DNA of 64,000 nucleotides, taken from Thermococcus sp. AM4. Lineage in GTDB: Archaea; Methanobacteriota_B; Thermococci; Thermococcales; Thermococcaceae. The stretch is taken from positions 1,364,001-1,428,000 of the forward strand of contig NC_016051.1 in assembly GCF_000151205.2 (NCBI RefSeq), read 5' to 3'. How positions within the stretch are numbered: position 1 is the first letter of the stretch; every line of letters begins with the position of its first letter. Shown piece after piece: positions 1 through 64,000 of this stretch. The position numbers were made by a program, and so were the translations under genes. The notes beneath the pieces were generated by a model. The model did no database searches and was not told where the DNA came from. It worked only from the letters and a program-made list of their open reading frames with translations.

Positions 1-2
1 TT

Positions 3-836
3 CCGACGGTTCTCCACAACACAACGGCCGCTCTAGCCCTTGCTAGGGAGTTATTCGGCGAAAACTGGCGCCACAACTTCCTAGAGCTCAACGCGAGCGA
101 TGAGAGAGGCATAAACGTGATTAGGGAGAAGGTCAAGGAGTTCGCCCGCACCAAACCCGTCGCGGGAGCGAGCTTCAAGATAATCTTCCTCGACGAGGCC
201 GACGCCCTGACCCAGGACGCCCAGCAGGCCTTGAGGAGAACGATGGAGATGTTCTCCAACAACGTTCGCTTTATCCTCAGCTGTAACTACTCCTCAAAGA
301 TAATCGAACCTATACAATCAAGATGTGCCATCTTCCGCTTCAGGCCCCTCAACGACGAGGACATAGCGAAGCGCATAAAATACATCGCCGAGCAGGAGGG
401 GCTTGAGCTCACCGAAGAAGGCTTACAGGCGATTCTCTACGTAGCGGAAGGCGATTTGAGGAGGGCAATCAACGTCCTCCAGGCTGCTGCCGCTCTGGAC
501 AAGAAGATAACCGATGAGAACGTCTTCCTAGTTGCCAGCAGGGCCCGCCCCGAGGACGTTCGCGAGATGATGACCTTAGCGTTGGAGGGCAACTTCCTGA
601 AGGCGAGGGAGAAGCTGAGGGAGGTCCTCCTCAAGCAGGGCCTCAGCGGTGAGGACGTGCTGATTCAGATGCACAAGGAGGTCTTCAACCTGCCGATTCC
701 CGAAGACAAGAAGGTCGCTCTGGCGGACAAGATAGGCGAGTACAATTTCAGGCTCGTTGAAGGGGCCAACGAGATGATACAGCTCGAGGCGTTGCTCGCT
801 CAGTTCACGATTATGGGCGACAAGAAGGGCAAGTGA
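3..836 (+). CDS. rfcS: Replication factor C small subunit, 3' part, with intein C-terminus
   Basis: Small subunit of the clamp loader that opens the PCNA ring at primer-template junctions. The reading frame is open from the window edge, so the gene is partial at its 5' end. Codons 3-20 read PTVLHN, a classic intein C-terminus (terminal His-Asn); the next residue is Thr, followed by [14 protein letters not shown], which in this family directly follows the Walker A GK. The window therefore opens in the last six residues of an intein inserted at GK/TT of the P-loop. The extein continues with sensor and Walker B motifs ([10 protein letters not shown]), SRC arginine-finger motif ([10 protein letters not shown]) and the C-terminal collar. 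The stop at 834-836 lies just before rfcL, so the two form an operon. A GTG at 117 is internal, not a start. Confidence 0.95.
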
Positions 837-841
837 TTGCT

Positions 842-2338
842 ATGACCGTGCCGTGGGTTGAGAAATACCGGCCGAGGAAGCTGAGCGAGATAGTGAACCA
901 AGAGAAGGCCATAGAGCAGGTTAGGGCCTGGATAGAGGCCTGGCTCCACGGCAACCCTCCGAAGAAGAAGGCGCTAATCCTCGCCGGGCCTCCGGGCGTC
1001 GGAAAGACGACCACCGTCTACGCTTTGGCGAACGAGTACGGCTTCGAGGTCATCGAGCTGAACGCGAGCGACGAGAGAACCTACGAGAAGATAGAGCGCT
1101 ACGTTCAGGCCGCTTATACGATGGACATTTTGGGAAAGAGGCGGAAGCTAATCTTCCTCGACGAGGCGGACAACATAGAGCCGAGCGGTGCCCGCGAGAT
1201 AGCGAAGCTCATCGATAGGGCCAAGAACCCGATAATCATGAGCGCCAACCACTACTGGGAGGTTCCCAGGGAGATTCGCAACAGGGCCCTCATCGTTCAG
1301 TACAAGCGGTTAACGCAGAGGGACATCATAAAGGCCCTCGTGAGGATTCTCAAGCGTGAAGGAAAGACCGTTCCGAAGGAGATACTCTACGAGATAGCCA
1401 GGCGCGCGAACGGCGATTTGAGAGCGGCGATAAACGACCTCCAGACTGTGGTTACGGGTGGCGTCGAGGACGCGAGGGAGGTTCTTGCTTACCGTGACGT
1501 CGAGAAGAGCGTCTTCCAGGCTTTAGCTCAGGTGTTCGCGACCGACAACGCCAAGAAGGCCAAGCTGGCGACGCTCGGCGTGGACATGTTCCCGGACGAG
1601 CTCCTCCTCTGGATTGACGAGAACGTGCCCTACGTCTACTACAGGCCCGAGGACATAGCGAGGGCATACGAGGCCCTCAGCAGGGCCGACATATACCTCG
1701 GCAGGGCAAAGAGGACGGGCAACTACTCGCTCTGGAAGTACGCCACCGACATGATGACGGCTGGAGTTGCCGTTGCCGGCGTCAAGAAGAAGGGCTTCGT
1801 GAGGATTTACCCGCCGAAGACCATCAAGCTCCTCACCGAGAGCAAGACCGAGAGAACGCTAAGGGACTCGATAGTCAAGAAGGTCATGAAGGAGATGCAC
1901 ATGGCCAGGCTTGAGGCCCTGGAGACCCTCCACTACCTCCGCGTTATCTTCGAGAGCAACCCAGATTTAGCGGCACACTTCACGGTCTTTCTCGACCTGA
2001 GCGAGAAGGAGGTGGAATTCCTCGCCGGGGATTCGGAGAAGGCCAAGACGATATGGGGCAAGGCCATGAACATCGAAAAGAAGCTCAAGGAGCGGGGCAG
2101 GCTGGAGACGAGCGTCCGCGAGGGCCTCAGGAAGGCGAAGGAAAAGGAAGAGGCTGAGGAAACCGAAGAATTTGAAGAAACTGAAGAGCCTGAAGAAAAG
2201 CCCGAGGAGGAAGAGGAGCTCACAGAGGAGGAGCTTGATGCTGCGGAGAGGGAGATAGAGCCCGTGGGGAAGAAGGAGAAGAAGCCCGAAAAGAAGAAGG
2301 GCAAGCAGGCGACGCTGTTTGATTTCCTGAAGAAGTGA
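842..2338 (+). CDS. rfcL: Replication factor C large subunit
   Basis: Large subunit of the archaeal clamp loader; one copy joins four small subunits to load PCNA. The N-terminus VPWVEKYRP is the RFC hallmark, followed by Walker A (GPPGVGKTT, about residues 48-56) and Walker B (LIFLDEAD, about 105-112). The C-terminal third is a long Glu/Lys-rich linker that ends in a PCNA-interacting box, QATLFDFL, at the extreme C-terminus. I start at the ATG at 842; a GTG at 833 in frame overlaps the rfcS stop, but known proteins start at the later Met. It follows rfcS by 5 bases, so the two subunits are co-translated. Confidence 0.96.
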
Positions 2339-2347
2339 TGTTTGCTT

Positions 2348-2683
2348 TCAAATCTCCTCAGCGAGTTTTTCTATTCTCTTTTTAAGTTCCGGGAGCTTGT
2401 TTTGAATAAGGTCCCAGATTAGCTCGATGTCAATCCCGAAGTACTGGTGGATTAGTATGTTCCTCAGTCCGATTATCTTGCGCCACCCTATTTCGGGATG
2501 TTTCTCTCGGATTTCTGAAGGGATTGCCCGGCACGCCTCTCCGATTATCTCGAGGTTTCTTACAACGGCATCTACGGCCATTTTGTTTATTCTGAACTCT
2601 TCAAGCGTCATTCCCTCGGTGTACTCCTCGATTTTCTCTGTAGCTTCTAAGATGTCCCCAATGTAGAGTCTATAGTCCCTCAA
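2348..2683 (-). CDS. hepT: HepT-like HEPN (DUF86) toxin
   Basis: HEPN-family protein of the DUF86/HepT type, 112 residues, all helical. The catalytic RNase motif R-X4-H-X-Y is intact (RNILIHQY, R74, H79, Y81). In characterised HepT/MntA pairs this Tyr is the residue AMPylated by the antitoxin. The start appears to be a TTG overlapping the last 14 bases of the upstream mntA-like gene, which implies translational coupling. The gene runs convergent to rfcL with 9 bases between stops. Function as a toxin-antitoxin pair is inferred from family and gene order. Confidence 0.85.
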
Positions 2684-2978
2684 CGCTCACCGCCTCGCGC
2701 CATACGTACTTCTTCACTCCCGGCTTCAGAGCCTCGACTGTTATCAGGTCAACCTCCACCCCGAGCAGGTCCTCGAGAAGGAACTTCAGCTCCATGTAGT
2801 TGTCAAAGGTCTTCTTACCATCCTCAAACTCCACGAGGATGTCGAGGTCGCTGTCATCTCTCGCCTCGCCCCTTACATAAGAACCGAAGAGCCAGAGCCT
2901 CTTGACGCCTAACCGCCTCAGCTCGCTGGAGTGGGACTGCAGAATTTTCATAATATCTTCCAGTTCTCCTCCCGTCAT
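2670..2978 (-). CDS. mntA: MntA-like minimal nucleotidyltransferase antitoxin
   Basis: Minimal nucleotidyltransferase with the family motif G-S-x-x-R-G-E...S-D-x-D ([21 protein letters not shown]), the metal-binding Asp pair being intact. MntA proteins neutralise HepT by adding AMP to its active-site Tyr. A TATA-like element (2999-3007, minus strand) sits about 25 bases above the ATG at 2978, so the transcript is probably leaderless and starts there; an alternative in-frame ATG at 2951 has GGAGG about 14 bases ahead. It overlaps hepT by 14 bases. Confidence 0.84.
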
Positions 2979-3012
2979 CACTTGGAATAACGCAGAGGAA
3001 GTTAATAAGGGT

Positions 3013-4023
3013 TCACCTCAGCTCGATATCTGCACACACCTTAAACACGTGGGGCTTGAAGTCGCTCACCTTCTTCACCCTCACGGAGCACTCCCTTCCG
3101 AGCTTTTGGCATTCCTCAAGTATTCTCCGCCTGAAGGCTTCAATCTCGTTTTCGTGAACGAAGTCGTAGTAGTGAAGCCAGCGCTCGGCCTTTGAGAGCG
3201 TTAAAGCCAACGCGTCAATGCCCCTCGGCGTCGGACTAATGACCCGGTCGTAGCTCGGAAGCTCGGACAGGACCTTGAAGGCGTCGCCGTGAATGAACTC
3301 TATCTCTCCCTTCAGCCTCTTCCTGTTGCGCTCTACGTTCTCCAGCCCGAGTTCGTAGGCTTCTCTGTTCAGCTCGACGGCCGTTATCCTGACCTTTCTG
3401 TACCTCGCTATCACGAGAGCGTAGGGCAGAACGCCGGCGAAGGGAATCAGAATTCTCTCGCCGTCTTTCACCAGCTGGGCCAGCCGATAGCGTTCGCCCT
3501 TCATCCTCGGGTTGAAGAAGACTTTGCTCAAATCAACCTTAATCTCGACGCCGTTCTCCCTGTGGACCGTTTCAAGTCTCTTCTCGCCCCAGATTATCGA
3601 GTAGTCCCTAATCCTGAATGTTCCCTCGTGGAAGCCCTTCCTCGCTATCACCCTGAGGAACGGGTGGACCTTCCGCAGGCCCCAGACTATGTCGTCAACG
3701 CGGTGCTCCAGCTCGGGCGGAATCTGAATAACGGCGATGTCGCCTATAACGTCGTAGCGTCTCAAATACTTCAGCTCCTCCTCGCTCAGCCTCTCTGCCA
3801 AAACGCTCTCGAGGTTCTTGTATATCTGCCTCTCGGGCCGAAACGGAAGCTCAACGGGCAAGACCTCGTAGCCGAGGGTGTAAATTCTCCCGTCCTCGAC
3901 CACTGGCAGGAGAACGAAGTCACCCTCCCTCTTCGGCCGTCTCTTCCCGTCGTAGAGGCCGAGCTTCTTCAGTCTTCTCTTCACCGGCTCCGCTTCCCGC
4001 CTTGGAACCCTAAGCGCAGGCAA
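3013..4023 (-). CDS. trm5b: tRNA (guanine37-N1)-methyltransferase, Trm5b type
   Basis: Class I SAM-dependent methyltransferase of the Trm5/TYW2 group (COG2520), 336 residues. The N-terminal D1-like region is followed by a THUMP-like RNA-binding middle and a Rossmann fold (FAGVLPYALVIARY, then AVELNREAYE and HGDA). In the catalytic loop it has SPTPRG instead of the NPPR/NLP motif of other Trm5 proteins; I recall this variant from the Trm5b branch, which makes m1G37 in tRNA. The start is a TTG at 4023 behind GGTGAGAG. It follows moaA by 38 bases on the same strand. A Taw2 function is less likely given length and motif. Confidence 0.82.
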   Translation of the reverse strand: MPALRVPRREAEPVKRRLKKLGLYDGKRRPKREGDFVLLPVVEDGRIYTLGYEVLPVELPFRPERQIYKNLESVLAERLSEEELKYLRRYDVIGDIAVIQIPPELEHRVDDIVWGLRKVHPFLRVIARKGFHEGTFRIRDYSIIWGEKRLETVHRENGVEIKVDLSKVFFNPRMKGERYRLAQLVKDGERILIPFAGVLPYALVIARYRKVRITAVELNREAYELGLENVERNRKRLKGEIEFIHGDAFKVLSELPSYDRVISPTPRGIDALALTLSKAERWLHYYDFVHENEIEAFRRRILEECQKLGRECSVRVKKVSDFKPHVFKVCADIELR

Positions 4024-4061
4024 GCTCTCACCGGAGAGAGTTGGAGCGGGAGTTTAAAAAC

Positions 4062-4988
4062 TCACTTCCAGTAGGGCTCGCGCATCAAGACCGCCTTCCT
4101 GAAGATATCCACGAGCTCCTCGTCGCTCGCGCCATCTCTCATCGCGCTCAGGAAGTCTATCAAATCGTCGTTCCTCAGCAGGCAGGTCTTGAACTTCCCG
4201 TCGGAGGTGACCCTCAGCCTCGTGCAGTTGGCGCAGAAGACCGTGTTGTGCATCGCCCTAACGACCTCGACCTCGGCTATCCCGTAGTCCGTCGGAATGA
4301 AGTACTTCCTCCTCCTGTGCATCCTCCTCTCGCGGATTTCTACTGCCCTCTTTTCGAGCTCCCTCTCCACCGGCCTGAGCGGGTAGAAGTACTTCCTGAA
4401 GAACGCCGTCTCGGTCATCTCCCTCGGCGCTTCGAGCTCTATGAGCTGGAGTATCGCGCCTGTCTTCGCCGAGAAGTCTATCATGTCCCAGATTTCACCA
4501 TCGTTGAGGCCCTTCATTACCGTCATGTTGAGCTTGACCGGAGAGAGATACTTTACTGCCTCCTCGATGCCTTCAAGAACTGTTTCGAAAATGTCAACGC
4601 CCGTGATTCTTTTGTAAACATCTGGCTTGAGGCTGTGGAGCGAGACGTTCACCCTGTCCAGACCGGCCTTCGCGAGCGGTTCGGCGAGCTCCTTTAGGCG
4701 ACTCCCGTTGGTCGTCATGCTCAGGTCTTTAACGTAGGGCTTAATTCTCCGGACGATTTCGATGATATCCTCCCGAACGGTGGGCTCACCGCCCGTGAGC
4801 TTGACCTTCCTTATTCCGAGGCGAGAGGCTATTCTAACGAGCCTTTCTATCTCCTCCGGCATCATCTCGTTTTTAGCTAAAAACCTCTGGCCCTCGCGGT
4901 GGCAGAAGAAACAGCGGAAGTTGCACTCCTGCGTGAGCGAAATCCTGAGGTTCGTCACTGGTCTTCCGAAGCGGTCGTAGAGGGTCAT
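4062..4988 (-). CDS. moaA: GTP 3',8-cyclase MoaA (molybdopterin synthesis)
   Basis: Radical SAM enzyme that converts GTP to the cyclic intermediate of molybdopterin/tungstopterin synthesis; Thermococcales need tungstopterin for their aldehyde:ferredoxin oxidoreductases. The N-terminal [4Fe-4S] motif is C22-x3-C26-x2-C29, followed by the GGEPTVR SAM-binding motif. The C-terminal second cluster Cys are present (FCANCTRLR ... C). The chain ends in REPYWK, without the Gly-Gly tail known from bacterial and human MoaA. ATG at 4988. Confidence 0.93.
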
Positions 4989-5107
4989 GGCAACACCGGG
5001 ACGATTAGTCTTTCGGCTTAAAAAAACCTTTTGGTTAAACTGAAGCGCTTAACAAGAGAAAAGGTAAAGTAGTTGCAGGAACAAAGATGAGAACCCGGGG
5101 TGAAAGC

Positions 5108-5863
5108 ATGAGGACCGAGAGGGTTCGGGAAATCCTCGCAAAGATTGAGGGCCTTCACAGAGAATTTGAATCCAAGTTCCCCCTTCTCTACGAGGAAGAG
5201 AGCTTTGAAGGGCTTTACCGCACCGTTAAATCCCTCTACTCCCTGTCCGTGGAGAAGATGGATCTGATCGGAGAGCTGTACCGGGAGATGGCACCTGTAA
5301 GCGGTGAGGTAGAGGCGATCCTGAGGGAGGTTCAGAAGAGCGAGCACCAGATGAAGTTCCGCCTGGAGGAGCTCCTCGGCCTGCTCTCAAGGCCCGACCA
5401 GTACTCGGAGAGAACGAGGCTCAAGGCCTCACTCGACAGGCTCGTGCACTTCCACAGGATATACGACTACACCGTTAGGAAGGCGCTCCAGGCGATCGGG
5501 AAGGAGGTCGAGAGCATAGAGTTCCTCGAAAGGGTTGGCGGAAGCGAAAATCAGAAAAAGGCCCCCACTGGTATAGTTGAGAGGCTGAAGAAAATTGACG
5601 AGATCGAGAAAGCCCTTGAGACGTCTTTGGTCTTCATGAGGAGGCTTTACCTCCACCCGGGAGACGTGTACAGGGTCGAGGAGGCTCTAATCAGATGGCA
5701 CAGCATGGGGCTGCTGTGGGTTGAGGCGAGAAACGTGGAGAAGCTCAGCGGCGTCAGGAACGCCGGCGAGATCCTTGAGGGGCTCACGCTCATTGGAGTA
5801 GTGGAAAGGAAGGAACGGGGGGGTGAAAGTGTCTACAGACACAGGAGTTTCAGTTCGGGTTAG
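5108..5863 (+). CDS. Helical protein of unknown function, upstream of FAU-1
   Basis: Not recognised. About 251 residues, charged and predicted mostly helical, with long Glu/Lys/Arg stretches resembling coiled coils over residues 1-150; the last 70 residues look like a small winged-helix-type region (alternating hydrophobics around [18 protein letters not shown]). No signal peptide or membrane span. I choose ATG 5108 because GGGGTGA lies 5 bases ahead; an ATG at 5087 lacks a Shine-Dalgarno. Its last 35 bases overlap the start of the FAU-1 gene in another frame, which points to coupled translation and perhaps a shared role in RNA handling (inference). Confidence 0.75.
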
Positions 5864-7244
5864 GGGGATATACAGCACGGCCCTGACAAAGCTCTTCCTC
5901 GACAGGGGGTTTAGGATCAGCCAGCCCAGCCAGAAGATAGCCGAAAGGCTCGGAATCGAGAAGACCTACGACGAGTTCGACGTGGACGTCTACGACAAGA
6001 GGGATCACCACGGGGTAATACTCGTCGGTACAGAGGTTGAGAAGGTTAAGGAGGTTTTTGAGGAAGAGTTTATAGACGTCCTTTTCCGAAAGCTCCCCTA
6101 TCAGCTCTACGGCATCTACAAGGGGCTCGTCATAAAGAAGGACGAACGCTACGTCTACGTTGACATAGGCAACGCGATAGGCACGATCCCGGTGGAAGAA
6201 GGGAGGAACCTCAACGAGGGGGACGAGGTCCTCGTCCAGGTCAAGAAGCACAACCTCCTTCCCCACCTGAGCACGACGCTGACGATTCCCGGCGATTACG
6301 CGGTGCTCATACCCAAACCGGTCGGCGTTCAGAGACACGTCAAGATATCGCGGAAGATACGGGACAGCTCGGAGAGGGAGAGGCTCAGGATCCTCGGCCT
6401 TAGCATAGACATGGGGGAGTGGGGAATCCTCTGGAGAACGGCCGCAGCCTACAAGGACTGGAACACGTTAAGGGACGAGATCATAAGGCTCTCCAAGATC
6501 GCCGACAGGCTCAGGGAGGCGGAGAGGAGATCCGCCCCGGAGCAGATCGTCGAGGGGAGGAACATATACGAGGTCGAGTTCGGTGGAGGGGCCAAGAGAA
6601 AGCTCGACGAGATAAGGAACAAGGTAGTCCCCACGATAGAGGGACACCACATGCTCAAGGCCTACGATGTTGAGTTCAGCTTCGCCGTTGAGATCGCCGA
6701 GGGCATTCTCGCGAAGGTGCCGGGTCAGAGGATCAAGGTCAATCAGGGCTTCTGGGAGGCTTTGCTCGACTCCAAGGGGCCGAAAAAGGGATGGCTTTTC
6801 TTCCTTGAACACAACAAGCCGGACGGTCAGAGGTACAAACTCGGACCGGGGGAGATAGTCGAGGTAACCTTCAACCCGCTCAGGATAACCCTGAGGAGGA
6901 ACCTCAAGCCCGGCAAGTTCTACGACGGCCTCGACCTGCCCATAGAGTTCGGCGACTACGCGATAACCGAGATCGAGGCCGGCAAGTGGTGGTTCGTTCA
7001 CCGCTACTACGACAGAAACGGCAACCTGAAGGGCGAGTACTACAACATCAACACGCCGGTTGAGATCTACCCCGACAGGGCCCGCTACATAGACCTGGAG
7101 ATAGACATCGTGAAGTGGCCGGACGGAGCGAAGGAGATAATCGACAAGGACAAGCTCAGGGAGCACTACGAGGACGGGATAATAAGCGAGAAGCTATACC
7201 GGGCGGTTTTGAGGATCACGCAGGAGGTCTACGAGAGAATTTGA
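5829..7244 (+). CDS. fau-1: FAU-1 AU-rich RNA-binding protein / ribonuclease
   Basis: FAU-1 (AU-1) family protein of about 471 residues. Members bind AU-rich RNA and have been described as ribonucleases acting in rRNA maturation. The N-terminal half holds an S1-like OB domain ([22 protein letters not shown]), the middle is a conserved archaeal domain, and the C-terminus is a DUF402-type beta-barrel (ending near [12 protein letters not shown]). GTG 5829 is preferred: GGGGGTGA lies 3-4 bases ahead and it gives the N-terminus [20 protein letters not shown]; a GTG at 5823 overlaps the Shine-Dalgarno. It overlaps the upstream helical-protein gene by 35 bases. Confidence 0.92.
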
Positions 7245-7511
7245 AGGCGTTCCCTCCTCTCCGTTTTCTTTACTCTCACCTCTTTTACTATCTCGCCACC
7301 CTGACCGAGATGTATGGTCTCTTTGATTTCCTCAGGGGATAAAGCCCTACTTCCAGGGGGGAGTGGTAGGTTGAGCCCTTTTCTCCGGCGCCTTCTTTCG
7401 GTTTCCGGGGAGTTCAGATGCGGGTGTTTGAAGGTAGCTCTCAAAAACCTTTGGTAACGTTCATAGCTGGAAGTGCCGGGCCTGTTAGTCTTGGCTTTAT
7501 TTCCCGCAACC
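7245..7511. other. Intergenic stretch without a convincing gene
   Basis: About 270 bases between FAU-1 and the ATPase gene. Pyrimidine-rich just after the FAU-1 stop (possible T-rich terminator near 7259-7282). A minus-strand frame 7229-7444 (71 codons, TTG start, no Shine-Dalgarno) contains SPEEIKETIHLGQGGEIVKEVRVKK, which looks protein-like, but it overlaps the FAU-1 stop and has no start signal; I cannot support it as a gene. Confidence 0.4.
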
Positions 7512-7540
7512 CTTAAATATTACTCATTCGGTAATATACT
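7512..7540 (+). promoter_or_regulatory. TATA region of the DUF234 ATPase gene
   Basis: CTTAAATAT at 7512-7520 is a good archaeal TATA box; transcription would start near 7541, giving a leader of about 10 bases that carries GGTGG ahead of ATG 7552. A second AT-rich box, GTAATATAC (7531-7539), repeats the GGTAATAT sequence found at the start codon. Confidence 0.5.
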
Positions 7541-7551
7541 CGGTGGGTAAT

Positions 7552-8961
7552 ATGTTCTACGACAGGGAGCGCGAGCTTGAGAAGTTCAAGGAGGTTTACT
7601 CCTTTCCCGGCTCAAGCTTTCTCGTGATTTACGGCAGGAGGAGAGTCGGGAAGACCGCCTTGGTCAAGGAGTTTCTGAGTGATAAGCTCGGCCTCTACTT
7701 CTTCGTGGGCGAGAAGGACGAGGCTTTGCTCCTCGAAGAGTACTCGCGCGAGATTGAGGAAAAGATTTCTCGCTACCTCCCTTCCTACTTGAAGCCAAAG
7801 TTCGGCTCCCTGGAGGAGCTGGTTGGGTTCCTGCTCGACTTCTCGCGGGAGAGGAAGCTTGTTGTGGTCTTTGACGAGTTCCAGAACTTCAGGACGGTTA
7901 AACCTTCCTTCTTCTCCTCCCTCCAGAGGCTCTGGGACGAGAAAAAGGAAACCTCGAACTTAATGCTCATCGCAGTTGGCTCGTACGTCGGCATGATTAA
8001 GCGCATCTTCATGGATAGAAAGGAGCCCCTCTTCGGCAGGGTGGACGAGTTGGTTAAGCTGAGGCCCTTTGACTTCTGGACCTCCTTCGACTTCGTGCGC
8101 TCGCAAGTTAGCGTTCCGCCGAGGGATTTCGTTGAGCTTTATTCTGCCTTGGGCGGAATGCCCCGGTATCTCCTCTACGTCCCGCGCTACTACAAGGGAG
8201 GCTCTCTTGGGGCCCTTTGGGGGCTTTTCTTCGACGAGTTCGCCCCGCTGAGGGAAGAAGGTTTGAACGTCCTTAAGCTGGAGTTCGGCAGGTTCTACCG
8301 CGCTCACTTCTCAATCCTCGAAGCGGTCAGCCTCGGCTACGTTACGCCCAAGGAGATAAGCGACAAAACGGGTATGAAGCTCCTCACCGTCGGCAAGTAC
8401 CTCAGCGAGCTGACCAACCACTTCGAGTACCTGAAGAGGGAAGTTCCCGTCACCGAGAACCCGCTGAAGACGAGGAAAGTCATCTATCGCATAAGCGACG
8501 AGTTCTTCAACTTCTGGTTCCGCTTCGTTTACCACAACTACACCGCCCTTGAAGAGGACCCCGAAAGGGTCTTTGAGCGCTTTAGGGCCGAGTTCCCCGC
8601 TTTCGTTGGCAAAACCTACAAGAGAATAGCAGTGGATTTCGTGAGAGGGCTCGACTTAGGCTTTGAGCCGGAGCGCGTTGGCAGGTGGTGGTACAGGGGA
8701 GAAGAAATAGACGTGGTCGCCTACGACCGGAAAAACGTCCTCCTCTTCGAGGTGAAGTGGAAGGACCTGAGCCTGAGGGACGCGAGGAAGGTTTTGAAGT
8801 CCCTTGAGAGGAAGGCGGAACTCCTCCCCCTCAAAGGGGATTACCAGTTCGGGGTCATAGCGAGGGAGCTTGAGGGTAAGGAGGAACTGGGGGAAGAGGG
8901 CTTCCTTGCCTTTGACCTTAACGACGTCATTCGCCCACGTCCTCTATCCCCTTCTCCGTGA
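7552..8961 (+). CDS. Archaeal P-loop ATPase with C-terminal DUF234 nuclease-like domain
   Basis: Member of the archaeal ATPase family (STAND-like AAA fold) often found in variable regions. Walker A is GRRRVGKTAL (about residues 27-36) and Walker B VVVFDEFQNF (about 103-112). A winged-helix segment follows (GYVTPKEISDKTGM, about 255-270). The C-terminal DUF234 part has EIDVVAYDRKNVLLFEVKW, matching the D...E-x-K core of PD-(D/E)XK nucleases. ATG 7552 follows GGTGGGTAAT; a GTG at 7543 would lie in the Shine-Dalgarno. The 3' end overlaps the convergent radB stop by 35 bases. Cellular role unknown. Confidence 0.88.
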   Translation: MFYDRERELEKFKEVYSFPGSSFLVIYGRRRVGKTALVKEFLSDKLGLYFFVGEKDEALLLEEYSREIEEKISRYLPSYLKPKFGSLEELVGFLLDFSRERKLVVVFDEFQNFRTVKPSFFSSLQRLWDEKKETSNLMLIAVGSYVGMIKRIFMDRKEPLFGRVDELVKLRPFDFWTSFDFVRSQVSVPPRDFVELYSALGGMPRYLLYVPRYYKGGSLGALWGLFFDEFAPLREEGLNVLKLEFGRFYRAHFSILEAVSLGYVTPKEISDKTGMKLLTVGKYLSELTNHFEYLKREVPVTENPLKTRKVIYRISDEFFNFWFRFVYHNYTALEEDPERVFERFRAEFPAFVGKTYKRIAVDFVRGLDLGFEPERVGRWWYRGEEIDVVAYDRKNVLLFEVKWKDLSLRDARKVLKSLERKAELLPLKGDYQFGVIARELEGKEELGEEGFLAFDLNDVIRPRPLSPSP

Positions 8962-9592
8962 TCCTGAAGTAGACCATACCCCCCTCCGGCCTGAACCTGT
9001 GCCTCTCGAGGATGGCCACCCTTTTTCCAGGGGTTGGAAGCCTGTCGAGGCGGAGTATGTCCTTACAGCGATAGCCGAGGGTTTGTTCCGCCACTGGCCT
9101 CGTCCTCTCGGCTCGCGCATCGAAGTGCACCTGGTTGATCACCAGGACGGGGATTCGGTTCTTCCTCGCTATCCACAGGAGAACCTGGAGCTGCTTGCCG
9201 AGCTCTGGGGTAAGGGAGCGCCAGTCTTCCTCGGCCCGGTAGTGGGCGGTTATCGAATCAACGACAACCAGGCCGAACTCCGGCGTTACGAGCTTCTTAA
9301 GCGAGCCTATGACTCGTCTCTGCTCCCTGATATCGCCGGGGGTGAAGAGGAGGAAGCGCGAAAGGGCCTCTTCGGGGTCAAGTCCCCTGCTCTCGGCCAT
9401 CTGGGACAGCCTCTCCGGGGAGAAGCCGCCCTCCGTATCAACGTACGCAACCATCTTCCCGCTTAAAAGGCCGGCCTGGACGGCGAGGGTCGTCTTCCCC
9501 GTGGCGTAGGGTCCGTAAATCTGGGTGAGCACGCCCTCGCCGAATCCTCCCCCCAACAGTTCGTCGAGCGATTTTACCCCCGTGCTCAGCAT
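8927..9592 (-). CDS. radB: RadB recombinase paralogue
   Basis: RecA/RadA-family protein of 222 residues without the N-terminal HhH domain of RadA, as typical of euryarchaeal RadB, a recombination mediator that binds RadA and the Holliday resolvase Hjc. Walker A GPYATGKTT (about 27-35), Walker B LVVVDSITAHYR, and the L2-side NQVHFD are visible. ATG 9592 follows GGGAAGGGC. It lies 9 bases after the UPF0173 hydrolase gene on the same strand, probably one transcript. Confidence 0.93.
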   Translation of the reverse strand: MLSTGVKSLDELLGGGFGEGVLTQIYGPYATGKTTLAVQAGLLSGKMVAYVDTEGGFSPERLSQMAESRGLDPEEALSRFLLFTPGDIREQRRVIGSLKKLVTPEFGLVVVDSITAHYRAEEDWRSLTPELGKQLQVLLWIARKNRIPVLVINQVHFDARAERTRPVAEQTLGYRCKDILRLDRLPTPGKRVAILERHRFRPEGGMVYFRITEKGIEDVGE

Positions 9593-9601
9593 GCCCTTCC
9601 C

Positions 9602-10237
9602 TCATAGGCTGAACTCTTCCCCGGGTTTGAGAACCTTGACGAAGGCGAATATCCTGTTCTTCCTGAGCTCGTTTATGAGCTTCTCGGGGTCGCCGTTCCC
9701 GTAGGTGCCGTAGTGCATCGGAATGACGATCCTCGGCCTCACGTCCTCTATTATCTGCGCCGCCTCGCGCTCGTTCGCCGTTGAGCGGCCGCTTATTGGC
9801 ACGAGAAGGACGTCCACCTTACCGCGAAGCCTCTGCAGTGCAGGGAAGGCGTAGGTGTCCCCGGTGTGGAAGAGCCGCTTGTCCCCCTCGATGAGATAGC
9901 CGAGCGGGTACTGGCTTGAGGGGTGCTCCATGAAGAAGGCCGTGACCTTCACTCCCTCACCGAGCTCCACGGTTTCGCCTTCAGAGATCTCTCGAACCCG
10001 CGTAACCCCGTCGGCGATCGCCATCAGGTAAACGGGTTTTGGGCCGATCACAGTTGCCCCTCTGAGGCGCGATAGGAGCTCGACCTTCCCGTAGTGGTCC
10101 GTGTGCTCGTGCGTTATCAGAATGTAGTCCACATCGCCGATGAGATCATCGTCCACGTCCGGGTACGGGTCTATCAGTATCTTGACCCCCCTCGTCTCGA
10201 TCCAAAAGCAGGAGTGACCGTACCATATGATTCTCAT
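9602..10237 (-). CDS. UPF0173 metallo-beta-lactamase-fold hydrolase
   Basis: Metallo-beta-lactamase fold protein with the HEHTDH metal motif (about residues 53-58) and further ligands in MEHPSS, TGDT and the C-terminal PMHYGTY. The family (UPF0173) is predicted to be a metal-dependent hydrolase; its substrate is unknown to me. ATG 10237 is preceded by GGTGAG, so the GTG at 10240 is not needed. It is divergent from the exported peptidase gene, with AT-rich TTTAA elements for both directions in 10280-10305. Confidence 0.9.
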
Positions 10238-10334
10238 CACGTCTCACCGGTAAGTGAGTTAGAGCCTGAGAACTTAAACGTTTCCCAAGAAAAGCGTTTA
10301 AGGTATGCCGCGGAAATAGAATACGGAGATGGGA

Positions 10335-11516
10335 ATGGGAAGCAAAGACATCAAAAAAGCCCTCGCTTCACTGGTACTCGTCTCGATAATCCTCCTGGGA
10401 CTAGTGGGGGCCAGCGCGAACACCGGCAGCGACGTTCTCTCCCAGGTGAACTCCATCCTCAAGAAGGTGGAGGAGATCCGGGGCTTGACCTTCAAGGAGC
10501 CCCCAAAGATAGTGATCCTCACGAGGGAAGAGGCCAAGGAACGGTTCAAGCCAGGAAAACCGGACATAGAGCGGATGAAGCTTGAGGAAGACGTCTACAA
10601 GATGAGCCTCCTCCTGCCGCCCAACTACCCCTACGTCCACGAGAAGGTCGAGCAGAGCGTGGGGTGGATCGCGGTCACGACCGGTAACACGATCTACATA
10701 ATAGCGGAGAACTTCCTCTCCGATCCGGACACTGCGAGGAGAGTGATAGCCCACGAATCAGTTCACGTTCTCCAGAAGCAGTGGTTCAACGCCCCCTACG
10801 GCGGGCCGACCCTCGACACCACGAAGGCAATACAGGCGGCGATAGAGGGGGACGCAGACCTCGTCGCCGACCTCTACTGCAACGAGACGGGGATTCCCAT
10901 CCACAAGATAACGGACCTCTACACCAGAGACCCGGTAACGGCACTCGGCATCTTTCCCTACGTCTTCGGAGACAGGTTCGTCGCTTACCTCTACCGCGTT
11001 GGAGGATGGAGGCTCGTTAACGAGATGTACAGCCATCTGCCGAACACGACCAAAGTCGTGATGTTCCCCAGCCTATACCTCCGGAACTGGACGCCCACAG
11101 ACGTGAGGGCCGACGTAGAAAAGCTGATACCAAAAAACGCAACCGTAAGGCACTCCGACAGGATGGGAGCATACTACGTGTTCCTGATCTACTGGGGACA
11201 CAACGCCACGAGGGAAGAAAGCATGAAAATGGCCCGGGCCTGGGACGGAGACTGGCTGATCATGGGGGACGTCAACGGCACAAACGGGACCGAAAGGTTC
11301 CTGGCCTGGGAAGTTCTCTTCACCACTCCCGAGAACGCCACGGCCTTCGCCCACTTTCTCGAGAAGATAGCGAAAAACGACGACTACGCCCGCTTCACAA
11401 TTAGAACCAGCGGGCGAAAGGTTGTACTCCTGGCCAAAAAGACCCTGTCGGAGGAGAAAACAGATGAAAGAGGGCAAGAAGTTAAGGTGTTCGATCTGTG
11501 GAAGGGTATACGATGA
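10335..11516 (+). CDS. Exported HExxH zinc metallopeptidase-like protein
   Basis: Protein of about 393 residues with an N-terminal signal peptide (hydrophobic residues 10-28, ending GASAN). The motif HESVH (about residue 140) plus EGDADLVADLY about 40 residues on gives a gluzincin-type site (two His, third ligand Glu/Asp), so it is probably an extracytoplasmic zinc peptidase; the substrate is unknown. Many NxT/NxS sequons suit an exposed domain. ATG 10335 has GGAG six bases ahead; the ATG at 10329 is too close. The last 53 bases overlap the threonine synthase gene in a different frame. Confidence 0.82.
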   Translation: MGSKDIKKALASLVLVSIILLGLVGASANTGSDVLSQVNSILKKVEEIRGLTFKEPPKIVILTREEAKERFKPGKPDIERMKLEEDVYKMSLLLPPNYPYVHEKVEQSVGWIAVTTGNTIYIIAENFLSDPDTARRVIAHESVHVLQKQWFNAPYGGPTLDTTKAIQAAIEGDADLVADLYCNETGIPIHKITDLYTRDPVTALGIFPYVFGDRFVAYLYRVGGWRLVNEMYSHLPNTTKVVMFPSLYLRNWTPTDVRADVEKLIPKNATVRHSDRMGAYYVFLIYWGHNATREESMKMARAWDGDWLIMGDVNGTNGTERFLAWEVLFTTPENATAFAHFLEKIAKNDDYARFTIRTSGRKVVLLAKKTLSEEKTDERGQEVKVFDLWKGIR

Positions 11517-12606
11517 ACCCGTCCAGAGGTGCGAGTGCGGCGAGCCGGTCGAGTTCGAGCTCTTTGAGGGAGAACCATACATCGGAAAGAGCGTCTGGGA
11601 GCGGTTCTGGGACTTCTGGCCGGTCGAGCCGGCCCTTGAGTTTTCGCTCGGCGAGGGCGACACCCCGCTGGTGAAGTCGAGGCTCGGCGAGGGGTTCGGC
11701 GTTAGGCTCTACCTCAAGAACGAAACGGTGAACCCGACCTGGAGCTTCAAGGACAGAGGGACGTTCCTCGCGATGAGCTACGCACTCAAAGCCGGCTACA
11801 AAACCGTTGGGACGGTCTCAACCGGCAACATGGCGGCGAGCGTCTCTGCCTACGCTTCACGCTTCGGATTGAAAGCTAAAATTCTCGTCTCCGAGAGCGC
11901 AAGCGACGAGAAATTAAAGGCCGTCTCGGTCTACGGCGAGGAAGTGATAAGGGTCCTCGGGGACTACGGGAGGCTCTACTTCGAGAGCCTCAAGCTTGGG
12001 GAAAAGCTCGGGGTCTACTTTATGAACTCCGACAACCCCTTCAGAACCGAGGGCTACAAAGGTATCGCGTTTGAGATAGCGGAGGAGCTTACCCCGGACT
12101 ACGTTTTGATTCCGACGAGTTCAGGCGGCCTTTTCAGAGGAGTGGCAAAGGGCTTCCTCGAGCTTTACGAGAATGGGCTTATTGATGGCCTTCCAAAGCT
12201 GATAGCGGTTCAGGCTGAAGGTTGCTCCCCGATATGTAAAGCCTTCCGTGAAGGGAAGGAAAAGGTGGAGCGCTTCGAGAACCCGAAAACGATAGCGAAG
12301 GCAATAGCGAACCCCTACCCGCCGAGCGGGAACGCCGTTCTGAAACTTCTGAGGGAGTTTGGCTGGGGTTGCGTTTCAGTTTCGGACGATGAAATCAGAA
12401 AAGCTCAGAAAAGGCTCGCCCGCGAGGGCCTCTTCGTCCAGCCGGCGAGCGCGACGGGGATAGCGGCCTTAGAGAAGCTCAGCCTTCCCGAAGGAGCCAA
12501 GGTCGTCTCGATTCTCACCGGTTCTGGATTGAGAACCCTGAAAGATGCCCCGGCGGGGAAGATAACGGAGTGCCCGCTCGAGGGGCTTGAAAACTGTCTG
12601 AGGTGA
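11464..12606 (+). CDS. thrC: Threonine synthase
   Basis: PLP-dependent enzyme making threonine from O-phosphohomoserine. An N-terminal zinc ribbon (CSICG...CECG) is followed by the fold-type II core; the PLP Lys lies in WSFKDRG, the phosphate loop is SSGG. About 380 residues. ATG 11464 is chosen because GGAGGAG lies 7 bases ahead. Translation starts inside the preceding peptidase gene (53-base overlap). The stop overlaps the Shine-Dalgarno of the next gene, so it is co-transcribed with the LigB-like gene. Confidence 0.93.
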   Translation: MKEGKKLRCSICGRVYDEPVQRCECGEPVEFELFEGEPYIGKSVWERFWDFWPVEPALEFSLGEGDTPLVKSRLGEGFGVRLYLKNETVNPTWSFKDRGTFLAMSYALKAGYKTVGTVSTGNMAASVSAYASRFGLKAKILVSESASDEKLKAVSVYGEEVIRVLGDYGRLYFESLKLGEKLGVYFMNSDNPFRTEGYKGIAFEIAEELTPDYVLIPTSSGGLFRGVAKGFLELYENGLIDGLPKLIAVQAEGCSPICKAFREGKEKVERFENPKTIAKAIANPYPPSGNAVLKLLREFGWGCVSVSDDEIRKAQKRLAREGLFVQPASATGIAALEKLSLPEGAKVVSILTGSGLRTLKDAPAGKITECPLEGLENCLR

Positions 12607-12611
12607 TTGAG

Positions 12612-13403
12612 ATGCTCCTCGGAATAGGCCTGATGCCCCACGGAAATCCTGTTCTGGAACCGGAGGACGAGGAAACCGAGAGGCTCGCGGAGGTTCTGAG
12701 GAGAATCGGCGAGGAGTTCAGAGATGCGGACTCCTACGTCCTGATAAGCCCGCACAACGTCAGAATGAGCGACCACCTCGGCGTCGTTCTCGCTGAAAAC
12801 CTCGTCTCGTGGCTCGGCTTCGAAGGGAAGGAGCTGCCCGGCGAGTGGAAAACAGACCGAGAGCTGGCAGAAAAGATTTATCAAGCCGAGAAAGAGGCGG
12901 GAATGCCGGTCGTTGACCTGAACTTCGCATCGCTACGCGGAAGCTATTCCCGCTGGCCTCTGAGCTGGGGCGAGTTGATTCCACTCCAGTTCCTCGAAAG
13001 GAAACCCCTCGTCCTGATGACGCCGCCGAGGGGAGTTAGCAGGGAAACGCTCGTCCGCTTCGGCGAAATCCTCGGCGAAGTCCTTGAGCGGGAGGAGAAG
13101 AGGGTTGCGCTGATAATCAGCGCGGACCACGGACACGGACACGATGAAAAAGGCCCCTACGGAAAGGTGAAGGAGAGCGAAATCTATGACAGGCTGATAA
13201 TGGAGCTAATCAACGAAGACCGCCTTGAGGAGCTTCTCAGCATTCCCGAGGACCTCGTTAGGAAGGCCCTCGTGGACAGCTACTGGGGGATGCTGATAAT
13301 GCTTGGAGCCATGAGGAAGGCCAAATTCGAGTTAAAGGCGAGCGCCTACGCCTGTCCGACATACTTCGGTATGGCGGGGGCGCTGTGGGTGAGAAAAAGC
13401 TAA
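12612..13403 (+). CDS. LigB-type class III extradiol dioxygenase-like protein
   Basis: About 263 residues of the LigB/DODA (class III extradiol ring-opening dioxygenase) superfamily. Candidate metal ligands: H in LMPHGN near the N-terminus, H in ISPHN, and the conserved ADHGHGH. Archaeal members are also relatives of MEMO1 and often go with AMMECR1; no aromatic pathway is seen here, so the activity is open. ATG 12612 follows GAGGTGA; the stop of thrC is within this signal. Convergent to alaX, the two stops overlapping by a few bases. Confidence 0.8.
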
Positions 13404-13861
13404 ACGACTTCAAAGCTAATCTCCAAAAGCTCCCTGCCCCTCCTAAAGCGAACCTTTCTGATTTTTATCTCCCCTATTTCGCCCGTTGTTTTGGTGTGCT
13501 CCTTATTGCACGCGTTGACATTCCAGCCCTTGATGACGACCACTTTAAGGGTTTTAACCTCCTCCGGAACGGGAAACAGGTCGTACATGTCCTCTCCAAA
13601 GCGCTTCTCCGCTTCCTCACGCGGAAGCTCGTAAACCTTAACTGGAACGTTCTCCTTAACTTTCTCATTGGCGAGGCGTTCTATTTCAGCGACTTCCTCG
13701 GGTGTTGGCTTTCGGTCGAACTTAACCGCTAAAACCCCGCGGTTGCCCTTGACGTAGGTCGAGGCCGTCCACTTGGCCTTTTCACCGAGGACCTTCACAA
13801 CGGCTCCTTTGACAACGTGAAGTGCCGTGTGGGTTCGAACCTCAGCGCTCTCGCCGGCCAT
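13400..13861 (-). CDS. alaX: Alanyl-tRNA editing protein AlaX, short form
   Basis: Free-standing editing domain (about 153 residues) that hydrolyses mischarged Ser-tRNA(Ala), matching the short AlaX of Pyrococcus. Zinc ligands are intact: THTALH near the N-terminus and NACNKEH near the C-terminus. I trim the frame to ATG 13861 ([15 protein letters not shown]); the upstream frame is not protein-like. A TATA box at 13891-13900 on this strand leaves a very short leader. Confidence 0.92.
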
Positions 13862-13890
13862 GGCAATCCCCGAAAGTGTCTTCGGCGATC

Positions 13891-13900
13891 GTTTATTAAC
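13891..13900 (-). promoter_or_regulatory. TATA box of alaX
   Basis: GTTAATAAAC on the minus strand, about 34 bases above ATG 13861, a usual distance for a short-leader archaeal transcript. Confidence 0.5.
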
Positions 13901-14005
13901 CCACCGGGTAATCTGAAAACGGCCAAAAGAGTGTCTTTCCTGGGGATTTTTCGGGGTTTGGCTCGATATTCCAAAAGGCCTACACAAAGCCCTTTCAAGA
14001 GTAAA

Positions 14006-14021
14006 CGAAAAGCATTATAAG
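14006..14021 (+). promoter_or_regulatory. BRE/TATA of the cyclic-DPG synthetase gene
   Basis: CGAAAAG (BRE) followed by CATTATAAG (TATA) ends 49 bases before ATG 14070; GGGGTGA lies just ahead of the start. A textbook archaeal promoter. Confidence 0.6.
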
Positions 14022-14069
14022 AGCCAACGACCGATACACCGGTGGACAAAGTTTTAGGGGTGAACAGAA

Positions 14070-15416
14070 ATGGCCGAGAAGAAAAAGAAGAGGGTTCTTA
14101 TTTTGGGCGCCGCAGGGAGAGACTTCCACAACTTCAACGTGTTCTTCAGGGACAACCCCGAATACGAGGTGGTAGCGTTCACCGCAACCCAGATTCCGGA
14201 CATCGAGGGCAGGCTTTACCCACCTGAGCTGGCCGGAGAGCTCTACCCGAACGGCATTCCGATATGGAGCGAGGACGACATGGAGAAGATAATCAAGGAG
14301 CACGACATTGACATCGTCGTCTTCGCCTACTCCGACGTCTCCCACGAGCACGTCATGCACCTCGCCAGCAGGGCCCACTCAGCTGGTGCCGACTTCTGGC
14401 TCCTCGGCCCGAAGAGCACCATGCTCAAGAGCACTAAGCCGGTTGTAGCCGTTACCGCCGTCAGAACCGGCTGTGGAAAGAGCCAGACCTCAAGAAAGGT
14501 CGCCCAGCTCCTCCAGGAGATGGGCTACAAGGTCGTTGCCATAAGGCACCCGATGCCCTACGGCGATTTGAGAAAGCAGGTCGTTCAGAGGTTCGCCAGC
14601 TTTGAAGACCTCGACAAGTACGAGTGCACCATCGAGGAGCGCGAGGAGTACGAGCCCTACATCGAGCGCGGCATGGTGGTTTACGCGGGCGTTGACTACG
14701 AGAAGATCCTCCGCGAGGCCGAGAAAGAGGCCGACATAATCCTCTGGGACGGTGGAAACAACGACTTCCCGTTCTACGAGCCCGACCTCTGGATAGTCGT
14801 CACCGACCCGCACAGGCCCGGCCACGAGCTCAAGTACCACCCCGGTGAGACCAACTTCAGGGCCGCTGACGTCATAATCATCAACAAGATTGACACTGCC
14901 AACAGGGACGACATCCAGAAGGTCAGGGAGAGCATCGAGAAGGTCAACCCGAACGCCACCGTCATCGAGGCTGCCTCGCCGATATTCGTCGACAACCCCG
15001 AGCTCATCAAGGGCAAGCGCGTTCTCGTCGTCGAGGACGGTCCGACCCTCACCCACGGCGGCATGAAGTACGGAGCGGGCTACGTTGCAGCGAAGAAGTT
15101 CGGAGCGAAGGAAATCATCGACCCGAGGCCCTACGCCGTCGGCTCAATCGTCGAGACCTACAAGAAGTACCCGCACCTCGACCTCATTCTGCCGGCCATG
15201 GGCTACGGCAAGAAGCAGATTAAGGAGCTCGAGGAGACCATCAACAGGGCAGATGCGGACGTCGTCATCATGGGTACTCCAGTTGACCTGCGCAGGTTCA
15301 TGAACCTCAACAAGCCGGCCGTCCGCGTCAAGTACGAGCTCGAGGAAATCGGCCAGCCCAAGCTCAAGGACGTCCTCGAGGACTGGGTCAAGAACTGCGA
15401 GAAGCTCAGGAAGTGA
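14070..15416 (+). CDS. cpgS: Cyclic 2,3-diphosphoglycerate synthetase
   Basis: About 448 residues. The N-terminal Rossmann-like part (VLILGAAGRDFHNFN) and a P-loop (TAVRTGCGKSQTS, about residues 127-139) match the family that phosphorylates and cyclises 2,3-diphosphoglycerate with ATP; the product is a thermoprotectant in some methanogens. Thermococcales homologues carry this annotation, but I do not know of proof that they make cDPG, so the exact product is less sure than the family. Own promoter at 14006-14021; single-gene transcript likely. Confidence 0.82.
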   Translation: MAEKKKKRVLILGAAGRDFHNFNVFFRDNPEYEVVAFTATQIPDIEGRLYPPELAGELYPNGIPIWSEDDMEKIIKEHDIDIVVFAYSDVSHEHVMHLASRAHSAGADFWLLGPKSTMLKSTKPVVAVTAVRTGCGKSQTSRKVAQLLQEMGYKVVAIRHPMPYGDLRKQVVQRFASFEDLDKYECTIEEREEYEPYIERGMVVYAGVDYEKILREAEKEADIILWDGGNNDFPFYEPDLWIVVTDPHRPGHELKYHPGETNFRAADVIIINKIDTANRDDIQKVRESIEKVNPNATVIEAASPIFVDNPELIKGKRVLVVEDGPTLTHGGMKYGAGYVAAKKFGAKEIIDPRPYAVGSIVETYKKYPHLDLILPAMGYGKKQIKELEETINRADADVVIMGTPVDLRRFMNLNKPAVRVKYELEEIGQPKLKDVLEDWVKNCEKLRK

Positions 15417-15442
15417 GTTTTTCATTTTTCATTTCAGAAATT

Positions 15443-15450
15443 CTTTTATA
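15443..15450 (+). promoter_or_regulatory. TATA box of the small membrane protein gene
   Basis: CTTTTATA, about 36 bases before ATG 15486, with GGGTGATC as Shine-Dalgarno between. Confidence 0.5.
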
Positions 15451-15485
15451 CTTTGCATGCGAAAAGAAAAAGGGTGATCCCTGTG

Positions 15486-15740
15486 ATGGGGGTGTTTGTC
15501 CTCTGGGGCTTCAGTTTGTTTTTAATTCTCATCCAGCTGATAGCGGTAATATGGGTCATTTACGATGTCGTTACTAAACAGCAGCGCATGCCCGATACCG
15601 AGAAGATCATATGGATAATCGTGGCGATCTTCCTCGGACTGATCGGGGCGATAGTATACTACTTCGTTGTCAAGGCCAGTGGTAAGTACGAGGGCCGTGA
15701 AGAAATCTTGGAGCAGAAAGACGACGTTAAGGTCTGGTGA
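15486..15740 (+). CDS. Small two-span membrane protein, PLDc_N-like
   Basis: About 84 residues with two hydrophobic helices (about 4-24 and 37-58) separated by a polar loop (VVTKQQRMPDTEK), then a charged tail. The pattern, with the polar loop and WIIVAIFLGLIGAIVYYFV, resembles the PLDc_N domain found alone in small archaeal membrane proteins. ATG 15486 follows GGGTGATC; the frame is open from 15453 but that start lacks a Shine-Dalgarno. Function unknown. Confidence 0.75.
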   Translation: MGVFVLWGFSLFLILIQLIAVIWVIYDVVTKQQRMPDTEKIIWIIVAIFLGLIGAIVYYFVVKASGKYEGREEILEQKDDVKVW

Positions 15741-15742
15741 CC

Positions 15743-15757
15743 GGAAGCCTTTTAGGC
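15743..15757 (+). promoter_or_regulatory. Promoter of the small RNA candidate
   Basis: GGAAGCCTTTTAGGC: a BRE-like purine stretch followed by a TATA-like CTTTTAGG centred near 15752, about 25 bases before the first base (15777) of a GC-rich foldable segment. Confidence 0.4.
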
Positions 15758-15776
15758 ATGAGCCCCAACTAACACT

Positions 15777-15847
15777 GCCCGGGGAGCACCGCCGAGGGCG
15801 GAGTCAATGAACTCGGGCGGGTTATTACCCCCTTTCATGGGGTTTTT
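15777..15847 (+). ncRNA. Candidate structured small RNA with own promoter and terminator
   Basis: A GC-rich intergenic segment with no open frame. GCCCG (15777-15781) pairs with CGGGC (15814-15818); inside, CCGCC (15789-15793) pairs with GGCGG (15797-15801) around a GAG loop. CCCC ... GGGG then TTTTT (15829-15847) looks like a terminator hairpin. The TATA-like box at 15743-15757 fits a start at 15777. The RNA would be about 70 nt. It might be an H/ACA-type or other stable archaeal RNA; I cannot place it in a family. Confidence 0.45.
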
Positions 15848-15896
15848 GGAGGTTCAATACCAGAACTGAAGGGGTTTCTTTAAGCGTCACAAATCA

Positions 15897-15950
15897 TGAG
15901 AAGTGCAAGTTCTCAAAGTTTATAAAGGTGTGAGAACCAGAAGTTCTCAC
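15897..15950. promoter_or_regulatory. TATA box flanked by two related inverted repeats
   Basis: TGAGAA-N7-TTCTCA (15897-15915), then GTTTATAAAG (15918-15927), then GTGAGAAC-N5-GTTCTCAC (15930-15950), the last an exact 8-bp inverted repeat. Both palindromes share GAGAA/TTCTC and their centres are 34 bp apart, about three helical turns, bracketing a near-symmetric TATA box. This looks like a tightly controlled promoter, yet no gene starts just downstream on either strand; the right palindrome reaches the yjbQ stop. It could alternatively act as a 3' hairpin of the thiR-yjbQ transcript. Confidence 0.5.
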
Positions 15951-16357
15951 TCACCCACAACCTGCACTATAACTCTTCTGTGCCTCGGCCTGACGTCCAG
16001 CTCGACGAAGAAAATCTGTTGCCATGTCCCGCGAACGAGCCGGCCGTTTACGACCGGAAAGCACTCGCTCGCACCGAGAAGGGTCGCGCGCAGGTGGCTG
16101 TGGGCGTTGTCATCTATCCTGTCGTGGAGGTAGCCTTTGCCTTTGGGAATGAGCTCCCTCAGGGCGCGTTTGAAGTCCTCCAGAAGGCCCGACTCGTGCT
16201 CTATCGTGACTATCGCACCCGTTGCCCCGGGAACGAAGACCAGAACGTGCCCGTTCTCGATTCCAGACTCCTCAACGACCCTCTCGACCTCTGCCGTTAT
16301 GTCCACGAGGTCTATCTCGCCCCTCGTCGAAAAGCGGAGCTCCTTGCTGTAGATCAT
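15947..16357 (-). CDS. yjbQ: YjbQ/UPF0047 family protein (thiamine phosphate synthase-like)
   Basis: UPF0047/YjbQ protein of 136 residues. Conserved features: GATGAIVTIEHESG and the His cluster NAHSHLRATLLG. Some members show weak thiamine phosphate synthase activity. ATG 16357 overlaps the stop of the upstream ThiN-domain regulator gene (ATGA), so the two are translationally coupled; the pairing supports a thiamine-related job (inference). Confidence 0.88.
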   Translation of the reverse strand: MIYSKELRFSTRGEIDLVDITAEVERVVEESGIENGHVLVFVPGATGAIVTIEHESGLLEDFKRALRELIPKGKGYLHDRIDDNAHSHLRATLLGASECFPVVNGRLVRGTWQQIFFVELDVRPRHRRVIVQVVGE

Positions 16358-17253
16358 TTTCCCACCCCCAGCTCATTGATCAGGAGCTCAACCTTTCTCA
16401 ACACGTCGAAGGGATTCCTGCCGAAGATGTAAACGACCGGCTCAACGCCGTGGCCGCCTTCATCAACGACGACATCGTAAAGATCATCGGCGAAGGGTCT
16501 GGCTATCAGAGCCATGGCCTCCTCCTCGGACATTCCCTCAGTTTTAACCCTGGCGATCCTGAGGCCGAGCCTCTCGAGGGCCTCCATTATTTCCCCGCCA
16601 TAGCGAACGTTAAGAACGCTCCTGATCTCAGGGCGAACTCGGCCGACATTCACGAGAATGCCAGCGGTGAACCGGCTGGCCCCGAACTCGGGGGGAAGCG
16701 CGTAGGGTTTTCCCTTGGCTATCGTGATCCTCCCAGGAACGGCGGCCACGTCCTCCGGGCCCTCTGGAGACGGTAATGCGTATGCAAAGTTGCTTCTGAC
16801 CTCAGGAATGAGCTCTCTAAAGCCCTCCATCCCAACGAGTCTCTTCAGGGCAACGGCCAGCTCTTCAAGGACTTCACCGCCGGTTCTGCCGGAGTATATG
16901 AAGTTGCAGGCTTCCTCGCTGATCCCCGCGTATCTGGAATAGAATTTACAGAGAAAACCGCTTCTGAAGAGCTCCACAAGACGTTTTGAAACCAGGACCA
17001 CTGCCTCCTCCCTCGTCCCGCCGTAGAGGATAAACCTCCCGACTTCCTCCGCCAGTTCATCGAGCCTCCTCGCCAGTTCCTCAGGAGGCCTCTTGTACCT
17101 CCCGGAGAGGTACTTGCTCACCATAGCCTGCGTAACCCCGAGGTAAGAGCCGATATCCGCCTGTCTTATGCCCCCATCGTAAAGGATCTCAGCGATCCGC
17201 GCCCGGAGATATGGCATTATCTCCTCAGCAATGTAAACGGAGGGAGTTCTCAT
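16354..17253 (-). CDS. thiR: ThiR-like transcription regulator (HTH + ThiN domain)
   Basis: About 299 residues: an N-terminal Cro-type helix-turn-helix (IRQADIGSYLGVTQAMVSKY, about residues 29-48) and a C-terminal ThiN-type thiamine-phosphate-synthase domain (from about FAYALPSPEGPEDVAAVPGR to the end), with the conserved RYGGEIMEALERLGL and VVDEGGHG. This is the architecture of ThiR, a regulator of archaeal thiamine genes that senses a thiamine compound through ThiN. ATG 17253 has GGTGAT four bases ahead; the longer frame to 17298 runs through the promoter. A palindrome at 17268-17290 overlaps its TATA-like box, suggesting autoregulation. Coupled to yjbQ. Confidence 0.86.
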   Translation of the reverse strand: MRTPSVYIAEEIMPYLRARIAEILYDGGIRQADIGSYLGVTQAMVSKYLSGRYKRPPEELARRLDELAEEVGRFILYGGTREEAVVLVSKRLVELFRSGFLCKFYSRYAGISEEACNFIYSGRTGGEVLEELAVALKRLVGMEGFRELIPEVRSNFAYALPSPEGPEDVAAVPGRITIAKGKPYALPPEFGASRFTAGILVNVGRVRPEIRSVLNVRYGGEIMEALERLGLRIARVKTEGMSEEEAMALIARPFADDLYDVVVDEGGHGVEPVVYIFGRNPFDVLRKVELLINELGVGK

Positions 17254-17267
17254 AACCATCACCAGCC

Positions 17268-17290
17268 AGGTTATAATCGACTTATGACCT
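17268..17290. promoter_or_regulatory. Palindromic operator candidate upstream of thiR
   Basis: AGGTTATAA-N5-TTATGACCT is an inverted repeat with eight of nine arm positions matching. It contains TTATAA and lies 15 bases above the thiR start, so a bound protein would block the promoter. ThiR itself is the natural candidate, but this is inference. Confidence 0.5.
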
Positions 17291-17334
17291 AAAGGCATTG
17301 CGGTTTTTGCTGAACAAAATTATGTCAAAAAAGA

Positions 17335-18308
<974 letters not shown>

Positions 18309-18764
18309 ATGCCCGAGCTGAAGGTTGAGGTAATCCCCGAGGGGACGGTAATAGACCACATCCCGGCAGGAAAGTGGCTTAAGGTCATCGAAATCCTCGG
18401 CCTGACGAAGCCCAATGGCGGAACCCTCCTCATAGCCTCGAACGTCCCCAGCAAGAAGCTCGGCAGGAAAGACATCGTGAAGGTCGAGGGGAGGTATTTG
18501 AGCGAGGAAGAGGTAAACAAGATTGCCCTCATCGCGCCGGACGCTACCGTTAACATCGTCAGGGACTACAAGATAGTGGAGAAGTTCAAGGTCTCGATTC
18601 CGGACGAGATAGTCGGAATCCTCACCTGCCCGAATCCAAACTGCGTCAGCAACCACGAGTACGTTAAACCGCGCTTCAAGGTCGAGAGCAGGGACCCGCT
18701 CAAGCTCCGTTGCCACTACTGCGAGAGAACAATTGAGGGGGATGAAATCCTGGGGAACCTTTAG
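18309..18764 (+). CDS. pyrI: Aspartate carbamoyltransferase regulatory subunit
   Basis: Regulatory chain that binds nucleotide effectors in its N-terminal domain and the catalytic chain through a C-terminal zinc domain. The four zinc Cys are present as CPNPNC and CHYC near the C-terminus. 151 residues, usual length. Starts directly at the pyrB stop. Confidence 0.96.
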   Translation: MPELKVEVIPEGTVIDHIPAGKWLKVIEILGLTKPNGGTLLIASNVPSKKLGRKDIVKVEGRYLSEEEVNKIALIAPDATVNIVRDYKIVEKFKVSIPDEIVGILTCPNPNCVSNHEYVKPRFKVESRDPLKLRCHYCERTIEGDEILGNL

Positions 18765-18773
18765 CTTTTTAAC
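18764..18773 (+). promoter_or_regulatory. TATA box for a probable leaderless transcript
   Basis: GCTTTTTAAC overlaps the pyrI stop and lies about 26 bases before ATG 18795, predicting transcription starting at or within a base or two of the start codon. Confidence 0.45.
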
Positions 18774-18794
18774 TTCCGCATCCTCTCTGTTTTG

Positions 18795-19604
18795 ATGAGC
18801 TCACTAACGGTCGAGGACGTATCAAGATTAGTTCGAGAGATAAGGCTAGAGCACGGCCTTCCGGAGACCCCCTTCAGGATAGACGAGGTCCGCTACGACC
18901 CGAAGGGGGACAAGCTGTTCATAATAGCCCACGACAGAACCGATAAAAGCGTCGTCATCGGCAACAGCCTTGTCATTGGAAAGCTCCGCGAGAGGCTCGG
19001 AGTCAAGCAGGTTACGGTTTATTCAAACCTCGACCTCGAGATAAAGCGGAAAAGGCTGGACGAGGCGGAAAGGCTCCTTCCCAAAGAGCTTGAGTTTCTT
19101 CTCCCGATAATCGAGGCTGAGCGGAAGTTCCCGCCGAGGGAGTGGCCTGAAGTTCAAGGAAACCTGAAAACTCTCGTCTTCCTGAGCTTCTCCGCCAGAC
19201 CGCTCCTCGGCTTTGCCAAAGCCCTCAAGCTCCCCTACGAGGCAATCGGGCTGAAGTATAGTTTTCCAAAGCTCGGGTATGAGGCCGTTGAAGGCGACCT
19301 CAGGGAGCTGTTCTTCCCAAATGAGGACAGGCTCGTGAGAATCGCCGGGGAAAGGGGCGCAAGGCTTGTCTTGACGGATTTCCCATTCCCGCTGGACGAG
19401 AAGGGTGAGGTTTATCTCCTCAACCCCTTCAGGCTTCTCCACATCGGCTTCTTCGAGCTGAAATACTTTTTTGGCTTCGAGTTCCCCACGATGGTCGATA
19501 AAGAAGCTCTTTTGGAGTTCGTCGCAAAACTCACCTACGACGGCCTCATGGAGTCCACAGATGGGGCCAAGGTTGTATGGCGCTACTGGAGGCGGAGGAG
19601 ATGA
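18795..19604 (+). CDS. Conserved protein of unknown function next to pyrBI
   Basis: Not recognised. About 269 residues, soluble, mixed alpha/beta, no signal peptide, no Cys cluster. Features: an N-terminal helix and a strand-rich stretch with KLFIIAHDRTDKSVVIGN (like an RNA/DNA-binding beta sheet), a middle segment rich in Glu, and a C-terminal WRYWRRRR basic tail. ATG 18795 fits a leaderless start; a TTG at 18792 is less likely. Its TGA overlaps the ATG of the next gene (ATGA). Confidence 0.75.
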   Translation: MSSLTVEDVSRLVREIRLEHGLPETPFRIDEVRYDPKGDKLFIIAHDRTDKSVVIGNSLVIGKLRERLGVKQVTVYSNLDLEIKRKRLDEAERLLPKELEFLLPIIEAERKFPPREWPEVQGNLKTLVFLSFSARPLLGFAKALKLPYEAIGLKYSFPKLGYEAVEGDLRELFFPNEDRLVRIAGERGARLVLTDFPFPLDEKGEVYLLNPFRLLHIGFFELKYFFGFEFPTMVDKEALLEFVAKLTYDGLMESTDGAKVVWRYWRRRR

Positions 19605-20176
19605 TAATAGGAATCGTTGGAAAGATTGCCGCAGGGAAAACTACAATCGCTAAATTCTTCGAGGAGAAAGGATTCTGCAGGGTTTCCTGCAGTGAGCCGC
19701 TGATTGACCTGCTGACCCACAACGTTTCCGAGTATTCTTGGGTTCCGGAACTGCCAGAGAAGGCAGAACCGACGCGCGAGAAACTCATAGAGTTCGGAAA
19801 GTACCTGAAGGACAAATACGGCGGGGACGTACTGATTCGCCTCGCCGTTGACAAGAAGAGGAACTGCGAAAACATCGTCATAGACGGCGTCCGCTCGCGG
19901 GAGGAAATCGAGGCGATAAAGAAGCTCGGCGGAAGGGTCATCTACGTCGAGGCGAAGCCGGAGATAAGGTTCGAGCGCCTGATGAGGAGGAAGGCCAGCA
20001 AGGACAGGGGAATCAAGACATTCGAGGACTTCAAGGAGATGGACGATGCCGAGGAGAGGCTCTACCACACGAGCAAACTCAAGGAACTGGCTGACTACGT
20101 CATAGTCAACGAGGGAACCCTTGAGGAGCTGAGGGAGAAGGTGGAGCGGATTATCGAGGAGCTGAGCAAGGCTTAA
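19601..20176 (+). CDS. UPF0200 P-loop kinase-like protein
   Basis: P-loop protein of about 191 residues with Walker A GKIAAGKTT at residues 7-15, a DGVRSREEIE segment and an R-rich LID-like region (RLMRRKASKDRG). It matches UPF0200, related to dephospho-CoA kinase and nucleoside monophosphate kinases. The substrate is not established; Thermococcales use a different family for dephospho-CoA phosphorylation. GGCGGAGGAG precedes ATG 19601, which overlaps the previous stop. Confidence 0.85.
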   Translation: MIIGIVGKIAAGKTTIAKFFEEKGFCRVSCSEPLIDLLTHNVSEYSWVPELPEKAEPTREKLIEFGKYLKDKYGGDVLIRLAVDKKRNCENIVIDGVRSREEIEAIKKLGGRVIYVEAKPEIRFERLMRRKASKDRGIKTFEDFKEMDDAEERLYHTSKLKELADYVIVNEGTLEELREKVERIIEELSKA

Positions 20177-20207
20177 AGGGAGTGGGAGTAAGGGAACTGG
20201 TGGGAAA

Positions 20208-20432
20208 ATGAGCGAGATAATTGTGAGGATACCCGACGGGATTGAGAAATACCTAACCCCAGCCCTCAGGAAGAGGATAGAACTCGAGGCCATCAAGGAA
20301 ATCGAGGAAAGAATACGAAAGGCCAGCAGGTTCATCGAGCTGACTGAAAAGAGCGAATTAAGTGAAGAGGACGCTGAGAAGCTCGCCGAGAAGCTCAAGA
20401 GGGACCTCGCAAAGAGGTACGGGGTAGTTTAG
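20208..20432 (+). CDS. vapB: VapB-like antitoxin, partner truncated
   Basis: 74 residues, helical and highly charged, beginning MSEIIVRIPDGIE and ending in a Lys/Arg helix, like antitoxins that precede PIN toxins in Thermococcales. GGTGGGAAAATG supplies the start. The stop TAG is directly followed by ATG of a 22-codon frame that begins like a PIN domain, so the cognate toxin seems lost. Confidence 0.7.
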   Translation: MSEIIVRIPDGIEKYLTPALRKRIELEAIKEIEERIRKASRFIELTEKSELSEEDAEKLAEKLKRDLAKRYGVV

Positions 20433-20501
20433 ATGGAGGCAGTTCTCGACTTTAAGGTGCTCACGTCTCATGACCTCGCAAAAATCGTGCTGGGTGAGTG
20501 A
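20433..20501 (+). pseudogene. Truncated VapC (PIN-domain) remnant
   Basis: A 22-codon frame, MEAVLDFKVLTSHDLAKIVL then GE and stop, directly after the antitoxin. PIN toxins start with a hydrophobic strand ending in the first catalytic Asp (VLDxNVL); here MEAVLDFKVL matches up to and beyond this Asp, then the frame stops and the remaining ~110 residues are absent because the next gene starts at 20503. Either a relic or a trimmed peptide. Confidence 0.55.
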
Positions 20502-20502
20502 G

Positions 20503-21078
20503 ATGAACCTCCTAATCGTAGCCCCCTGCCTGTTGAGCCCCTTCTACGTTTACAGGGGCCCCAAAGAGAAGGAATACCGGACGGCAAGAGAGCTGAGGAA
20601 GCTGATTGGAGAACTCGGCGAGGAATGGCAGGTTCTTACCTACCCCTGCCCCGAGTTCGAGCTGATCGGCTGGCCGAGGCCCCCGATGGGAAGGGAGAGC
20701 TTTGAGAGACTCGGCATGCGCGAGAGGGTTCAGGTCGTAGCGGACTTCATAGGGAGGGTTCTGACTGAAGAGAAGCCGGAGCGGGTGGTCTTCATCGGCG
20801 TTAAAGGCTCCCCAACCTGTGGTGTCTTCCACATGACCTCGAACGACCCTGATTCCTTCGACTACGGCCTGATTCCGGCGTTCTTCTACATGGACAAGGA
20901 AAAGAGGCTTGAGGAGAGCAGGAAAGTCGTTGAGAAATTTGGCTTTGAGGTTAAGGCAGAGCCGGGACTGCTCTTCGAGGAGCTCATGGAGCGCTTCCCG
21001 GAGGCGGAGTTTTTAGAGTTCGACAAGGACGACGTTGAGGAGAGCGTTAAAAGGCTCAAAAATGCTCTGAAGTCCTAA
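20503..21078 (+). CDS. DUF523/TudS-like three-cysteine protein
   Basis: About 191 residues. Three conserved-looking Cys are spread as APCLLSPF near the N-terminus, YPCPEFELIGWPRPP in the middle and KGSPTCGVF after it. This spacing and the PE...G.PRPP and SPTCG motifs resemble DUF523, whose studied members (TudS) hold a [4Fe-4S] cluster and remove sulfur from thiouracil. Assignment by motif only. ATG 20503 follows GGTGAGTGAG and comes right after the VapC remnant. Confidence 0.6.
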   Translation: MNLLIVAPCLLSPFYVYRGPKEKEYRTARELRKLIGELGEEWQVLTYPCPEFELIGWPRPPMGRESFERLGMRERVQVVADFIGRVLTEEKPERVVFIGVKGSPTCGVFHMTSNDPDSFDYGLIPAFFYMDKEKRLEESRKVVEKFGFEVKAEPGLLFEELMERFPEAEFLEFDKDDVEESVKRLKNALKS

Positions 21079-21488
21079 AGGGCCACCAGAATCGCGCCGA
21101 GAACTATGAGGAGCGCGCCGACCGCTGTTTTCAGATCCATCCTGCTCCCGAGGATGAGCCACGAGAGGAAGATTGCCAGCGCGACGCTCGTCTTGTCTAT
21201 CGCAACAACCGCCGGAACACGGCCGGCTTTAACGGCCATGAAGTAGAAGAGCCACGAGAGCGCGCCCGCTATCCCTGAGAGCGTTATGAAGAGCAGCGCC
21301 CTTCCGCTCAGCGGCTCCCGTGTTACACCGCTCACGAGGGCGACACCGACGAGGAAGACCGCCATTATGACGGCCCTCACGGCGGTCGCGAGCGTTGGGT
21401 TGACGTCCCTGAGGCCGATTTTTCCAAAGATTGGAACGAGGGAAGCGAAGAACGCCGCGAGGATGGCGTAGATGATGTAGGTTTTCAT
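21075..21488 (-). CDS. Half-size EamA (DMT) transporter
   Basis: 137 residues with four to five hydrophobic helices, matching a single EamA repeat of the drug/metabolite transporter superfamily. Full-length proteins have two such repeats, so this should act as a dimer. It begins one base after the stop of the phosphohexomutase gene (same strand) and its stop overlaps the convergent DUF523-like gene by 4 bases. Substrate unknown. Confidence 0.85.
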   Translation of the reverse strand: MKTYIIYAILAAFFASLVPIFGKIGLRDVNPTLATAVRAVIMAVFLVGVALVSGVTREPLSGRALLFITLSGIAGALSWLFYFMAVKAGRVPAVVAIDKTSVALAIFLSWLILGSRMDLKTAVGALLIVLGAILVAL

Positions 21489-21489
21489 C

Positions 21490-22839
21490 TCAGGCCCTCC
21501 GAATGGCTTCCCTCACCAGCTTCTCAGCCTTCCCCATCAGCTCCTTTGCCTTCTCCTCCGTGTGGGCCTCGAGGGTTATGCGCATTATCGGCTCGGTTCC
21601 GCTCGGCCTGAACAGAACCCACCAGTCCCCGTTTTCAATCCTTATTCCGTCGATGTCGATGAGCCTCTCGTAGTCGAAGCTCTTCAAAGCCTCGCGCGCT
21701 ATGATTTCCATCGCCTTAGCTTTCTTCTCGTTGGGGCAGGGTATCTTCGCCCTTAGAGTTACGTAGCGCGGGACCTCCTTTGCGAGCTCGCTTATCGGCC
21801 CGAGCCTGTCTATCATCTCAAGGACGAGCGCCCCCGCGAATATCCCGTCCGGCGTCAGGTTCCACTGGGGGATTATCCACGTCCCGCTCGGCTCGCCACC
21901 GAAAATTCCCCCGTGTTTAGCCAGTTCATCGGCTACCGCTACATCGCCAACGCGTGTCCTTATCACTTCCCCGCCCAGGGGCCTGACGTAGTCGTCCAGA
22001 GCGAAGCCGGCATCGACGGTGGTGACTATTTTGCCCCTCCCGAACTTCCGGAGCATGTAGCCCGCTATGAGCGAGAGCATGACCTCGTACTCAACGAAGT
22101 TCCCCTCGTCGTCAACGACTCCAATCCTGTCAGCGTCGCCGTCGTGCGCTATCCCAACGTCGGCATTCATGACTCTAACGGTTTTCGCTAGTCCCGAAAG
22201 GCTCTTCGCGTTCGGCTCGAGCTCCCTCACGAAGAAACCGCTCGGGTGGGAGTTGAGCGAAATAACCCTGTTGCCCAGCTCGCGCTGGAGGTATGGGCTG
22301 AGGATTGAGCCGGCGCCGTTGCCGGAATCGACGACAACCGTATAGGAATCGTTGAGCTTCACCATCTCGAGGGCCTTCCTTATGTACCCCTCCCTCGGGT
22401 CGGCCCTTCTGAGCGTCCCAATCTCGTTCCAGGGAACCTTTCTAAAGTTTCCGGATTCGAGGATTCTCTCAAGCTCGGCCTCCATGTCGGGGGTGTAGGC
22501 CATTCCGTTGGACTGCCACACCTTTATCCCGTTGTATTCCGACGGGTTATGGCTTGCGGTTATTGTAACGCCCGCATCGGCTTCGTAAAGCCTTATTGCA
22601 AAGCCCGTGAGCGGTGTTGGGGACAGACCTATGTCTATCACCTCGACGCCCGTGCTCAGAAGCCCGCTGATTAGGGCCGACTTGAGGGTCTCACTGCTCG
22701 TTCTCGTGTCCATTCCGACGACGACCTTTCCTCCCTCGAGGTACGTTCCGAGGGCCTTTCCGATCTTCAGAGCCAGCTCGGGGGTAACGCACTCGTTGAA
22801 AATGCCCCTGATTCCACTCGTGCCGAAGTACCTGCCCAT
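21490..22839 (-). CDS. glmM: Phosphoglucosamine/phosphomannomutase family phosphohexomutase
   Basis: Alpha-D-phosphohexomutase of about 449 residues. [10 protein letters not shown] at the N-terminus, the phosphoserine loop [11 protein letters not shown], the metal loop DGDADRIGV, the sugar loop GGEPSGTW and the phosphate loop RPSGTEP are all intact. In Thermococcales this family covers phosphoglucosamine mutase and bifunctional PMM/PGM, so the exact sugar is not certain. ATG 22839 follows GGTGATG, better than the ATG at 22848 inside the Shine-Dalgarno. Confidence 0.9.
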
Positions 22840-22860
22840 GAGCATCACCCGACCAAAGGC

Positions 22861-22884
22861 GTATATACGATGGGCCGATATAAC
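22861..22884. promoter_or_regulatory. Overlapping divergent TATA boxes
   Basis: GTATATACG (22861-22869) and GATATAAC (22877-22884) lie between glmM and the membrane protein gene. Spacing suggests the left box serves the plus-strand gene and the right box the minus-strand gene, so the two promoters interlock. Confidence 0.4.
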
Positions 22885-22900
22885 CCTTTTGGGTGGTAGT

Positions 22901-23326
22901 ATGGAGGACTCTGCCTACGCTCGGGGCGTGCTCGCGTTTTCTATCTCTGCCGTAGCAGTGTTTATGTTCGTCGGCCTCTACTTTGACGTCAGGATAACGC
23001 TCATCGCCCTGCCCCTCCTGGTCTTCCTCACCGTCGTCTACCTCGGCTGGAGCGCCAACAAACAGCTGAACAGGGGCGAGATGAGGCGGGCGATAGCGGG
23101 AACTCTCGTGGCCACTTTCATAGTCCTCGTCCTCGGGAGTGAATACGTCAGCGTGTCCCCGGAGCTGAGGAACTACTTCCTGGGCGTCATCTCGACGATA
23201 ATAGGCTTCTACTTCGGCTACCGCGGGCGGGAAACTGAGGAGGAGAGAATGGAGCGCCTCGTAAGGGCTTTAATGCAGGACAAAGGGATAGAAAAGGAAG
23301 GCCGGAAAAAGGAAAACTCCGGCTGA
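22901..23326 (+). CDS. Three-span membrane protein of unknown function
   Basis: About 141 residues: four hydrophobic stretches (roughly 10-27, 30-48, 66-83 and 90-106) and a charged C-terminal tail of about 35 residues ([20 protein letters not shown]). GGGTGGT precedes ATG 22901. Divergent from glmM and convergent to the exported-protein operon, stops being adjacent. Not assigned to a family. Confidence 0.75.
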
Positions 23327-23710
23327 TTACTTCTTCACGAGCCTGTATATGCCGACCGAGACAGTGTAGCTGTCCACGTTAACGGGCGCCTTGTAGTCAA
23401 CCCGCACCTGAAACGGCACGCTGGAGCCGTAGATGAGGCTGTCCGTCTCGGACTCGGTCAGGACGTTGCCGTTCTCGTCGAGTATCGTTATCTTCTCGAT
23501 CGTCCCCTCGCTCTCGACCGTTATCTTGTACTTTCCCGGCTCTAGCACGTGGCTGAGGTAGAAGACGTCGCCACTCACCGTCTCGGTCTTGACCTCGACC
23601 GGGATCTTATCGTAAGCGGTTTCGTAGTAGTACTGCATTCCAAAGATTACCGCGACGCCGAGGAAGATGAGCAGGAAAAACCCAACCACAAGTTTTTTCA
23701 GGATTCCCAT
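23327..23710 (-). CDS. Membrane-anchored beta-sandwich protein, third gene of operon
   Basis: About 127 residues: an N-terminal membrane anchor (residues 7-26), then a beta-rich outer domain (LEPGKYKITVESEGTIEKITILDENG). ATG 23710 follows GGGGTGAG. It is the last gene of a three-gene operon of exported proteins (25735 down to 23327), separated by 4 bases from the previous stop. No family recognised. Confidence 0.72.
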   Translation of the reverse strand: MGILKKLVVGFFLLIFLGVAVIFGMQYYYETAYDKIPVEVKTETVSGDVFYLSHVLEPGKYKITVESEGTIEKITILDENGNVLTESETDSLIYGSSVPFQVRVDYKAPVNVDSYTVSVGIYRLVKK

Positions 23711-23714
23711 TTTC

Positions 23715-24392
23715 TCACCCCCTTTCAGTCGGTTCCTCACTCACCGCGCCTGCGAGTTCCCGGGCGGTGAGCTTTCCCTCCCACGCGAGGAGCAGGTTCT
23801 CGCTCGATATTGAGAAGGTGGCGTTTCTCTCGCCGACGTAGGTTATGCTTACCCTCTCGACCCAAGGCGCGTCCTCGAGAACGGCAAAGGCCATCCTGAA
23901 GTAGTCCTTCCAGAAGGAATCCGCGTCCGCGAGGTATTCGAGCGAAAGGCTGGCGGTCTCGTTGGTTACGGCCACGTCAATTACGTTCACGTCGAAGACG
24001 CCGAGGTCCGTCCGTATCCTGAACTCCGGCGTTCTAATGTCCTCGAAGGCGTAGGTTCCGTTGGTCCTTTCGAGCCTCAAAACCGGCTCCCCGAGGTAGT
24101 AAGCGTCCACCCTCGTCGCGTTCCTCTCGACCGCAACCCTGTAAAGCAGACCCGTGAGGTTTTCGTTGACGGCCGGAACGTCCAGCCTGACGTAGGTGCT
24201 CCCGTTCGCGGTCGAGACGCTGACGTTGCCCGGTATCTCCGGGGCGGGCGTTGAGGTTGAAGTCCCGCCGTCATCCTTCTCTCCGGTGAGGTCATTCACG
24301 ACCGAGCGGACATCGTCCGGGGAGAGGTAGCCGTTGACGTAGGCGTAGGCCCCGAGGAGGAGCAGGATTAAGAGGATGGCCTTTCCCTTCAT
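23715..24392 (-). CDS. Exported protein of unknown function, second gene of operon
   Basis: 225 residues with an N-terminal membrane anchor/signal (AILLILLLLGAYAYVNGYL), a Ser/Thr/Pro linker near residue 45, then a domain with many N-glycosylation sequons (NVS, NGS, NLT, NAT, NGT, NET). Overlaps the upstream gene by an ATGA junction. Function unknown; the trio may form a surface complex (inference). Confidence 0.72.
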   Translation of the reverse strand: MKGKAILLILLLLGAYAYVNGYLSPDDVRSVVNDLTGEKDDGGTSTSTPAPEIPGNVSVSTANGSTYVRLDVPAVNENLTGLLYRVAVERNATRVDAYYLGEPVLRLERTNGTYAFEDIRTPEFRIRTDLGVFDVNVIDVAVTNETASLSLEYLADADSFWKDYFRMAFAVLEDAPWVERVSITYVGERNATFSISSENLLLAWEGKLTARELAGAVSEEPTERG

Positions 24393-25735
24393 ATCCTCCC
24401 CTCCTCGAAGAGCTGGTTGATGTAGAACCTTATCCTTGCCTCCTGGTCTGAGTACTTCCCGCCGGAGTTCCTGTTGAGCATATGGACTCTGTTCATGCCC
24501 TGCGTCGTGTCCATGACCTCGTCAACGGTGTTCCGTATGACCTCGCTGTACTTCAGCCCCATCTTCCTGTAGCGGAGTGCCGTTTCCGCGGTCTTCCTGA
24601 ACTCCCACTCGTAGTCCTGCGCGAGGGTCTTCTTTACCGCCAGACCCATCGACGAAAGAACCGTCTCAATGGGCTTGGTGGCAATTGAGGTTGGAACCGC
24701 GTTTTTGTATGGCGAGAGGGCTTTCTCCCTCGCCTCAATCGAGTTCATCTTGTTGTAGAGCGACGCGCTCTTCCCGCTAACGTGAAGGTCCTTCGCCGTC
24801 TTCCTGACCGATTCGCTTTCGTTGAAGACGAGCGAGTCCTTGTAGCCCCTAACGTAGTCCCTGAAGAGACCGAGCGGGCTGGGCAGGAGCGATGAGGCGC
24901 CGTCGATTAGGGAATCCAGGGCTTTGTTGCCGTAGTACTTGGCCTTCCAGCCGAGGGCGGTGCTAGCCTTTCCGGAGCTGAGCTTCACCAGTTTTCCGCT
25001 GGGGGTTTGGACCTCTATCGAATCCCCAAGTGAAGCTATCCTCGCGGTCGTTTTGCTCATTCTCGCGCGCGCCTCCGGGCTGAGACCGCCAACCGGACTC
25101 CCGACCGGGTTACCGCTCCCTTCCGAAACGTTTCCTTGGCCACTCGAAACGTTCTCGGGAACGCGGACGATGTTTCCCTCGAACTTGCTCAGGTAGAGGT
25201 TAAAGAGCCTTGGAAGCAGAGAGCTTATATCGCACGGGGGCGAGTAGCTCGTCTGGTAGTATCTGGTCGAGTAGTGGGTGTTCAGCGTGACGATGTAGTC
25301 TCTCACGAGGGCATAGTAATAGTACCAGTAAACCGTCTGGTCTTGATTGGAGTCCTCGTAGTCGTACTCCTCGACCTGGAGGACGACGAAGTAGTCATCA
25401 CCACCCGAAATCTCGTAGTGAACGCGGTAGGTTTCCACGTCCTTGTCCTTGCGTCCCATAAAGTCTTGGTAATACGCCCTGAACTCCTCCTCCGCACGGC
25501 CGTCCGGGTAATACGTCGCCATCAGCGTTATCACGGTGTACGGCTCGTGGTCGTTGAGGCAGATGAAGTCCTGGTATGAATTGGAGCCTCCGCCAGGTAC
25601 GTCCCCACCGCCGCCGTAGCTTATCCTGAGCCCCAGGGAGGAAGCTTCCTCAGGGCTTATGAGGGGAAACTGGGGCGTTGCGGAAACCAGACCCAGTCCT
25701 ACGAGGAGAACAAAAATCGGGAAAAGTTTTTTCAT
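24389..25735 (-). CDS. Large exported protein of unknown function, first gene of operon
   Basis: About 448 residues with a signal peptide (KKLFPIFVLLVGLGLVSATP). The first half is rich in Tyr and acidic residues (a run of Tyr near VYWYYYYALVRDYI) with two Cys (FICLND and SPPCDIS) that could form a disulfide; after a Gly/Ser linker near residue 205 the second half is Lys/Ser rich and helical. ATG 25735 follows GGGGTG; the GTG at 25744 lies in that signal. Not recognised. Confidence 0.74.
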   Translation of the reverse strand: MKKLFPIFVLLVGLGLVSATPQFPLISPEEASSLGLRISYGGGGDVPGGGSNSYQDFICLNDHEPYTVITLMATYYPDGRAEEEFRAYYQDFMGRKDKDVETYRVHYEISGGDDYFVVLQVEEYDYEDSNQDQTVYWYYYYALVRDYIVTLNTHYSTRYYQTSYSPPCDISSLLPRLFNLYLSKFEGNIVRVPENVSSGQGNVSEGSGNPVGSPVGGLSPEARARMSKTTARIASLGDSIEVQTPSGKLVKLSSGKASTALGWKAKYYGNKALDSLIDGASSLLPSPLGLFRDYVRGYKDSLVFNESESVRKTAKDLHVSGKSASLYNKMNSIEAREKALSPYKNAVPTSIATKPIETVLSSMGLAVKKTLAQDYEWEFRKTAETALRYRKMGLKYSEVIRNTVDEVMDTTQGMNRVHMLNRNSGGKYSDQEARIRFYINQLFEEGRI

Positions 25736-25862
25736 CTTTTGCACCCCTGAAACAACCCATCTCGCGGAAGAGAAAAGCGGGACAGGGCCGTTTCTAAGAG
25801 TTACGCGCCCGATCGTAATAAGGCTTTCGGAGAAGAAAATTCGAAGAATAGTGAAGGAAAAG

Positions 25863-26642
25863 CTAAGAACCCCTCAACTTCTCCGCCAGCTCGACGAGCT
25901 TTCTTGCCCTCTCAAGGGAAACCTCGTTCTCGACCTTTCCGTCGCGCTTGAGCCACGTGCCGACGATGAAGGCATCTGCATGATTCCAAAGCTCGGGCAG
26001 GTTGTCGTAGGTCGTCCCCGAGCCAACGACGACCGGGACGGGCGAGATTCTCTTCGCGAGGGCGAGCTTTTCCAAATCAACGGGCTTTCCGGTTGCCTTT
26101 CCACTCACCACTACCGCATCGGCCAGACCGCGCTCGACGGTGTCCCTTATGGCATCTTCAAAGTCGAAGAAGTGAACCGCGTGCTTGACGTGAACGTCGG
26201 CGAAAACCTTGATTCCGCTCGGGAGAAGCTTCCTCAGCCTTGCAAGCTCGTGGGCGATGCCCTCGATGATTCCCTGGTCGGTGAAGGCAACTCCGCTCAG
26301 CACGTTAACCCTTATAAAGTCCGCTTTAATCGCATAGGCTATTGAATAGGCCGCTATTCCGTCGTTCCTGAGGACGTTAATCCCGACCGGAACGCTCACC
26401 TCGTCCCTGACGGCCTTTGCTACGGCGGTGAAGGAAGCGACCGTCACCTTGTCAACCGTCTTGGAAAACGGGACGTCGCCGAAGTTCTCAATCATCACCG
26501 CGTCGAAGCCGGCACTTTCGAGCGTCTTCGCGTCCCTCAGGGCGAGCTCAATAACCCCCTCAAGGTTGCCGTCGTAGAGGTACGAGCCGGGGAGGGGCTT
26601 GAGGTGGACCATCCCGATGAGCGGTTTCCTATCGAAGTCCAT
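25863..26642 (-). CDS. BtpA family TIM-barrel protein
   Basis: About 259 residues of the BtpA/SgcQ family, a TIM-barrel group (KPLIGMVHLKPLPGS at the N-terminus, DAVMIENFGD, VGINVLRNDG, FADVHVKHA, VVVSGKATG and VVVGSGTT along the barrel). In cyanobacteria BtpA stabilises photosystem I; the archaeal role must differ and is unknown. ATG 26642 follows GGGTGATCCA; the frame extends to 26936 without a start, as the shadow of the divergent gene. Confidence 0.86.
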   Translation of the reverse strand: MDFDRKPLIGMVHLKPLPGSYLYDGNLEGVIELALRDAKTLESAGFDAVMIENFGDVPFSKTVDKVTVASFTAVAKAVRDEVSVPVGINVLRNDGIAAYSIAYAIKADFIRVNVLSGVAFTDQGIIEGIAHELARLRKLLPSGIKVFADVHVKHAVHFFDFEDAIRDTVERGLADAVVVSGKATGKPVDLEKLALAKRISPVPVVVGSGTTYDNLPELWNHADAFIVGTWLKRDGKVENEVSLERARKLVELAEKLRGS

Positions 26643-26741
26643 TGGATCACCCGTTAAGGGTTCGCGCGGGACGTTAATAAGCACTGTGGAAAGGAAAGAG
26701 TGATATAGGGGAAACTCCAAGGGAGTTGGTAGGTGAACGAA

Positions 26742-27320
26742 ATGGGTGTCGTGGAAAACCCCCAACTTCCAAAATCTGTGATGAGGCATCTGGAGCCTGA
26801 CGAGAGGGTTCTGTTTGCCATTAAGAAGAAGATAAGCCTCGAAAAGCCGAAGTGGCTTCTCGTGACGGACAGGAGGATAATCTACCTCGATGAGAAGGTC
26901 CTCGGGAGGTACGACCTCAAGGCGATCCCCTACCAAAAGCTGGAGCAGGTAACGGTTAAGCTCGGGGTCATGAGCTCAGAGTTCGTGATCGAGGGGGAGG
27001 AGAGCATAAGCCTCAAGCTCGGCTGGATGAACAAGGAGGAGGCAAGGAAGGCCATCAACGCGATAAAGGACGCGCTGAACGCGATAGCGGTCGAGCCTGT
27101 CTCAATTGACGTCAAGAAGGGGCTGACGAGCGAAACGTGGACACTGAGAAAGCCCAAGGAGCTCGTGACGAGGAGCATGCCCGCCAGAGCTCAGCCCCAG
27201 GTAGTTGAGAAGGAGGATCCCCTGGAGAAGCTAAAGAAGCTGAAGGAGCTCTACGACATGGGGGTCATAAGCCAAGAGGAGTACGAGGAAAAGAGGAAGA
27301 AGCTGCTCGAGCAGATTTGA
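26742..27320 (+). CDS. PH-like domain protein with C-terminal SHOCT motif
   Basis: About 192 residues: a bacterial-type PH domain (roughly 15-115; FAIKKKISLEKPKWLLVTDRRIIYLDE then IPYQKLEQVTVKLG) and a C-terminal SHOCT helix pair (DPLEKLKKLKELYDMGVISQEEYEEKRKKLL), a short oligomerisation motif. AGGTGA precedes ATG 26742, better than the GTG at 26733. Divergent from btpA, with GTGATATAG (26700-26708) as a possible TATA. Confidence 0.84.
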   Translation: MGVVENPQLPKSVMRHLEPDERVLFAIKKKISLEKPKWLLVTDRRIIYLDEKVLGRYDLKAIPYQKLEQVTVKLGVMSSEFVIEGEESISLKLGWMNKEEARKAINAIKDALNAIAVEPVSIDVKKGLTSETWTLRKPKELVTRSMPARAQPQVVEKEDPLEKLKKLKELYDMGVISQEEYEEKRKKLLEQI

Positions 27321-27388
27321 AAACCAAACCCCATCAAAGATGATGAGTCCCTTATTTCCCCGCACCACATCCTAATTTTTCATCGGGC

Positions 27389-27964
27389 TCATATCCTTGG
27401 CAGTAACCCCCTATACAGCGTTGACATAATTTCGCGGTGCTTGATGTGTTTTGCTAAATCTTCGGGGCCGTTAATTTCCATCACCTTGAATGAGCGCTTT
27501 ATTATCCGGGCTACACGAAGGGAAGCCCAGAGGTTGATCGCAAGAGGGGCCAATACAACAACCAGGGACTTCAGGGATAACCCGCATAGGAACCACTGAA
27601 GAGCCAAAAATCCCACTGAACTCCCCACGGCCGTAAACTTTGCCATCTCCTCAAGCCTCCAAAACAGCCGGTGGGCATTGCATCCAAGCCACAGCGCAAA
27701 AAGAATTAGCCCACCTGTTACAAGTATACACAGGAACACAAAGGCCCAGAAGTGTCCGGCCAAAGAGCCAATCCCAAGTAAAGCCGGCAGATAAAACCAA
27801 GTCCACACCATGAGCATCCAGGGTACACCGACTCCCGTCCCTATCAACAGCCCAAGGAGCCTGTTATCCACCTCTGCCCCAACAGGTCGAAGTTCTAAAG
27901 CCTTCCCGATCAGGTAAATATCGAAAATGAAAATAAGCCAGGAGGACAACACTAAACACCCCAT
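27389..27964 (-). CDS. Island membrane protein, family A copy 1
   Basis: About 191 residues with around five membrane spans. Family A is marked by an N-terminal span ending D-x-Y-L-x-x-K-x-x-x-x-R-P-(V/I) (here IFDIYLIGKALELRPV) and a C-terminal cytosolic-looking tail with NLWASLRVARIIKRSFK and INGPEDL. ATG 27964 is preceded by GGGGGGTGATTG; directly above lies the 27-base D-N-N-L-I-C-G-G scar (27970-27996). Candidate immunity-type protein (inference). Confidence 0.72.
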   Translation of the reverse strand: MGCLVLSSWLIFIFDIYLIGKALELRPVGAEVDNRLLGLLIGTGVGVPWMLMVWTWFYLPALLGIGSLAGHFWAFVFLCILVTGGLILFALWLGCNAHRLFWRLEEMAKFTAVGSSVGFLALQWFLCGLSLKSLVVVLAPLAINLWASLRVARIIKRSFKVMEINGPEDLAKHIKHREIMSTLYRGLLPRI

Positions 27965-27969
27965 AACAA

Positions 27970-27996
27970 TCACCCCCCACAGATCAGGTTGTTGTC
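27970..27996 (-). repeat. Effector C-terminal tail scar ahead of family A copy 1
   Basis: Codes D-N-N-L-I-C-G-G-stop, nearly identical in bases to the in-frame end of the large protein at 36136-36162, but here in the +1 frame of the upstream gene, whose own stop (27995-27997) lies at the scar's first codon. It also contains the Shine-Dalgarno of the next gene. Confidence 0.7.
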
Positions 27997-28516
27997 ACTT
28001 CTCCACCGTGAGTTTATACCACCACCAAAGGATCACGACATAGGAGAGCAAGTAGGGAGAGAGGGTTGATAAGCCTATAACAACAACCTGTAAAATTAAC
28101 AGAATCTTCACGGTATTCTCACTAAACAAACTTTGGGGTAACGCCTTGGCCATGGAATCATCGTTTAAAATCATGAGAACAAAAAGACCGACAACACCAA
28201 GGGACTCATGACCATTGAGCAAAAGCAGGAGAACAACCGGAGGAAGGTATGAAAACACCAAAAATCCCCTTAAATCCAACTGCTTCTTGGTAGGGAATAC
28301 TCTGCGAATAAACACATCTCCCATGGCCAATGCCCATGCCAAAACAGACATATATCCTACCTTGATATCAATAGGAGTCCCGTATCTGAGAGATAAAATG
28401 AACGACGACCATGCGATCAAAGTCAGTGCTAGTCCCATGATACCACTCAGAATAACACCAAGTCCAACTATAACAAGAACAAATAGGAAGATGGAGAGAT
28501 TCAGCACATCAATCAT
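27995..28516 (-). CDS. Island membrane protein, family B copy 1
   Basis: About 173 residues, five to six spans. Family B is marked by the N-terminus (I/N)(D/E)VLNLSIFL and the C-terminal SYVVILWWWYKLT. ATG 28516 follows GGGGTGAT. Its C-terminus (KLTVEK) is shorter than in copy 2 and abuts the tail scar. The upstream gene ends ...RGNNYGQG within its leader. Function unknown. Confidence 0.7.
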   Translation of the reverse strand: MIDVLNLSIFLFVLVIVGLGVILSGIMGLALTLIAWSSFILSLRYGTPIDIKVGYMSVLAWALAMGDVFIRRVFPTKKQLDLRGFLVFSYLPPVVLLLLLNGHESLGVVGLFVLMILNDDSMAKALPQSLFSENTVKILLILQVVVIGLSTLSPYLLSYVVILWWWYKLTVEK

Positions 28517-28521
28517 CGAAA

Positions 28522-29070
28522 TCACCCCTGACCGTAGTTGTTACCCCGCTGATACTCCGGTCTTTCATTGTGCACCACCGTTATTTCGCCGTCAATCAAC
28601 TGCAAAAGGCTCATAGCACAGTATAAAACAAAAAAGGAATACGTCAGAGGAAGTAGAGGATACTTGTAATATATCACCCACGCAAGAGCAGTTAACAATG
28701 TATAATAGAGGGTAGCCACCCTTGCTATCTTACGGGGTTGTTGTCTTAGTATTAAGGCTATTGCAACTTCAGTTGCTATGAATATTGCTGTTGTATAAAC
28801 CACAAATGACTTAAATCCAGAGCTGAGGTCGAGCACTTTAATTGCGATTAAAAACATAAAGGGATAAAGAAGAAGGTCATTAAGATTGTACCACAAGGGC
28901 ATCCTCCTGCTTGGAGCCACAAGATACATCCCGATAACCCATAAGAATACCCCAATGAAGGTATAACCCCAGAATTCAGAGTCATTAACTCTAACTTGAT
29001 ACGCTGAATACAAGAGTACTGAAACATTAAGGAGGAGAGAAAACCTAAAGGCTCTAGAGGAATTAATCAC
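28522..29070 (-). CDS. Island membrane protein, six-span type
   Basis: 182 residues with about six spans, starting at a GTG (29070) behind GGAGGATGAT. It ends in EYQRGNNYGQG, a divergent form of the island's short C-terminal motif. No family recognised; first gene after the gap holding the transposon relic. Confidence 0.68.
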   Translation of the reverse strand: MINSSRAFRFSLLLNVSVLLYSAYQVRVNDSEFWGYTFIGVFLWVIGMYLVAPSRRMPLWYNLNDLLLYPFMFLIAIKVLDLSSGFKSFVVYTTAIFIATEVAIALILRQQPRKIARVATLYYTLLTALAWVIYYKYPLLPLTYSFFVLYCAMSLLQLIDGEITVVHNERPEYQRGNNYGQG

Positions 29071-29103
29071 ACTATCATCCTCCTATCACATTTCACATCA
29101 CAT

Positions 29104-29226
29104 TATTCCTCTCACCATCTGAAGGCGTTGATGCCCTAGCCATTTAGGGCGTCCTTAAAGCCCAACCCCACGAAATTAAGATCTAAGAGGGGAGTAAGCC
29201 TTAGCCGCTACGTCTCCCCTCACAGT
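29104..29226 (+). pseudogene. Degenerate tail of an IS605-type TnpB gene
   Basis: On the plus strand one frame reads DALAI-stop-GVLKAQPHEIKI-stop-EGSKP-stop-PLRLPSQFTP, resembling the C-terminal tail of archaeal TnpB proteins, with stops interrupting it. The segment also contains two hairpins: GATGCCCTA...TAGGGCGTC (29131-29154) and GAGGGGAG...CTCCCCTC (29187-29221 region), as expected for the right end and associated RNA of IS200/605 elements. A relic, not an intact element; recognised by eye only. Confidence 0.4.
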
Positions 29227-29412
29227 TCACTCCCATAATTTCCAGTTGCCCTTTATATTCAACCACTCTTGAAGTACCGAATCTGTTATACCTTTAACTT
29301 TTAATATTTTTGTCTGCTTCTTTGTAGCGAGGGATACCACCTCCTCCAACTCTACCACTGACATTATCAATAAACACGGCTCTAGCCTATAGTTTTTTTC
29401 TAGGCCATTCAC
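29227..29412 (-). CDS. Small ORF, possible gene remnant
   Basis: 61 codons from a GTG at 29412, just below the broken family D copy. Mixed polar/hydrophobic, no span, no known motif. It occupies the place where the large protein follows gene D at 38082, and the sequence around its start (CTTAAC-GGTGAC) is related to the start of that gene (CTTAACAGTGAC), so it may be what is left after recombination. Expression doubtful. Confidence 0.3.
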   Translation of the reverse strand: MNGLEKNYRLEPCLLIMSVVELEEVVSLATKKQTKILKVKGITDSVLQEWLNIKGNWKLWE

Positions 29413-29425
29413 TGTGTTGTCACCG

Positions 29426-29740
29426 TTAAGATCTCCTAAACCTATTGTTTCTCTTTGTTGTATTGCCGAGTACTCCTAGCGGCAATAGGGGGTTCCTAAC
29501 AGCGTACACGAATGGATAAAACCCAAAAATTGGCAGCACATCGTGCACCCATTTAATTTCTTCCTCATCCCTTGCCAGGTAATAGCCAGCAAAGAGGAAG
29601 GGTAGAATTACCGTCGAAAACAGTGCTCCAGCGGCTATCCCATCTTCGTTGCCCGAGACCGCCACTATTATCTGAAACGTGGAGATCATTAAAAGTTCAG
29701 GAAAAATAAGGGGAGAGAAACACGCATGCTTATCTTCATA
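29426..29740 (-). pseudogene. Broken copy of family D membrane protein
   Basis: Bases 29485-29680 match 38465-38660 at all but about two positions, and both outer ends align too, but about 320 bases of the middle of the intact gene are missing, and a one-base deletion near the start puts the original ATG out of frame. An 87-codon frame (29426-29689) remains. Very recent duplication followed by deletion. Confidence 0.75.
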
Positions 29741-29896
29741 TCATCACCCTCAATCACCTATATCAAGATTGTTATCCATTTAAATCACTCTCGGCGTTTA
29801 CCGAAGCTAGATTTCAACAAGTAATAAAGAATGAAAGTGCGAATATAGACATATCAGACAAACCACAGACCATGCTGGACTTCATAAGTGCATTTA
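29690..29896 (-). other. Gap with decayed sequence
   Basis: About 200 AT-rich bases between family A copy 2 and the broken D copy. Apart from the D 5' end and the tail scar it holds no open frame; probably remains of a deleted cassette. Confidence 0.45.
29750..29776 (-). repeat. Effector C-terminal tail scar ahead of the broken D copy
   Basis: Reads D-N-N-L-D-I-G-D-stop on the minus strand in a gap between genes, followed by GGGTGAT and the former D start. Same position and form as other tails of the island but with no coding sequence attached. Confidence 0.55.
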
Positions 29897-30412
29897 CTAG
29901 TTGGGATTATAAGGAGATGCTTCCTTTAAGCCTTTGTTGATTGTCTCGGCGAATTTGAGTGACATCAGTAAGTACAAGACCACAGGAATTGTTAGTGAGA
30001 CGACAGACACTACTGTTTCATTCTCGCATACTATTTTGAACGTGGCCAAGAGCATTATTGTGTTCCCAAGAGCGTTTAGCTTAACAATAGTTCTAAGTCT
30101 CCCAAGGAGTTTGGGTGCCGCGTTTTGGATTTTGACAATCATCAGGATTATTACTGAGAACCACACAAGCACCATTATCACTCCCATTTCAGGGGGAACA
30201 AAGTCTAGTTTCCCGTTATCTGCGAGAACTATCATCGAGGCGAGCCCTGTGACGCTCCAAGGAATTATAATTGTGTCACCTAGAAACTCAACTGTTTTTC
30301 GTTCCAATTCTTTTCGAATCGGTCGCAGTCCTTCGTATTTAGCAACCAGATAACCATCCACTAGCACTAAAAAAGATGTAAATAGGAAAAGCAAAGTTGC
30401 CCAACATGCCAT
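29897..30412 (-). CDS. Island membrane protein, family A copy 2
   Basis: About 171 residues, four to five spans, with the family A N-terminal mark (VDGYLVAKYEGLRPI) but a diverged C-terminus (LKFAETINKGLKEAS). ATG 30412 follows GGGGGGTGATTC; the frame above it to 30460 is open but includes the tail scar. Nearest to copy 3 (32588). Confidence 0.7.
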   Translation of the reverse strand: MACWATLLFLFTSFLVLVDGYLVAKYEGLRPIRKELERKTVEFLGDTIIIPWSVTGLASMIVLADNGKLDFVPPEMGVIMVLVWFSVIILMIVKIQNAAPKLLGRLRTIVKLNALGNTIMLLATFKIVCENETVVSVVSLTIPVVLYLLMSLKFAETINKGLKEASPYNPN

Positions 30413-30417
30413 CCGAA

Positions 30418-30444
30418 TCACCCCCCACAGATCAGATTGTTGTC
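30418..30444 (-). repeat. Effector C-terminal tail scar ahead of family A copy 2
   Basis: Codes D-N-N-L-I-C-G-G-stop with only single-base differences from the copies at 27970 and 36136, but shifted by one frame from the overlapping 93-residue gene, at a GAGAGAGA run where a two- or one-base slip could restore or break the frame. Confidence 0.7.
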
Positions 30445-30713
30445 TCTCTCCCGGGAACAAATAGAGGAGCTAAGCTGATGTAGCTGAAGAGTATTCTGGG
30501 CTTTAGTATTTCGAACGGATAGGAACGCTTGAAGGGGAGAGCCGCTAAAAGTGAGGGCACGAGCAATGCAAATAACATAATATGGATCCTGACGTTCCAG
30601 TAAATCTGCTCCTGATAGTTATCCACATATACAAAAAATCCTACTAATGTAACAAACAAGTAGCCCAAAATACAAAAAAGCAGGGAAAAAGTATAATGAT
30701 CTCGATTTCCCAT
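30432..30713 (-). CDS. Small three-span island membrane protein
   Basis: About 93 residues with three hydrophobic stretches. ATG 30713 follows GGAGGGTGAG. Its frame ends PGRETTI within the tail scar; a +1 shift in the GAGAGAGA run would instead give R-D-N-N-L-I-C-G-G, so this may be a frame-shifted longer protein end. Function unknown. Confidence 0.6.
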   Translation of the reverse strand: MGNRDHYTFSLLFCILGYLFVTLVGFFVYVDNYQEQIYWNVRIHIMLFALLVPSLLAALPFKRSYPFEILKPRILFSYISLAPLFVPGRETTI

Positions 30714-30718
30714 TTGTC

Positions 30719-30757
30719 TCACCCTCCTGTCACGTCATTTCCGTCAAATTCATTGTC
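30719..30757 (-). repeat. Tail-like coding scar after an in-frame stop
   Basis: Reads D-N-E-F-D-G-N-D-V-T-G-G-stop in the same frame as the upstream gene (30764-31381), right after its TGA and two codons. Matches the pattern of island tails (D-G-N-x-(V/I)-x-G-G). Confidence 0.5.
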
Positions 30758-30763
30758 AGGGGA

Positions 30764-31381
30764 TCACACATTGATCTTGTTCCAGTATTCTCCTCCTGCC
30801 CCGTTAGGGTCGCCGTCGTAATTGTCTACGGCATTCTTAAAACTAGTTTTAGCTTTGCGCACACTTTCACGCATTCTCAAGAGTCTTTTAACATCTTCAT
30901 AGAGCCACCAGAGCAAGATTCCATAGGATACCACAAGGAGTGTACGGAAGAGAAGGGCCACTAAAACTGCAGGAAGATACAGAAGGACAGTCAATGTTCT
31001 CTCCTGATGGCATATTATGCGAAAACCGTACCACAGGCCAAACCACAGGAAAACTCCTGCAAAGGCTATTGCTCCGTACTTCAGCGGCAATACTGTCAGG
31101 ACTGGAAGATATCCCAAGGAAACCAGGGAGCATGCAGATTCAACTTCCTTTCTCTGTATCCCCCTCAAAGACCAGATGAGACTTAACAGCGAGAGAGACA
31201 GCCAGAGTAAAAGTACTGCAATAAGGGCCATGATGTCATTGTTTTCGTGGCTAACTTTGACGAGATATAGGAAGGACACCACTATAACACCCATTCCAAT
31301 TATCGATTTGCGGTCTGAGATAAGAGCCCCAATCCCAAGGATAGCCCACAAAATAATGGAAATAAAAAGGAGAGCGTCCAC
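30764..31381 (-). CDS. Island membrane protein, loosely family B
   Basis: 205 residues, six to seven spans, GTG start at 31381 behind GGAGGGATGA. Shares with family B the SLGYLPVL segment and the last span ending ILLWWLYEDVKRLL, followed by a longer polar tail (DNYDGDPNGAGGEYWNKINV). A tail-like sequence continues in frame after the stop. Confidence 0.66.
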   Translation of the reverse strand: MDALLFISIILWAILGIGALISDRKSIIGMGVIVVSFLYLVKVSHENNDIMALIAVLLLWLSLSLLSLIWSLRGIQRKEVESACSLVSLGYLPVLTVLPLKYGAIAFAGVFLWFGLWYGFRIICHQERTLTVLLYLPAVLVALLFRTLLVVSYGILLWWLYEDVKRLLRMRESVRKAKTSFKNAVDNYDGDPNGAGGEYWNKINV

Positions 31382-31384
31382 CGT

Positions 31385-31930
31385 TCATCCCTCCTGCAAT
31401 GTCCTAGCTGCTTTGTATTTCCCCGCTGTTAGTTTATACCACCACCAGAGCAGTAGAGCATAGGAGAATACATAAGGGGATAAAGTTAGTAGCCCGACAA
31501 TCAAAATCTGAACCCCAATCGCAAAGGCTAAGACGGTTTTCTTGGAGGATTTGGAGAGAAAGCTCTGTGAAATTCTTTGTGTTGGTAAAAATAAAATTAG
31601 TAGCAGATAAAGGAGCCCAGCATACTGAGCTAACTCGTGCTCACTCGATATAAGGAATACTCCCACCAATGGAAGATACGAAAGAAGAAGCGCGCTTAGA
31701 CTATCGATCCTTTTATCTGGAAACAGCTTATACCACAGAGATAATACCAACGCCATCATCCAGAGGATGATTGACATATAAGCCACCCGGATGTCTGTTG
31801 TCCTGTTTCCCAAGGCCAATATGAACGATAGCCATGCCGCTACGCCAGAGAGACCCCCCACAATCCCACCAAATATAAAACTAACCACGAAGATTAGAAT
31901 CAATAAAAGAAAGATGGATAAATTCAACAC
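31385..31930 (-). CDS. Island membrane protein, family B copy 2
   Basis: About 181 residues, six spans, clear homologue of 27995 (VLNLSIFLLL at the start, ALLLWWWYKLT near the end). The GTG at 31930 is 5 bases after GGGGGGTGA; a GTG at 31939 lies inside that signal and is the alternative start. The bases just above read V-D-F-G-G-stop, again a Gly-Gly ending. Stop overlaps the Shine-Dalgarno of the next gene. Confidence 0.68.
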   Translation of the reverse strand: MLNLSIFLLLILIFVVSFIFGGIVGGLSGVAAWLSFILALGNRTTDIRVAYMSIILWMMALVLSLWYKLFPDKRIDSLSALLLSYLPLVGVFLISSEHELAQYAGLLYLLLILFLPTQRISQSFLSKSSKKTVLAFAIGVQILIVGLLTLSPYVFSYALLLWWWYKLTAGKYKAARTLQEG

Positions 31931-31968
31931 CTCGTTCACCCCCCCAAAGTCAACCTCTTACTTATATG

Positions 31969-32583
31969 TCAATTTCCATTATGTTGTGAATGTCTTTTGA
32001 GGATAATCAACGCAAGACTAGAATATAATAATGCCACTATCCATGCTAGACTACAGGACTCCCCAGAAAATGAATGAAACTCAATGCATGTGGTTACTGC
32101 AAACAATCCATTAAGCGTTATTGCTTCCCACTGAATACCGAGTTTTGTCGTCACAATGTGTACCACAATAATCGCACCTAACAATACTATGGCAATTTGT
32201 GAATGTACATTTAAGGCTAACGTTAATAGGATTACAACATAGTACCCCTCTCTATAACTTTTTTTGTGCCCAAGTTCATACGTGAAAATGTTGACTAACA
32301 ACGAGGCTACCGTAATTATTCCCACCACCTGAAAAATTCCCGAGGTCAGAGTAATCAGAAGGGTCGCAAATGGAATAAAAATTGAAGCGACAACAAAGGG
32401 ACATGCATCGCCTTTTTCAACCAACAAACCACCAATTGCGATAAATGGAATCGAAAGCAAGTTAAAGACCAAGACTGTGGTTAAGTCAAGTCTTGTAGTT
32501 GACATGATTATCAACAATGTTAAAAGAAGGGACAAAGAGAGAGATAACAGGAAAAAACCAGCCTTACTCATTTTGGCCCACAT
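31969..32583 (-). CDS. Island membrane protein, seven-span type
   Basis: 204 residues with about seven spans and short loops; ATG 32583 follows GGAGGGTGAT. No paralogue in the window and no family recognised. Notably AT-rich codons compared with the flanking core genes. Confidence 0.66.
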   Translation of the reverse strand: MWAKMSKAGFFLLSLSLSLLLTLLIIMSTTRLDLTTVLVFNLLSIPFIAIGGLLVEKGDACPFVVASIFIPFATLLITLTSGIFQVVGIITVASLLVNIFTYELGHKKSYREGYYVVILLTLALNVHSQIAIVLLGAIIVVHIVTTKLGIQWEAITLNGLFAVTTCIEFHSFSGESCSLAWIVALLYSSLALIILKRHSQHNGN

Positions 32584-32587
32584 TGTA

Positions 32588-33094
32588 TCACCCTCCCCAT
32601 AGGAGAGTTTGTTTTACGATCTTTAAATATCTCCGGGATAGCAAGGCATAGAGTACCAGCGGAATCATTATGCTGAGCAGAGCTCCTATTTCAACGACCC
32701 CACACAATGCCTTCAAAAAGGAGAAGGTGAAAACCGAGAGGACGAGAAGGTTGAACGCCACGACTTTCCCAGAGTTCTTGGCGATCTTCTCGGTGAGTCT
32801 CACGAATTTCTCCGGCTGGTTTTTAAACCTGACAAAAATAACCGTCGCGACGAAAGTTGCAATGAGAACTCCCAAAGCAGAGGGCAAGACGCTGTTATAC
32901 ACTATCGAAAGTATTAGGGTAATGTTTGGAATCAGTGGGAGGCCCGGAGAGACAACGATATCAACTCCGAGCTCTACAGCCTTTTTCTGAACTTCGCTCT
33001 TCACAGGTCTCATGCCCTCATACTTGAGGAATAGGTAAAGGTCCAATAAGAAAAACGAAAAGGAAAGGAGGAACAAGTACAGCCCGCACTCCAT
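32588..33094 (-). CDS. Island membrane protein, family A copy 3
   Basis: About 168 residues, around five spans, family A mark LLDLYLFLKYEGMRPV. Ends LLWGG. ATG 33094 follows GGGGGGTTG, in a leader that encodes the Gly-Gly end of the upstream gene. Confidence 0.7.
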   Translation of the reverse strand: MECGLYLFLLSFSFFLLDLYLFLKYEGMRPVKSEVQKKAVELGVDIVVSPGLPLIPNITLILSIVYNSVLPSALGVLIATFVATVIFVRFKNQPEKFVRLTEKIAKNSGKVVAFNLLVLSVFTFSFLKALCGVVEIGALLSIMIPLVLYALLSRRYLKIVKQTLLWGG

Positions 33095-33095
33095 T

Positions 33096-33539
33096 TCAAC
33101 CCCCCTCACTATGGTATTTTTTCAATTCCCGCCTAACATATTCCATAAGCAACACCGCAATACTCCCAAGCACGAGGTTGGGGACGAACAGATCCCGGTC
33201 ATTGAACGTGCTCAAAGCCAGCAATGGGAACAGTATCTCGAAAACAACGTATATGACCCCTGCCAGCCTTGGAACCCAGCTAAACCTAGTAAAAACCCTG
33301 TAGAGAATATATGCCACAACTATTCCAAATAAGACCAGATTCGGGTCTTCGGGAGGGTACATAGAAGCAATTCCCGACAGAGAGATTTCAAGGCTCAAGA
33401 TCGGAAGAGTAGAAAGCAATACTCTCTGTCTCCACGAATCCCCAATGAAAAGCTTACCAATTATCAAAATCACCACAAAATATATCACAAAAAACCAAAA
33501 GAGCTCAAAGACAAAGACCGCCCAAACCCCACTATTCAT
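33096..33539 (-). CDS. Island membrane protein, four-span type
   Basis: 147 residues with about four spans; starts at ATG 33539 behind GGGGGTTATTCC and ends KKYHSEGG, whose Gly codons form the Shine-Dalgarno of the next gene. No family recognised. Confidence 0.66.
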   Translation of the reverse strand: MNSGVWAVFVFELFWFFVIYFVVILIIGKLFIGDSWRQRVLLSTLPILSLEISLSGIASMYPPEDPNLVLFGIVVAYILYRVFTRFSWVPRLAGVIYVVFEILFPLLALSTFNDRDLFVPNLVLGSIAVLLMEYVRRELKKYHSEGG

Positions 33540-33613
33540 GGAATAACCCCCACACTTTCAACGTTGAGCTTTTAGTAGTCTACTGGTGACAATAAGAATC
33601 ACCTCTGGAGCTT

Positions 33614-34201
33614 TCATGTTCTTTGTTTATAGGTTCTTCTCCTTATCCTCAGCCACCACCTACATAGAGGATCCTTCACGACATAATTCTTCAAATCCTC
33701 GGAACCGTTAATTCCGCTCGCCTTGAACGAGAGCTTCAGCGTACGAACTATGCGGAGAGAAGCCCAGAGGTGAACCACAAGGGGGAACAGTAAGGCAACC
33801 ACTGACGCCAAAGACCACCCATACAGGATTACGTAAAGAGTAAGAAACCCCAACGCAGTTCCAATGGCAGTAAACTTGAGCAGTCCCTCAAGCCTCCAAA
33901 ACACCAAATGAGCACTACACGACAACTTAAAATTCAACAGACCTAAGACCACCATCATGAGGATGTACAAAAATACAAAGACTCCAAAATGCGTGGCTAA
34001 TGGCCCAACCCCATATATAGTCGGAAAAGAAATCCAGCTAAAAAGCACAAGCATCCAAGGTAGGAGAACACTAAGACTAGTAAAGGTTCCAACGAGCATA
34101 TAATCTACCTTTGCCTTAATCGGCCGAAGTTCTAAAGCCTTCCCAATCCAGTAAATATCAAAAACAAAAATAAGCCAAGAGGATAACACCAAGTAATTCA
34201 T
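33614..34201 (-). CDS. Island membrane protein, family A copy 4
   Basis: About 195 residues, five spans, mark FDIYWIGKALELRPI. The last 40 residues (WASLRIVRTLKLSFKASGIN and on) are nearly identical to copy 5; at DNA level 33655-33771 matches 35581-35697 with about six differences. ATG 34201 follows GGGGGTGATT. A tail-like scar (34207-34245) lies directly above. Confidence 0.72.
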   Translation of the reverse strand: MNYLVLSSWLIFVFDIYWIGKALELRPIKAKVDYMLVGTFTSLSVLLPWMLVLFSWISFPTIYGVGPLATHFGVFVFLYILMMVVLGLLNFKLSCSAHLVFWRLEGLLKFTAIGTALGFLTLYVILYGWSLASVVALLFPLVVHLWASLRIVRTLKLSFKASGINGSEDLKNYVVKDPLCRWWLRIRRRTYKQRT

Positions 34202-34206
34202 CCCAA

Positions 34207-34245
34207 TCACCCCCTACCGATCATGTTTCCGTCGTTTTCATCCGG
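34207..34245 (-). repeat. Effector tail-like scar ahead of family A copy 4
   Basis: Reads P-D-E-N-D-G-N-M-I-G-R-G-stop in the gap above copy 4, in a 19-codon frame not joined to any gene. Same shape as the other tails, with different bases, so the likeness is at the protein level. Confidence 0.5.
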
Positions 34246-34292
34246 GCACACTGAGTTAGAGTTGTACTAATCTAAACTACCATCAGCCAAAA

Positions 34293-34523
34293 TTACCTCT
34301 CCTTCTCACCCCTTTTTAGGGCAACAAAATCATCTGATGGATACACTAACATCCAGAGGTACACAACTATCGTTGTCACTACAAATAAAATACACAGGGA
34401 TATAAAGAGATCCACTGTGGATATATCCCTAAAACCCGTAAAAAGATAAACTAAAAGGACGGAGATAGCGTAAGTTTGGAGGACACAGCGAAGGGAGAAC
34501 TTAGAGCATTTAGGAATCTTCAT
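34293..34523 (-). CDS. Small two-span protein paired with tip cassette 34520
   Basis: 76 residues, two spans. Related to the 64-residue protein at 34814 (MK-x-PK...GFR-x(2)-S near the middle, second span, acidic end). Its ATG overlaps the stop of the tip cassette (ATGA), so the two are translated together. An immunity-type partner is the natural guess (inference). Confidence 0.65.
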   Translation of the reverse strand: MKIPKCSKFSLRCVLQTYAISVLLVYLFTGFRDISTVDLFISLCILFVVTTIVVYLWMLVYPSDDFVALKRGEKER

Positions 34524-34765
34524 GGCTCATCCCCCACTATGAGATTATTGTCACCAAGGTTGTCGGAAGGTAATGGCTTCATGCTCTCAATTAATGCCCA
34601 TCCGTATATAGTAAGGAGCAATACAAAAGGATTTGTCTCTACTGAGATTTTTCCTGTAATAATCATTGCGGCTACTTTGCTTGACGTACCCCAAGGATCA
34701 TTTTCAATTTCATTTACAACGTAGTCTTTAACCTCTTTGATTATCCCCCTTTCCATGGGATCCAT
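34520..34765 (-). CDS. Tip-only effector-like cassette ending GDNNLIVGDEP
   Basis: About 81 residues. It begins (MDPMERG) where the shared module of the larger proteins ends (MNPMDLGD in 35005), then has an amphipathic and a hydrophobic helix and ends in PLPSDNLGDNNLIVGDEP. It looks like a free-standing variable tip of the large island proteins. ATG 34765 follows GTGATACAA. Followed with a 4-base overlap by a two-span protein. Confidence 0.62.
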   Translation of the reverse strand: MDPMERGIIKEVKDYVVNEIENDPWGTSSKVAAMIITGKISVETNPFVLLLTIYGWALIESMKPLPSDNLGDNNLIVGDEP

Positions 34766-34813
34766 TTGTATCACGAACCCTACTGACTTGTGTAGGATTC
34801 ATCTGTGTGCTTT

Positions 34814-35008
34814 TTAATCAACTGGTATTAGCAGATAGGCAACTAGTATCAGTCCAGCAAATATCAGAAAGACAAAGTGAACTCCAAATAAGACTTCAGG
34901 GATACTTGTATTTCTAAATCCGTCTGTGTTTATAACTGCAATGGACCATACAAAAATATAAAGAATAATAAGCCATCTAAGAAGGATTTTAGGGACCTTA
35001 AGTTTCAT
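34814..35008 (-). CDS. Small two-span protein paired with cassette 35005
   Basis: 64 residues, two spans, homologue of 34293. ATG overlaps the stop of 35005 (ATGA). The repeat of the arrangement [cassette ending GDNNLIVGDE + small two-span protein] argues for cognate pairs. Confidence 0.65.
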   Translation of the reverse strand: MKLKVPKILLRWLIILYIFVWSIAVINTDGFRNTSIPEVLFGVHFVFLIFAGLILVAYLLIPVD

Positions 35009-35556
35009 GACTCATCACCTACTATTAAATTATTGTCTCCAGAATCACTCGGAGGTATCGGTTTAGTCCCTTCATAGGCTAAATAAATCAAAAATCCAAT
35101 AATAATTCCTAGGGAAACATATGCGCTCAAAGCCTCTATTCCAGCGGCTGTAAGAGCCCCCGCTAGTGTAGCTTCCTCATTTGATGCGAAGTAGGTTAAA
35201 GCTCCTGCTATTCCGCTTCCAATACCAACTGCAATTTCTTTTTCAGGCAATGAAAAATCACCAAGATCCATTGGGTTCATCTCTATCACATGCATTACTG
35301 GCTCTCTTTTCTGATTTATATAGACTTTGATAGCTACTGGTCTTCCGAAATTCATGTCACTCAAGTCCACGGGCACTTTCTTCTGGAGCTCATCTTTAAT
35401 CGGTATTGTAAAGGTAAAAGTTCCCGAAGAGCCGGGGTTTAGAGACAAGACATCCGGAGCCGGAACTACCAAATTGCCGCCCTCACTACTGTCGTATACC
35501 TTGCCCCCTGCAAAGTCTCCAAAATTATCTATCTGCATCACCGCCCAATTTTCCAT
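35005..35556 (-). CDS. Module-plus-tip effector-like cassette ending GDNNLIVGDES
   Basis: Up to 183 residues. Residues about 38-95 match the C-terminal module of the large proteins (LSLNPGSSGTFTFTIPIKD ... VMHVIEMNP), then a Gly/Ala-rich hydrophobic tip (VGIGSGIAGALTYF ... GIIIGFLIYLAYEG), a Pro/Ser linker and the tail. No signal peptide. The first Met (35556) overlaps family A copy 5; an ATG at 35538 sits at GGGCGGTG, so the start is uncertain. Confidence 0.62.
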   Translation of the reverse strand: MENWAVMQIDNFGDFAGGKVYDSSEGGNLVVPAPDVLSLNPGSSGTFTFTIPIKDELQKKVPVDLSDMNFGRPVAIKVYINQKREPVMHVIEMNPMDLGDFSLPEKEIAVGIGSGIAGALTYFASNEEATLAGALTAAGIEALSAYVSLGIIIGFLIYLAYEGTKPIPPSDSGDNNLIVGDES

Positions 35557-36130
35557 CGGGTTGGCTTCTCCGCTCTAACCACCACCTACATAGAGGATCT
35601 CCAACGACGTAATTCTTCAAATCCTCGGGACCGTTAATTCCGCTCGCCTTGAACGAGAGCTTCAGCGTACGAACTATGCGGAGAGAAGCCCAGAGGTAAA
35701 TTCCAATAGGGATTAGTACAACTAGCACGTCCAAGAAAGATAAGCCACCCCCGATTAGTCCGACTAGAAGTAGGAGACCAACTGCACTTCCTAAGGCGGT
35801 GCCCTTGATTATTCCCTCAAGATCCCAGAAAAACTTTGGAGCCTCACAAGTCAGTCTGATTGACAGCCATATTAGTCCCGCCACCAAAAACAGAACAAAT
35901 ATAAGTGCAACTGCAGGGGAAACCCATGTAACATTTTCGGACTCAACTGGCAGTACTATCCAACATAATCCCACCACCTCCCAAGGTAAAACAACCACAT
36001 AGCGAACAATGGCTTCCACATCCTTTCCACTAACAGCCCCCTTAACAGGACGCACTTCAATGGCCTTTCCGATAAGATAAACATCAAGCATGAAAAAAAG
36101 GAAAACAGAGACTACCCCTATCCCGAGCAT
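35525..36130 (-). CDS. Island membrane protein, family A copy 5
   Basis: About 201 residues, five spans, mark LDVYLIGKAIEVRPV. The end reads QPDGKLGGDADR, with the Shine-Dalgarno of the next cassette inside. C-terminal 117 bases shared with copy 4. ATG 36130 follows GGGGGGTGATCC, which is the end of the large protein (GDNNLICGG). So family A copy 5 sits right behind an intact tail, the arrangement from which the scars at 27970 and 30418 would derive. Confidence 0.72.
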   Translation of the reverse strand: MLGIGVVSVFLFFMLDVYLIGKAIEVRPVKGAVSGKDVEAIVRYVVVLPWEVVGLCWIVLPVESENVTWVSPAVALIFVLFLVAGLIWLSIRLTCEAPKFFWDLEGIIKGTALGSAVGLLLLVGLIGGGLSFLDVLVVLIPIGIYLWASLRIVRTLKLSFKASGINGPEDLKNYVVGDPLCRWWLERRSQPDGKLGGDADR

Positions 36131-36135
36131 CTGGA

Positions 36136-38082
36136 TCACCCCCCACAGATCAGGTTGTTATCACCTTCGTACAGTGAGCAAATTCTGGGCGGGGCTGAAA
36201 AGGTTCTATATTCGTCAATAGCAATTCCAAGTCCCAGAACAATTACCCCAATAGCTTCCAGTCCAAAAGAGAGAACAAGTACAAAGCTGATAACGGTGAT
36301 TATCCCACCAATAACCGATAGCCCAATTGAAAGATAGTCAAGACTGTCTTTCTTTATACCTACTGGTATCATTGTGACAACCTGTCCCACGTTCTGAGTC
36401 TTATTGCCAAGCTGGAGTCCAACGCTGACCATGTATTCCAGCGGTTTTCCTTCGTCATCATAGAACAGGTACTTGTAGTCAACCCTACCATATATCTCCT
36501 CTGACAGCTTACTTAGATCAACGTGCACCGAAATGTGACCCATAGACTGTCTCTTCACAGTCATTCCAGTGAGACCACCGTCGACATAGTCAATATCCAC
36601 TGCATCATAGTGTCTATCCTCGCCCCAGATCTCGTAGCCTCCAAGCATAACCTTGGTGAGCCTGACGGGAACGTCAACGGGCCCATCGTTTTTTACATAG
36701 ACAGTACAATAGAGATGATTTCCAGTCTCGCCGACATAGACTATTCCATTGTCCTGACTGTTGCATTCCATCCACGCCCAGACTGGGCCACCGGGGGTAG
36801 TGTTCACGGTAAGGACGTCTCTATTTTTATTATTGACATCAAAGTAAAGGTAATACATGCCCGGATCATTAAAGTGAAGTCCAAACCAATCTCTGAACTC
36901 AAAAGCATACTGATTTCCAACCCAGACCAATGGAAGGTCATTGAACTTAATACCGTTCCTATTGAAAACCCAGACTCCACTATAAAATATCCCTCTAGGG
37001 GACTGATACGTGTATCTAACCGTTATGGGAACGTACTCGTTCTTGAGTTTCCCATAGTAATCCGCCGCAAGAGTGATGTTCAGGAAGGTACCCTGCGTAA
37101 CAGTCAGGTGGTTGGCCTGGGATCCTCCAGTGAGGAAGCGGCCGGTGTAATCATCGCCTTCACTGATGTGAAGATACACCGTCTTCTTGTCGAGTACCTC
37201 AGTGCCCCTGATCAGCCCAACGGTAACCTCGTAATCTCCCGCCTTAGCGTTCCTCCAGCGGAAAACATAGAACGGGTCAATGTTCTTAATGTTCCCGGAG
37301 TCCAACTTAACGGAATTCCCGAAAACCAAGGATGAAGTTTTAACGTCCCTAACAACGACTGAGAGCTCAAGATCCTCCTGCTCCGAGTTCACAGAAACAG
37401 GTACGAGGGCATCCGGACCAAAGTTGTTCCTGAATACAGTGTTTTTGGCAACGGAGTCCGGCACAAAACTGTAAACGTAATAGGGATAAACTATGATGAC
37501 CACGTCGTCATGTTCCTCGGGATTCGCCGGGAAGATCTGAAGGCCCTTGATGGCCAGATTCTTCTGGAGGACCAGCCTCGTCACCTCAACCGAACCGCTG
37601 TCCTTCACTTCCATCCCCTTGAAGGAGAACGTAGCAAAGTACTCGTAGGTGCCGGCTTTAAGATAGGTGACGTTCCCGACCTGAATAACGACGTTCTCAT
37701 CGGGGTTTAGGGTAACCGTTTTCCTGTTTAGGAGGACCAGCCGCTCGGAGTTCTCCTCGGGAACGGCCGCGAAGAATGAAAGGGTTCCGTTTACAGCCTT
37801 TGGACTATCGTTCCTCAGCCGGACGGCAAAGCCAACACTCTGACCCTCGGTTATCTTAGTTGCGTTCTTTCCGGCTTCAACTATCTTCTCAAGTCTTGTT
37901 TGTTCCTTTACTGTGAACACATCACTAACAGCTATCCCGTTGCTGAACTTTACCTTGATTAGGTAGGAATAGCCCTCAAACCTGTTCTTAGAGCTCCCTT
38001 TGAAGACCCATCTGTCAATCGGATCCCAAGGTCTTTCACCAAAGTAATAATCAGCCAGTTTGTCATTAATTGTAATAGTCAC
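36136..38082 (-). CDS. Large beta-sandwich island protein ending GDNNLICGG
   Basis: 648 residues, GTG start (38082) behind GGAGGACTTAAC. It lacks a signal peptide: the N-terminus (TITINDKLADYYF ... VSDVFTVKE) corresponds to the C-terminal module of the protein at 38775 (TLTINDTLANYYF ... VSDVITLTE), so the gene begins inside a module. Several Ig/CARDB-like beta-sandwich segments with sequons follow, then a second copy of the module, a Gly/Ile/Val-rich hydrophobic tip of about two spans (LSIGLSVIGGIITVISFVLV), and the tail. The 5' half is more GC-rich than the 3' half, a mosaic. Effector-like surface protein (inference). Confidence 0.68.
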   Translation of the reverse strand: MTITINDKLADYYFGERPWDPIDRWVFKGSSKNRFEGYSYLIKVKFSNGIAVSDVFTVKEQTRLEKIVEAGKNATKITEGQSVGFAVRLRNDSPKAVNGTLSFFAAVPEENSERLVLLNRKTVTLNPDENVVIQVGNVTYLKAGTYEYFATFSFKGMEVKDSGSVEVTRLVLQKNLAIKGLQIFPANPEEHDDVVIIVYPYYVYSFVPDSVAKNTVFRNNFGPDALVPVSVNSEQEDLELSVVVRDVKTSSLVFGNSVKLDSGNIKNIDPFYVFRWRNAKAGDYEVTVGLIRGTEVLDKKTVYLHISEGDDYTGRFLTGGSQANHLTVTQGTFLNITLAADYYGKLKNEYVPITVRYTYQSPRGIFYSGVWVFNRNGIKFNDLPLVWVGNQYAFEFRDWFGLHFNDPGMYYLYFDVNNKNRDVLTVNTTPGGPVWAWMECNSQDNGIVYVGETGNHLYCTVYVKNDGPVDVPVRLTKVMLGGYEIWGEDRHYDAVDIDYVDGGLTGMTVKRQSMGHISVHVDLSKLSEEIYGRVDYKYLFYDDEGKPLEYMVSVGLQLGNKTQNVGQVVTMIPVGIKKDSLDYLSIGLSVIGGIITVISFVLVLSFGLEAIGVIVLGLGIAIDEYRTFSAPPRICSLYEGDNNLICGG

Positions 38083-38084
38083 TG

Positions 38085-38720
38085 TTAAGTCCTCCTAAAC
38101 CTATTGTTTCCCTTTTGTTGTATTGTCGAGTCCCTCTTGGTGGCATAGTGAATCATTACAAACACGGCAAATCCGAAGATGAATCCCATGCTGAGCACGA
38201 GATAGTCTATCTTGTGGGTTTGATTTACAAACACCCATAAGATTACATACGACGCTATATACTGAAGTTCCAGCCTTTCTCTGAAGGTGTAGAATGCTAA
38301 AGACAGGAGTATTAGCCCTATCACTATGAGGCTCTTATTTGATATGCCGAGACACGCCAACAGTGAAAGGGCTAAAACGATAGAATTGGCCTGATTATCC
38401 TTAAACCCGTAATACCTCGCCATGAGCACTGGAATCAAAATGATTAAACCCGCCAAAATCCAAGATAGGGGGTTCCTAACAGCGTACACGAATGGATAAA
38501 ACCCAAAAATTGGCAGCACATAGTGCACCCATTTAATTTCTTCCTCATCCCTTGCCAGGTAATAGCCAGCAAAGAGGAAGGGTAGAATTACCGTCGAAAA
38601 CAGTGCTCCAGCGACTATCCCATCTTCGTTGCCCGAGACCGCCACTATTATCTGAAACGTAGAGATAACTAAAAGCCCAGGGAAGATAAGGGGAAGGGAA
38701 ACACGCATGCTTACTCCCAT
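38085..38720 (-). CDS. Island membrane protein, family D, intact copy
   Basis: 211 residues, six to seven spans. ATG 38720 follows GGAGGGTAATGAC. Ends QQKGNNRFRRT. A broken, nearly identical duplicate lies at 29426-29740. Two bases separate its stop from the GTG of the large protein at 38082. Function unknown; immunity-type candidate for the upstream large protein (inference). Confidence 0.7.
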   Translation of the reverse strand: MGVSMRVSLPLIFPGLLVISTFQIIVAVSGNEDGIVAGALFSTVILPFLFAGYYLARDEEEIKWVHYVLPIFGFYPFVYAVRNPLSWILAGLIILIPVLMARYYGFKDNQANSIVLALSLLACLGISNKSLIVIGLILLSLAFYTFRERLELQYIASYVILWVFVNQTHKIDYLVLSMGFIFGFAVFVMIHYATKRDSTIQQKGNNRFRRT

Positions 38721-38724
38721 GTCA

Positions 38725-38757
38725 TTACCCTCCAGCTATAGAGTTATTATCATTTTC
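38725..38757 (-). repeat. Out-of-frame effector tail behind the first large protein
   Basis: Reads E-N-D-N-N-S-I-A-G-G-stop, preceded in the same frame by K-D-P-G-A-G. It is in the +1 frame relative to the large protein, whose own frame stops at 38775-38777 after EYYGE. A one-base change near the stop would append this tail to the protein. Confidence 0.6.
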
Positions 38758-38774
38758 TCCTGCCCCAGGATCCT

Positions 38775-40787
38775 TTATTCCCCGTAATACTCTCCCCATA
38801 AGTCCCAGAGGAATGTGCCTAGTGGTTTTACCACGTATTCCGTTGTTGCTACTCCAGCAATAAATATTGCTACAAATGGTAGTGAGAGGGGATTCGAAGC
38901 TGTAGCAAATGCAACTATTGCGCCTCCTATAAAGTCTGCGAATAAGCTGGGTAATCTATCCAACCAGTCTTCTTTTTTCTCTGTAAGTGTAATAACATCG
39001 GATACAGGGTAACTTAGGTTTGTTAAATGCACTTCTACAAGGTAAGAAGGGTTTTCTAACAGTTTATGAGTATACCCCCAATGATCAAAGTAGTAGTTCG
39101 CTAGTGTGTCGTTTATTGTGAGGGTTATTGTAAAAGTCTCCCGCATGTTGGTTGGGCTTAGCGTAATTCTCTGAGCTTCAACCCCAACACTACTGGGCCC
39201 ATCGGGCCACACTCTCCTCCCTCCAAAATCAATCTCTTTCAAGTTTAGTGTAACTGTATCAGCATTTCCAAGCTCGAAGTGAACAGTACACCGGGTTGAC
39301 CTGCCCAAGGGAACAACCGCAGGGTCGCACTTCATCACTGCCCTCACCGGGTTGTCGTCTATCACCGTCAGCTTGGAGGCCGCCACCTTATGCCCGTCCA
39401 CTTCCAAGTAGAACGTTACATTGTGGTTAACAACCGGGAGAAGTGTGCTGAGGGTGGCGTTGAAGCCGTAGTGGAGTCTAAGTATCCCATCAGTGTACAT
39501 GTAGCCCTCGCCCGTCTTCACATCTCTAGGCCCTTCAAAAGCTCTCCCCTTGTAAGGCCACCAAACAACGCCACGCTCATCAACTATCTCTACATCGTGA
39601 CCTTCCCAAATGCCAATTGACTTTGGTCTTGTGTCCCAAAGCTTGATTTTTACAGCTACCTTCTCTGTTTTTCCAATGTACGCGGTACTGGGGGAGAGCT
39701 CCAACCTTCCCAAAACCTTAAGCTTATCCCTGGCGCTATATGGGAGAACCAAAAGTTCTCCCACCTTAGAATCAACGTATCCCCCATATGAGTAAAGTTC
39801 AATACGATATGTATAACTACCTTCCAAACCGTCCCAGTAAAGGGTAAAAGTCTTCATTGAATGGGATTCAACAGTCCCATTTACCCAATATGCCAGTTCA
39901 CTGCCATATTTGCCATCGACGATCAACTTCAGGCTTATATCCTTAGTGGATCTGTACGAATTAACAACCGTTACGTTGAATTCCACTGAATCACTCTCAA
40001 AGATGGGAACCGGCCCAACCTCGACTTTACTTATTTTTAGTTCCCCTCCATCAACGGGGATCAATACAGTTACTTCTCCGCCATACTCCTTTTCAAACCC
40101 CCCAAAATCCAGAATTCCTGTGAATCCGTACGTGCCCGAGCCAAGGTATTCAACTGTGCCGAGATCAACTGAGATTTGAGAATTTGGCATAATGACGACT
40201 CTCGTGTGATTAACGACTTGTCTAGGAAGGTGATCGCCATCCAGTATAGTAAAGTAAAAGGTTAATGTACCCCTAATCGGGACGGAGTTGGAGTTTGAGA
40301 TCCTTGCAACATACTTAACTTTTCCTTCTGATATTTTGAGAGCCTGTATCTTAAGATCAACTTTTCCAGGATCAATCTTTGATGTCAAGTCAATAGTCCC
40401 GTGGTAGCTCTCCATCACGAGAACCGGTGCCGTGGGAGTGGAGTAATCCGCGGGGGTGTAGGCCTGAACCGAGGCGGTCTTAACGGGATCGCCGGGCTTG
40501 GAGTTGGGGGTGTCCCCACCGGGACTGGTCACCGAGCGGTAGCGAATCTTGACTATTCCGGAAACCGAAGCCTGAAGGGAGTTTCCAACGGGAGCGATGA
40601 ACTCCGGGCTCTCAACGCTCCCCGGGCCGGTGTAGGCGATGGTGCCCACGCTGAGAACCTTACTCTCGCTGCCGTCGTTGAACTTGACCCGGTCGATCAT
40701 AACCGCCCCACCATAGACGTAGTAGTCAACCCTAACGCGGTATTTGACCGAGAGCTTGTAGGATTTGCACCCACCAGATATAAACAC
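38775..40787 (-). CDS. Large beta-sandwich island protein, first gene of the array
   Basis: Up to 670 residues. CARDB/Ig-like beta-sandwich segments (LKISKVEVGPVPIFESDSVE, LKVLGRLELSPSTAYIGKTE), a Cys pair (CDPAVV...CTVHF), the shared C-terminal module (ITLSPTNMRETFTITLTIND ... VSDVITLTEKKEDW) and a hydrophobic tip (FIGGAIVAFATASNPLSLPF and VAIFIAGVATTEYVV). No signal peptide. The GTG at 40787 lies on a TATA-like box; an ATG at 40700 behind GGTGGGG is an alternative start. First 400 bases are GC-rich, the rest AT-rich. The tail motif follows out of frame. Confidence 0.66.
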   Translation of the reverse strand: MFISGGCKSYKLSVKYRVRVDYYVYGGAVMIDRVKFNDGSESKVLSVGTIAYTGPGSVESPEFIAPVGNSLQASVSGIVKIRYRSVTSPGGDTPNSKPGDPVKTASVQAYTPADYSTPTAPVLVMESYHGTIDLTSKIDPGKVDLKIQALKISEGKVKYVARISNSNSVPIRGTLTFYFTILDGDHLPRQVVNHTRVVIMPNSQISVDLGTVEYLGSGTYGFTGILDFGGFEKEYGGEVTVLIPVDGGELKISKVEVGPVPIFESDSVEFNVTVVNSYRSTKDISLKLIVDGKYGSELAYWVNGTVESHSMKTFTLYWDGLEGSYTYRIELYSYGGYVDSKVGELLVLPYSARDKLKVLGRLELSPSTAYIGKTEKVAVKIKLWDTRPKSIGIWEGHDVEIVDERGVVWWPYKGRAFEGPRDVKTGEGYMYTDGILRLHYGFNATLSTLLPVVNHNVTFYLEVDGHKVAASKLTVIDDNPVRAVMKCDPAVVPLGRSTRCTVHFELGNADTVTLNLKEIDFGGRRVWPDGPSSVGVEAQRITLSPTNMRETFTITLTINDTLANYYFDHWGYTHKLLENPSYLVEVHLTNLSYPVSDVITLTEKKEDWLDRLPSLFADFIGGAIVAFATASNPLSLPFVAIFIAGVATTEYVVKPLGTFLWDLWGEYYGE

Positions 40788-40806
40788 AGGAAAAAGTATT
40801 TAAAAC
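40777..40806 (-). promoter_or_regulatory. Promoter region of the island
   Basis: Two TATA-like boxes on the minus strand: GTTTTAAATAC (40796-40806) and TGTTTATATC (40777-40786). With a start about 25 bases below, transcripts would begin near 40776 or 40755, inside the longest frame of the first large protein, favouring its later start. No other clear promoter is seen until the end of the array. Confidence 0.45.
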
Positions 40807-40917
40807 TTTTTTCTATCTAAATTTTAATTACCACTTTTAGTAGTGTACAAAACTTGGAAAGTTTGATCAGCCAGAAAACCCCAAGCGAACACAAGGGAAC
40901 AAGGAAAACTGTGAAAT

Positions 40918-41568
40918 TCACTCAAAGAACTGGGAAACCTTGACCCTGTACTCCTTTCCGAGGAGCTCGGGATTGGCGGCCTTGTGAACGACGAGGACGA
41001 GCTCACCGCCGTCCAGATACCACTCGGTAACCGTGGTGGCGATCTCCTCGAACAGGGGCAGGAAAACAGGCTTGCTGCTCTCGATCGCGTCCTCGTTTAT
41101 GAGGTAGAAGGAAACTCTCCTGTCGTCCCCAACGAAGTAAGAGATCGTCGTGAGCAGCGACAGCATTTCCCTCTCGGAGAAGAGCATCGCCATCTTGTGC
41201 ACCCCAACGACGGGGTTGAAGTAGCGGCCGTTGGCCTCGCGGAACTTGTTAACCGAGTTCACGTAATGGCCGAAGGGTATGGAGTACTTATCAACTTCCA
41301 TCCTGCTTATTATCGTGCCCGCCTCGAGCTTGCCGCCACCGATCTTTATCACTATCGTCTCGTCCGTTGATAGGCCGAGCACTTCGAGAGACCTCGCGAG
41401 GGTCGGGTAGGTATCAAGGATGTCATCAACGAGGACGTGAAGGCCCTTCGATGAAGCGTAGTCGTGGAGGAGCTTGAGGAACAGCTCGGGATACGAGTTC
41501 GAGGAATACTCCACGAGCACGGTCTCGCCGAATTTAAGCCCCGAGAAGAAGGACTCCAGCTCCCTCAC
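40918..41568 (-). CDS. DUF257 family protein
   Basis: About 216 residues of DUF257, a Thermococcales family with a RecA/KaiC-like outline but no Walker A. Typical segments: GETVLVEYSSNSYPELFLKLL at the N-terminus, LHVLVDDILDTYPTL, and a C-terminal GGELVLVVHKAANPELLGKEYRV. Function unknown. GTG 41568 follows GGGTGATCC; a GTG at 41577 lies within that signal. Divergent from tldD. Confidence 0.85.
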   Translation of the reverse strand: MRELESFFSGLKFGETVLVEYSSNSYPELFLKLLHDYASSKGLHVLVDDILDTYPTLARSLEVLGLSTDETIVIKIGGGKLEAGTIISRMEVDKYSIPFGHYVNSVNKFREANGRYFNPVVGVHKMAMLFSEREMLSLLTTISYFVGDDRRVSFYLINEDAIESSKPVFLPLFEEIATTVTEWYLDGGELVLVVHKAANPELLGKEYRVKVSQFFE

Positions 41569-41600
41569 CCGGATCACCCATAGAGAAGACGAACTTCAAA

Positions 41601-41623
41601 CTTATTAAGGTTGCGTTTATAAG
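41601..41623. promoter_or_regulatory. Divergent TATA boxes between DUF257 gene and tldD
   Basis: GTTTATAAG (41615-41623) is about 31 bases above ATG 41654; CCTTAATAAG on the minus strand (41601-41610) is about 33 bases above the DUF257 start. Confidence 0.5.
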
Positions 41624-41653
41624 CCGTGCGGCCGATCGGATTGAGGTGGGAAT

Positions 41654-43015
41654 ATGGAAGAGAACCTGCTCAAAATCGCCGAGCGAACCGCCGGCAAACT
41701 GGACGTGGAGTACTTCGAGATAAGGATCTCACGGGTGAAGACGGCATCGGTTCTGATCCAGAACGACCAGGTGGACGAGCTCTCGAACAACGTTGAGGTT
41801 GGAATCGGGGTCAGGGCATTCAGGAGGGGGTGGGGCTTTTCCTCCGCCAACGACCTCTCGAAGGCGGAAGAGGTCATAAAAACCGCGATGAAGATGGCAG
41901 GACTGTCAAAAGGACCGGAAGCGATTTACCTCGGAGACCCGATCAGGGACAGCGTCTCGAACCTCGGGGAGAAGAGGCTAGATGAGGTTGACATCTCCGA
42001 GAAGCTTGAGCTCACGAAGAGAGCTGCGGAACTCCTGAAGGGAGAGGGCGTGAAGAACAGGATCTCAAGCTACGGCGAATCCGTCATCGAGACGCTCTAC
42101 CTGAACTCGCTGGGCAGTGAGATAAGGACCGTGAGCTCAAGGGTCCGGCTGAGGATTGCGGCGACTGCATTCGAGGCAGGAAAAACGGGCGAGTACTGGA
42201 AGAGCTTCGGGGGAACCGGGGGATGGGAGCTCATTGAGAGGATCGAGCTTGAGAGGTGGGCGGACTTCGTTTCGAGAAAGGCCCGCGAGCTGCTAAGGGC
42301 AAAGGCCCCTCCCTCCGGAAAGTTCGACGTGATAATGGATCCGGAGCTAACGGGCGTCTTCATCCACGAGGCAGTTGGTCACGCCGCCGAGGCCGACGCC
42401 GTGAAGAACGGGGAGAGCATCTTCTCCGGACGGCTGGGGGAGAGGATAGGCGTGGAAGAGCTCAACGTCGTGGACGATCCCACCTTGCCTGGCAAGTTCG
42501 GCTCGTACGCCTACGACGACGAAGGGCTCCCGGGAAAGAGGGTCGAGATAATCAAAAACGGGGTTCTGAACGAGTACCTGAACGACAGGGAAACGTCGGC
42601 CCTCTTAGGCCTCGTGCCGAACGGTCACGGCAGGGCCCAGAGCTACGCCCATCAGCCCCTCGTCAGGATGTCCAACACCTACGTCGAGGCCGGAACCTGG
42701 GAGCCGGAGGAGATCTTCGAGGAGGTAAGGCACGGCCTCTACATGATTGGAGACAAGGGAGGAGAAGTTGACGTTGCCACCGGAACCTTCACCTTCGGGG
42801 CGAAAGAAGGCTACATCGTTGAAAACGGAGAGCTGAAAGTTCATCTTCGCGACGTCTCGCTGTCCGGTAACCTGCTGGAGGTCCTGAGGAGCATAAAGGC
42901 CATCGGAAGGGACGTCAGGATACAGTTCCCGGGCTACTGCGGAAAGGGGCAGTGGGTTCCCGTAGATGACGGCGGTCCCCACGTGCTCACCGAGGCCCTC
43001 GTGGGGGGAAGGTGA
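41654..43015 (+). CDS. tldD: TldD-type metalloprotease subunit
   Basis: TldD half of the TldD/TldE heterodimeric zinc protease, which degrades unfolded peptides and matures some peptide natural products. The zinc motif HEAVGHAAEAD (H-E-x-x-x-H plus downstream acid) is intact near residue 237. 453 residues. GAGGTGGG precedes ATG 41654. Its stop lies in the Shine-Dalgarno of tldE. Confidence 0.95.
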   Translation: MEENLLKIAERTAGKLDVEYFEIRISRVKTASVLIQNDQVDELSNNVEVGIGVRAFRRGWGFSSANDLSKAEEVIKTAMKMAGLSKGPEAIYLGDPIRDSVSNLGEKRLDEVDISEKLELTKRAAELLKGEGVKNRISSYGESVIETLYLNSLGSEIRTVSSRVRLRIAATAFEAGKTGEYWKSFGGTGGWELIERIELERWADFVSRKARELLRAKAPPSGKFDVIMDPELTGVFIHEAVGHAAEADAVKNGESIFSGRLGERIGVEELNVVDDPTLPGKFGSYAYDDEGLPGKRVEIIKNGVLNEYLNDRETSALLGLVPNGHGRAQSYAHQPLVRMSNTYVEAGTWEPEEIFEEVRHGLYMIGDKGGEVDVATGTFTFGAKEGYIVENGELKVHLRDVSLSGNLLEVLRSIKAIGRDVRIQFPGYCGKGQWVPVDDGGPHVLTEALVGGR

Positions 43016-43020
43016 TAGGA

Positions 43021-44328
43021 ATGGAGGCAGTTGAAAGGCTCGCGGGAATACTCGAGAGGAGGAACGTGGAGTGGGAGATATACTGGGAGGAGGGAAAGGG
43101 CGTCTCCTTCAGGATCGAGAGGGAGAGAATCGAGAGGGCCCAGTGGAAGTTCTACTCGGGAATAGGGCTGAGGGTGGGCCTTAACGGGAAGGTCGGCTTT
43201 TCCTACTTAACCGGCCTTGAACACGATGAGGAGAGCCTCCTCGGGCTCGTTAAACGGGCCGAAAAGCTCGCCCGGATTGGATCGAGACCATTCAAGGGGT
43301 TTCCTGCCAGGGGAAAATTCCCCCGGGTTGAGGGTCTCTACGACGGGGCCATAGATGCGCTGGATTTCGACGGGGCCCGCGCCCTCGCCGGGGAGTTCGT
43401 GGAGAAGATGAGAGAACTTAAGGGAAACAAGGAAGAGTACACATTGGCCGGTGCGGTGAGCTTCGGCACGTCGAGAGCGGGAATAGCTAACTCCAACGGG
43501 GTTGAGGGAGAAGAGCCGAGAACAGGCCTGGCGATGTGGGCCTACGCGGTAAAGAAGAACGGCAGGAGCGGGAGCGGCTACGCCTCGCAGAGCTACACGA
43601 CGCTGGAGGGAGTGAAGGAGGGCGAGGAGCTCATAAGGAAGGCTATGAGGGAGGCCGATTCAAGCCAGAGGGCGGAGAAGATCGGGGGCTTCACGGGAGA
43701 GGTTCTTCTGGAGCCGCAGGTTGTTGAGGCCCTGGTTTACCTCTTCCTCGAGAACCTCTACGGGGACAGCGTTTACTACTCCCGCTCCCGCTTCTCGATA
43801 GGAGATCTAGGAAAGAAAGTGCTCTCCGAGAACATCTCCATAATCGACGATTCCACGCTCGAATTCTCCCCGGGGAGCTATTCCTTCGACGGAGAGGGAG
43901 TTCCCGGAAGGCGGAAAGAGTTAATTTCGAGGGGTGAGCTGAGGTCGTTCATCCTCGACCACACCTACGGAAGACTGCTCGGCCTTGAGAGCACGGGGAA
44001 CGCGGTCAGGGACTTCAGATCGGTTCCGAGGATCGGGACGGGCAACGTTCTGGTTGAAGAAGGCGGGGAGAACCTCGGGGACTGGAGCGGCGTCGTGGTC
44101 TCAAAGGTCTTCGGAGAGCACACCGCCAACCCCGTGACGGGGGACTTCTCGCTCACCGTTGAGCTCGGCTACGTGGTGAAGAACGGCGAAGTAAGGCCCT
44201 TCAGCGGGAACATGATCTCGGGCAACGTGTTTGAAGCCCTCGGGAAGGTTTCAAGGGTTGGAAAAGAGGCGGAGAGGAGGGGAAGCTTTTACTCGCCGAG
44301 GGTGGTGACGGAGCTGAGGCTGGTTTAG
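43021..44328 (+). CDS. tldE: TldE/PmbA-type subunit
   Basis: Partner of TldD. Shares the overall fold but lacks the HExxxH motif, as expected for TldE, which shapes the cleavage chamber. About 435 residues; conserved SFGTSRAGIANSNGVEGEEP and the C-terminal TGDFSLTVELGYVV. ATG 43021 follows GGTGATAGGA. Convergent to the Usp gene with a 4-base overlap. Confidence 0.94.
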   Translation: MEAVERLAGILERRNVEWEIYWEEGKGVSFRIERERIERAQWKFYSGIGLRVGLNGKVGFSYLTGLEHDEESLLGLVKRAEKLARIGSRPFKGFPARGKFPRVEGLYDGAIDALDFDGARALAGEFVEKMRELKGNKEEYTLAGAVSFGTSRAGIANSNGVEGEEPRTGLAMWAYAVKKNGRSGSGYASQSYTTLEGVKEGEELIRKAMREADSSQRAEKIGGFTGEVLLEPQVVEALVYLFLENLYGDSVYYSRSRFSIGDLGKKVLSENISIIDDSTLEFSPGSYSFDGEGVPGRRKELISRGELRSFILDHTYGRLLGLESTGNAVRDFRSVPRIGTGNVLVEEGGENLGDWSGVVVSKVFGEHTANPVTGDFSLTVELGYVVKNGEVRPFSGNMISGNVFEALGKVSRVGKEAERRGSFYSPRVVTELRLV

Positions 44329-44780
44329 CGGACGATCATGGTCGGAACGGCTATCATTCCCACGACTTCCTCGAGCAGTGACCCTATCCTCGTCTTTCCG
44401 CTCCTTCCGTAGGCGCCCATGACGACGAGGGAGTAGTTACCAGAGTTCGCCTCGCGGAGTATGGTCTCCTTGGCCGAGCCCTCCACGATCCTGAAGGAGC
44501 AGTTAACACCTTCCTCGTGACAGAGCTCCATAAGACCCGTCATGATCGTCCTTATTCCCTTCTTCATCTCCTTCCATATCTCCTCCTCGAAGTGTTCGAC
44601 CTTCTCAAGTCTGTCGCTGAACATGCTGAGGTTGAAGGCCATCGCCCTCGCTTCCCTCCTGTCGAGAACCGAGAAGAGTATGACCTTGCCCCCCCTCTTC
44701 TTGGCTATCGCTATCGCGTGAAGCGCGGCCTTTTGGCTCCACTTGGAGCCGTCTATGAGCACGAGCACCTTTACGCTCAT
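44325..44780 (-). CDS. Universal stress protein (UspA family)
   Basis: UspA-fold protein of about 151 residues: N-terminal VKVLVLIDGS(K)WS and the ATP-binding MGAYGRSGKTRIGS followed by VGMIAVPTMIV. Last gene of a three-gene operon around an ion transporter; Usp proteins often modulate such transporters. ATG 44780 has GGGGGT at suitable distance; ATG 44786 overlaps the upstream stop. Confidence 0.9.
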   Translation of the reverse strand: MSVKVLVLIDGSKWSQKAALHAIAIAKKRGGKVILFSVLDRREARAMAFNLSMFSDRLEKVEHFEEEIWKEMKKGIRTIMTGLMELCHEEGVNCSFRIVEGSAKETILREANSGNYSLVVMGAYGRSGKTRIGSLLEEVVGMIAVPTMIVR

Positions 44781-44782
44781 AT

Positions 44783-46063
44783 TCATACCCCCACGTACCG
44801 GAGCCAGAGCAGCAGAGATCCGAAACCAACGGTGGCGAACATCACGATCAGGCCAACCTTGAGGAAGTCAACGAAGGTTATCCTTATCCCCTCCTTCCCG
44901 GCGATACCGATTACCACGACGTTGGCGCTCGCCCCGATGGCGGTGCCGTTACCGCCGAGACAGGCACCCAGCGAGAGGGCCCACCAGAGGGGATAGGAGT
45001 TGAGGGACGAGCCCATAGCCTTGATGAGCGGTATCATCGTCGCCGTCAGGGGAATGTTGTCGACGATGGCGGAGGAGATGGCCGAGAACCACGTGATAAC
45101 AAAAATGGCCTCGCCAGTGCCGTGAACGTAGCCCATCAGCCACTCGGCGACGTCGTCTATAACGCCCGTCTCCACCAGCGAGCCGACTATGATAAACAGG
45201 CCAATGAAGAAAAAGATCGCCGTCCACTCGACCTTCTCCAGGATCCTGTCCGGTTCCTGGCCGCTCCACATGAGCAGGAACGCGGCACCGCTCAGGGCCA
45301 CCACTGCCGGCTCTATGCCGAGCTTGTCGTGAACGAAGAAGAGCGCCACGACCGACAGGATCACCACAACGGATTTTCTGAAGAGGACCGGATCCTTGAT
45401 GGCCTCCTCCTCGCTGAGCCCCTCTATTATCGAAAGGAGCTTTTGCCTGCGGGAAGGGCTGACGTGGATCTCACTGCGGTAGGCGAGGTAGATTATGGCT
45501 ATAGTGATCAGCAGATCGAGGAAGGCTATAGGGCCCATGTTGAGGAGGAACTCGTTGAAGCTCAGCTTTGCGGCCGAGCCTATCATTATGTTCGGGGGAT
45601 CGCCGATCAGAGTTGCTGTTCCGCCGATGTTCGAGGCAAAGACCTCGGAGAGGAGAAACGGAACGGGATCTACTTTCATGAGGCGGGTTATGTAGATGAG
45701 CATTGGGGTAAGCAGGAGCACCGTTGTAACGTTGTCGAGGATGGAACTGACCAGTGCGGTAACCACGGAAAAGAGCAGAAGGACCCGCATGGGGCTTCCC
45801 CTTGCCAGTTTGGCAGTTTTTATGGCTATGTACTCAAAGAGACCGCTCTCCTTCGCGGTGTTCACAACTATCATCATTCCGATGAGCAGGAAGAGGGTGT
45901 CCAGATCGAGGTAAACGGGGAGCTTATCCCAAGGCAGAACGCGGAAGAGCAGGATTATGGCCGCACCGAAGAGGGCCGCGACTGTCCTGTGGACCTTCTC
46001 ACTTATTATGAGGGCGTAGGTAAAGAGGAACACTGCAACCGCTATTATAAGCGCTGGATCCAT
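44783..46063 (-). CDS. ArsB/P-type anion or Na+/H+ transporter
   Basis: 426 residues, about eleven spans, of the ion transporter superfamily (ArsB/NhaD/P-protein). Hallmarks: LDNVTTVLLLTP in the first half and SAIVDNIPLTATMIP in the second, each in a re-entrant region, and GGTATLIGDPPNIMIG. Substrate cannot be told from sequence; no arsR or arsenate genes are near. The two flanking Usp-like genes in one operon suggest nucleotide-linked control (inference). Confidence 0.88.
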   Translation of the reverse strand: MDPALIIAVAVFLFTYALIISEKVHRTVAALFGAAIILLFRVLPWDKLPVYLDLDTLFLLIGMMIVVNTAKESGLFEYIAIKTAKLARGSPMRVLLLFSVVTALVSSILDNVTTVLLLTPMLIYITRLMKVDPVPFLLSEVFASNIGGTATLIGDPPNIMIGSAAKLSFNEFLLNMGPIAFLDLLITIAIIYLAYRSEIHVSPSRRQKLLSIIEGLSEEEAIKDPVLFRKSVVVILSVVALFFVHDKLGIEPAVVALSGAAFLLMWSGQEPDRILEKVEWTAIFFFIGLFIIVGSLVETGVIDDVAEWLMGYVHGTGEAIFVITWFSAISSAIVDNIPLTATMIPLIKAMGSSLNSYPLWWALSLGACLGGNGTAIGASANVVVIGIAGKEGIRITFVDFLKVGLIVMFATVGFGSLLLWLRYVGV

Positions 46064-46077
46064 TACGACACCTCCGC

Positions 46078-46629
46078 TCAGTAGACGATGACGGGCTCAT
46101 CGATGTGCTGGATGATTTTAAAGACTATCGGACTCATGGGAGAGGTTTTGCTCGGCTCGGAGCCGAAGCAGCGGGAGATCACCAGCAGGTCGAACCTTCC
46201 GGTGGACATGAGCTCTATGACGTCGTCGCTCTTGCTCCCGATTATGTGGTCGGTCTCGACGGAGAGGCTCAGCTCCTCAAGTTGTGGCGCAAGGCTGCGG
46301 AGCGTTTCGCCGGCGAAGCGAACCTTCTCCTCCCTTAGCTTCTCCGCTTCCTCCTTGCCGAGGGTCTGCTCTATGAGGCGGAGCGTCCTCTCCTCGGAGA
46401 TGTAGAGCAGGTGAACCGTTGCCCCGGCGTACGCCCTAAGGGCCTCGAAGAGCTCCCCGGGAACCTTCAGGGAGAACCTGTCCACGGGGAACAGGATGGA
46501 CTTGACCTCGGGAAGGACGAGCTCCTCCGGGAGGAGAAGGAACTCACGGTAGCGCTTGGCTATCTGCTCGTAGCGATCTTCCGCGATGTACTTGAACTTC
46601 CGGGAGATTATGCGGTTGAGCACCTCCAT
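46078..46629 (-). CDS. Usp-like protein upstream of the ion transporter
   Basis: About 183 residues. A helical N-terminus (ISRKFKYIAEDRYEQIAKRY) is followed by a UspA-like domain (VKSILFPVDRFS ... DLLVISRCFGSEPSKTSPMS ... HIDEPVIVY). The glycine-rich ATP loop is altered (no G-x2-G-x9-G-S/T), so it may not bind ATP. ATG 46629 follows GGATGAT. First gene of the operon, 14 bases before the transporter. Confidence 0.8.
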   Translation of the reverse strand: MEVLNRIISRKFKYIAEDRYEQIAKRYREFLLLPEELVLPEVKSILFPVDRFSLKVPGELFEALRAYAGATVHLLYISEERTLRLIEQTLGKEEAEKLREEKVRFAGETLRSLAPQLEELSLSVETDHIIGSKSDDVIELMSTGRFDLLVISRCFGSEPSKTSPMSPIVFKIIQHIDEPVIVY

Positions 46630-46700
46630 GGGCATCATCCAGATTCCAGAAAAGGCGAGGCCGATTTAAGGGTTTCTAAAAAATTTGGTGAACCGAAATC

Positions 46701-46709
46701 CATTTAACC
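46701..46709 (+). promoter_or_regulatory. TATA box of the secreted protease gene
   Basis: CATTTAACC with a purine-rich AACCGAAAT BRE ahead, about 36 bases before ATG 46741; GGTGGTGGGT is the ribosome site. Confidence 0.5.
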
Positions 46710-46740
46710 AGTCTATCAAGATCCAGATCGGTGGTGGGTA

Positions 46741-48657
46741 ATGAAAAAAACGTACGCCCTAGCGGCAGTACTGTTGCTCTTCTTCTCGATACTGCCGACG
46801 GCATCGGCCCAGTGCCCCTGTGAGGGACACACCGTTGTTCTCAAGGCGCCAGCGGTCTCAAGAACCCCTGACGGCAGGCTCGTTGGAGTCGCCACCAAGT
46901 TCGTCATAACCGTCGCCCCTGGCAGCGGACACGTGTACCTTGAGACGTGGCCCCTGGCGGAGGTTGACATGCAGGCGAGCGCGAGGCTGGCCACCCAGAT
47001 AGCCGGCGAGGTGACGGGCAAGGACATGAGCAAGTACGACGTCTTCATCCAGGTCAGGGCGGACTCACCGATCATAGGCGGCCCCTCAGCGGGTGGAACA
47101 ATGACAGTTGGAATAATAGCGGCCCTCGAAGGCTGGAAGGTCAGGGACGACGTGATGATGACCGGGATGATAAACCCGGATGGAACGATAGGGCCCGTCG
47201 GCGGAATCCTCGAGAAGGCCGCGGCGGCCGCGTCCGTTGGAGCAAAGCTGTTCCTCATTCCAGAGGGCCAGAGGATACAGATAGTCCAGGAGAACCAGCA
47301 GAGGAACATCGGAGGGATAATCCAGATCACAACGACAACGAAAAAGGTTGACGTTGCCCAGTACGCCAAGGAGCGCTGGGGCCTTGAGGTCAAGGAGGTA
47401 AGCGACATCTACGACGCCGTCTACTACTTCACCGGCCACAGGCTGCCCAAGCCCCAGGTGCCGCCCAACATCAGAATAGACACCTCCTTCCTCAAGAACG
47501 ACGCCGAGAAGGACTACGCCAACACTACCAACTACTACGAGAGCGTTCTCGAGAAGCTCAAGAAGAGCAACGTCGATTACGAAACCTACGTAACCCTGAA
47601 GGAGGCCCTCGATCAGGCAAAGGGCATACTGAACTCCTCGAAAGAGGCCCTGGACGAGGGAATGTACTATACGGCTTTAAGCAAGGACTTCCAGGCGAGG
47701 ATCGTCATAAGGCACGTCGACTGGTACATGAACGTTCAGAGCGTCCAGGACGTATCGGACCTCCTGAGCCGCGTGAACGCGTACATCAACGGGACCGAAA
47801 GGTACGTCTCGGGAATGGAGATAAGGGGCATGACGATGCTCCAAGCGATAGCGGCGGCAGAGGAGAGAGTCGAGCAGGCCAAGGACATACTCCAAGATGC
47901 ATGGAAGGACTTCTACAACGGTGACTACTGGGACGCCGTCGGAAACGCGGCCTACGCCTACGAGAGGGCCGACACCGCTCGCTTCTGGGCATCCCTGGGG
48001 GAGCGCTTCGCCAAGGGAAGGGTGATCCAGAGGGAAGAGCTCAAGGACACCGCCAGAAACTACATCGACGAGTCCAGCCTGATAGCGACTTACATTGAAT
48101 CCATGTACGGAAACGTCGTCGGCAGCTCGCTCAGTGACACGATTCAGAAGGCGGAGGAGTACTACGACGACGGAAAATACTCGGCGGCGATATTCACGGC
48201 GATGGAGGCCAGGGTGAGGGGCGAGGTGTTCCTTGACACCCTGGGCATAGACAACGTCACTGTACTGAGGGACAAGCTGGAGCAGATGAAAGAGGCCGCC
48301 AGAACGGCCATCGGGCTGGCCCAGATGAAGGGAATAAAACCCCTCCTAGCTATGGCCTACTATGAGTTCGCCGAGAGCTATGAAAAGGGCAACGGCATAG
48401 AAGACATCCAGAACGCAATGATATTCTACCAGTACGCGAGGGAAAGCGCCGGCGTCTTCCTGCTGAAGATGAACCCGGGCAACGTTACGTGGACCAACCC
48501 CCTGGGAACCGAAACCGTGCCCCCGACCACCTCAACTACCACCGGAACGAAAGCAACCAGCACGACCCCAAGCACCGGCGTCGGAATAACCTCCGTCTGT
48601 GGACCTGGAATAATAGCGCTCTTCGCCCTTCTACCCCTGCTCAGGAGGAGAAGATGA
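46741..48657 (+). CDS. Secreted Lon-type (S16) serine protease with CGP-CTERM anchor
   Basis: 638 residues. Signal peptide 1-23 (ALAAVLLLFFSILPTASAQ). Residues about 30-230 form a Lon proteolytic domain: catalytic Ser in GGPSAGGTM (about 117) and Lys in GILEKAAAAASVGAKLFLIP (about 158). No AAA domain, so it is an ATP-independent archaeal S16 type (COG1750). The long helical region after it has Tyr-rich TPR-like repeats (VDYETYVTL, YYDDGKYSAAIFTAMEARV). A Thr/Ser-rich stalk leads to CGPGIIALFALLPLLRRRR, the CGP-CTERM sorting signal of Thermococcales. The 3' end overlaps the next, convergent gene by 27 bases. Confidence 0.92.
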   Translation: MKKTYALAAVLLLFFSILPTASAQCPCEGHTVVLKAPAVSRTPDGRLVGVATKFVITVAPGSGHVYLETWPLAEVDMQASARLATQIAGEVTGKDMSKYDVFIQVRADSPIIGGPSAGGTMTVGIIAALEGWKVRDDVMMTGMINPDGTIGPVGGILEKAAAAASVGAKLFLIPEGQRIQIVQENQQRNIGGIIQITTTTKKVDVAQYAKERWGLEVKEVSDIYDAVYYFTGHRLPKPQVPPNIRIDTSFLKNDAEKDYANTTNYYESVLEKLKKSNVDYETYVTLKEALDQAKGILNSSKEALDEGMYYTALSKDFQARIVIRHVDWYMNVQSVQDVSDLLSRVNAYINGTERYVSGMEIRGMTMLQAIAAAEERVEQAKDILQDAWKDFYNGDYWDAVGNAAYAYERADTARFWASLGERFAKGRVIQREELKDTARNYIDESSLIATYIESMYGNVVGSSLSDTIQKAEEYYDDGKYSAAIFTAMEARVRGEVFLDTLGIDNVTVLRDKLEQMKEAARTAIGLAQMKGIKPLLAMAYYEFAESYEKGNGIEDIQNAMIFYQYARESAGVFLLKMNPGNVTWTNPLGTETVPPTTSTTTGTKATSTTPSTGVGITSVCGPGIIALFALLPLLRRRR

Positions 48658-49917
48658 GGGGAGCTCTCCAACTCCCCTCCTTTTGAGCAATTTTACCTCC
48701 CAATCGGCGAGGCTGGGACAGATGGTGCAGCCGAGCCTGTAAAAACCCTCGTAGTAGAGCGGGTGCAGTTTAAAGCCCCTCATGAGGACGAAGAGCTGAA
48801 CCATGAAGCCGCTCCAGAACTTAATCGGCATGATCTCGATGAACGTCCCGAAGTCCGTTTTCCTCTCAACCACCGGTGGCTTAAGCCGTCTCCTTGCGCT
48901 CTCCCCGTCCCTGTCCCCGACGAGGAGAACCGGCTTTTCAAACTCCGAAACGACCGAGTAGAGGGCTTCGACCTTCTTCCTCGTGCACCAGCGGTTCTGG
49001 TGAGTCGGCATGCCGTATTTCTCAATGGGCATCGGAACGTCGACGCGGACGAGTTCAACGCCGAGCCTTTTCGCAAGTTTCTCAACGTATTCGTCCGTCC
49101 CGGGCATCTCGTACTCCATCCTGACGTAGACCGCCGTAACCTCGTCGAAAACGTCCTTCGCTAAAATAAGTGTGGCCGTTGAGTCCTTCCCCCCGCTCCA
49201 TGGAACGACGATGTCGTAGTCCTCAAAAGCCCTGAGAAAAGCCTTCGATGCGCTGGCAAAGGCCTCTATGTATTCCCTGTTGGCGGAGATGAGCGAGTCG
49301 AGTGAGACGTCCTCGGTGCAGGGGCACTTCCAGAGGACCTCGGTCGGAAAGCCGAGCTTCTTGCTAACCTCGGCCACCTTGTTCTGGCCGGAGTAATAGA
49401 CCTCCTGGTTCATAGTCTTCCTCAGGACGAGCGAGTTCTCGCCGAGCTCGACGTCGAGGAGCGAGCGCATGGCCCTTCTGAAGCCGTCGCCAAGGGCGAG
49501 GTAGATGTCGTAGTCCGGGTTAATTTCGAGGCCGAAGGGGTTCTCGGGGTTGAGGGCGTAAGTGCCATTCCACTCGATGCCGAGGCGAAAGCGGGCCTTT
49601 ATCTCCTCGATGTGGGCGTAGAGCTCGTCAACGCGCATGTTCCTAACGCGCTTCGTCCTCAGAACCCTCGCGTAGAAGGGCTTTCCGTACTCCCTCAGAA
49701 CCGGCAAAAGCTCCTCCATGAGGTCTTTCTCTTTCTCGCCGAGGAGGAGAACCGGGATGTAGGGCCCCTCAAGGACTCTCTCAAGGTTCTCAAGGACTTC
49801 CTCCTTGGTTCTCCCTCCGCCAAGGCTCTCAACCCTCAGGAAGCCCCCGTAGTTCCTCTCGTTTATGTAGCTTAGAGCCTTCGCGTCCTTCCTTGCCCTC
49901 GCTATGAGCGCGAACAT
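48631..49917 (-). CDS. PAPS reductase-like PP-loop protein
   Basis: 428 residues. The central PP-loop WSGGKDSTATLILAKD (about 241-256) and downstream WCTRKKVEALY, MPIKFWS match the PAPS reductase/ATP pyrophosphatase family; extra Cys pairs (KCPCTED and a C-terminal LGCTICPSLADWE) suggest an Fe-S cluster or zinc. Archaeal relatives are of unknown function and may act in sulfur transfer or RNA thiolation. A TATA box at about 49939-49949 predicts a leaderless transcript starting at ATG 49917. Confidence 0.82.
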   Translation of the reverse strand: MFALIARARKDAKALSYINERNYGGFLRVESLGGGRTKEEVLENLERVLEGPYIPVLLLGEKEKDLMEELLPVLREYGKPFYARVLRTKRVRNMRVDELYAHIEEIKARFRLGIEWNGTYALNPENPFGLEINPDYDIYLALGDGFRRAMRSLLDVELGENSLVLRKTMNQEVYYSGQNKVAEVSKKLGFPTEVLWKCPCTEDVSLDSLISANREYIEAFASASKAFLRAFEDYDIVVPWSGGKDSTATLILAKDVFDEVTAVYVRMEYEMPGTDEYVEKLAKRLGVELVRVDVPMPIEKYGMPTHQNRWCTRKKVEALYSVVSEFEKPVLLVGDRDGESARRRLKPPVVERKTDFGTFIEIMPIKFWSGFMVQLFVLMRGFKLHPLYYEGFYRLGCTICPSLADWEVKLLKRRGVGELPSSSPPEQG

Positions 49918-49954
49918 GGAAGGGGTTAAAAGGCCTGACTTAAAAGTCTTCGCG

Positions 49955-50008
49955 CCGATGACGATAACTCCCTGCCCTGAGCCGTGATGAGACCGGCTTT
50001 ACCGAGGC
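49955..50008 (+). ncRNA. Candidate C/D-box sRNA
   Basis: Order of elements: CCGATGA (C-like, 49955-49961), 15-nt spacer, CTGA (D', 49977-49980), GCC, GTGATGA (C', 49984-49990), 11-nt spacer, CCGA (D-like, 50002-50005), GGC. The 3-nt D'-C' spacing and guide-length spacers suit archaeal C/D RNAs; GCC/GGC could close a kink-turn stem. GGTTAAAAGG (49924-49933) would be a TATA box at the right distance. Outer boxes are imperfect. Its end overlaps the stop of the methyltransferase gene on the other strand. The same layout recurs at 62318. Confidence 0.45.
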
Positions 50009-50601
50009 TTCCGCGCGACGATTAAACGGACGATTCCGCGGTAATAGCGCTCCTCGCGCTCGATTTCAAAGTAGTTACGAACGAGCTTATGTGTCTCCCT
50101 GAGAGGGTCGTCATCGAGAAGCAACCTCAATGGCAACTTCAGGGGGAGGAGAAAGAGGTAGTTGAGCAAAATCGAGTCGCTCTTCGTGTGCTCGAGGAAA
50201 ACCGCCCTTCCTCCGGGCTTCAGGACGCGGAGGACTTCCATCATTCCTTTCTCGGGATTCGGGACGGTGCAGAAGACGAAGGAGCTCAGAACGGTGTCAA
50301 AACTGTTATCCGGGAAAGGAAGTTCCTCAACGTCGGCAACCTCGAAACAGGCGTTCAGGTTAAGCTTTCTGGCTTTTTCCCGGGCGATTTCAAGGGCCTC
50401 GGGAACGGCATCGACGGCGCAGAGCTCAACGTCCTTCGGGTAATACCTGAGCGTCTTTCCAACGCCAACGCCGACCTCAAGGGTCTTTCCCCTGACAAAG
50501 GAAACCGCCCTCTCGCGCAGGGGGCAGAAGAACCTGTCGAGGGGTTTCTCAAGGGTCTCGTAGTGCCGGGCAATGCGAGAATACTTCTCCCTGAACGACA
50601 T
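49999..50601 (-). CDS. Class I SAM-dependent methyltransferase
   Basis: 200 residues, UbiE/Methyltransf_11-like Rossmann fold: motif I LEVGVGVGKTLRYY (about 41-54), motif II AVDAVPEA, motif III VADVEELPFPDNSFDTVLSSFV. No substrate-specific domain. Starts ATG 50601. Substrate unknown. Confidence 0.85.
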   Translation of the reverse strand: MSFREKYSRIARHYETLEKPLDRFFCPLRERAVSFVRGKTLEVGVGVGKTLRYYPKDVELCAVDAVPEALEIAREKARKLNLNACFEVADVEELPFPDNSFDTVLSSFVFCTVPNPEKGMMEVLRVLKPGGRAVFLEHTKSDSILLNYLFLLPLKLPLRLLLDDDPLRETHKLVRNYFEIEREERYYRGIVRLIVARKPR

Positions 50602-50659
50602 GGCCTAACTTGGGAAGAGCTTTTAAAAAGTTGAACCCAAAGCCGGGCGGTGAGAGAGC

Positions 50660-51298
50660 ATGCCGTACCTCGTCATAGAGCACCTCGAGGAGATAAGCGA
50701 CTGGCTGTGGCTGGAGTACAAGCACGTGAGCGAGTGGTGGAAGGATAGGCTGATTTTCACCAACGTCCTGCCGGAGGAGAGGGAAAAACTCGCGAAGCTC
50801 GGGAGCGTCATAGGTGAAAGCGTCACGAAGTTCCCCTTTGACCGCTCGAAAATCATAGTCCTCGACCTTCAGGCGGAGGAAGAGCTGAAGCCGGAAGATA
50901 TCGAGGAGGATACGATAATAGTCGTCGGCGGAATCCTCGGCGATGCCGTTCCGAGGGGAAGGACCAAGGAGTTCATAACGTCGAAGATGGAAGGCGTTAA
51001 GGTCAGGCACATCGGAAAACCCCAGTTCTCGATTGACGGAGCAAGCATAGTGGCTAGGCTAATCGCGGATGGCAGGAGGCTGGAGGAGATTGAGTACGAG
51101 GAGAACCCGACGATAAGGCTCGACGAGTTCAGCGAGATAACGCTCCACTACGCGATTCCGAAGCTGGAAGGAAAGCTTTTGCTCACGCCGGGCCTCATTG
51201 AGCTCCAGAAGAGAAACCTGGGCTTCACTGAGGAGGACGAGGAAATAAGCGATGAGGAGCTAATTGAGTTCTTCGAGGGAAAGCGGGAGCTTGCTTAA
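50660..51298 (+). CDS. SPOUT methyltransferase of the Sfm1/DUF431 family
   Basis: 212 residues. YLVIEHLEEISDWLWLEYKHVSEW at the N-terminus and GGILGDAVPRGRTKEF (trefoil-knot SAM site) match DUF431. Yeast Sfm1 of this family methylates an arginine of ribosomal protein S3; other members were predicted to act on RNA. So a ribosome-linked SAM methyltransferase is likely, the target being open. ATG 50660 follows GGCGGTGAGAG; divergent from the other methyltransferase gene, with TTTTAAAAAG between. Confidence 0.8.
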   Translation: MPYLVIEHLEEISDWLWLEYKHVSEWWKDRLIFTNVLPEEREKLAKLGSVIGESVTKFPFDRSKIIVLDLQAEEELKPEDIEEDTIIVVGGILGDAVPRGRTKEFITSKMEGVKVRHIGKPQFSIDGASIVARLIADGRRLEEIEYEENPTIRLDEFSEITLHYAIPKLEGKLLLTPGLIELQKRNLGFTEEDEEISDEELIEFFEGKRELA

Positions 51299-51457
51299 TT
51301 AGCCACAAACTTTATCTAGGAGGATGGCAGCGCCTATGAATCGTCCAACCAAGCAATCTCCGATATCAGCCCTCCGGATATAATCTCTAAAACACGGCTC
51401 GGCCATTTCCCTCCTCCCGGAGGGTAAAATATAGGGCTCCTCAAGAGCAGAAAAGCT
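51299..51457. other. Gap between convergent genes
   Basis: No open frame of note. It holds a short hairpin (CCCTCCTCCCGGAGGG, 51411-51424 area) that could end transcripts of the HEPN/MNT pair, and AT-rich stretches near 51381 and 51427. Confidence 0.4.
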
Positions 51458-51772
51458 CTAAAGAACCACGCCCTCCCTCAGGGCCTCCCTGACGATACCG
51501 AGGTTTTTCTTTTTTCTCTCAAACTCCTCCGGAGTGTAGCAGAGGATCTCAAAATCTCCCACGATCCCGGCATCCCAGAGGATCCTCAAAACCTCGCTCG
51601 ACCTTCTGGTGAAGTGCTTTCCCCTGAAGGCCTTGGAGACCACGATGATGTCGTAGTCACTGTCCTTAAGGTAGTCCCCCCTTATCCGGGAGCCAAAGAA
51701 AACCACCCTAGCATCGGGGTAGCGCCGCTTTATAACCTCGGCAATTCTCAGAGCCCAAGCTTTTCCCTGCAA
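51458..51772 (-). CDS. MNT-type nucleotidyltransferase, partner of HEPN
   Basis: About 104 residues with the minimal nucleotidyltransferase motif FFGSRIRGDYLKDSDYDIIVVS. TTG start at 51772, overlapping the end of the HEPN gene by 25 bases. Forms a HEPN/MNT pair of a different type from that at 2348-2978. Toxin-antitoxin role is inferred from the arrangement. Confidence 0.84.
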   Translation of the reverse strand: MQGKAWALRIAEVIKRRYPDARVVFFGSRIRGDYLKDSDYDIIVVSKAFRGKHFTRRSSEVLRILWDAGIVGDFEILCYTPEEFERKKKNLGIVREALREGVVL

Positions 51773-52140
51773 AACTCGATCACCCTCTTAGCTTTTTCAA
51801 GGTGCTCGACCGCCATTCTCCTGTTGTATATCCTCGCCGGAACCTCGTTCGCGGCGTCGGGATACCTCGTGACTATGTACTCCGGATTCAGGTCAAGGAC
51901 CGCGTCGATGATGTCCTCGTCTTCGATGCCGAGCTCCTTGGAAAGCCTCAGCAGACTGTGAGTTTTGGGAGGAAACTCCCTCTTGACCTCAATATAGAGG
52001 GCCTTCAGGGCCTTCTCAGCGGCCTGCTGGGAAAAGAACACGCTCGCGTAGTATCTCTTCACATCAATGAGTGCTTCAGCCGTTTTAAGGTCTTCCAGCG
52101 CTTGCTCCCATAGGAGACGTGCCTCATTTCTCATGGCCAT
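51748..52140 (-). CDS. HEPN-domain protein
   Basis: 130 residues, helical bundle with the HEPN outline: LWEQALEDLKTAEALIDVKRYYASVFFSQQ, then AAEKALKALYI and KTHSLLRLSKEL. The classic R-x4-6-H RNase motif is not clear, so it may be a non-catalytic HEPN of the small-substrate-binding kind. An ATG at 52134 is an equal start. First gene of the pair. Confidence 0.82.
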   Translation of the reverse strand: MAMRNEARLLWEQALEDLKTAEALIDVKRYYASVFFSQQAAEKALKALYIEVKREFPPKTHSLLRLSKELGIEDEDIIDAVLDLNPEYIVTRYPDAANEVPARIYNRRMAVEHLEKAKRVIEFCREKLGL

Positions 52141-52164
52141 CGAAGTTATTTGCTCGGAGATGAT

Positions 52165-52461
52165 TTAATCCTTTCTCTCGCTGAAAATCCCCTCTATCTC
52201 CCTCCAAACTCTCCCCCTGTCGGCCTTGTCAACGACCAGAAAAACCTCCTGAACGCTCCCATCGCTCTTGGCGACGAGCTTAAGGCCGGTCTGCGTTTCC
52301 CGCGTCACCTTAATCTCAAATCCCCTGGAATCGCTCGCGTAAATCCTGCCCGGGATTACCTTCTTGACGCCTGGAATCGAGGCTATCTCTTCGAGCGGTC
52401 TCTCCAGCCCCTTGAGGAAGTGGTGCTCCCTCTTGACGCCTTTGCGGAAGTACTTGGGCAT
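52165..52461 (-). CDS. DUF2103-like small archaeal protein
   Basis: 98 residues, basic N-terminus (MPKYFRKGVKREHHFLKGLE), then a compact alpha/beta domain (IPGVKKVIPGRIYASDSRGFEIKVTRETQTGLKLVAKSDGS). It resembles DUF2103, annotated as predicted metal-binding. Role unknown. Stands alone between HEPN/MNT and the UPF0175/PIN pair. Confidence 0.65.
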   Translation of the reverse strand: MPKYFRKGVKREHHFLKGLERPLEEIASIPGVKKVIPGRIYASDSRGFEIKVTRETQTGLKLVAKSDGSVQEVFLVVDKADRGRVWREIEGIFSERKD

Positions 52462-52541
52462 GGACGTAGATTCAACCAGGGACTTTTAGCTCTTGCGCAA
52501 GGCTTAAGTTATCCTCGATGTCAAACTAAATCGGTGGGAGG

Positions 52542-52814
52542 ATGGAGGACCTATGGATTGTTAAAGAGTTTGAAAAAGTGGCGGAGTTGATGCCAGAGAA
52601 AGCCCTCCGCCTTATAAAGAAGGACCCCGACCTTTTAAAGGAGATAGTAATCTCAGCGTATCTTGATGAAATCATAAGCCTCGGAAAAGCCGCGGAGGCC
52701 CTCGGGGTAACGAGAGAGGAGCTTATAGAAGAATTTAAAAAACGGGGAATCCCCATCAGAACTCCCGACAGAGAAGACGTTCTCTCAGAGGTGGAGGTCA
52801 TAGCGTGTTTGTAG
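52542..52814 (+). CDS. UPF0175-type antitoxin
   Basis: 90 residues; the C-terminal half IISLGKAAEALGVTREELIEEFKKRGIPI is the UPF0175 helix-turn-helix. Such proteins are antitoxins of DUF3368 PIN toxins, as here. GGTGGGAGG precedes ATG 52542. Its last 10 bases overlap the toxin gene. Confidence 0.85.
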   Translation: MEDLWIVKEFEKVAELMPEKALRLIKKDPDLLKEIVISAYLDEIISLGKAAEALGVTREELIEEFKKRGIPIRTPDREDVLSEVEVIACL

Positions 52815-53287
52815 TGGACACAACGGTGTTGTCCAACTTTGCAAAGACGAATTCAATGGACGTTCTCGGAAAAATTCTCGGTGAAACGGCGCTAACAACC
52901 CCTCAGGTTGTTGAGGAATTTATGGTGGGAGTTAATAGAGGCAGGTATCCCCCAGTTGAAATCCCCATACCCATTACGGAGCTAACTCCCGAGGAAGAAA
53001 GATTGTACAGACTCCTTCGCGCGAAGCTGGGAAAGGGAGAATCATCTTGCATAGCCATCGCAAAACACAGGGGGTTAATTTTGCTCAGCGATGACTACGA
53101 CGCGCGAAAGAAGGCGAGACTGCTCGGGGTCAAAGTGTCGGGAACGATAGGAGTTCTCGTGCTTGGAGTCAAGAAAGGCATTCTGACGTTGAAAGAAGGC
53201 AATGAGTTACTGGAGAAAATGATTGAAAAGGGCTTCTACTCTCCCTTGAAAAGACTTGAGGAGGTTATGCCCGCTTCCTCACCTTAA
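52805..53287 (+). CDS. DUF3368-type PIN-domain toxin
   Basis: 160 residues, PIN-like nuclease: VVDTTVLSNFAK at the N-terminus (first Asp), GKGESSCIAIAKHRG (Glu and the DUF3368 signature) and LLSDDYDARKKA (Asp pair). Probably an RNase toxin. GTG start at 52805 behind GGAGGT. 3' end overlaps the arcS stop by 23 bases. Confidence 0.86.
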   Translation: MFVVDTTVLSNFAKTNSMDVLGKILGETALTTPQVVEEFMVGVNRGRYPPVEIPIPITELTPEEERLYRLLRAKLGKGESSCIAIAKHRGLILLSDDYDARKKARLLGVKVSGTIGVLVLGVKKGILTLKEGNELLEKMIEKGFYSPLKRLEEVMPASSP

Positions 53288-54971
53288 CGGCGATGCCCTT
53301 CTTCGCCCTAATCATTTCCTCTCCAGCGAGAACGGCTTTGCCGACGCCGACTACCTTCTCGTCCCTAACAACGCCGACTATGTCGTCCGGGCGAATCCTC
53401 TCGTCGGCCTCGTTCACGCCGGCCGCGAAGACGTCGCCGCGCAGGTCGAAGTCAATCTTCACCCAGTAAGCTTTGAGCGAGTCGTAAATCCTCTGCATTC
53501 CGAAGGGCGTGACGCTTATGACGCCCTCCCTGAAGGTTCCCGTCTGCTGGTTCTCAACGAAGAGGCGGAGCATCTTTGAGCCCTTGACGTGGCCGTTATC
53601 GGGAAGGACGGCCTCTCCTGCTCCAACTCCGAAGTAGAAGTCGAAGACCTTCCTTATGTTCTCGAAGTAGCGGTAGGTTCTGTCCTCTTTCGTCCCCTCA
53701 AGGTGGAACTCCCTCAGGGTCTCGGTGAGGGACTTCAGGCTTTCTTTGCTCATCGTTCCACCCTCGACACGGGTGAAGATTATCTCCCGGCCAGAGAGTT
53801 CACCCGCGAGCTTCGCTATCTCGACGTAGGCCTCGTCGAGGTGCGCTACTATCGGAACGTCCTTCGGGTACTTCTCGAGGGTCTTCGCGAGTAGCTCAGC
53901 CGCTGGTCTAATCTCCTCCTCGCTCCAGTGGCCGGTGACGACTATGTCATACTTAGCCAGCCACTCCCACTCCCTCGGAACGACACCGAAGGGGGAAGTG
54001 AGGATTAACTCGTGAACCCTGGCCGTTCCTGAGCCTAAAGCTTCCTTCACGGCGCGCCTGTAGAGGGTGTGCGAGCGGGAGAAGGAGTAGGGCTTCTTGG
54101 CCGAGCATGGGAAGAGAAGGACCAGCTCGGTGTTCCTTGGAGGAGTGAAGCGCTCGAGGACGCGGGAGTGCCAGCGCTTAACTTCAGGCCTCCTGATGGA
54201 GGCGTCGCTGATGAAATAGACCGTCTCCTTCTGAATCGGCGTGTACTTCTCGAGGTAATCGGCGTGCTCCAAATCCGCTATGCGGAGAATTCCCGCGTGA
54301 TACTGGGTGTAGAACAGGTTCTCCATGAGGTAGCGGAGCTTACCGCTCTCAAGGGCCTTCCTCACGAGGAGTATCGTCTCTCTCGCGAAGTCGAGGGAGT
54401 TCGGTTCTTTGCCCCAGAGGAACGGGCTGTACTGGGTGAAGCCCTTGCCCTCGAAGTCGTAGAGCTTGAGCGAGCGCGTGTCGAAGGCATCAACGCCGAG
54501 GTAAACCGCTAACGGATAGAAGAACGGCTCCAAATCCGCTATAATCATGACGTTGGGGAACCTCTCACGGAGCGCGCGGAGGATTTTAACGAAGTAGCGG
54601 TACTCCTTGACGAGGATTTTGGAGTTGCCGAGGTAGACGGCATCAAAGTTGTACCGTTCGATTATTTTGAAGAACTCCTCGAGGTACTCGGTTCTCCTTA
54701 AAGCGGGCAGGTAAAAGGCGTTGAAGCCGTCATAGTTAACGCTCCAGAGCCTTCCAAGGGCCTTTTCAATGACTTCAGCCGGTGTATAGAAGCCGAGCGG
54801 AATGGCCGGAGCGAGGTTGAAATCGTAATCACCCAGTTCATTCGGGTGGAAGAAGGAGTTGAAGGGGGAGAGCGTGAAGTCTACCCCAGCTAAAGCGGGG
54901 GTTCTGAAGGAGTAGTCTCCTAAACGAACTAACCCTAACCTTCCGGGCCCTTCGTGCTTGATGACTTCCAT
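53265..54971 (-). CDS. arcS: Archaeosine synthase ArcS
   Basis: About 568 residues. ArcS adds lysine to preQ0 in position 15 of tRNA on the way to archaeosine. A TGT-like catalytic-fold region forms the first half; the ArcS motif PCSAKKPYSFSRSH is near residue 313; a PUA domain closes the protein (VKIDFDLRGDVFAAGVNEAD then RPDDIVGVVRD). ATG 54971 follows GTGATG. Five bases separate it from the upstream coiled-coil gene. Confidence 0.92.
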   Translation of the reverse strand: MEVIKHEGPGRLGLVRLGDYSFRTPALAGVDFTLSPFNSFFHPNELGDYDFNLAPAIPLGFYTPAEVIEKALGRLWSVNYDGFNAFYLPALRRTEYLEEFFKIIERYNFDAVYLGNSKILVKEYRYFVKILRALRERFPNVMIIADLEPFFYPLAVYLGVDAFDTRSLKLYDFEGKGFTQYSPFLWGKEPNSLDFARETILLVRKALESGKLRYLMENLFYTQYHAGILRIADLEHADYLEKYTPIQKETVYFISDASIRRPEVKRWHSRVLERFTPPRNTELVLLFPCSAKKPYSFSRSHTLYRRAVKEALGSGTARVHELILTSPFGVVPREWEWLAKYDIVVTGHWSEEEIRPAAELLAKTLEKYPKDVPIVAHLDEAYVEIAKLAGELSGREIIFTRVEGGTMSKESLKSLTETLREFHLEGTKEDRTYRYFENIRKVFDFYFGVGAGEAVLPDNGHVKGSKMLRLFVENQQTGTFREGVISVTPFGMQRIYDSLKAYWVKIDFDLRGDVFAAGVNEADERIRPDDIVGVVRDEKVVGVGKAVLAGEEMIRAKKGIAVKVRKRA

Positions 54972-54976
54972 GGGCA

Positions 54977-55882
54977 TCACACGAGGTTGTAGCGCTGGAG
55001 GAGCAACAGTTCGTCGAGGGTGAGCTTCTCACCGCGCTTGAACTTCTCAAGGGCCTCGACGGCCTTCTCGAAGCTGCTGTCCTTCCTCGCGCGCATCCTT
55101 GCAACGAGCCTGTAAGCTATGAGCTCCTTGTGCTTCTCGTCGTACTCGCGGATCTTCCTCTCGATGGCGCGGAGTTCTCTCCTGACCTCCCTGACCTTCT
55201 CGCGGAGCTCGACGACCTTGGCGTGGTACTCGTCGGCCTCCTTCTTGACCTCGTCCGCCTGGGTGAAGGCCTTTATCATCATCTCGTGGAACTGCTGGCT
55301 CTGGTTGGCGAGCTTCTGTATCTCGAGGCTTATCGCCCTCCTGGCCTTCTTGAGCTGGTCGACCTTCTTCCTCGTCTCGACGAGCTTCTTGTGGAAGCGA
55401 TCTGCCTGCTGGATTATCTCGAGCTCGGTCGCGAGAACCTGTATCTGATCGACGATCTGCTTCTCCCTCTCGGGGGTTATCTTGGGGTTGGTCTGGAGCT
55501 CCCATTCGAGCTTCTCGATTCTCTCCTTGATCTTCTCGGCCGGCATGTTGAGCCTTCTGAGCTGGTTGTACTCGTCCCTCTTGGTCCGGTACTCGAGTAT
55601 CTCCTGGTAGAGGAGGTCAAGCTTGGCGTTAATCTCCTCACGGTTCTTCTTGAGCTGTTTTATCTGGGCGTTGATTTCATCCCTCTTCTCCTTGTACTCC
55701 CTGCCCTTCTGACGAAGTTGCTGCACCTCCCTGTTCTTCTCGTCCCTCTTCTGAATCCAGCTCTGGAGCTCCTTTTCAAGCTCCTCGAGCTTGGCCCTTA
55801 TCTCGTTTCTCTCCTTCTCAAGGGCCTCGATTTCCTTCTTGATCCTCTTTATTTCCTCTGGATCCACTTTGACCGTTGGCAT
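54977..55882 (-). CDS. Long coiled-coil protein (COG1340-like)
   Basis: About 301 residues, almost all Glu/Lys/Arg/Gln heptads (from KRIKKEIEALEKERNEIRAK on), broken by LNMPAEKIKERIE near 115 and ending in a short globular C-terminus (FKRGEKLTLDELLLLQRYNLV). This fits COG1340, archaeal coiled-coil proteins without a known role. ATG 55882 follows GGGGTAAGAG. Operon with arcS. Confidence 0.82.
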   Translation of the reverse strand: MPTVKVDPEEIKRIKKEIEALEKERNEIRAKLEELEKELQSWIQKRDEKNREVQQLRQKGREYKEKRDEINAQIKQLKKNREEINAKLDLLYQEILEYRTKRDEYNQLRRLNMPAEKIKERIEKLEWELQTNPKITPEREKQIVDQIQVLATELEIIQQADRFHKKLVETRKKVDQLKKARRAISLEIQKLANQSQQFHEMMIKAFTQADEVKKEADEYHAKVVELREKVREVRRELRAIERKIREYDEKHKELIAYRLVARMRARKDSSFEKAVEALEKFKRGEKLTLDELLLLQRYNLV

Positions 55883-55963
55883 CGCTCTTACCCCTCTCCT
55901 CATTTTTAGAACAGCCCGGTTCTGGAGGGACAAGGAAAAAAGTAAATAAAAACTTTTTGGCCG

Positions 55964-57790
55964 TCACTCGACCCTGACGAGCTTGACCCCGATCTTCCCG
56001 TTCGGACCCATGGAAAGAACCGCGTAGCCGTAAAAGCCCCCCTCGTTTGGATCCGTGACGTAGAGGGGCGCCCCTGCTCCGCCCGTTATGACCATCTGAA
56101 CGCCCTCGTACTCCCCGTACCAGTTGAGGTGGATGTGGCTGAAGATTCCAAAGGCGTTGTATTCCCTCATGAGGGCCAAGAGCTTTTCGGCGGAGTTGCG
56201 GTTCATGGTGTGGTCACCGCTGGGCCTCGGATCGTAGGGCGGGGCGTGCATGACGATAACGGCCCTCCTTCCGGTTTCGTTGGCCAGTTTAAGTGCGGCC
56301 TTGAGGGCTTCCCACTGGTCGGAGCTGAGGGTGTAGCCGTTCTCAACGTCGTTCATGAAAACGTAGACGTAATCGCCGAGAACGAAGCTGTAGTCCTCGT
56401 CGGGACCGAAGAGGTAGTGGAAGATGTTCTTGCCCTCACCCTGGTACTCGTGGTTGCCGGGGGTCAGGAAGACGGGCTTGTTCCACTTCCAGACCTTCAT
56501 GAGGTCGATCCACTCGCTGAGCCTGCCGGAGTAGACCAGATCACCACCGTCTATCACGAATGCCCCGCTTCCGTTGTTGACCTGGGCCATTATCTCAAGG
56601 AAGACCTTCGGGACCGGATCGTCCCTGTGGGCCGGCCTGTGGTCGCCTATCGCAAAGACCGTGTAGTTGGAGACGTTCCTCGGGCCCAGGGTGAAGCCAT
56701 CGGTCGAGTTGAGCTTTATCCAGGTCTCGCCGACCTCGGCGCACTTCGGGTAGTCCACGTATGCAGGGTTGATGTTCTCGATCACGTAGGTGAGCCTGGC
56801 CCCGGAAGGCTTGACCGAGACGCTGACGTTGAAGCCGAGGGCCCTTATGTAAACTGTGGAGCCGTTCACGAGCCTTATGAAGCCCCCGGTAACGGTTACG
56901 TTCTCACCCCTAACGACGCGCCAGTGGTAGTGGAAGGGCTCATCGTAGTAGAGCGGGTAATCCTCGACGAATTCAGTCCTCTCCACGATGCCGTCCCAGT
57001 TGACGTCGCCGATCTCCTTGAGGACGAGGCCCTCAAACTGGCCGGAGCGGAGAACGTAGAGGCTCGGAACGTCGGAGTAGGAGTTGATCCGCGAGAGCTC
57101 CCTGAGGGCGAGGCCGACGCCGGCCCTGCTCGTTCCGGTGAGGATGAGCTTCGCGCCATCGCCCGAGTTGAAGACGGCTATAACGCCCTTATCCGGACCA
57201 ACGAAGTGGTAGCCGTTCCTGTAGGCAACGTAGCCGAAGTAATCGACCTTCTCAATCCTGACCCTCTTGCCCTCGAGCTCCTTGACCGCCAGCTCCGGCG
57301 GGAGAACCGCTATTCCCCACTTGTAGTCGGAGAGGTTCCTGATATCGGCGTCCGGGAAGTACGCCTTAACGAGATCGAAGTACTCTGGAACGGTGTAGAT
57401 TGGCTGTCCCTTGAAGATGCTCCGCCACTCACCGATAACCTGCCCCGTCTTCCTGAACTTTGAGAAGTCGATCCTCACGACAGCTGGCGTTGGCGTCGTC
57501 GTGGTAGTGGCGGTTGTGGTAGTCGTGGTTGTGCTCGATGTCGTTGTGGTGGTCGCTGTCGTCGTGGTGGTGCCCGAAGTAGTTGTAGTGGTCGTTGTAG
57601 TTGCAGAAGAGGTCGTCGTGGTAGTGGTGGAAGACGGGGTTTCGTGCGCGGTGGTTGTGGTGGAGGAACTCCCCGTAGGTGTCGGAGTGGACTGGGCGGT
57701 CTCCCCTCCGCCCCCGCCGAGGCAGCCGGCGGCGATCGTTCCCAGCAGGAGAACTCCCAAAAGGAGCAATCCAAGCACCTTTCTTTCCAC
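55964..57790 (-). CDS. Lipoprotein metallophosphoesterase
   Basis: 608 residues. Signal peptide with lipobox IAAGC (Cys about 23), then a Thr-rich stalk (about 35-100, long T runs, likely O-glycosylated), an N-terminal outer domain, and a calcineurin-like phosphoesterase with GDHRP, GGDLVYSG, PGNHEY, MHAPPYD and SHIHLNWYG metal motifs. DVNWDGIVERTEF near 265 resembles an EF-hand loop. GTG start at 57790 behind GGTGA. A cell-surface phosphatase or nuclease; substrate unknown. Confidence 0.88.
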   Translation of the reverse strand: MERKVLGLLLLGVLLLGTIAAGCLGGGGGETAQSTPTPTGSSSTTTTAHETPSSTTTTTTSSATTTTTTTTSGTTTTTATTTTTSSTTTTTTTATTTTTPTPAVVRIDFSKFRKTGQVIGEWRSIFKGQPIYTVPEYFDLVKAYFPDADIRNLSDYKWGIAVLPPELAVKELEGKRVRIEKVDYFGYVAYRNGYHFVGPDKGVIAVFNSGDGAKLILTGTSRAGVGLALRELSRINSYSDVPSLYVLRSGQFEGLVLKEIGDVNWDGIVERTEFVEDYPLYYDEPFHYHWRVVRGENVTVTGGFIRLVNGSTVYIRALGFNVSVSVKPSGARLTYVIENINPAYVDYPKCAEVGETWIKLNSTDGFTLGPRNVSNYTVFAIGDHRPAHRDDPVPKVFLEIMAQVNNGSGAFVIDGGDLVYSGRLSEWIDLMKVWKWNKPVFLTPGNHEYQGEGKNIFHYLFGPDEDYSFVLGDYVYVFMNDVENGYTLSSDQWEALKAALKLANETGRRAVIVMHAPPYDPRPSGDHTMNRNSAEKLLALMREYNAFGIFSHIHLNWYGEYEGVQMVITGGAGAPLYVTDPNEGGFYGYAVLSMGPNGKIGVKLVRVE

Positions 57791-57885
57791 GAAGGTTCAC
57801 CAGATTGGATAAAGGAACCGGGATTAAAAGGGTTTGGTATGCACAAAGTCTAAATACGGGATCGAGAAGTTAGAACGGTGATACC

Positions 57886-58239
57886 ATGTTCGTCGGACAC
57901 TACCTCGATGTCCCCGAGGAGGAGACCGGCTTTGAGGGGGTAACAATAAGGTGGCTCGTCTACCCCAAGCTTGGCGCCAAGAACTTCGCCATGCGCTACT
58001 TCGTCATGAAGAAGGATTCAGAGATTCCGATACACCAGCACGACTGGGAGCACGAGATCTTCATCATGAAGGGCGAGGGGATAATAACCAACGGGAAGGA
58101 GGAGCACCACGTTAAAGCGGGGAACTTCCTCTACGTCCCGCCCAACGAGCCCCATGGCTACAAGGCCCTAACTGACACCTTCGAGTTCCTCTGCCTCATT
58201 CCGGCCAAGAAAGAGGCCATCCCCGAGGACAAGTGGTGA
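57886..58239 (+). CDS. Small cupin protein
   Basis: 117 residues, single cupin barrel with metal ligands in HQHDWEHEIFIMKGEG and PNEPHGYKA. ACGGTGATACC precedes ATG 57886. Role unknown. Confidence 0.88.
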   Translation: MFVGHYLDVPEEETGFEGVTIRWLVYPKLGAKNFAMRYFVMKKDSEIPIHQHDWEHEIFIMKGEGIITNGKEEHHVKAGNFLYVPPNEPHGYKALTDTFEFLCLIPAKKEAIPEDKW

Positions 58240-58815
58240 TCAGAACCGCCCCCTGCCAGGCCGTCTCGAGCGCCTCAGCATGTACATGTCCCTCGAACGC
58301 CTGAGGGCATAGAGGGGCTCTCTTGATGGTTTTTCCTCTTCTTCCAGCAGGATCTTGACGAGTTCGTAGCCGATCAGGGCCATAAGGCTCAGTATCAGGG
58401 CCGTTATTATCAGGGGCAGGTAGTAGTAAAGCCTCCCGACGTGGGGGATCACGAAGAGCAGCTTCCCAAGAACCTGATCCGGATAAACCCGCCAGGGATC
58501 GACGTACCTCCTGTTGTCGCCCTTCGTCACGTAGTAGATCCTCCCTTCCTGATCCGTTCTGATGGCGACGACCCTGTGGATTATGCGGTATTCGGTTCCG
58601 CCGATCTCGATCCGGTAGAGAATGACGTCACCAGGTTGAACGTCCTTGGATGGGTACACGACAACGAGGTCACCGGGGTGTATTTTGGGCTCCATCGAGT
58701 CAGTAAGAACCACCACGTACTGGAAGCCAAAGACGAAGTGCAGAACCGCAACGAGAAGGGTCATGACGAGAAAAAGGGCCGACAAAATGGAAAAGATGTT
58801 AGGGCGCTTTGGCAT
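58240..58815 (-). CDS. Signal peptidase I, archaeal type
   Basis: 191 residues. N-terminal span, catalytic Ser in DSMEPKIHPGD (about 40), box D-like YRIIHRVV with the His of the ER/archaeal type, and TKGDNRRYVDPW. A second span and an Arg-rich cytosolic tail follow. It sits 14 bases after an exported-protein gene on the same strand, recalling SipW-type peptidases that serve their own operon. Confidence 0.9.
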   Translation of the reverse strand: MPKRPNIFSILSALFLVMTLLVAVLHFVFGFQYVVVLTDSMEPKIHPGDLVVVYPSKDVQPGDVILYRIEIGGTEYRIIHRVVAIRTDQEGRIYYVTKGDNRRYVDPWRVYPDQVLGKLLFVIPHVGRLYYYLPLIITALILSLMALIGYELVKILLEEEEKPSREPLYALRRSRDMYMLRRSRRPGRGRF

Positions 58816-58829
58816 CAGGGGTCACCGGG

Positions 58830-59276
58830 TTACGATCCCTGGTAGACTACCGCGATCCTGTCTATTTTAGGTAGTATACTCTCCAAGTCATTAGACGTTA
58901 CACCAAGAGTACTAGCAACATCACTGCCAGATATTTGTATAGTGTCCCCATCGTTTATAGTCGATGTAATATCATACTTGTAAACGTGCGGAGTTGAACC
59001 TTCATAGAATTTTATGTAAAGTGTTCCTGAGCTCAAACTTGAAGCAACCGTTGTGTTAAGGTGTATGGTGATGTTAAGGTTATCAAGTAAATCCGGGTTC
59101 GTGGGGTTAAGATCCCACTTTATATCAACGCTCTGAATTGGATTCTGGACTGCATTGCTACCTGCACCGATGCCCTGAACGTTCACAGTAATGCTCGGAA
59201 CAGCCAGCGCCGCTCCCACCATCAGGAAAACCAGCGCCCCCAGCAGGGGAAGGGCCTTTTTTAGCCTCCTATCCAT
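58830..59276 (-). CDS. Exported protein, likely substrate of the adjacent signal peptidase
   Basis: About 148 residues. Basic start MDRRLKKALP, hydrophobic core LLGALVFLMVGAALAVP with a cleavable Ala-rich end, then a beta-rich domain with several sequons. ATG 59276 follows GAGGTGAT; the longer frame to 59369 crosses the promoter. The coding part is visibly AT-richer than its neighbours. Resembles SipW-dependent secreted proteins only in general layout; no family recognised. Confidence 0.75.
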   Translation of the reverse strand: MDRRLKKALPLLGALVFLMVGAALAVPSITVNVQGIGAGSNAVQNPIQSVDIKWDLNPTNPDLLDNLNITIHLNTTVASSLSSGTLYIKFYEGSTPHVYKYDITSTINDGDTIQISGSDVASTLGVTSNDLESILPKIDRIAVVYQGS

Positions 59277-59320
59277 TTCCATCACCTCGATTGGATTCTC
59301 TCCAAATTTTACGCGTCCTT

Positions 59321-59330
59321 GATATTTAAC
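59321..59330 (-). promoter_or_regulatory. TATA box of the exported protein/signal peptidase operon
   Basis: GTTAAATATC on the minus strand, 45 bases above ATG 59276, with an A-rich BRE region (GAAAAAAC) ahead. Confidence 0.55.
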
Positions 59331-59471
59331 GTTTTTTCTCGAATGGATTGTAAAATTTCCAAGGGGCATGATTCAATCCGGCCAATCTCCAGACCTCATT
59401 AGACGGAGCCAGAGAAACTCTGAATAGCTCCGGATAATTTTCAAATGAACGAAAAGGTCAGTGTAAAAAAT

Positions 59472-60746
59472 TCATTCGACCCTGCCGATAAGGTAGGTCG
59501 CGGTGGCTCGCTCGACCTTTGCCCGGACCAAGCTGCCCGCCTCGCCGGAGTCGAGGATTATATCCTTGTAGTTGAAGGCCCTGCCCTCAACTCCGCCCTT
59601 CTTGCCCGGGCCGTGGACGAGAACCTCAACGGTCCTGCCGACGTAAGCTTTGTTTATCTCGTAGGCTATCTGGAGGCGGAGCCGATGGAGTTCCCTTGAG
59701 CGCTCCTTGACGAGCCAGCCGGGTAACTGCTTCCACCTTGCCGCTATCGTTCCGGGCCTTGCCGAGTAGCGGGAGACGTTGATCTTGTCAGGCTTAATCC
59801 GCTTTACAAGCTCGACCGTGTTCCTGAAGGCTTCCTCAGTCTCCCCCGGGAAGCCAACGATGATGTCGGTGTTGAGGTTCAATTCCGGAATCTTTTTCCT
59901 GAAGGCACGAACTATCTCCTTGAACTCCTCAACGGTGTAGTTCCTGCCCATCCTGCGCAGGATCTCGTTGTCGCCGCTCTGAACCGGCAGGTGGAGGAAG
60001 CGGTAAACCTTCTCGTCCTGGTAAGCCTCAATCAGCTCGTCGAGGAACTTGAGGACGTGGTTGGGGTTCATCATGCCGACCCTGACGCGAAACTCCCCTT
60101 CGATGGCCGTTATCTCGTCGAGGAGCTCAGCCAAGTTCGTCCCGATGTCGAAGCCGTAGCAACCGGTGTCCTCGCTCGACAGGATAATCTCCCGGTAGCC
60201 CCTCGCCAGAGCTTCCTTAACCCATTTGACGACGAGTTCCGGCTTGTAGCTCTTGAGAACTCCTCGAGCGAAGCGCGTCGCGCAGTAGGTGCATGCGTTG
60301 AGGCAGCCCTCGCTTATGGGGACGACGAAGGCGACGCCGGGCTTCCAGAGGCGTGGAAGTTCGAGCTTGTCAGGGTTTCTTTCCCGCCAGCCTTCCACGC
60401 TGACGAGCTTTCCCCCACGTTCAGCGATTTCAATCGCCTCGGCGATCCTGTCTATGCTTTTAACTCCCAGAATCCCCGAGACGCGCGGGTCTATTGCATC
60501 GGGATTGACATGGACGAGACAGCCGGTGGCTATTACCTTCTTTCCAGAATCGAGGAGCTCCCTAATCCTCTTCGCCATCTTGAACTCTGTCGGGTCTTTA
60601 ACCGCGCAGGTGTTGACGACGACGTAGTCAGCGTTCTCCGGAGTCTCGACTAACTCGTGGCCCGCTTTCAGAAGAAGGGCCTCCATTATCTCGCCATCAG
60701 CTTTGTTCCTTGAGCAGCCGTAGCTCTCGACGTGAACCCTGACCAT
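59472..60746 (-). CDS. tRNA t6A37 methylthiotransferase, e-MtaB/CDKAL1 type
   Basis: 424 residues. MiaB-family layout: UPF0004 domain with three Cys (YGCSRNKAD, NTCAVKD, ATGCLVH), radical SAM motif GCLNACTYC, and a C-terminal TRAM domain (AYVGRTVEVLVHGPG). Archaeal members with the CDKAL1-like ARGVLKSYKPE and ARPGTIAA belong to the e-MtaB group that turns t6A37 into ms2t6A37. GTG or ATG start near 60746. Confidence 0.9.
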   Translation of the reverse strand: MVRVHVESYGCSRNKADGEIMEALLLKAGHELVETPENADYVVVNTCAVKDPTEFKMAKRIRELLDSGKKVIATGCLVHVNPDAIDPRVSGILGVKSIDRIAEAIEIAERGGKLVSVEGWRERNPDKLELPRLWKPGVAFVVPISEGCLNACTYCATRFARGVLKSYKPELVVKWVKEALARGYREIILSSEDTGCYGFDIGTNLAELLDEITAIEGEFRVRVGMMNPNHVLKFLDELIEAYQDEKVYRFLHLPVQSGDNEILRRMGRNYTVEEFKEIVRAFRKKIPELNLNTDIIVGFPGETEEAFRNTVELVKRIKPDKINVSRYSARPGTIAARWKQLPGWLVKERSRELHRLRLQIAYEINKAYVGRTVEVLVHGPGKKGGVEGRAFNYKDIILDSGEAGSLVRAKVERATATYLIGRVE

Positions 60747-60794
60747 CGATGCCAGCTGAGGGGATGGGTTTAAAAAGTTGAGTGGGCGAAACTG

Positions 60795-61310
60795 TCACCA
60801 GGGAACGCTCTTCCAGCCCATTCTGTAGGCGAAGTAGTTGGCGGACCAGTGGACGAGCGGCGTGAATATCAGGAGGAACAGCATCTGGCCGGAGGATACA
60901 GTCTTCACGGGATAGGCAAAGGCGAGCGCGCTTATCAGAAAGCCCAGCTGATCCAGGCCAACCGCAGGGTACCCCCTCGGAAGGTTCAGGCGTCTCTTTA
61001 TGAAACTCCCCACGAGATCGCCGACGAGGGCGCCGAAGGACAGCAGAAAAGCGAGTAAGATGGCCGTTTTCAGGGAACCGTAGAAGGCGGGGGTTATGTA
61101 ATATTGAACGGCCCCAACCAGAGTGCCGACGGTTATTCCGCCGAAGAAACCCCTCCACGTCTTTCCATCTCCCAGAATCCGGTTTCCGTCACGCCACTTC
61201 CGTCCACCATCTATCGGCCTGCCTCCCCCGAGCAGAACTGGGGAAGCGTTGGCGAAGTACGCGGGAAGGACGTACCACAGGGCCCAGAACATCGATGAGA
61301 GCGCTCCCAT
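60795..61310 (-). CDS. carS: CDP-archaeol synthase CarS
   Basis: About 171 residues, five spans. CarS makes CDP-archaeol for polar membrane lipids. Typical motifs: PAYFANASPVLLGGGRPIDGG, DGNRILGDGKTWRGFFGG and the DLVGSFIKRRLNLPRG loop near VGLDQLGF. ATG 61310 follows GGTGGAATCA. Confidence 0.94.
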   Translation of the reverse strand: MGALSSMFWALWYVLPAYFANASPVLLGGGRPIDGGRKWRDGNRILGDGKTWRGFFGGITVGTLVGAVQYYITPAFYGSLKTAILLAFLLSFGALVGDLVGSFIKRRLNLPRGYPAVGLDQLGFLISALAFAYPVKTVSSGQMLFLLIFTPLVHWSANYFAYRMGWKSVPW

Positions 61311-61403
61311 TGATTCCACCGGTGGAAGTTGAGCCGGCCGTTAAAAAGCCTTCCGGTGCAAAGCCTTTTAACGTGCCGGGAGAGCTAAAGACCGGTGGGA
61401 AAA

Positions 61404-62324
61404 ATGCCGATGAGATGCAAGTTCTGTGAGAAACCGGCCTTCATCAAGCTCCACTACCCAAAAATGTACCTCTGCGAGGAGCACTTTAGGGAGTACTTCG
61501 AGAGAAAGGTAAAGCGGACGATAGAGAGGTATAAAATGCTCAAGCCGGACGAGAGGGTTCTGGTCGTTGTCAGCGGCGGAAAGGACTCGGCCGTTACCGC
61601 TTACATCCTCAAGAAGCTCGGCTACAACATCGAGTGCCTCCACATAAACCTCGGCATCGGCGAGTACAGCGAGAAGAGCGAGAGCTATGCTAAAAAGCAG
61701 TGCGAGGCCTTAGGCGTTCCGCTCCACATCGTCCGCGTTAAGGAGCTCCTCGGGAAGGGAATCGGGGAAGTTAGGACGAGACGGCCAACGTGCTCCTACT
61801 GTGGGCTCACCAAGAGGTACATCTTCAACAAGTTCGCCTACGACAACGGCTTCGACGCCGTAGCGACCGGCCACAACCTCGACGACGAGGCGAGCTTTAT
61901 ATTCTCGAACATGATGCACTGGAACACGCAGTACCTGGCGAAGCAGGGGCCGGTGACGCCGAGCCAGTTCAACGGCAAGCTCGTGAAGAAGGTCAAACCG
62001 CTGTACGAGGTCACCGAGAGGGAGGTTGTTGCCTACGCCCTCGCCAACGGCATCGATTACATGATGGAGGAGTGCCCGCACGCGGTCGGAGCGACGACGA
62101 TTGAGTACAAGGAGATACTCAACGAGATGGAGGAGAAGAGGCCCGGGACGAAAATCAACTTCGTCAAGGGCTTCCTGCGGAAGAAGCACCTCTTCGAGGC
62201 AGAGCTCCAGGAGGCGGAGCTGAGGGAGTGCAGGGTCTGCGGAATGCCGTCGAGCGGTGAGGTCTGCTCGTTCTGTAGGTTCTGGAGGCTTGAGAAGCCG
62301 ATAGACTTCAAGCTGAACCGATGA
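61404..62324 (+). CDS. ttuA: tRNA m5U54 2-sulfurtransferase TtuA-like
   Basis: About 306 residues. N-terminal zinc ribbon (CKFCEKPAF ... YLCEEH), PP-loop VVVSGGKDSAVTAYI, the Fe-S Cys pair in RPTCSYCGLTKRY, a third Cys in MEECPHAVG, and a C-terminal zinc ribbon (CRVCG ... CSFC). This matches TtuA, which makes 2-thio-m5U54 in thermophile tRNA. ATG 61404 follows GGTGGGA; GCCTTTTAAC (61361-61370) is its TATA box. The stop lies in the C-like box of the sRNA candidate. Confidence 0.9.
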   Translation: MPMRCKFCEKPAFIKLHYPKMYLCEEHFREYFERKVKRTIERYKMLKPDERVLVVVSGGKDSAVTAYILKKLGYNIECLHINLGIGEYSEKSESYAKKQCEALGVPLHIVRVKELLGKGIGEVRTRRPTCSYCGLTKRYIFNKFAYDNGFDAVATGHNLDDEASFIFSNMMHWNTQYLAKQGPVTPSQFNGKLVKKVKPLYEVTEREVVAYALANGIDYMMEECPHAVGATTIEYKEILNEMEEKRPGTKINFVKGFLRKKHLFEAELQEAELRECRVCGMPSSGEVCSFCRFWRLEKPIDFKLNR

Positions 62325-62375
62325 GGAGACTTTCGGGCCCTGAGACGTGATGAGGGCCGCCCTATCCGAGGTCTC
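62318..62375 (+). ncRNA. Candidate C/D-box sRNA or kink-turn terminator at the ttuA 3' end
   Basis: CCGATGA (62318-62324), 15-nt spacer, CTGA (62340-62343), GAC, GTGATGA (62347-62353), 12-nt spacer, CCGA (62366-62369), GGTCTC. GAGAC (62342-62346) can pair with GTCTC (62371-62375), placing a perfect C box and a D-like box at the base of a kink-turn. A T-run follows (62376-62386), so the element may also end the ttuA transcript. Same order and spacing as at 49955. Confidence 0.42.
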
Positions 62376-62403
62376 TTCTTTTTTTGTTTGAAAAGGGAGA
62401 ATA

Positions 62404-63999
62404 TCAGAGCTCCCTAAAGCGGAGCCTGAACTTCAGCTCCCCCTCAAGAGGGAAGAGAACGGTATAGCTGACGCCCTGCTGGATAAAGTCCCAGCCGCTC
62501 TCGCTCTGGCTGAGGGTCTTTATCGGATACTTCCACACCCTCACCCTTTTATCCAGCTCGATTTCAAGCTTTCCAATCCCGTAGGGATCGTTCACCTCGA
62601 AGCTCTCAGCCTCGAACTCTTCTGGACTTTCCATGACGCTGTGAACCGCCAAGTTGAGCTCGACGCCAAAGAGAGCCTTTGCTTCGCCCCTGACGGTGTA
62701 GTCGACGATGAAGCCGTCCTCCGTGAGGCGGAAGGATTTCTCGACCCTAACCGGGGCGCCCAGGACAGTTCCATCGCGCTCGAGGGTGATTCCCCCGTCG
62801 AAGGTCGAGAAGTCGTAAGCGCCGGTAAGGAAGTCGCCGAGCTCGATGTGGCGGGCGAGATAGTAATCATCGAGGGTTGCGTCGGGACTCAGGAAGTGAT
62901 CCTGCAGGATTGCCCTCATATAACTGTCGTAGGCCAGCTCGCGTTTTATCTCCTCCGGAATCTTCCTTCCAACCTCGTGGATGCTCGCCACTCCCTCCCC
63001 GCTTTCGTCCTCGGGGGTTGCTGACTCAGGAACCTCGTGGTAGTGCTCCCATCTCCTCGCGAGCACGTCGTTGTAGTTGACCGCCTTCCCCTTTGAGCTG
63101 AGCTCGAAGAGGGCCCCGCCGTAACTCGGTTTGAAGACCGCGTAAAAGGCCTCGTTTTCGAGGAAGACCTCCTCCCTGCCGTCGAAGTCAATGTCCCTGA
63201 CGAAGCTTCCAGTGGAAACGAAGGTGTTGGCCCTTATGATGTTCTCCCATACCGCCCTGCGGAGGTGCGGGAGGTAGATTCCGCCGAAGACGCCGTGCCA
63301 GTAGGCGTCGTTGCACTGGGCCTTGAGAATAAAGCGCCTCGCCTCCGGAAGGTCTCTCACGAGTTTACTAACCATCAGCATCCTCTTGTGCATGTAGTTG
63401 CTCTCTGGATACTTGAAGAAGAAGTTCTTCCAGATTCCACCGCGAACGAAGACGCGGTAGCGGTCGAACTTGTTCTCCCGCTTGAGCTCCTCGACGAACT
63501 CGACGAAGAGCTTCGCCTGCTCCGCCGGAAGGGACCACTCGCTCATCTCAAAGTAGGAAGCTATCGGCAGGTAGACGAGGCCCCTCGGCCTGAACTGCTC
63601 CAGGTACTCGGAGTAGAGGGTAAGGATAATTCTCTCGTCGCTCGAAACGGTGTCAAAGAACTCCCTGAGCCAGCCCCTCTCGTGAACCCACTCGTAGGTC
63701 CCGGGCCAGACGCCGAACTTCTCGCCGTCGTCGTGGAAAACAGCGACCTTGCTCTCGTCCCCATCGTCGAGGGAGTGGAGGTAATCCAGCGTTTTCTCAA
63801 CGGGGCGGAACGGTATCAAATAGCGCAGCCTCTCGTCTATTGGAAAAACCGCTATGACCTCGCCGCCGTCCTCGGTGTAGTAGGGCCAGTAGAGGCTCTC
63901 CTTCGGCAGACCGGCGCTCATGAAGTGGTAGTCATCAACGATGACGTACTCAATACCGGCCTGGCGGAGGCTCTTGACGAGCTCAGGCTGCCAGACCCT
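62404..63999 (-). CDS. GH57 4-alpha-glucanotransferase/amylopullulanase-like, C-terminal part
   Basis: Glycoside hydrolase family 57, cut by the window end (no start inside; frame open to 63999). VIVDDYHF holds the family's catalytic acid Asp; NDAYWHGVFGGIYLPHLR is a GH57 signature, followed by the beta-sandwich domains DUF1925/DUF1926 (ENEAFYAVFKPSYGGALFEL ... LDDYYLARHIELGDFL ... FFPLEGELKFRLRF-like end). Closest in outline to the 4-alpha-glucanotransferase of T. litoralis, which transfers maltodextrin units. The nucleophile Glu would be upstream. Confidence 0.88.
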   Translation of the reverse strand, partial: RVWQPELVKSLRQAGIEYVIVDDYHFMSAGLPKESLYWPYYTEDGGEVIAVFPIDERLRYLIPFRPVEKTLDYLHSLDDGDESKVAVFHDDGEKFGVWPGTYEWVHERGWLREFFDTVSSDERIILTLYSEYLEQFRPRGLVYLPIASYFEMSEWSLPAEQAKLFVEFVEELKRENKFDRYRVFVRGGIWKNFFFKYPESNYMHKRMLMVSKLVRDLPEARRFILKAQCNDAYWHGVFGGIYLPHLRRAVWENIIRANTFVSTGSFVRDIDFDGREEVFLENEAFYAVFKPSYGGALFELSSKGKAVNYNDVLARRWEHYHEVPESATPEDESGEGVASIHEVGRKIPEEIKRELAYDSYMRAILQDHFLSPDATLDDYYLARHIELGDFLTGAYDFSTFDGGITLERDGTVLGAPVRVEKSFRLTEDGFIVDYTVRGEAKALFGVELNLAVHSVMESPEEFEAESFEVNDPYGIGKLEIELDKRVRVWKYPIKTLSQSESGWDFIQQGVSYTVLFPLEGELKFRLRFREL

Positions 64000-64000
64000 C

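Follow-up and report, generated by a model that had tools for sequence, protein, structure and literature searches.

The twin-palindrome box at positions 15897-15950 of the window (the whole stretch of 64,000 nucleotides from Thermococcus sp. AM4 that was analysed) is quite probably the orphaned promoter-operator of a class-1 AAA_14/DUF4143-type ATPase gene that has been lost here. In 32 of the 36 genomes that encode this ATPase, its start codon lies 9 bp past the edge of the same box (counted from coordinates), and the box is therefore taken to be the TATA promoter of that gene, with flanking operators. By homology, the window copy would likewise be an ATPase promoter-operator, reading in the plus direction and orphaned at this locus.

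The box and its surroundings in the window genome

The features of the locus are listed below, in window coordinates.

15897-15949, no strand assigned: whole class-1 twin-palindrome box (palindrome, TATA box, palindrome)
15897-15915, no strand assigned: P2, the distal (upstream) putative operator palindrome, TGAGAA-GTGCAAG-TTCTCA; spacing the same in relatives
15918-15927, plus strand: TATA box GTTTATAAAG, with the core TTTATAAA at 15919-15926
15930-15950, no strand assigned: P1, the proximal putative operator palindrome, GTGAGAAC-CAGAA-GTTCTCAC, as read from the sequence
15947-15949, minus strand: yjbQ stop codon, within the right palindrome; this junction is replaced by the ATPase gene in 14 relatives
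15947-16357, minus strand: yjbQ (UPF0047, TIGR00149), convergent neighbour of the box
16354-17298, minus strand: gene for a ThiR-like HTH plus ThiN protein, upstream of yjbQ
15740-15835, plus strand: RNA candidate, a conserved block on the side of the box away from yjbQ

P1 and P2 share one common 19-bp form, TGAGAA-N7-TTCTCA, with centres at 15906 and 15940, 34 bp apart, and TTTATAAA between them; in relatives, P1 covers the expected transcription start. The original prediction had described this geometry correctly to the base, and its statement that the plus direction runs antisense to yjbQ is borne out by the yjbQ open frame on the minus strand (15947-16357). The overlap of the yjbQ stop codon with the right palindrome had gone unmentioned there. 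It had also described an operator geometry at a TATA box with no obvious gene, which holds for this genome but not for relatives, where a gene in the plus direction starts 9 bp past the right palindrome. In the window, no ATPase start codon is found 9 bp beyond the proximal palindrome, which marks the box as an orphan copy rather than a working ATPase promoter. No Rfam family was found at the box.

The motif is rare in this genome. Within the window, TGAGAA-N7-TTCTCA with at most two mismatches is not enriched (three found, 3.87 expected), and the 2.09-Mb genome holds only three exact copies, two of them in the box and the third inside an ABC-ATPase-like open frame; the whole box occurs once in the genome. 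Outside the box, eight sites in the genome come within one mismatch of the motif, and all of them fall inside open frames of 161-595 aa, so that no regulon is visible; a wider TGAGAA regulon was rejected on this ground. The original prediction had counted an absence of further motif copies against itself: this genome has no other non-coding copy, while copies are present across genomes. A related-looking palindrome, GGAGAACCAAAAGTTCTCC, is found at 39743-39761 inside an open frame, probably by chance.

Class-1 ATPase genes and the yjbQ locus across Thermococcaceae

The full twin pattern, with at most three mismatches, occurs in 56 of 94 Thermococcaceae genomes, mostly as one copy each, and the reversed control in none of the 94. 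Among the 20 loci first examined, eight have the box directly before an AAA_14 gene of ∼392 codons. The class-1 ATPase is present in 36 of the 94 genomes, at 65-100% identity; a three-palindrome array touches the class-1 start codon in G106, G111 and G116, and G109 has a partial class-1 match and no box that could be found. In the window genome (G000) there is no class-1 ATPase, only paralogs at 51, 46 and 45% identity. The box-ATPase unit mostly adjoins yjbQ in Thermococcus, and does not do so in other genera where positions were comparable. At three loci from more distant genera (L192, L193 and L194), the class-1 array consists of three palindromes and two TATA boxes, with the last palindrome at the start codon.

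A search with the DNA of 15740-15960 returned the palindrome part and the RNA candidate separately in other genomes. The RNA candidate (15740-15835) is present in nearly all same-genus relatives searched, with 78-97% identity and apart from the box, and has no Rfam family above threshold. The window also contains the C/D-box RNA sR47 (RF01131), at 62317-62371.

The class-1 protein matches AAA_14 (Pfam PF13173, E 1.9e-24) and PDC-S01, a PADLOC candidate defence family (6e-29), and a class-2 paralog matches DUF4143 (PF13635, E 1.5e-9 over residues 227-358) and, weakly, HTH_29 (0.03). The classes share their Walker motifs as well as a D...ExK pattern at the C-terminus, and differ in a segment near residues 250-280 that is HTH-like by sequence; by eye and from general knowledge, I take this segment to be a helix-turn-helix and the D...ExK pattern to be nuclease-like. 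Because an AlphaFold2 prediction of the ATPase, built on 11 class-1 sequences, reached a pLDDT of only 37, the helix-turn-helix is a reading of the sequence, and no fold claim is based on that prediction. A search of the PDB by sequence gave no match to the ATPase, NCBIfam gave no name for it and viral contigs no relative; plasmids yielded five remote ATPases, at 24-30% identity.

I then compared sixty yjbQ loci from 59 genomes. A box at the yjbQ stop, with no class-1 ATPase, is the state of 18 genomes including that of the window, two of these with a spacing of 35. The box lies ∼20 bp further from the yjbQ stop at three loci, and is decayed at three (G074, G079 and G080, with 6-7 mismatches). 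At 14 loci the ATPase is arranged tail to tail with yjbQ, which places the box at the far end of the ATPase gene, ∼1.2 kb from yjbQ. In three genomes (G035, G086 and G092) the yjbQ stop carries a box and there is a box-ATPase unit as well, the ATPase is further away at three loci, ten loci have no box, and five are cut by contig ends or lie on other contigs. On a tree of a neighbouring gene, built from the 44 genomes in which 880 bases or more of this marker were available, solo and ATPase states alternate, with 12 changes when only these two states are counted. The tree of yjbQ itself carries too weak a signal to decide for or against allele exchange.

Several of these loci show further details. 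In G086 (L095 and L140) there are three box copies, two of which are identical and near contig ends, and may be an assembly duplicate. By eye, a truncated VapBC-like pair apparently lies between the first box and the ATPase of G035 (L123, ∼805-1085), and open frames similar to it lie near the ATPase at L056 (3152-3891). Beside the solo box of G004 ends a gene (L042:1570-2724) for a 384-aa protein with no Pfam match, and in G017 a similar gene likewise ends next to the solo box.

Paralogous arrays and a model of autoregulation

The three ATPase paralogs of the window genome are preceded by palindromes that keep the same step and alternate with TATA boxes, with other half-sites. Five half-site classes were distinguished in all: TGAGAA, TTTGCA, TGTAAA and TTGGTA at a 34-bp step, and TGCCGA at a 35-bp step. 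When the regions upstream of paralogs were scanned for palindrome pairs, 44 of 63 loci scored at least 22; among the controls, 4000 box-masked random windows gave at most 19, 86 regions upstream of open frames at most 18 and 1240 shuffles at most 21, and windows with the box scored up to 28. Arrays are absent at 14 of the 88 classified ATPase genes, namely seven remote ones (∼33%), L237, L238, the truncated L205 and L257, and the group L209/L212/L220, whose members each show a single palindrome by eye. Two class-2 arrays, at G001:C1:1027252 (L271) and G013:C1:937098 (L272), have no ATPase within ∼2 kb and adjoin the end of another gene, and orphaning is therefore not unique to class 1.

Mapped on the ATPase tree, the half-site class changes seven times for 81 proteins (those of at least 250 aa and with no stops, among the 88 classified), against a mean of 48.3 after shuffling. 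This agreement suggests that the individual ATPases bind and control the arrays of their own genes, but it would also be expected from shared inheritance of gene and promoter alone. The stronger point is that, within one genome, the paralogs hold the layout but vary the half-site.

As far as was examined, the arrays share their inheritance with no regulator other than the ATPase, and a model of autoregulation, taken by itself, therefore appears reasonably likely. By means of its HTH-like segment, the ATPase would bind its own array to either side of the TATA box, and the bound protein would then block TBP/TFB and polymerase, and thus repress its own gene. Loss of the ATPase gene at the present locus would have left the box fused to the yjbQ stop. 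The window box probably keeps basal promoter activity, though with neither a gene nor a cognate ATPase, and is most likely a recent relic.

Fate of the lone boxes and comparison with known systems

The relic reading is strained by the conservation of the boxes that have no ATPase. In 19 such boxes the arms show 0.077 differences per site and the spacers 0.381, compared with 0.039 and 0.330 in 25 ATPase boxes, a count that leaves out G007 and G014 (spacing 35) and three decayed boxes. Five genomes of 99% completeness (G073, G036, G010, G004 and G082) have no ATPase homolog at E 1e-30, yet their boxes have 0-2 arm mismatches; the strain comes from the kept arms and from the well-kept boxes of the homolog-less G073, G036 and G082. 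An alternative is that the box has been kept for a function that needs no ATPase, namely the control of an antisense RNA that would run into yjbQ if read in the plus direction, or into the RNA candidate if read in the minus direction, much as the original prediction proposed. The TATA core TTTATAAA is intact in 18 of the 19 boxes compared, their arms are about five times less variable than their spacers, intact boxes occur in genomes that are ∼99% complete and have no class-1 ATPase (G073 and G010, for example), and the accessible text of a T. kodakarensis study reports antisense transcription start sites with BRE/TATA motifs (PMC4247193). On the other hand, there is no known gene or transcript downstream of the box, G004, G017, G026 and G034 have two to five differences in the arms and none in the spacers, and the box is decayed or absent in other genomes that lack the ATPase. 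The accessible parts of RNA papers on T. kodakarensis and P. abyssi contain nothing on this locus for the terms searched. I regard such a retained antisense function as unlikely. Mean arm mismatches are 1.00 in boxes with no ATPase and 0.48 in ATPase boxes, a marginal difference (p = 0.05), and G006 has a degraded box (three mismatches, TATA changed) before a broken ATPase gene. I think that recent and repeated gene loss is likelier than kept function, but by a small margin.

It has also to be considered that the box serves as a recombination site in addition, with ATPase cassettes entering or leaving between copies, and single boxes as scars or empty sites. Two directly repeated boxes surround the ATPase of G035, and the window box combines both, letter for letter: the palindrome on its yjbQ side is identical to that of the first G035 box, and the one on the far side to that of the second. 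Such a pattern would be expected of an att site, where hybrid left and right sites flank an insert and an empty site matches them, but only two substitutions separate the window box from the second G035 box, so that drift explains the likeness equally. The alternation of solo and ATPase states on the marker tree, and the solo box sitting at the same position right after the yjbQ codons in 18 genomes, also fit recombination, but a TGAG match of the yjbQ stop to the box edge, or allele exchange between strains, would give the same junction. Just three genomes have two boxes, no recombinase was seen, and a recombination site appears quite unlikely. A broader scenario, in which the AAA_14/DUF4143 ATPases with their nuclease-like C-terminus would be self-targeting cassettes that use their own phased array for silencing and for cassette gain and loss, with lone boxes as empty sites ready for re-entry and kept by repeated traffic between strains, is a long shot.

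Two further readings attach the box to its neighbours in the window rather than to the ATPase. Folding of the plus strand as RNA gives a well-folded region (z = −3.3) in which both palindromes form hairpins. The right one overlaps the yjbQ stop, and the two might act at the 3' end of the yjbQ mRNA, in stability or termination. Good folding is, however, expected of any palindrome, and in a comparison of 44 boxes a single pair is compensatory and 29 are broken; the outer palindrome has G or C at both of its positions 7 and 13 in 40 of the 44 boxes but complementary bases there in only four, a pattern that fits DNA recognition. Moreover, the box of 14 ATPase-bearing genomes stands in front of the ATPase gene, at a distance of ∼1.2 kb from yjbQ, and no hairpin followed by a T run, nor any other terminator-like site, is found at the box. 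The RNA hairpin reading is very improbable and was rejected. Control of thiamine-related genes by ThiR, whose gene lies beside yjbQ, is hardly credible. The ThiR-like gene is 400 bp away, and in P. furiosus a regulatory role is predicted for ThiR according to the accessible text of PMC10746257, but other genera, where both could be located, have the box before the ATPase and far from yjbQ, and half-sites differ at the ATPase paralogs. A ThiR operator should recur upstream of several thiamine genes; the window genome has the box at one non-coding place, with no second non-coding copy. ThiR was thus judged an unlikely binder, as the box goes with the ATPase rather than with yjbQ in other genera, and an early idea, which assigned the box to a lost thiamine transporter, was dropped once the ATPase appeared in front of it.

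With the box read as an orphaned ATPase promoter-operator, a palindrome pair that had lacked an explanation becomes a control system open to test, in an archaeal ATPase family that resembles a PADLOC candidate defence family. Five half-site classes in one layout form a natural specificity series for an AAA ATPase as a putative sequence-specific repressor of its own gene, and the orphan copies show at what pace a promoter is kept or decays after gene loss. In the accessible parts of the literature on Thermococcales, AAA_14/DUF4143 ATPases, palindromes and autoregulation, no description of these arrays was found.

The AAA_14/DUF4143 ATPases and PDC-S01 are the families matched here (class 1 matches AAA_14 and PDC-S01, class 2 DUF4143), but no operator arrays were found described for them, and the defence role is putative here. 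Iteron arrays, known from plasmid replication and partition systems, are likewise evenly spaced repeats beside the gene of their presumed binding protein; the present repeats differ from these in being chromosomal and interleaved with TATA boxes, with no replication function seen. Archaeal autoregulated promoters with operators at the TATA box or BRE are known, for example in the Phr, Lrp and TrmB families, and there, as here, the palindromes lie where a bound protein would block TBP/TFB or polymerase at the promoter of the regulator itself. The arrays described here differ from those promoters: their two to three copies keep a constant step of 34-35 bp, every gap contains a TATA box, the gene behind them encodes an AAA ATPase, and the half-site differs with each paralog class.

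Follow-up and report, generated by a model that had tools for sequence, protein, structure and literature searches.

An island of Thermococcus sp. AM4, very probably a degraded VARTIG locus, retains membrane-protein genes of families that follow the upstream tail class across VARTIG loci

The window, a stretch of 64,000 nucleotides of the Thermococcus sp. AM4 genome, contains at positions 27389-40806 an island with a GC content of 0.446 in the composition profile, against 0.559 in the remaining window, whose genes lie densely packed and exclusively on the minus strand. Two large beta-sandwich proteins (38775-40787, 670 aa, and 36136-38082, 648 aa), two fragments consisting of the C-terminal part only (35005-35556 and 34520-34774) and about 13 small membrane proteins constitute its inventory, the latter distributed in families n2 (five genes), n0 (three), n3 (two, one of them a truncated copy), n1, n4, n6 and n11. 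Ig/CARDB-type domains were confirmed on relatives of the large proteins, and a recent duplication was detected between 29485-29714 and 38465-38694 (96% identity over 230 nt). The original prediction of a one-directional, tightly packed, AT-richer island of large beta-sandwich proteins, truncated genes reusing only their C-terminal part, tandem paralogous membrane proteins and recent duplication was thus accurate as a description. Ends of the type DNNxxxG[GD] occur three times in frame and as three clear out-of-frame copies. Because the listed GTG or TTG starts often fell inside or 5' of the Shine-Dalgarno sequence, start codons were corrected, mostly to an ATG directly 3' of GGTGAT (27964, 28516, 30412, 34201 and 36130). 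The features are, from the 5' end of the row:

40800..40830, minus: trunk promoter box (TTTAGATAGAAAAAAGTTTTAAATA), joined directly to mid-trunk; identified by the box pattern 5' of relatives' trunks
38775..40787, minus: trunk, arCOG07710-like, with a deletion of the signal peptide and N-terminal domain and with a tail of class T4 (FLWDLWGEY); by homology and the retained promoter
38085..38720, minus: n3-family membrane protein, partner of the T4 tail; n3 also follows T4 tails in relatives G011, G020 and G025
36136..38082, minus: mosaic Ig protein in which the end of one tip is followed by Ig domains from mid-trunk and by a T5-class tail with the terminus ICSLYEGDNNLICGG; by residue matches
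35525..36130, minus: membrane protein of family n2 that pairs with tails of the ICGG type; by family and tail pairing
35005..35556, minus: C-terminal tip fragment, tail hydrophobic and glycine-rich, end DNNLIVGDES; by C-terminal homology
34814..35008, minus: short n4-family partner with two spans; by family membership
34520..34774, minus: tip fragment, tail only, class T3, end DNNLIVGDEP; by tail class
34293..34523, minus: short n11-family partner with two spans; by family membership
33614..34201, minus: n2-family partner without tip, 3' of a degenerate motif; by family and 91.7% identity to the G007 copy
33096..33539, minus: n6-family partner of class T7 tails; by family, T7 tail not found in the genome
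32588..33109, minus: n2-family membrane protein, diverged, without tip; by family membership
31969..32583, minus: hydrophobic 204-aa island protein; a single partial relative, located in the island of G030
31385..31939, minus: n0-family partner of T2/T6 tails, without tip; by family membership
30764..31381, minus: n0-family partner of T2/T6 tails, without tip; by family, AlphaFold model all helical
30432..30722, minus: island protein truncated at its C-terminus by the junction at 30460, with 96 aa instead of the 222-237 aa of relatives
29897..30412, minus: n2-family partner 3' of an out-of-frame DNNLICGG remnant (30444-30418); 94% identity to the G007 copy
29426..29689, minus: truncated duplicate of the n3 gene; 96% over 230 nt
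28522..29070, minus: n1-family protein pairing with tails of class T0 (NWLRAPTP); by family, NWLRAPTP-type tail not found in the genome
27995..28516, minus: n0-family partner of T2/T6 tails, without tip; by family membership
27389..27964, minus: n2-family partner 3' of an out-of-frame DNNLICGG remnant (27996-27970)

The first large gene of the row (38775-40787) is homologous to ORFs of 1045-1140 aa and, from residue 14 on, shares 65% identity with part of a 1045-aa trunk ORF (G043). The promoter box found 47-53 nt 5' of 11 of the 21 trunks with a signal peptide has a single occurrence across both strands of the window, at 40800..40830. Read from its sequence, the 670-aa protein is a trunk that has lost its N-terminus, the canonical trunk promoter having been fused to mid-protein; the signal peptide is indeed absent from the first gene, as originally claimed, but by deletion and not as a natural state. 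A frameshift lies just 5' of its DNNSIAGG end, which persists out of frame at about 38751-38728. In the mosaic protein 36136-38082, residues 4-65 match the C-terminal region of a tip and residues 71-203 match mid-trunk; its ICGG-type tail is also found in G007 and G059. A complete trunk had been suggested to reside elsewhere in the genome, which was refuted by a search with the N-terminal profile: the only other trunk, in a second island, is likewise without a signal peptide and leaves the first ~147 profile positions unmatched. The hydrophobic N-terminus present in most relatives is deleted in both AM4 trunks. This second trunk matches CARDB above the cut-off and the Pfam glycine-zipper-2TM family at 22.6 bits, below the cut-off of 24.2.

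The label 'undescribed' did not survive comparison with the literature. Judging by gene content and homology, the island is almost beyond doubt a degraded locus of VARTIG (VARiable Thermococcales IG, arCOG07710 / arCOG14200), a module published by Makarova et al. in 2021 (PMC8416519), and that work was almost certainly built on it as one of its two islands from Thermococcus sp. AM4, the islands described there for this strain fitting both of those found here. Shared features include the restriction to Thermococcales, a one-directional gene row that opens at its 5' end with a long Ig protein, smaller C-terminal homologues, the DNNxxxG[GD] end, neighbours that are mostly membrane proteins, hypervariable content and a gene order varying between relatives. 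The island differs in that its trunk has lost the N-terminus and signal peptide, and in its internal duplication, whereas no recombination within loci was reported (PMC8416519). As a signal peptide was predicted for only 19 of 30 VARTIG members, and fragments and pseudogenes were also described (PMC8416519), its presence does not strictly define the family. Confinement to Thermococcales was observed among 115 genomes of the phylum other than that of the window: the trunk N-terminal profile was found in 51, all belonging to the window's family and to 5 of 12 genera. Searches of Pfam, NCBIfam, PADLOC and PHROGs assigned neither the large proteins nor the membrane proteins convincingly to a known family, and there was no match to a transporter or pilus of which the membrane proteins might have been subunits. 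The island content differs at the same fixed chromosomal site in a syntenic relative, tips varying at that site, which argues against an island conserved as a whole. Since its weapon-like genes are broken and many likely antidote genes are kept, this VARTIG island adds evidence on function and is not a new kind of system.

The class of a tail predicts the membrane gene that follows it, a correlation that is a new observation of this analysis. Across ~58 loci, 55 of 81 same-tail pairs share the next-gene family (shuffle mean 12.4, maximum 27), as measured on the tail and not on the Ig domain. When units carrying one and the same class of tail were compared between genomes, they had the family in common in 67 cases (shuffle mean 16.3, maximum 35), and after merging near-identical units 45 of 72 pairs still shared it (mean 10.0, maximum 25; 0 of 5000 shuffles reached 45). 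The tail class and its adjacent partner travel together as a two-gene cassette. For neighbouring genes co-transfer alone would give part of the correlation, an effect bounded, not removed, by the second gene downstream, which remains at background (12 of 81 pairs; shuffle mean 7.9, maximum 23). For some tip ORFs the partner is truncated or absent; these have no trunk, and several are in draft genomes.

Many partners are kept without tips. Of the 114 homologues of partners, 34 lie directly after a tip ORF and 11 after a remnant of the motif, while 69 have neither in front of them, although these last may follow motif-less tips or tips missed by the search expression; 80 thus lack an adjacent intact tip, and some of the tipless ones lie 3' of out-of-frame remnants of the DNNxxxGG end. 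Within the window, partners beside a frameshifted or missing tip still have open reading frames (27389, 29897 and 38085). Neither a T7 tail nor an NWLRAPTP-type tail was found in the AM4 genome despite the n6 and n1 partners, and the T2 tail gave only Ig-region matches plus a short tail remnant; in the second island this remnant immediately precedes an n0 gene that is intact. No immunity family of Pfam, NCBIfam, PADLOC or PHROGs was matched by the partner genes, nor was a known fold, a structural search with the n0 protein returning nothing below E 0.001.

The main objection to a toxin role in PMC8416519 was that a toxin domain could not be found, and here PADLOC, NCBIfam and Pfam likewise recognised no toxin or immunity domain save the sub-threshold glycine-zipper match. 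The repeated pattern [GAS]xxxGxxxG in the hydrophobic C-terminus shows a set-wide excess, 37 tails yielding 66 zipper matches where shuffles gave 37 (maximum 57), and is absent from some tail classes; GxxxG-like matches number 124 against 92 (maximum 115). Some tails, those of the T7 class, L042 and L076, are non-hydrophobic (maximum 0.77). In the AlphaFold model of a relative the protein forms a row of beta-sandwiches, the tail being of low confidence, and the trunk profile found nothing significant among PDB sequences.

As the best explanation overall, which we favour slightly over doubt, the island would be a degraded VARTIG locus in which the tail is a membrane toxin, the partner its immunity protein and the strain an immunity bank. 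An intact VARTIG protein is long and secreted, with a signal peptide, a helix-rich N-terminal domain and 5-6 Ig-like domains, and ends in a short variable tail, often glycine-rich and hydrophobic; by inserting into the membranes of other Thermococcales cells nearby, this tail may depolarise them, the downstream membrane protein presumably conferring immunity against it. In AM4 the secreted part is deleted or frameshifted and a set of partners is kept, as expected of a bank guarding against relatives still making those tails. Variable C-terminal ends on a conserved trunk, orphan ends and an end-specific partner gene directly downstream were all found, as in polymorphic toxin systems; the pairing and the variable site content support the layout originally predicted. 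Bacterial polymorphic toxins (CDI/CdiA, Rhs, LXG) share the long exported protein, variable C-terminal ends, orphan C-terminal cassettes and both adjacent and orphan partner genes, but no sequence homology was found and no VARTIG toxin domain or delivery machine was recognised. Another comparison is with the Staphylococcus aureus T7SS toxins EsxX/ExiCD and TspA/TsaI (PMC12744356), which have a glycine-zipper C-terminus (a candidate feature of VARTIG tails), membrane-bound immunity (putative in VARTIG) and orphan immunity genes in islands; these differ in their bacterial LXG/T7SS delivery, homology to VARTIG not being shown. With about even confidence, the evidence may be said to favour the published polymorphic-toxin hypothesis in the form of a predicted membrane-acting tail with a membrane immunity protein. 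More tentatively, VARTIG could be an archaeal polymorphic toxin system with putative glycine-zipper depolarising tails, each matched by a cognate membrane immunity protein, and strains like AM4, their exported trunk lost, would now be immunity-only defenders living off a retained bank of such genes. Pairing, tipless partners and glycine-zipper tails together give VARTIG function a specific, cheaply testable form in a tractable genus; if the tail depolarises membranes and its neighbour blocks it, hyperthermophilic archaea would have a weapon that acts by contact or secretion.

Other readings account for parts of these data. Self/non-self recognition or adhesion, already proposed in PMC8416519, with the variable C-terminal Ig domain displayed as epitope and the membrane proteins as matching receptors or anchors, draws on the Ig-array architecture and on local structural similarity to adhesin-type arrays such as PrgB, and a ligand-receptor pair would fit the pairing too; we nevertheless regard it as unlikely, given that the pairing concerns the tail, that partners kept without a matching tail would be odd for a matched pair, and that the tails have glycine-zipper spacing. 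The same pairing would suit a partner dedicated to its tail as membrane chaperone, as anchor or as export helper, a reading made rather improbable by the many partners lacking an intact tip, including those still open beside broken tips in the window.

A complement-like innate defence, in which diverse attackers are bound by an Ig array that resembles macroglobulin domains (those of TEP, alpha2-macroglobulin and complement), was suggested by the shared tandem Ig-like domains, by an HHpred match to TEP (PMC8416519) and by a Foldseek search in which the trunk model matched complement C3/C5 and alpha2-macroglobulin (E 4e-11 at best). Whole-chain TM-scores of just 0.07-0.13 by query length indicate only generic tandem beta-sandwiches, however, a thioester domain was not reported for VARTIG (PMC8416519) and the paired membrane genes are given no role, so that we consider this very unlikely. 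Least probable of all, to the point of being nearly dismissed, is the original proposal that the island serves as a silent reservoir whose tips feed a complete trunk at another genomic site: tip fragments do lack their own secretion signal, but the absence of an intact trunk from AM4 contradicts it there, and recombination between loci of one genome was not found (PMC8416519). For strains whose trunk is intact, such a reservoir is still conceivable.

DNNxxxGG was also considered, and rejected, as a dedicated recombination site. Upstream edges of shared blocks coincide with it in 22 of 53 cases, against 4.8 expected (maximum 12); the motif is not shown to be special, because partner starts without it are enriched for such edges as well (20 of 69, against 6.3 expected, maximum 15).

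The island in the window belongs, with very little doubt, to VARTIG, the Thermococcales Ig-protein gene module described by Makarova et al. (2021, PMC8416519), in which a long Ig-domain protein at the 5' end (arCOG07710, hereafter the trunk) is accompanied by shorter C-terminal homologues (arCOG14200, the tips). The published traits further include a DNNxxxG[GD] end, neighbouring genes for membrane proteins, and content that is hypervariable (PMC8416519). The island and its two largest genes are:

27389-40806, minus strand throughout, closely packed genes: the island
38775-40787, minus strand: trunk gene of 670 aa
36136-38082, minus strand: mosaic Ig protein of 648 aa

The GC content of the island is 0.446, against 0.559 for the remainder of the window, and its genes encode a pair of large beta-sandwich proteins, two fragments that retain only C-terminal sequence, and some 13 small hydrophobic proteins from few families. 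Direct repeats (29485-29714 and 38465-38694, 96% identity) reveal recent duplication inside it. The original prediction was right about the GC contrast, single strand, tight packing and duplication; the effector/immunity-like system that it regarded as possibly undescribed had already been published as VARTIG. No fitting family was found for the window proteins in Pfam, NCBIfam, PADLOC or PHROGs, and a literature search found no functional VARTIG paper later than 2021. Among 61 genomes of the genus, 39 contain relatives of the 670-aa protein, as ORFs of roughly 850-1140 aa that are mostly trailed, in the same orientation, by shorter ORFs matching the C-terminal part only. Searches of the window's genome located two such islands, the second (around C1:1693000-1704000) coding for a 1046-aa relative, and VARTIG was discovered from a pair of islands, TAM4_RS07620-RS07720 and TAM4_RS09285-RS09405, in Thermococcus sp. 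AM4 (PMC8416519). Because two islands are present and their positions stand in the same ratio (1.6935/1.3914 Mb = 1.217) as the locus-tag numbers (9285/7620 = 1.218), the window island is almost certainly the published locus. To this described island we add numerical support for one of the three hypotheses already published, which we also state in a more specific form.

This support comes from the variable tail ending each tip and the gene directly downstream, its partner. Clustering was done separately for the 70 residues that precede the motif and for the next protein, and the outcome was compared with shuffles: 67 same-tail pairs from different genomes shared the next-gene family (shuffle mean 16.3, maximum 35). 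In a distance control, for which gene+2 had to be measurable, the family was shared by 55 of 81 pairs for the next gene (mean 12.4, maximum 27) and by 12 of 81 for gene+2 (mean 7.9, maximum 23). Once near-identical units were merged, 45 of 72 pairs shared the next-gene family (mean 10.0, maximum 25). The tail and the gene after it make up one unit. An association of this kind was illustrated by two examples in 2021 (PMC8416519); its statistical test with a distance control is new. In one locus (L068, 2013-2621), the end of a DWLFGP-type tail (VHDWFFAPKPSDGDSNNIVGG) seems to run in frame into a partner of family n0, as a fusion.

The motif itself was gathered at 53 sites from about 58 loci. Its G[GD] codons usually overlap the Shine-Dalgarno sequence of the next gene (GGnGGTGA), whose start commonly lies -4 nt to +6 nt from the end of the tip's stop codon, and the GG and GD variants are one GGTGAT read in two frames. 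In the window the overlap is seen at 36162-36130, 35037-35005, 34552-34520 and other tip ends. Since synonymous codons are used freely for DNN, selection on these residues at the protein level is suggested, while conservation of the last two may be owed to the translation signal, which would qualify the published reading of the motif as a "sorting signal" (PMC8416519).

Partners frequently stand without tips. Among 114 partner homologues a tip ORF precedes 34, a motif remnant 11 and neither 69, a count in which tips lacking the motif may have been missed. Window genes 27389 and 29897 are preceded by DNNLICGG copies out of frame with the previous gene. No tails matching the families of genes 28522 (n1) and 33096 (n6) were found in this genome, where matches to the T2 tail class, which goes with n0, were limited to the Ig part plus a short remnant of the tail; directly behind this broken remnant, in the second island, lies an n0 gene that is intact. 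Such one-sided decay would be the expected look of a retained immunity bank, short of proof of one; against it, partners are truncated for some tip ORFs too.

The trunks of this genome are also damaged. Most full-length relatives have a hydrophobic, signal-like start, and a promoter box, [AG]ATAGAAAA..TTTTA, is common to them; its strict form lies 47-53 nt upstream in 11 of 21. Over both strands of the window the box occurs only once, upstream of the 670-aa gene, and its position there, 30 nt ahead of mid-trunk sequence, shows that an internal deletion removed the signal peptide and N-terminal domain. At the 3' end of this gene a frameshift falls right before DNNSIAGG, which persists out of frame in the DNA, and the 648-aa gene is a tip end fused to mid-trunk Ig domains. 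A complete trunk had been suggested as possible elsewhere in the genome; a profile of the trunk N-terminus recovered none there, matching positions 147-286 only, in the second island. The trunk ORF of that island (L041, 1208-4255) has likewise lost its signal peptide, its first ~120 residues being unrelated to other trunks, and what reads as a TnpB/OrfB-like gene (L041, 5683-6759) lies about 1.4 kb from the island.

In an AlphaFold2 model of one full-length relative (1091 aa, mean pLDDT 78.9) the N-terminal domain (about 34-360) is mostly helical. A disordered linker and then consecutive beta-sandwiches (about 412-1013) follow, and the tail, modelled with low confidence, has short helices at 1023-1053. 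Foldseek matched the model to tandem-Ig proteins including complement C5, alpha2-macroglobulin and PrgB; by query length the whole-chain TM-scores were 0.07-0.13, and these matches are evidence for Ig arrays, not for homology to complement. The n0 partner is modelled as helical throughout (mean pLDDT 79.8), with no match among solved structures. Glycine-zipper spacing is enriched in the tails as a set (66 against 37 in shuffles, maximum 57), one tail falling short of the Pfam glycine-zipper cut-off by less than two bits. With such tails and membrane-protein partners, VARTIG resembles EsxX/ExiCD and TspA/TsaI of S. aureus, EsxX being a glycine-zipper membrane depolariser and ExiCD membrane immunity proteins whose genes are found in antitoxin islands as orphans (PMC12744356). 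We propose, at about even odds for the mechanism as a whole, that the trunk would be secreted, the tail would insert into a membrane and be toxic in the manner of EsxX, and the partner would confer immunity. A membrane-depolarising tail, if true, would answer the published caveat that no nuclease-type toxin was found in VARTIG (PMC8416519).

Comparison across genomes, close to a test put forward with the original prediction, showed content varying at a fixed site. In the relative G007 (2,045,438 bases) the island flanks are syntenic (82% and 86.5%), the equivalent site spans 3.5 kb against 12.4 kb in the window, and the common blocks, up to 94% identical, are changed in order. A DUF257 gene (40918-41577) adjoins the island, and the same gene adjoins VARTIG loci in G007 and in genome G055, which suggests a conserved site. 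Within the island, a 96-aa ORF (30432-30722) is a shortened version of an island protein that measures 222-237 aa (L040 10389-11096, L069, L097), and it is truncated at the point where the next cassette's DNNLICGG leader starts. After a truncated n3 copy, one minus-strand frame of 29360-29440 reads GDLNGDNTVNGLE, like a dockerin-type repeat, and is possibly a remnant.
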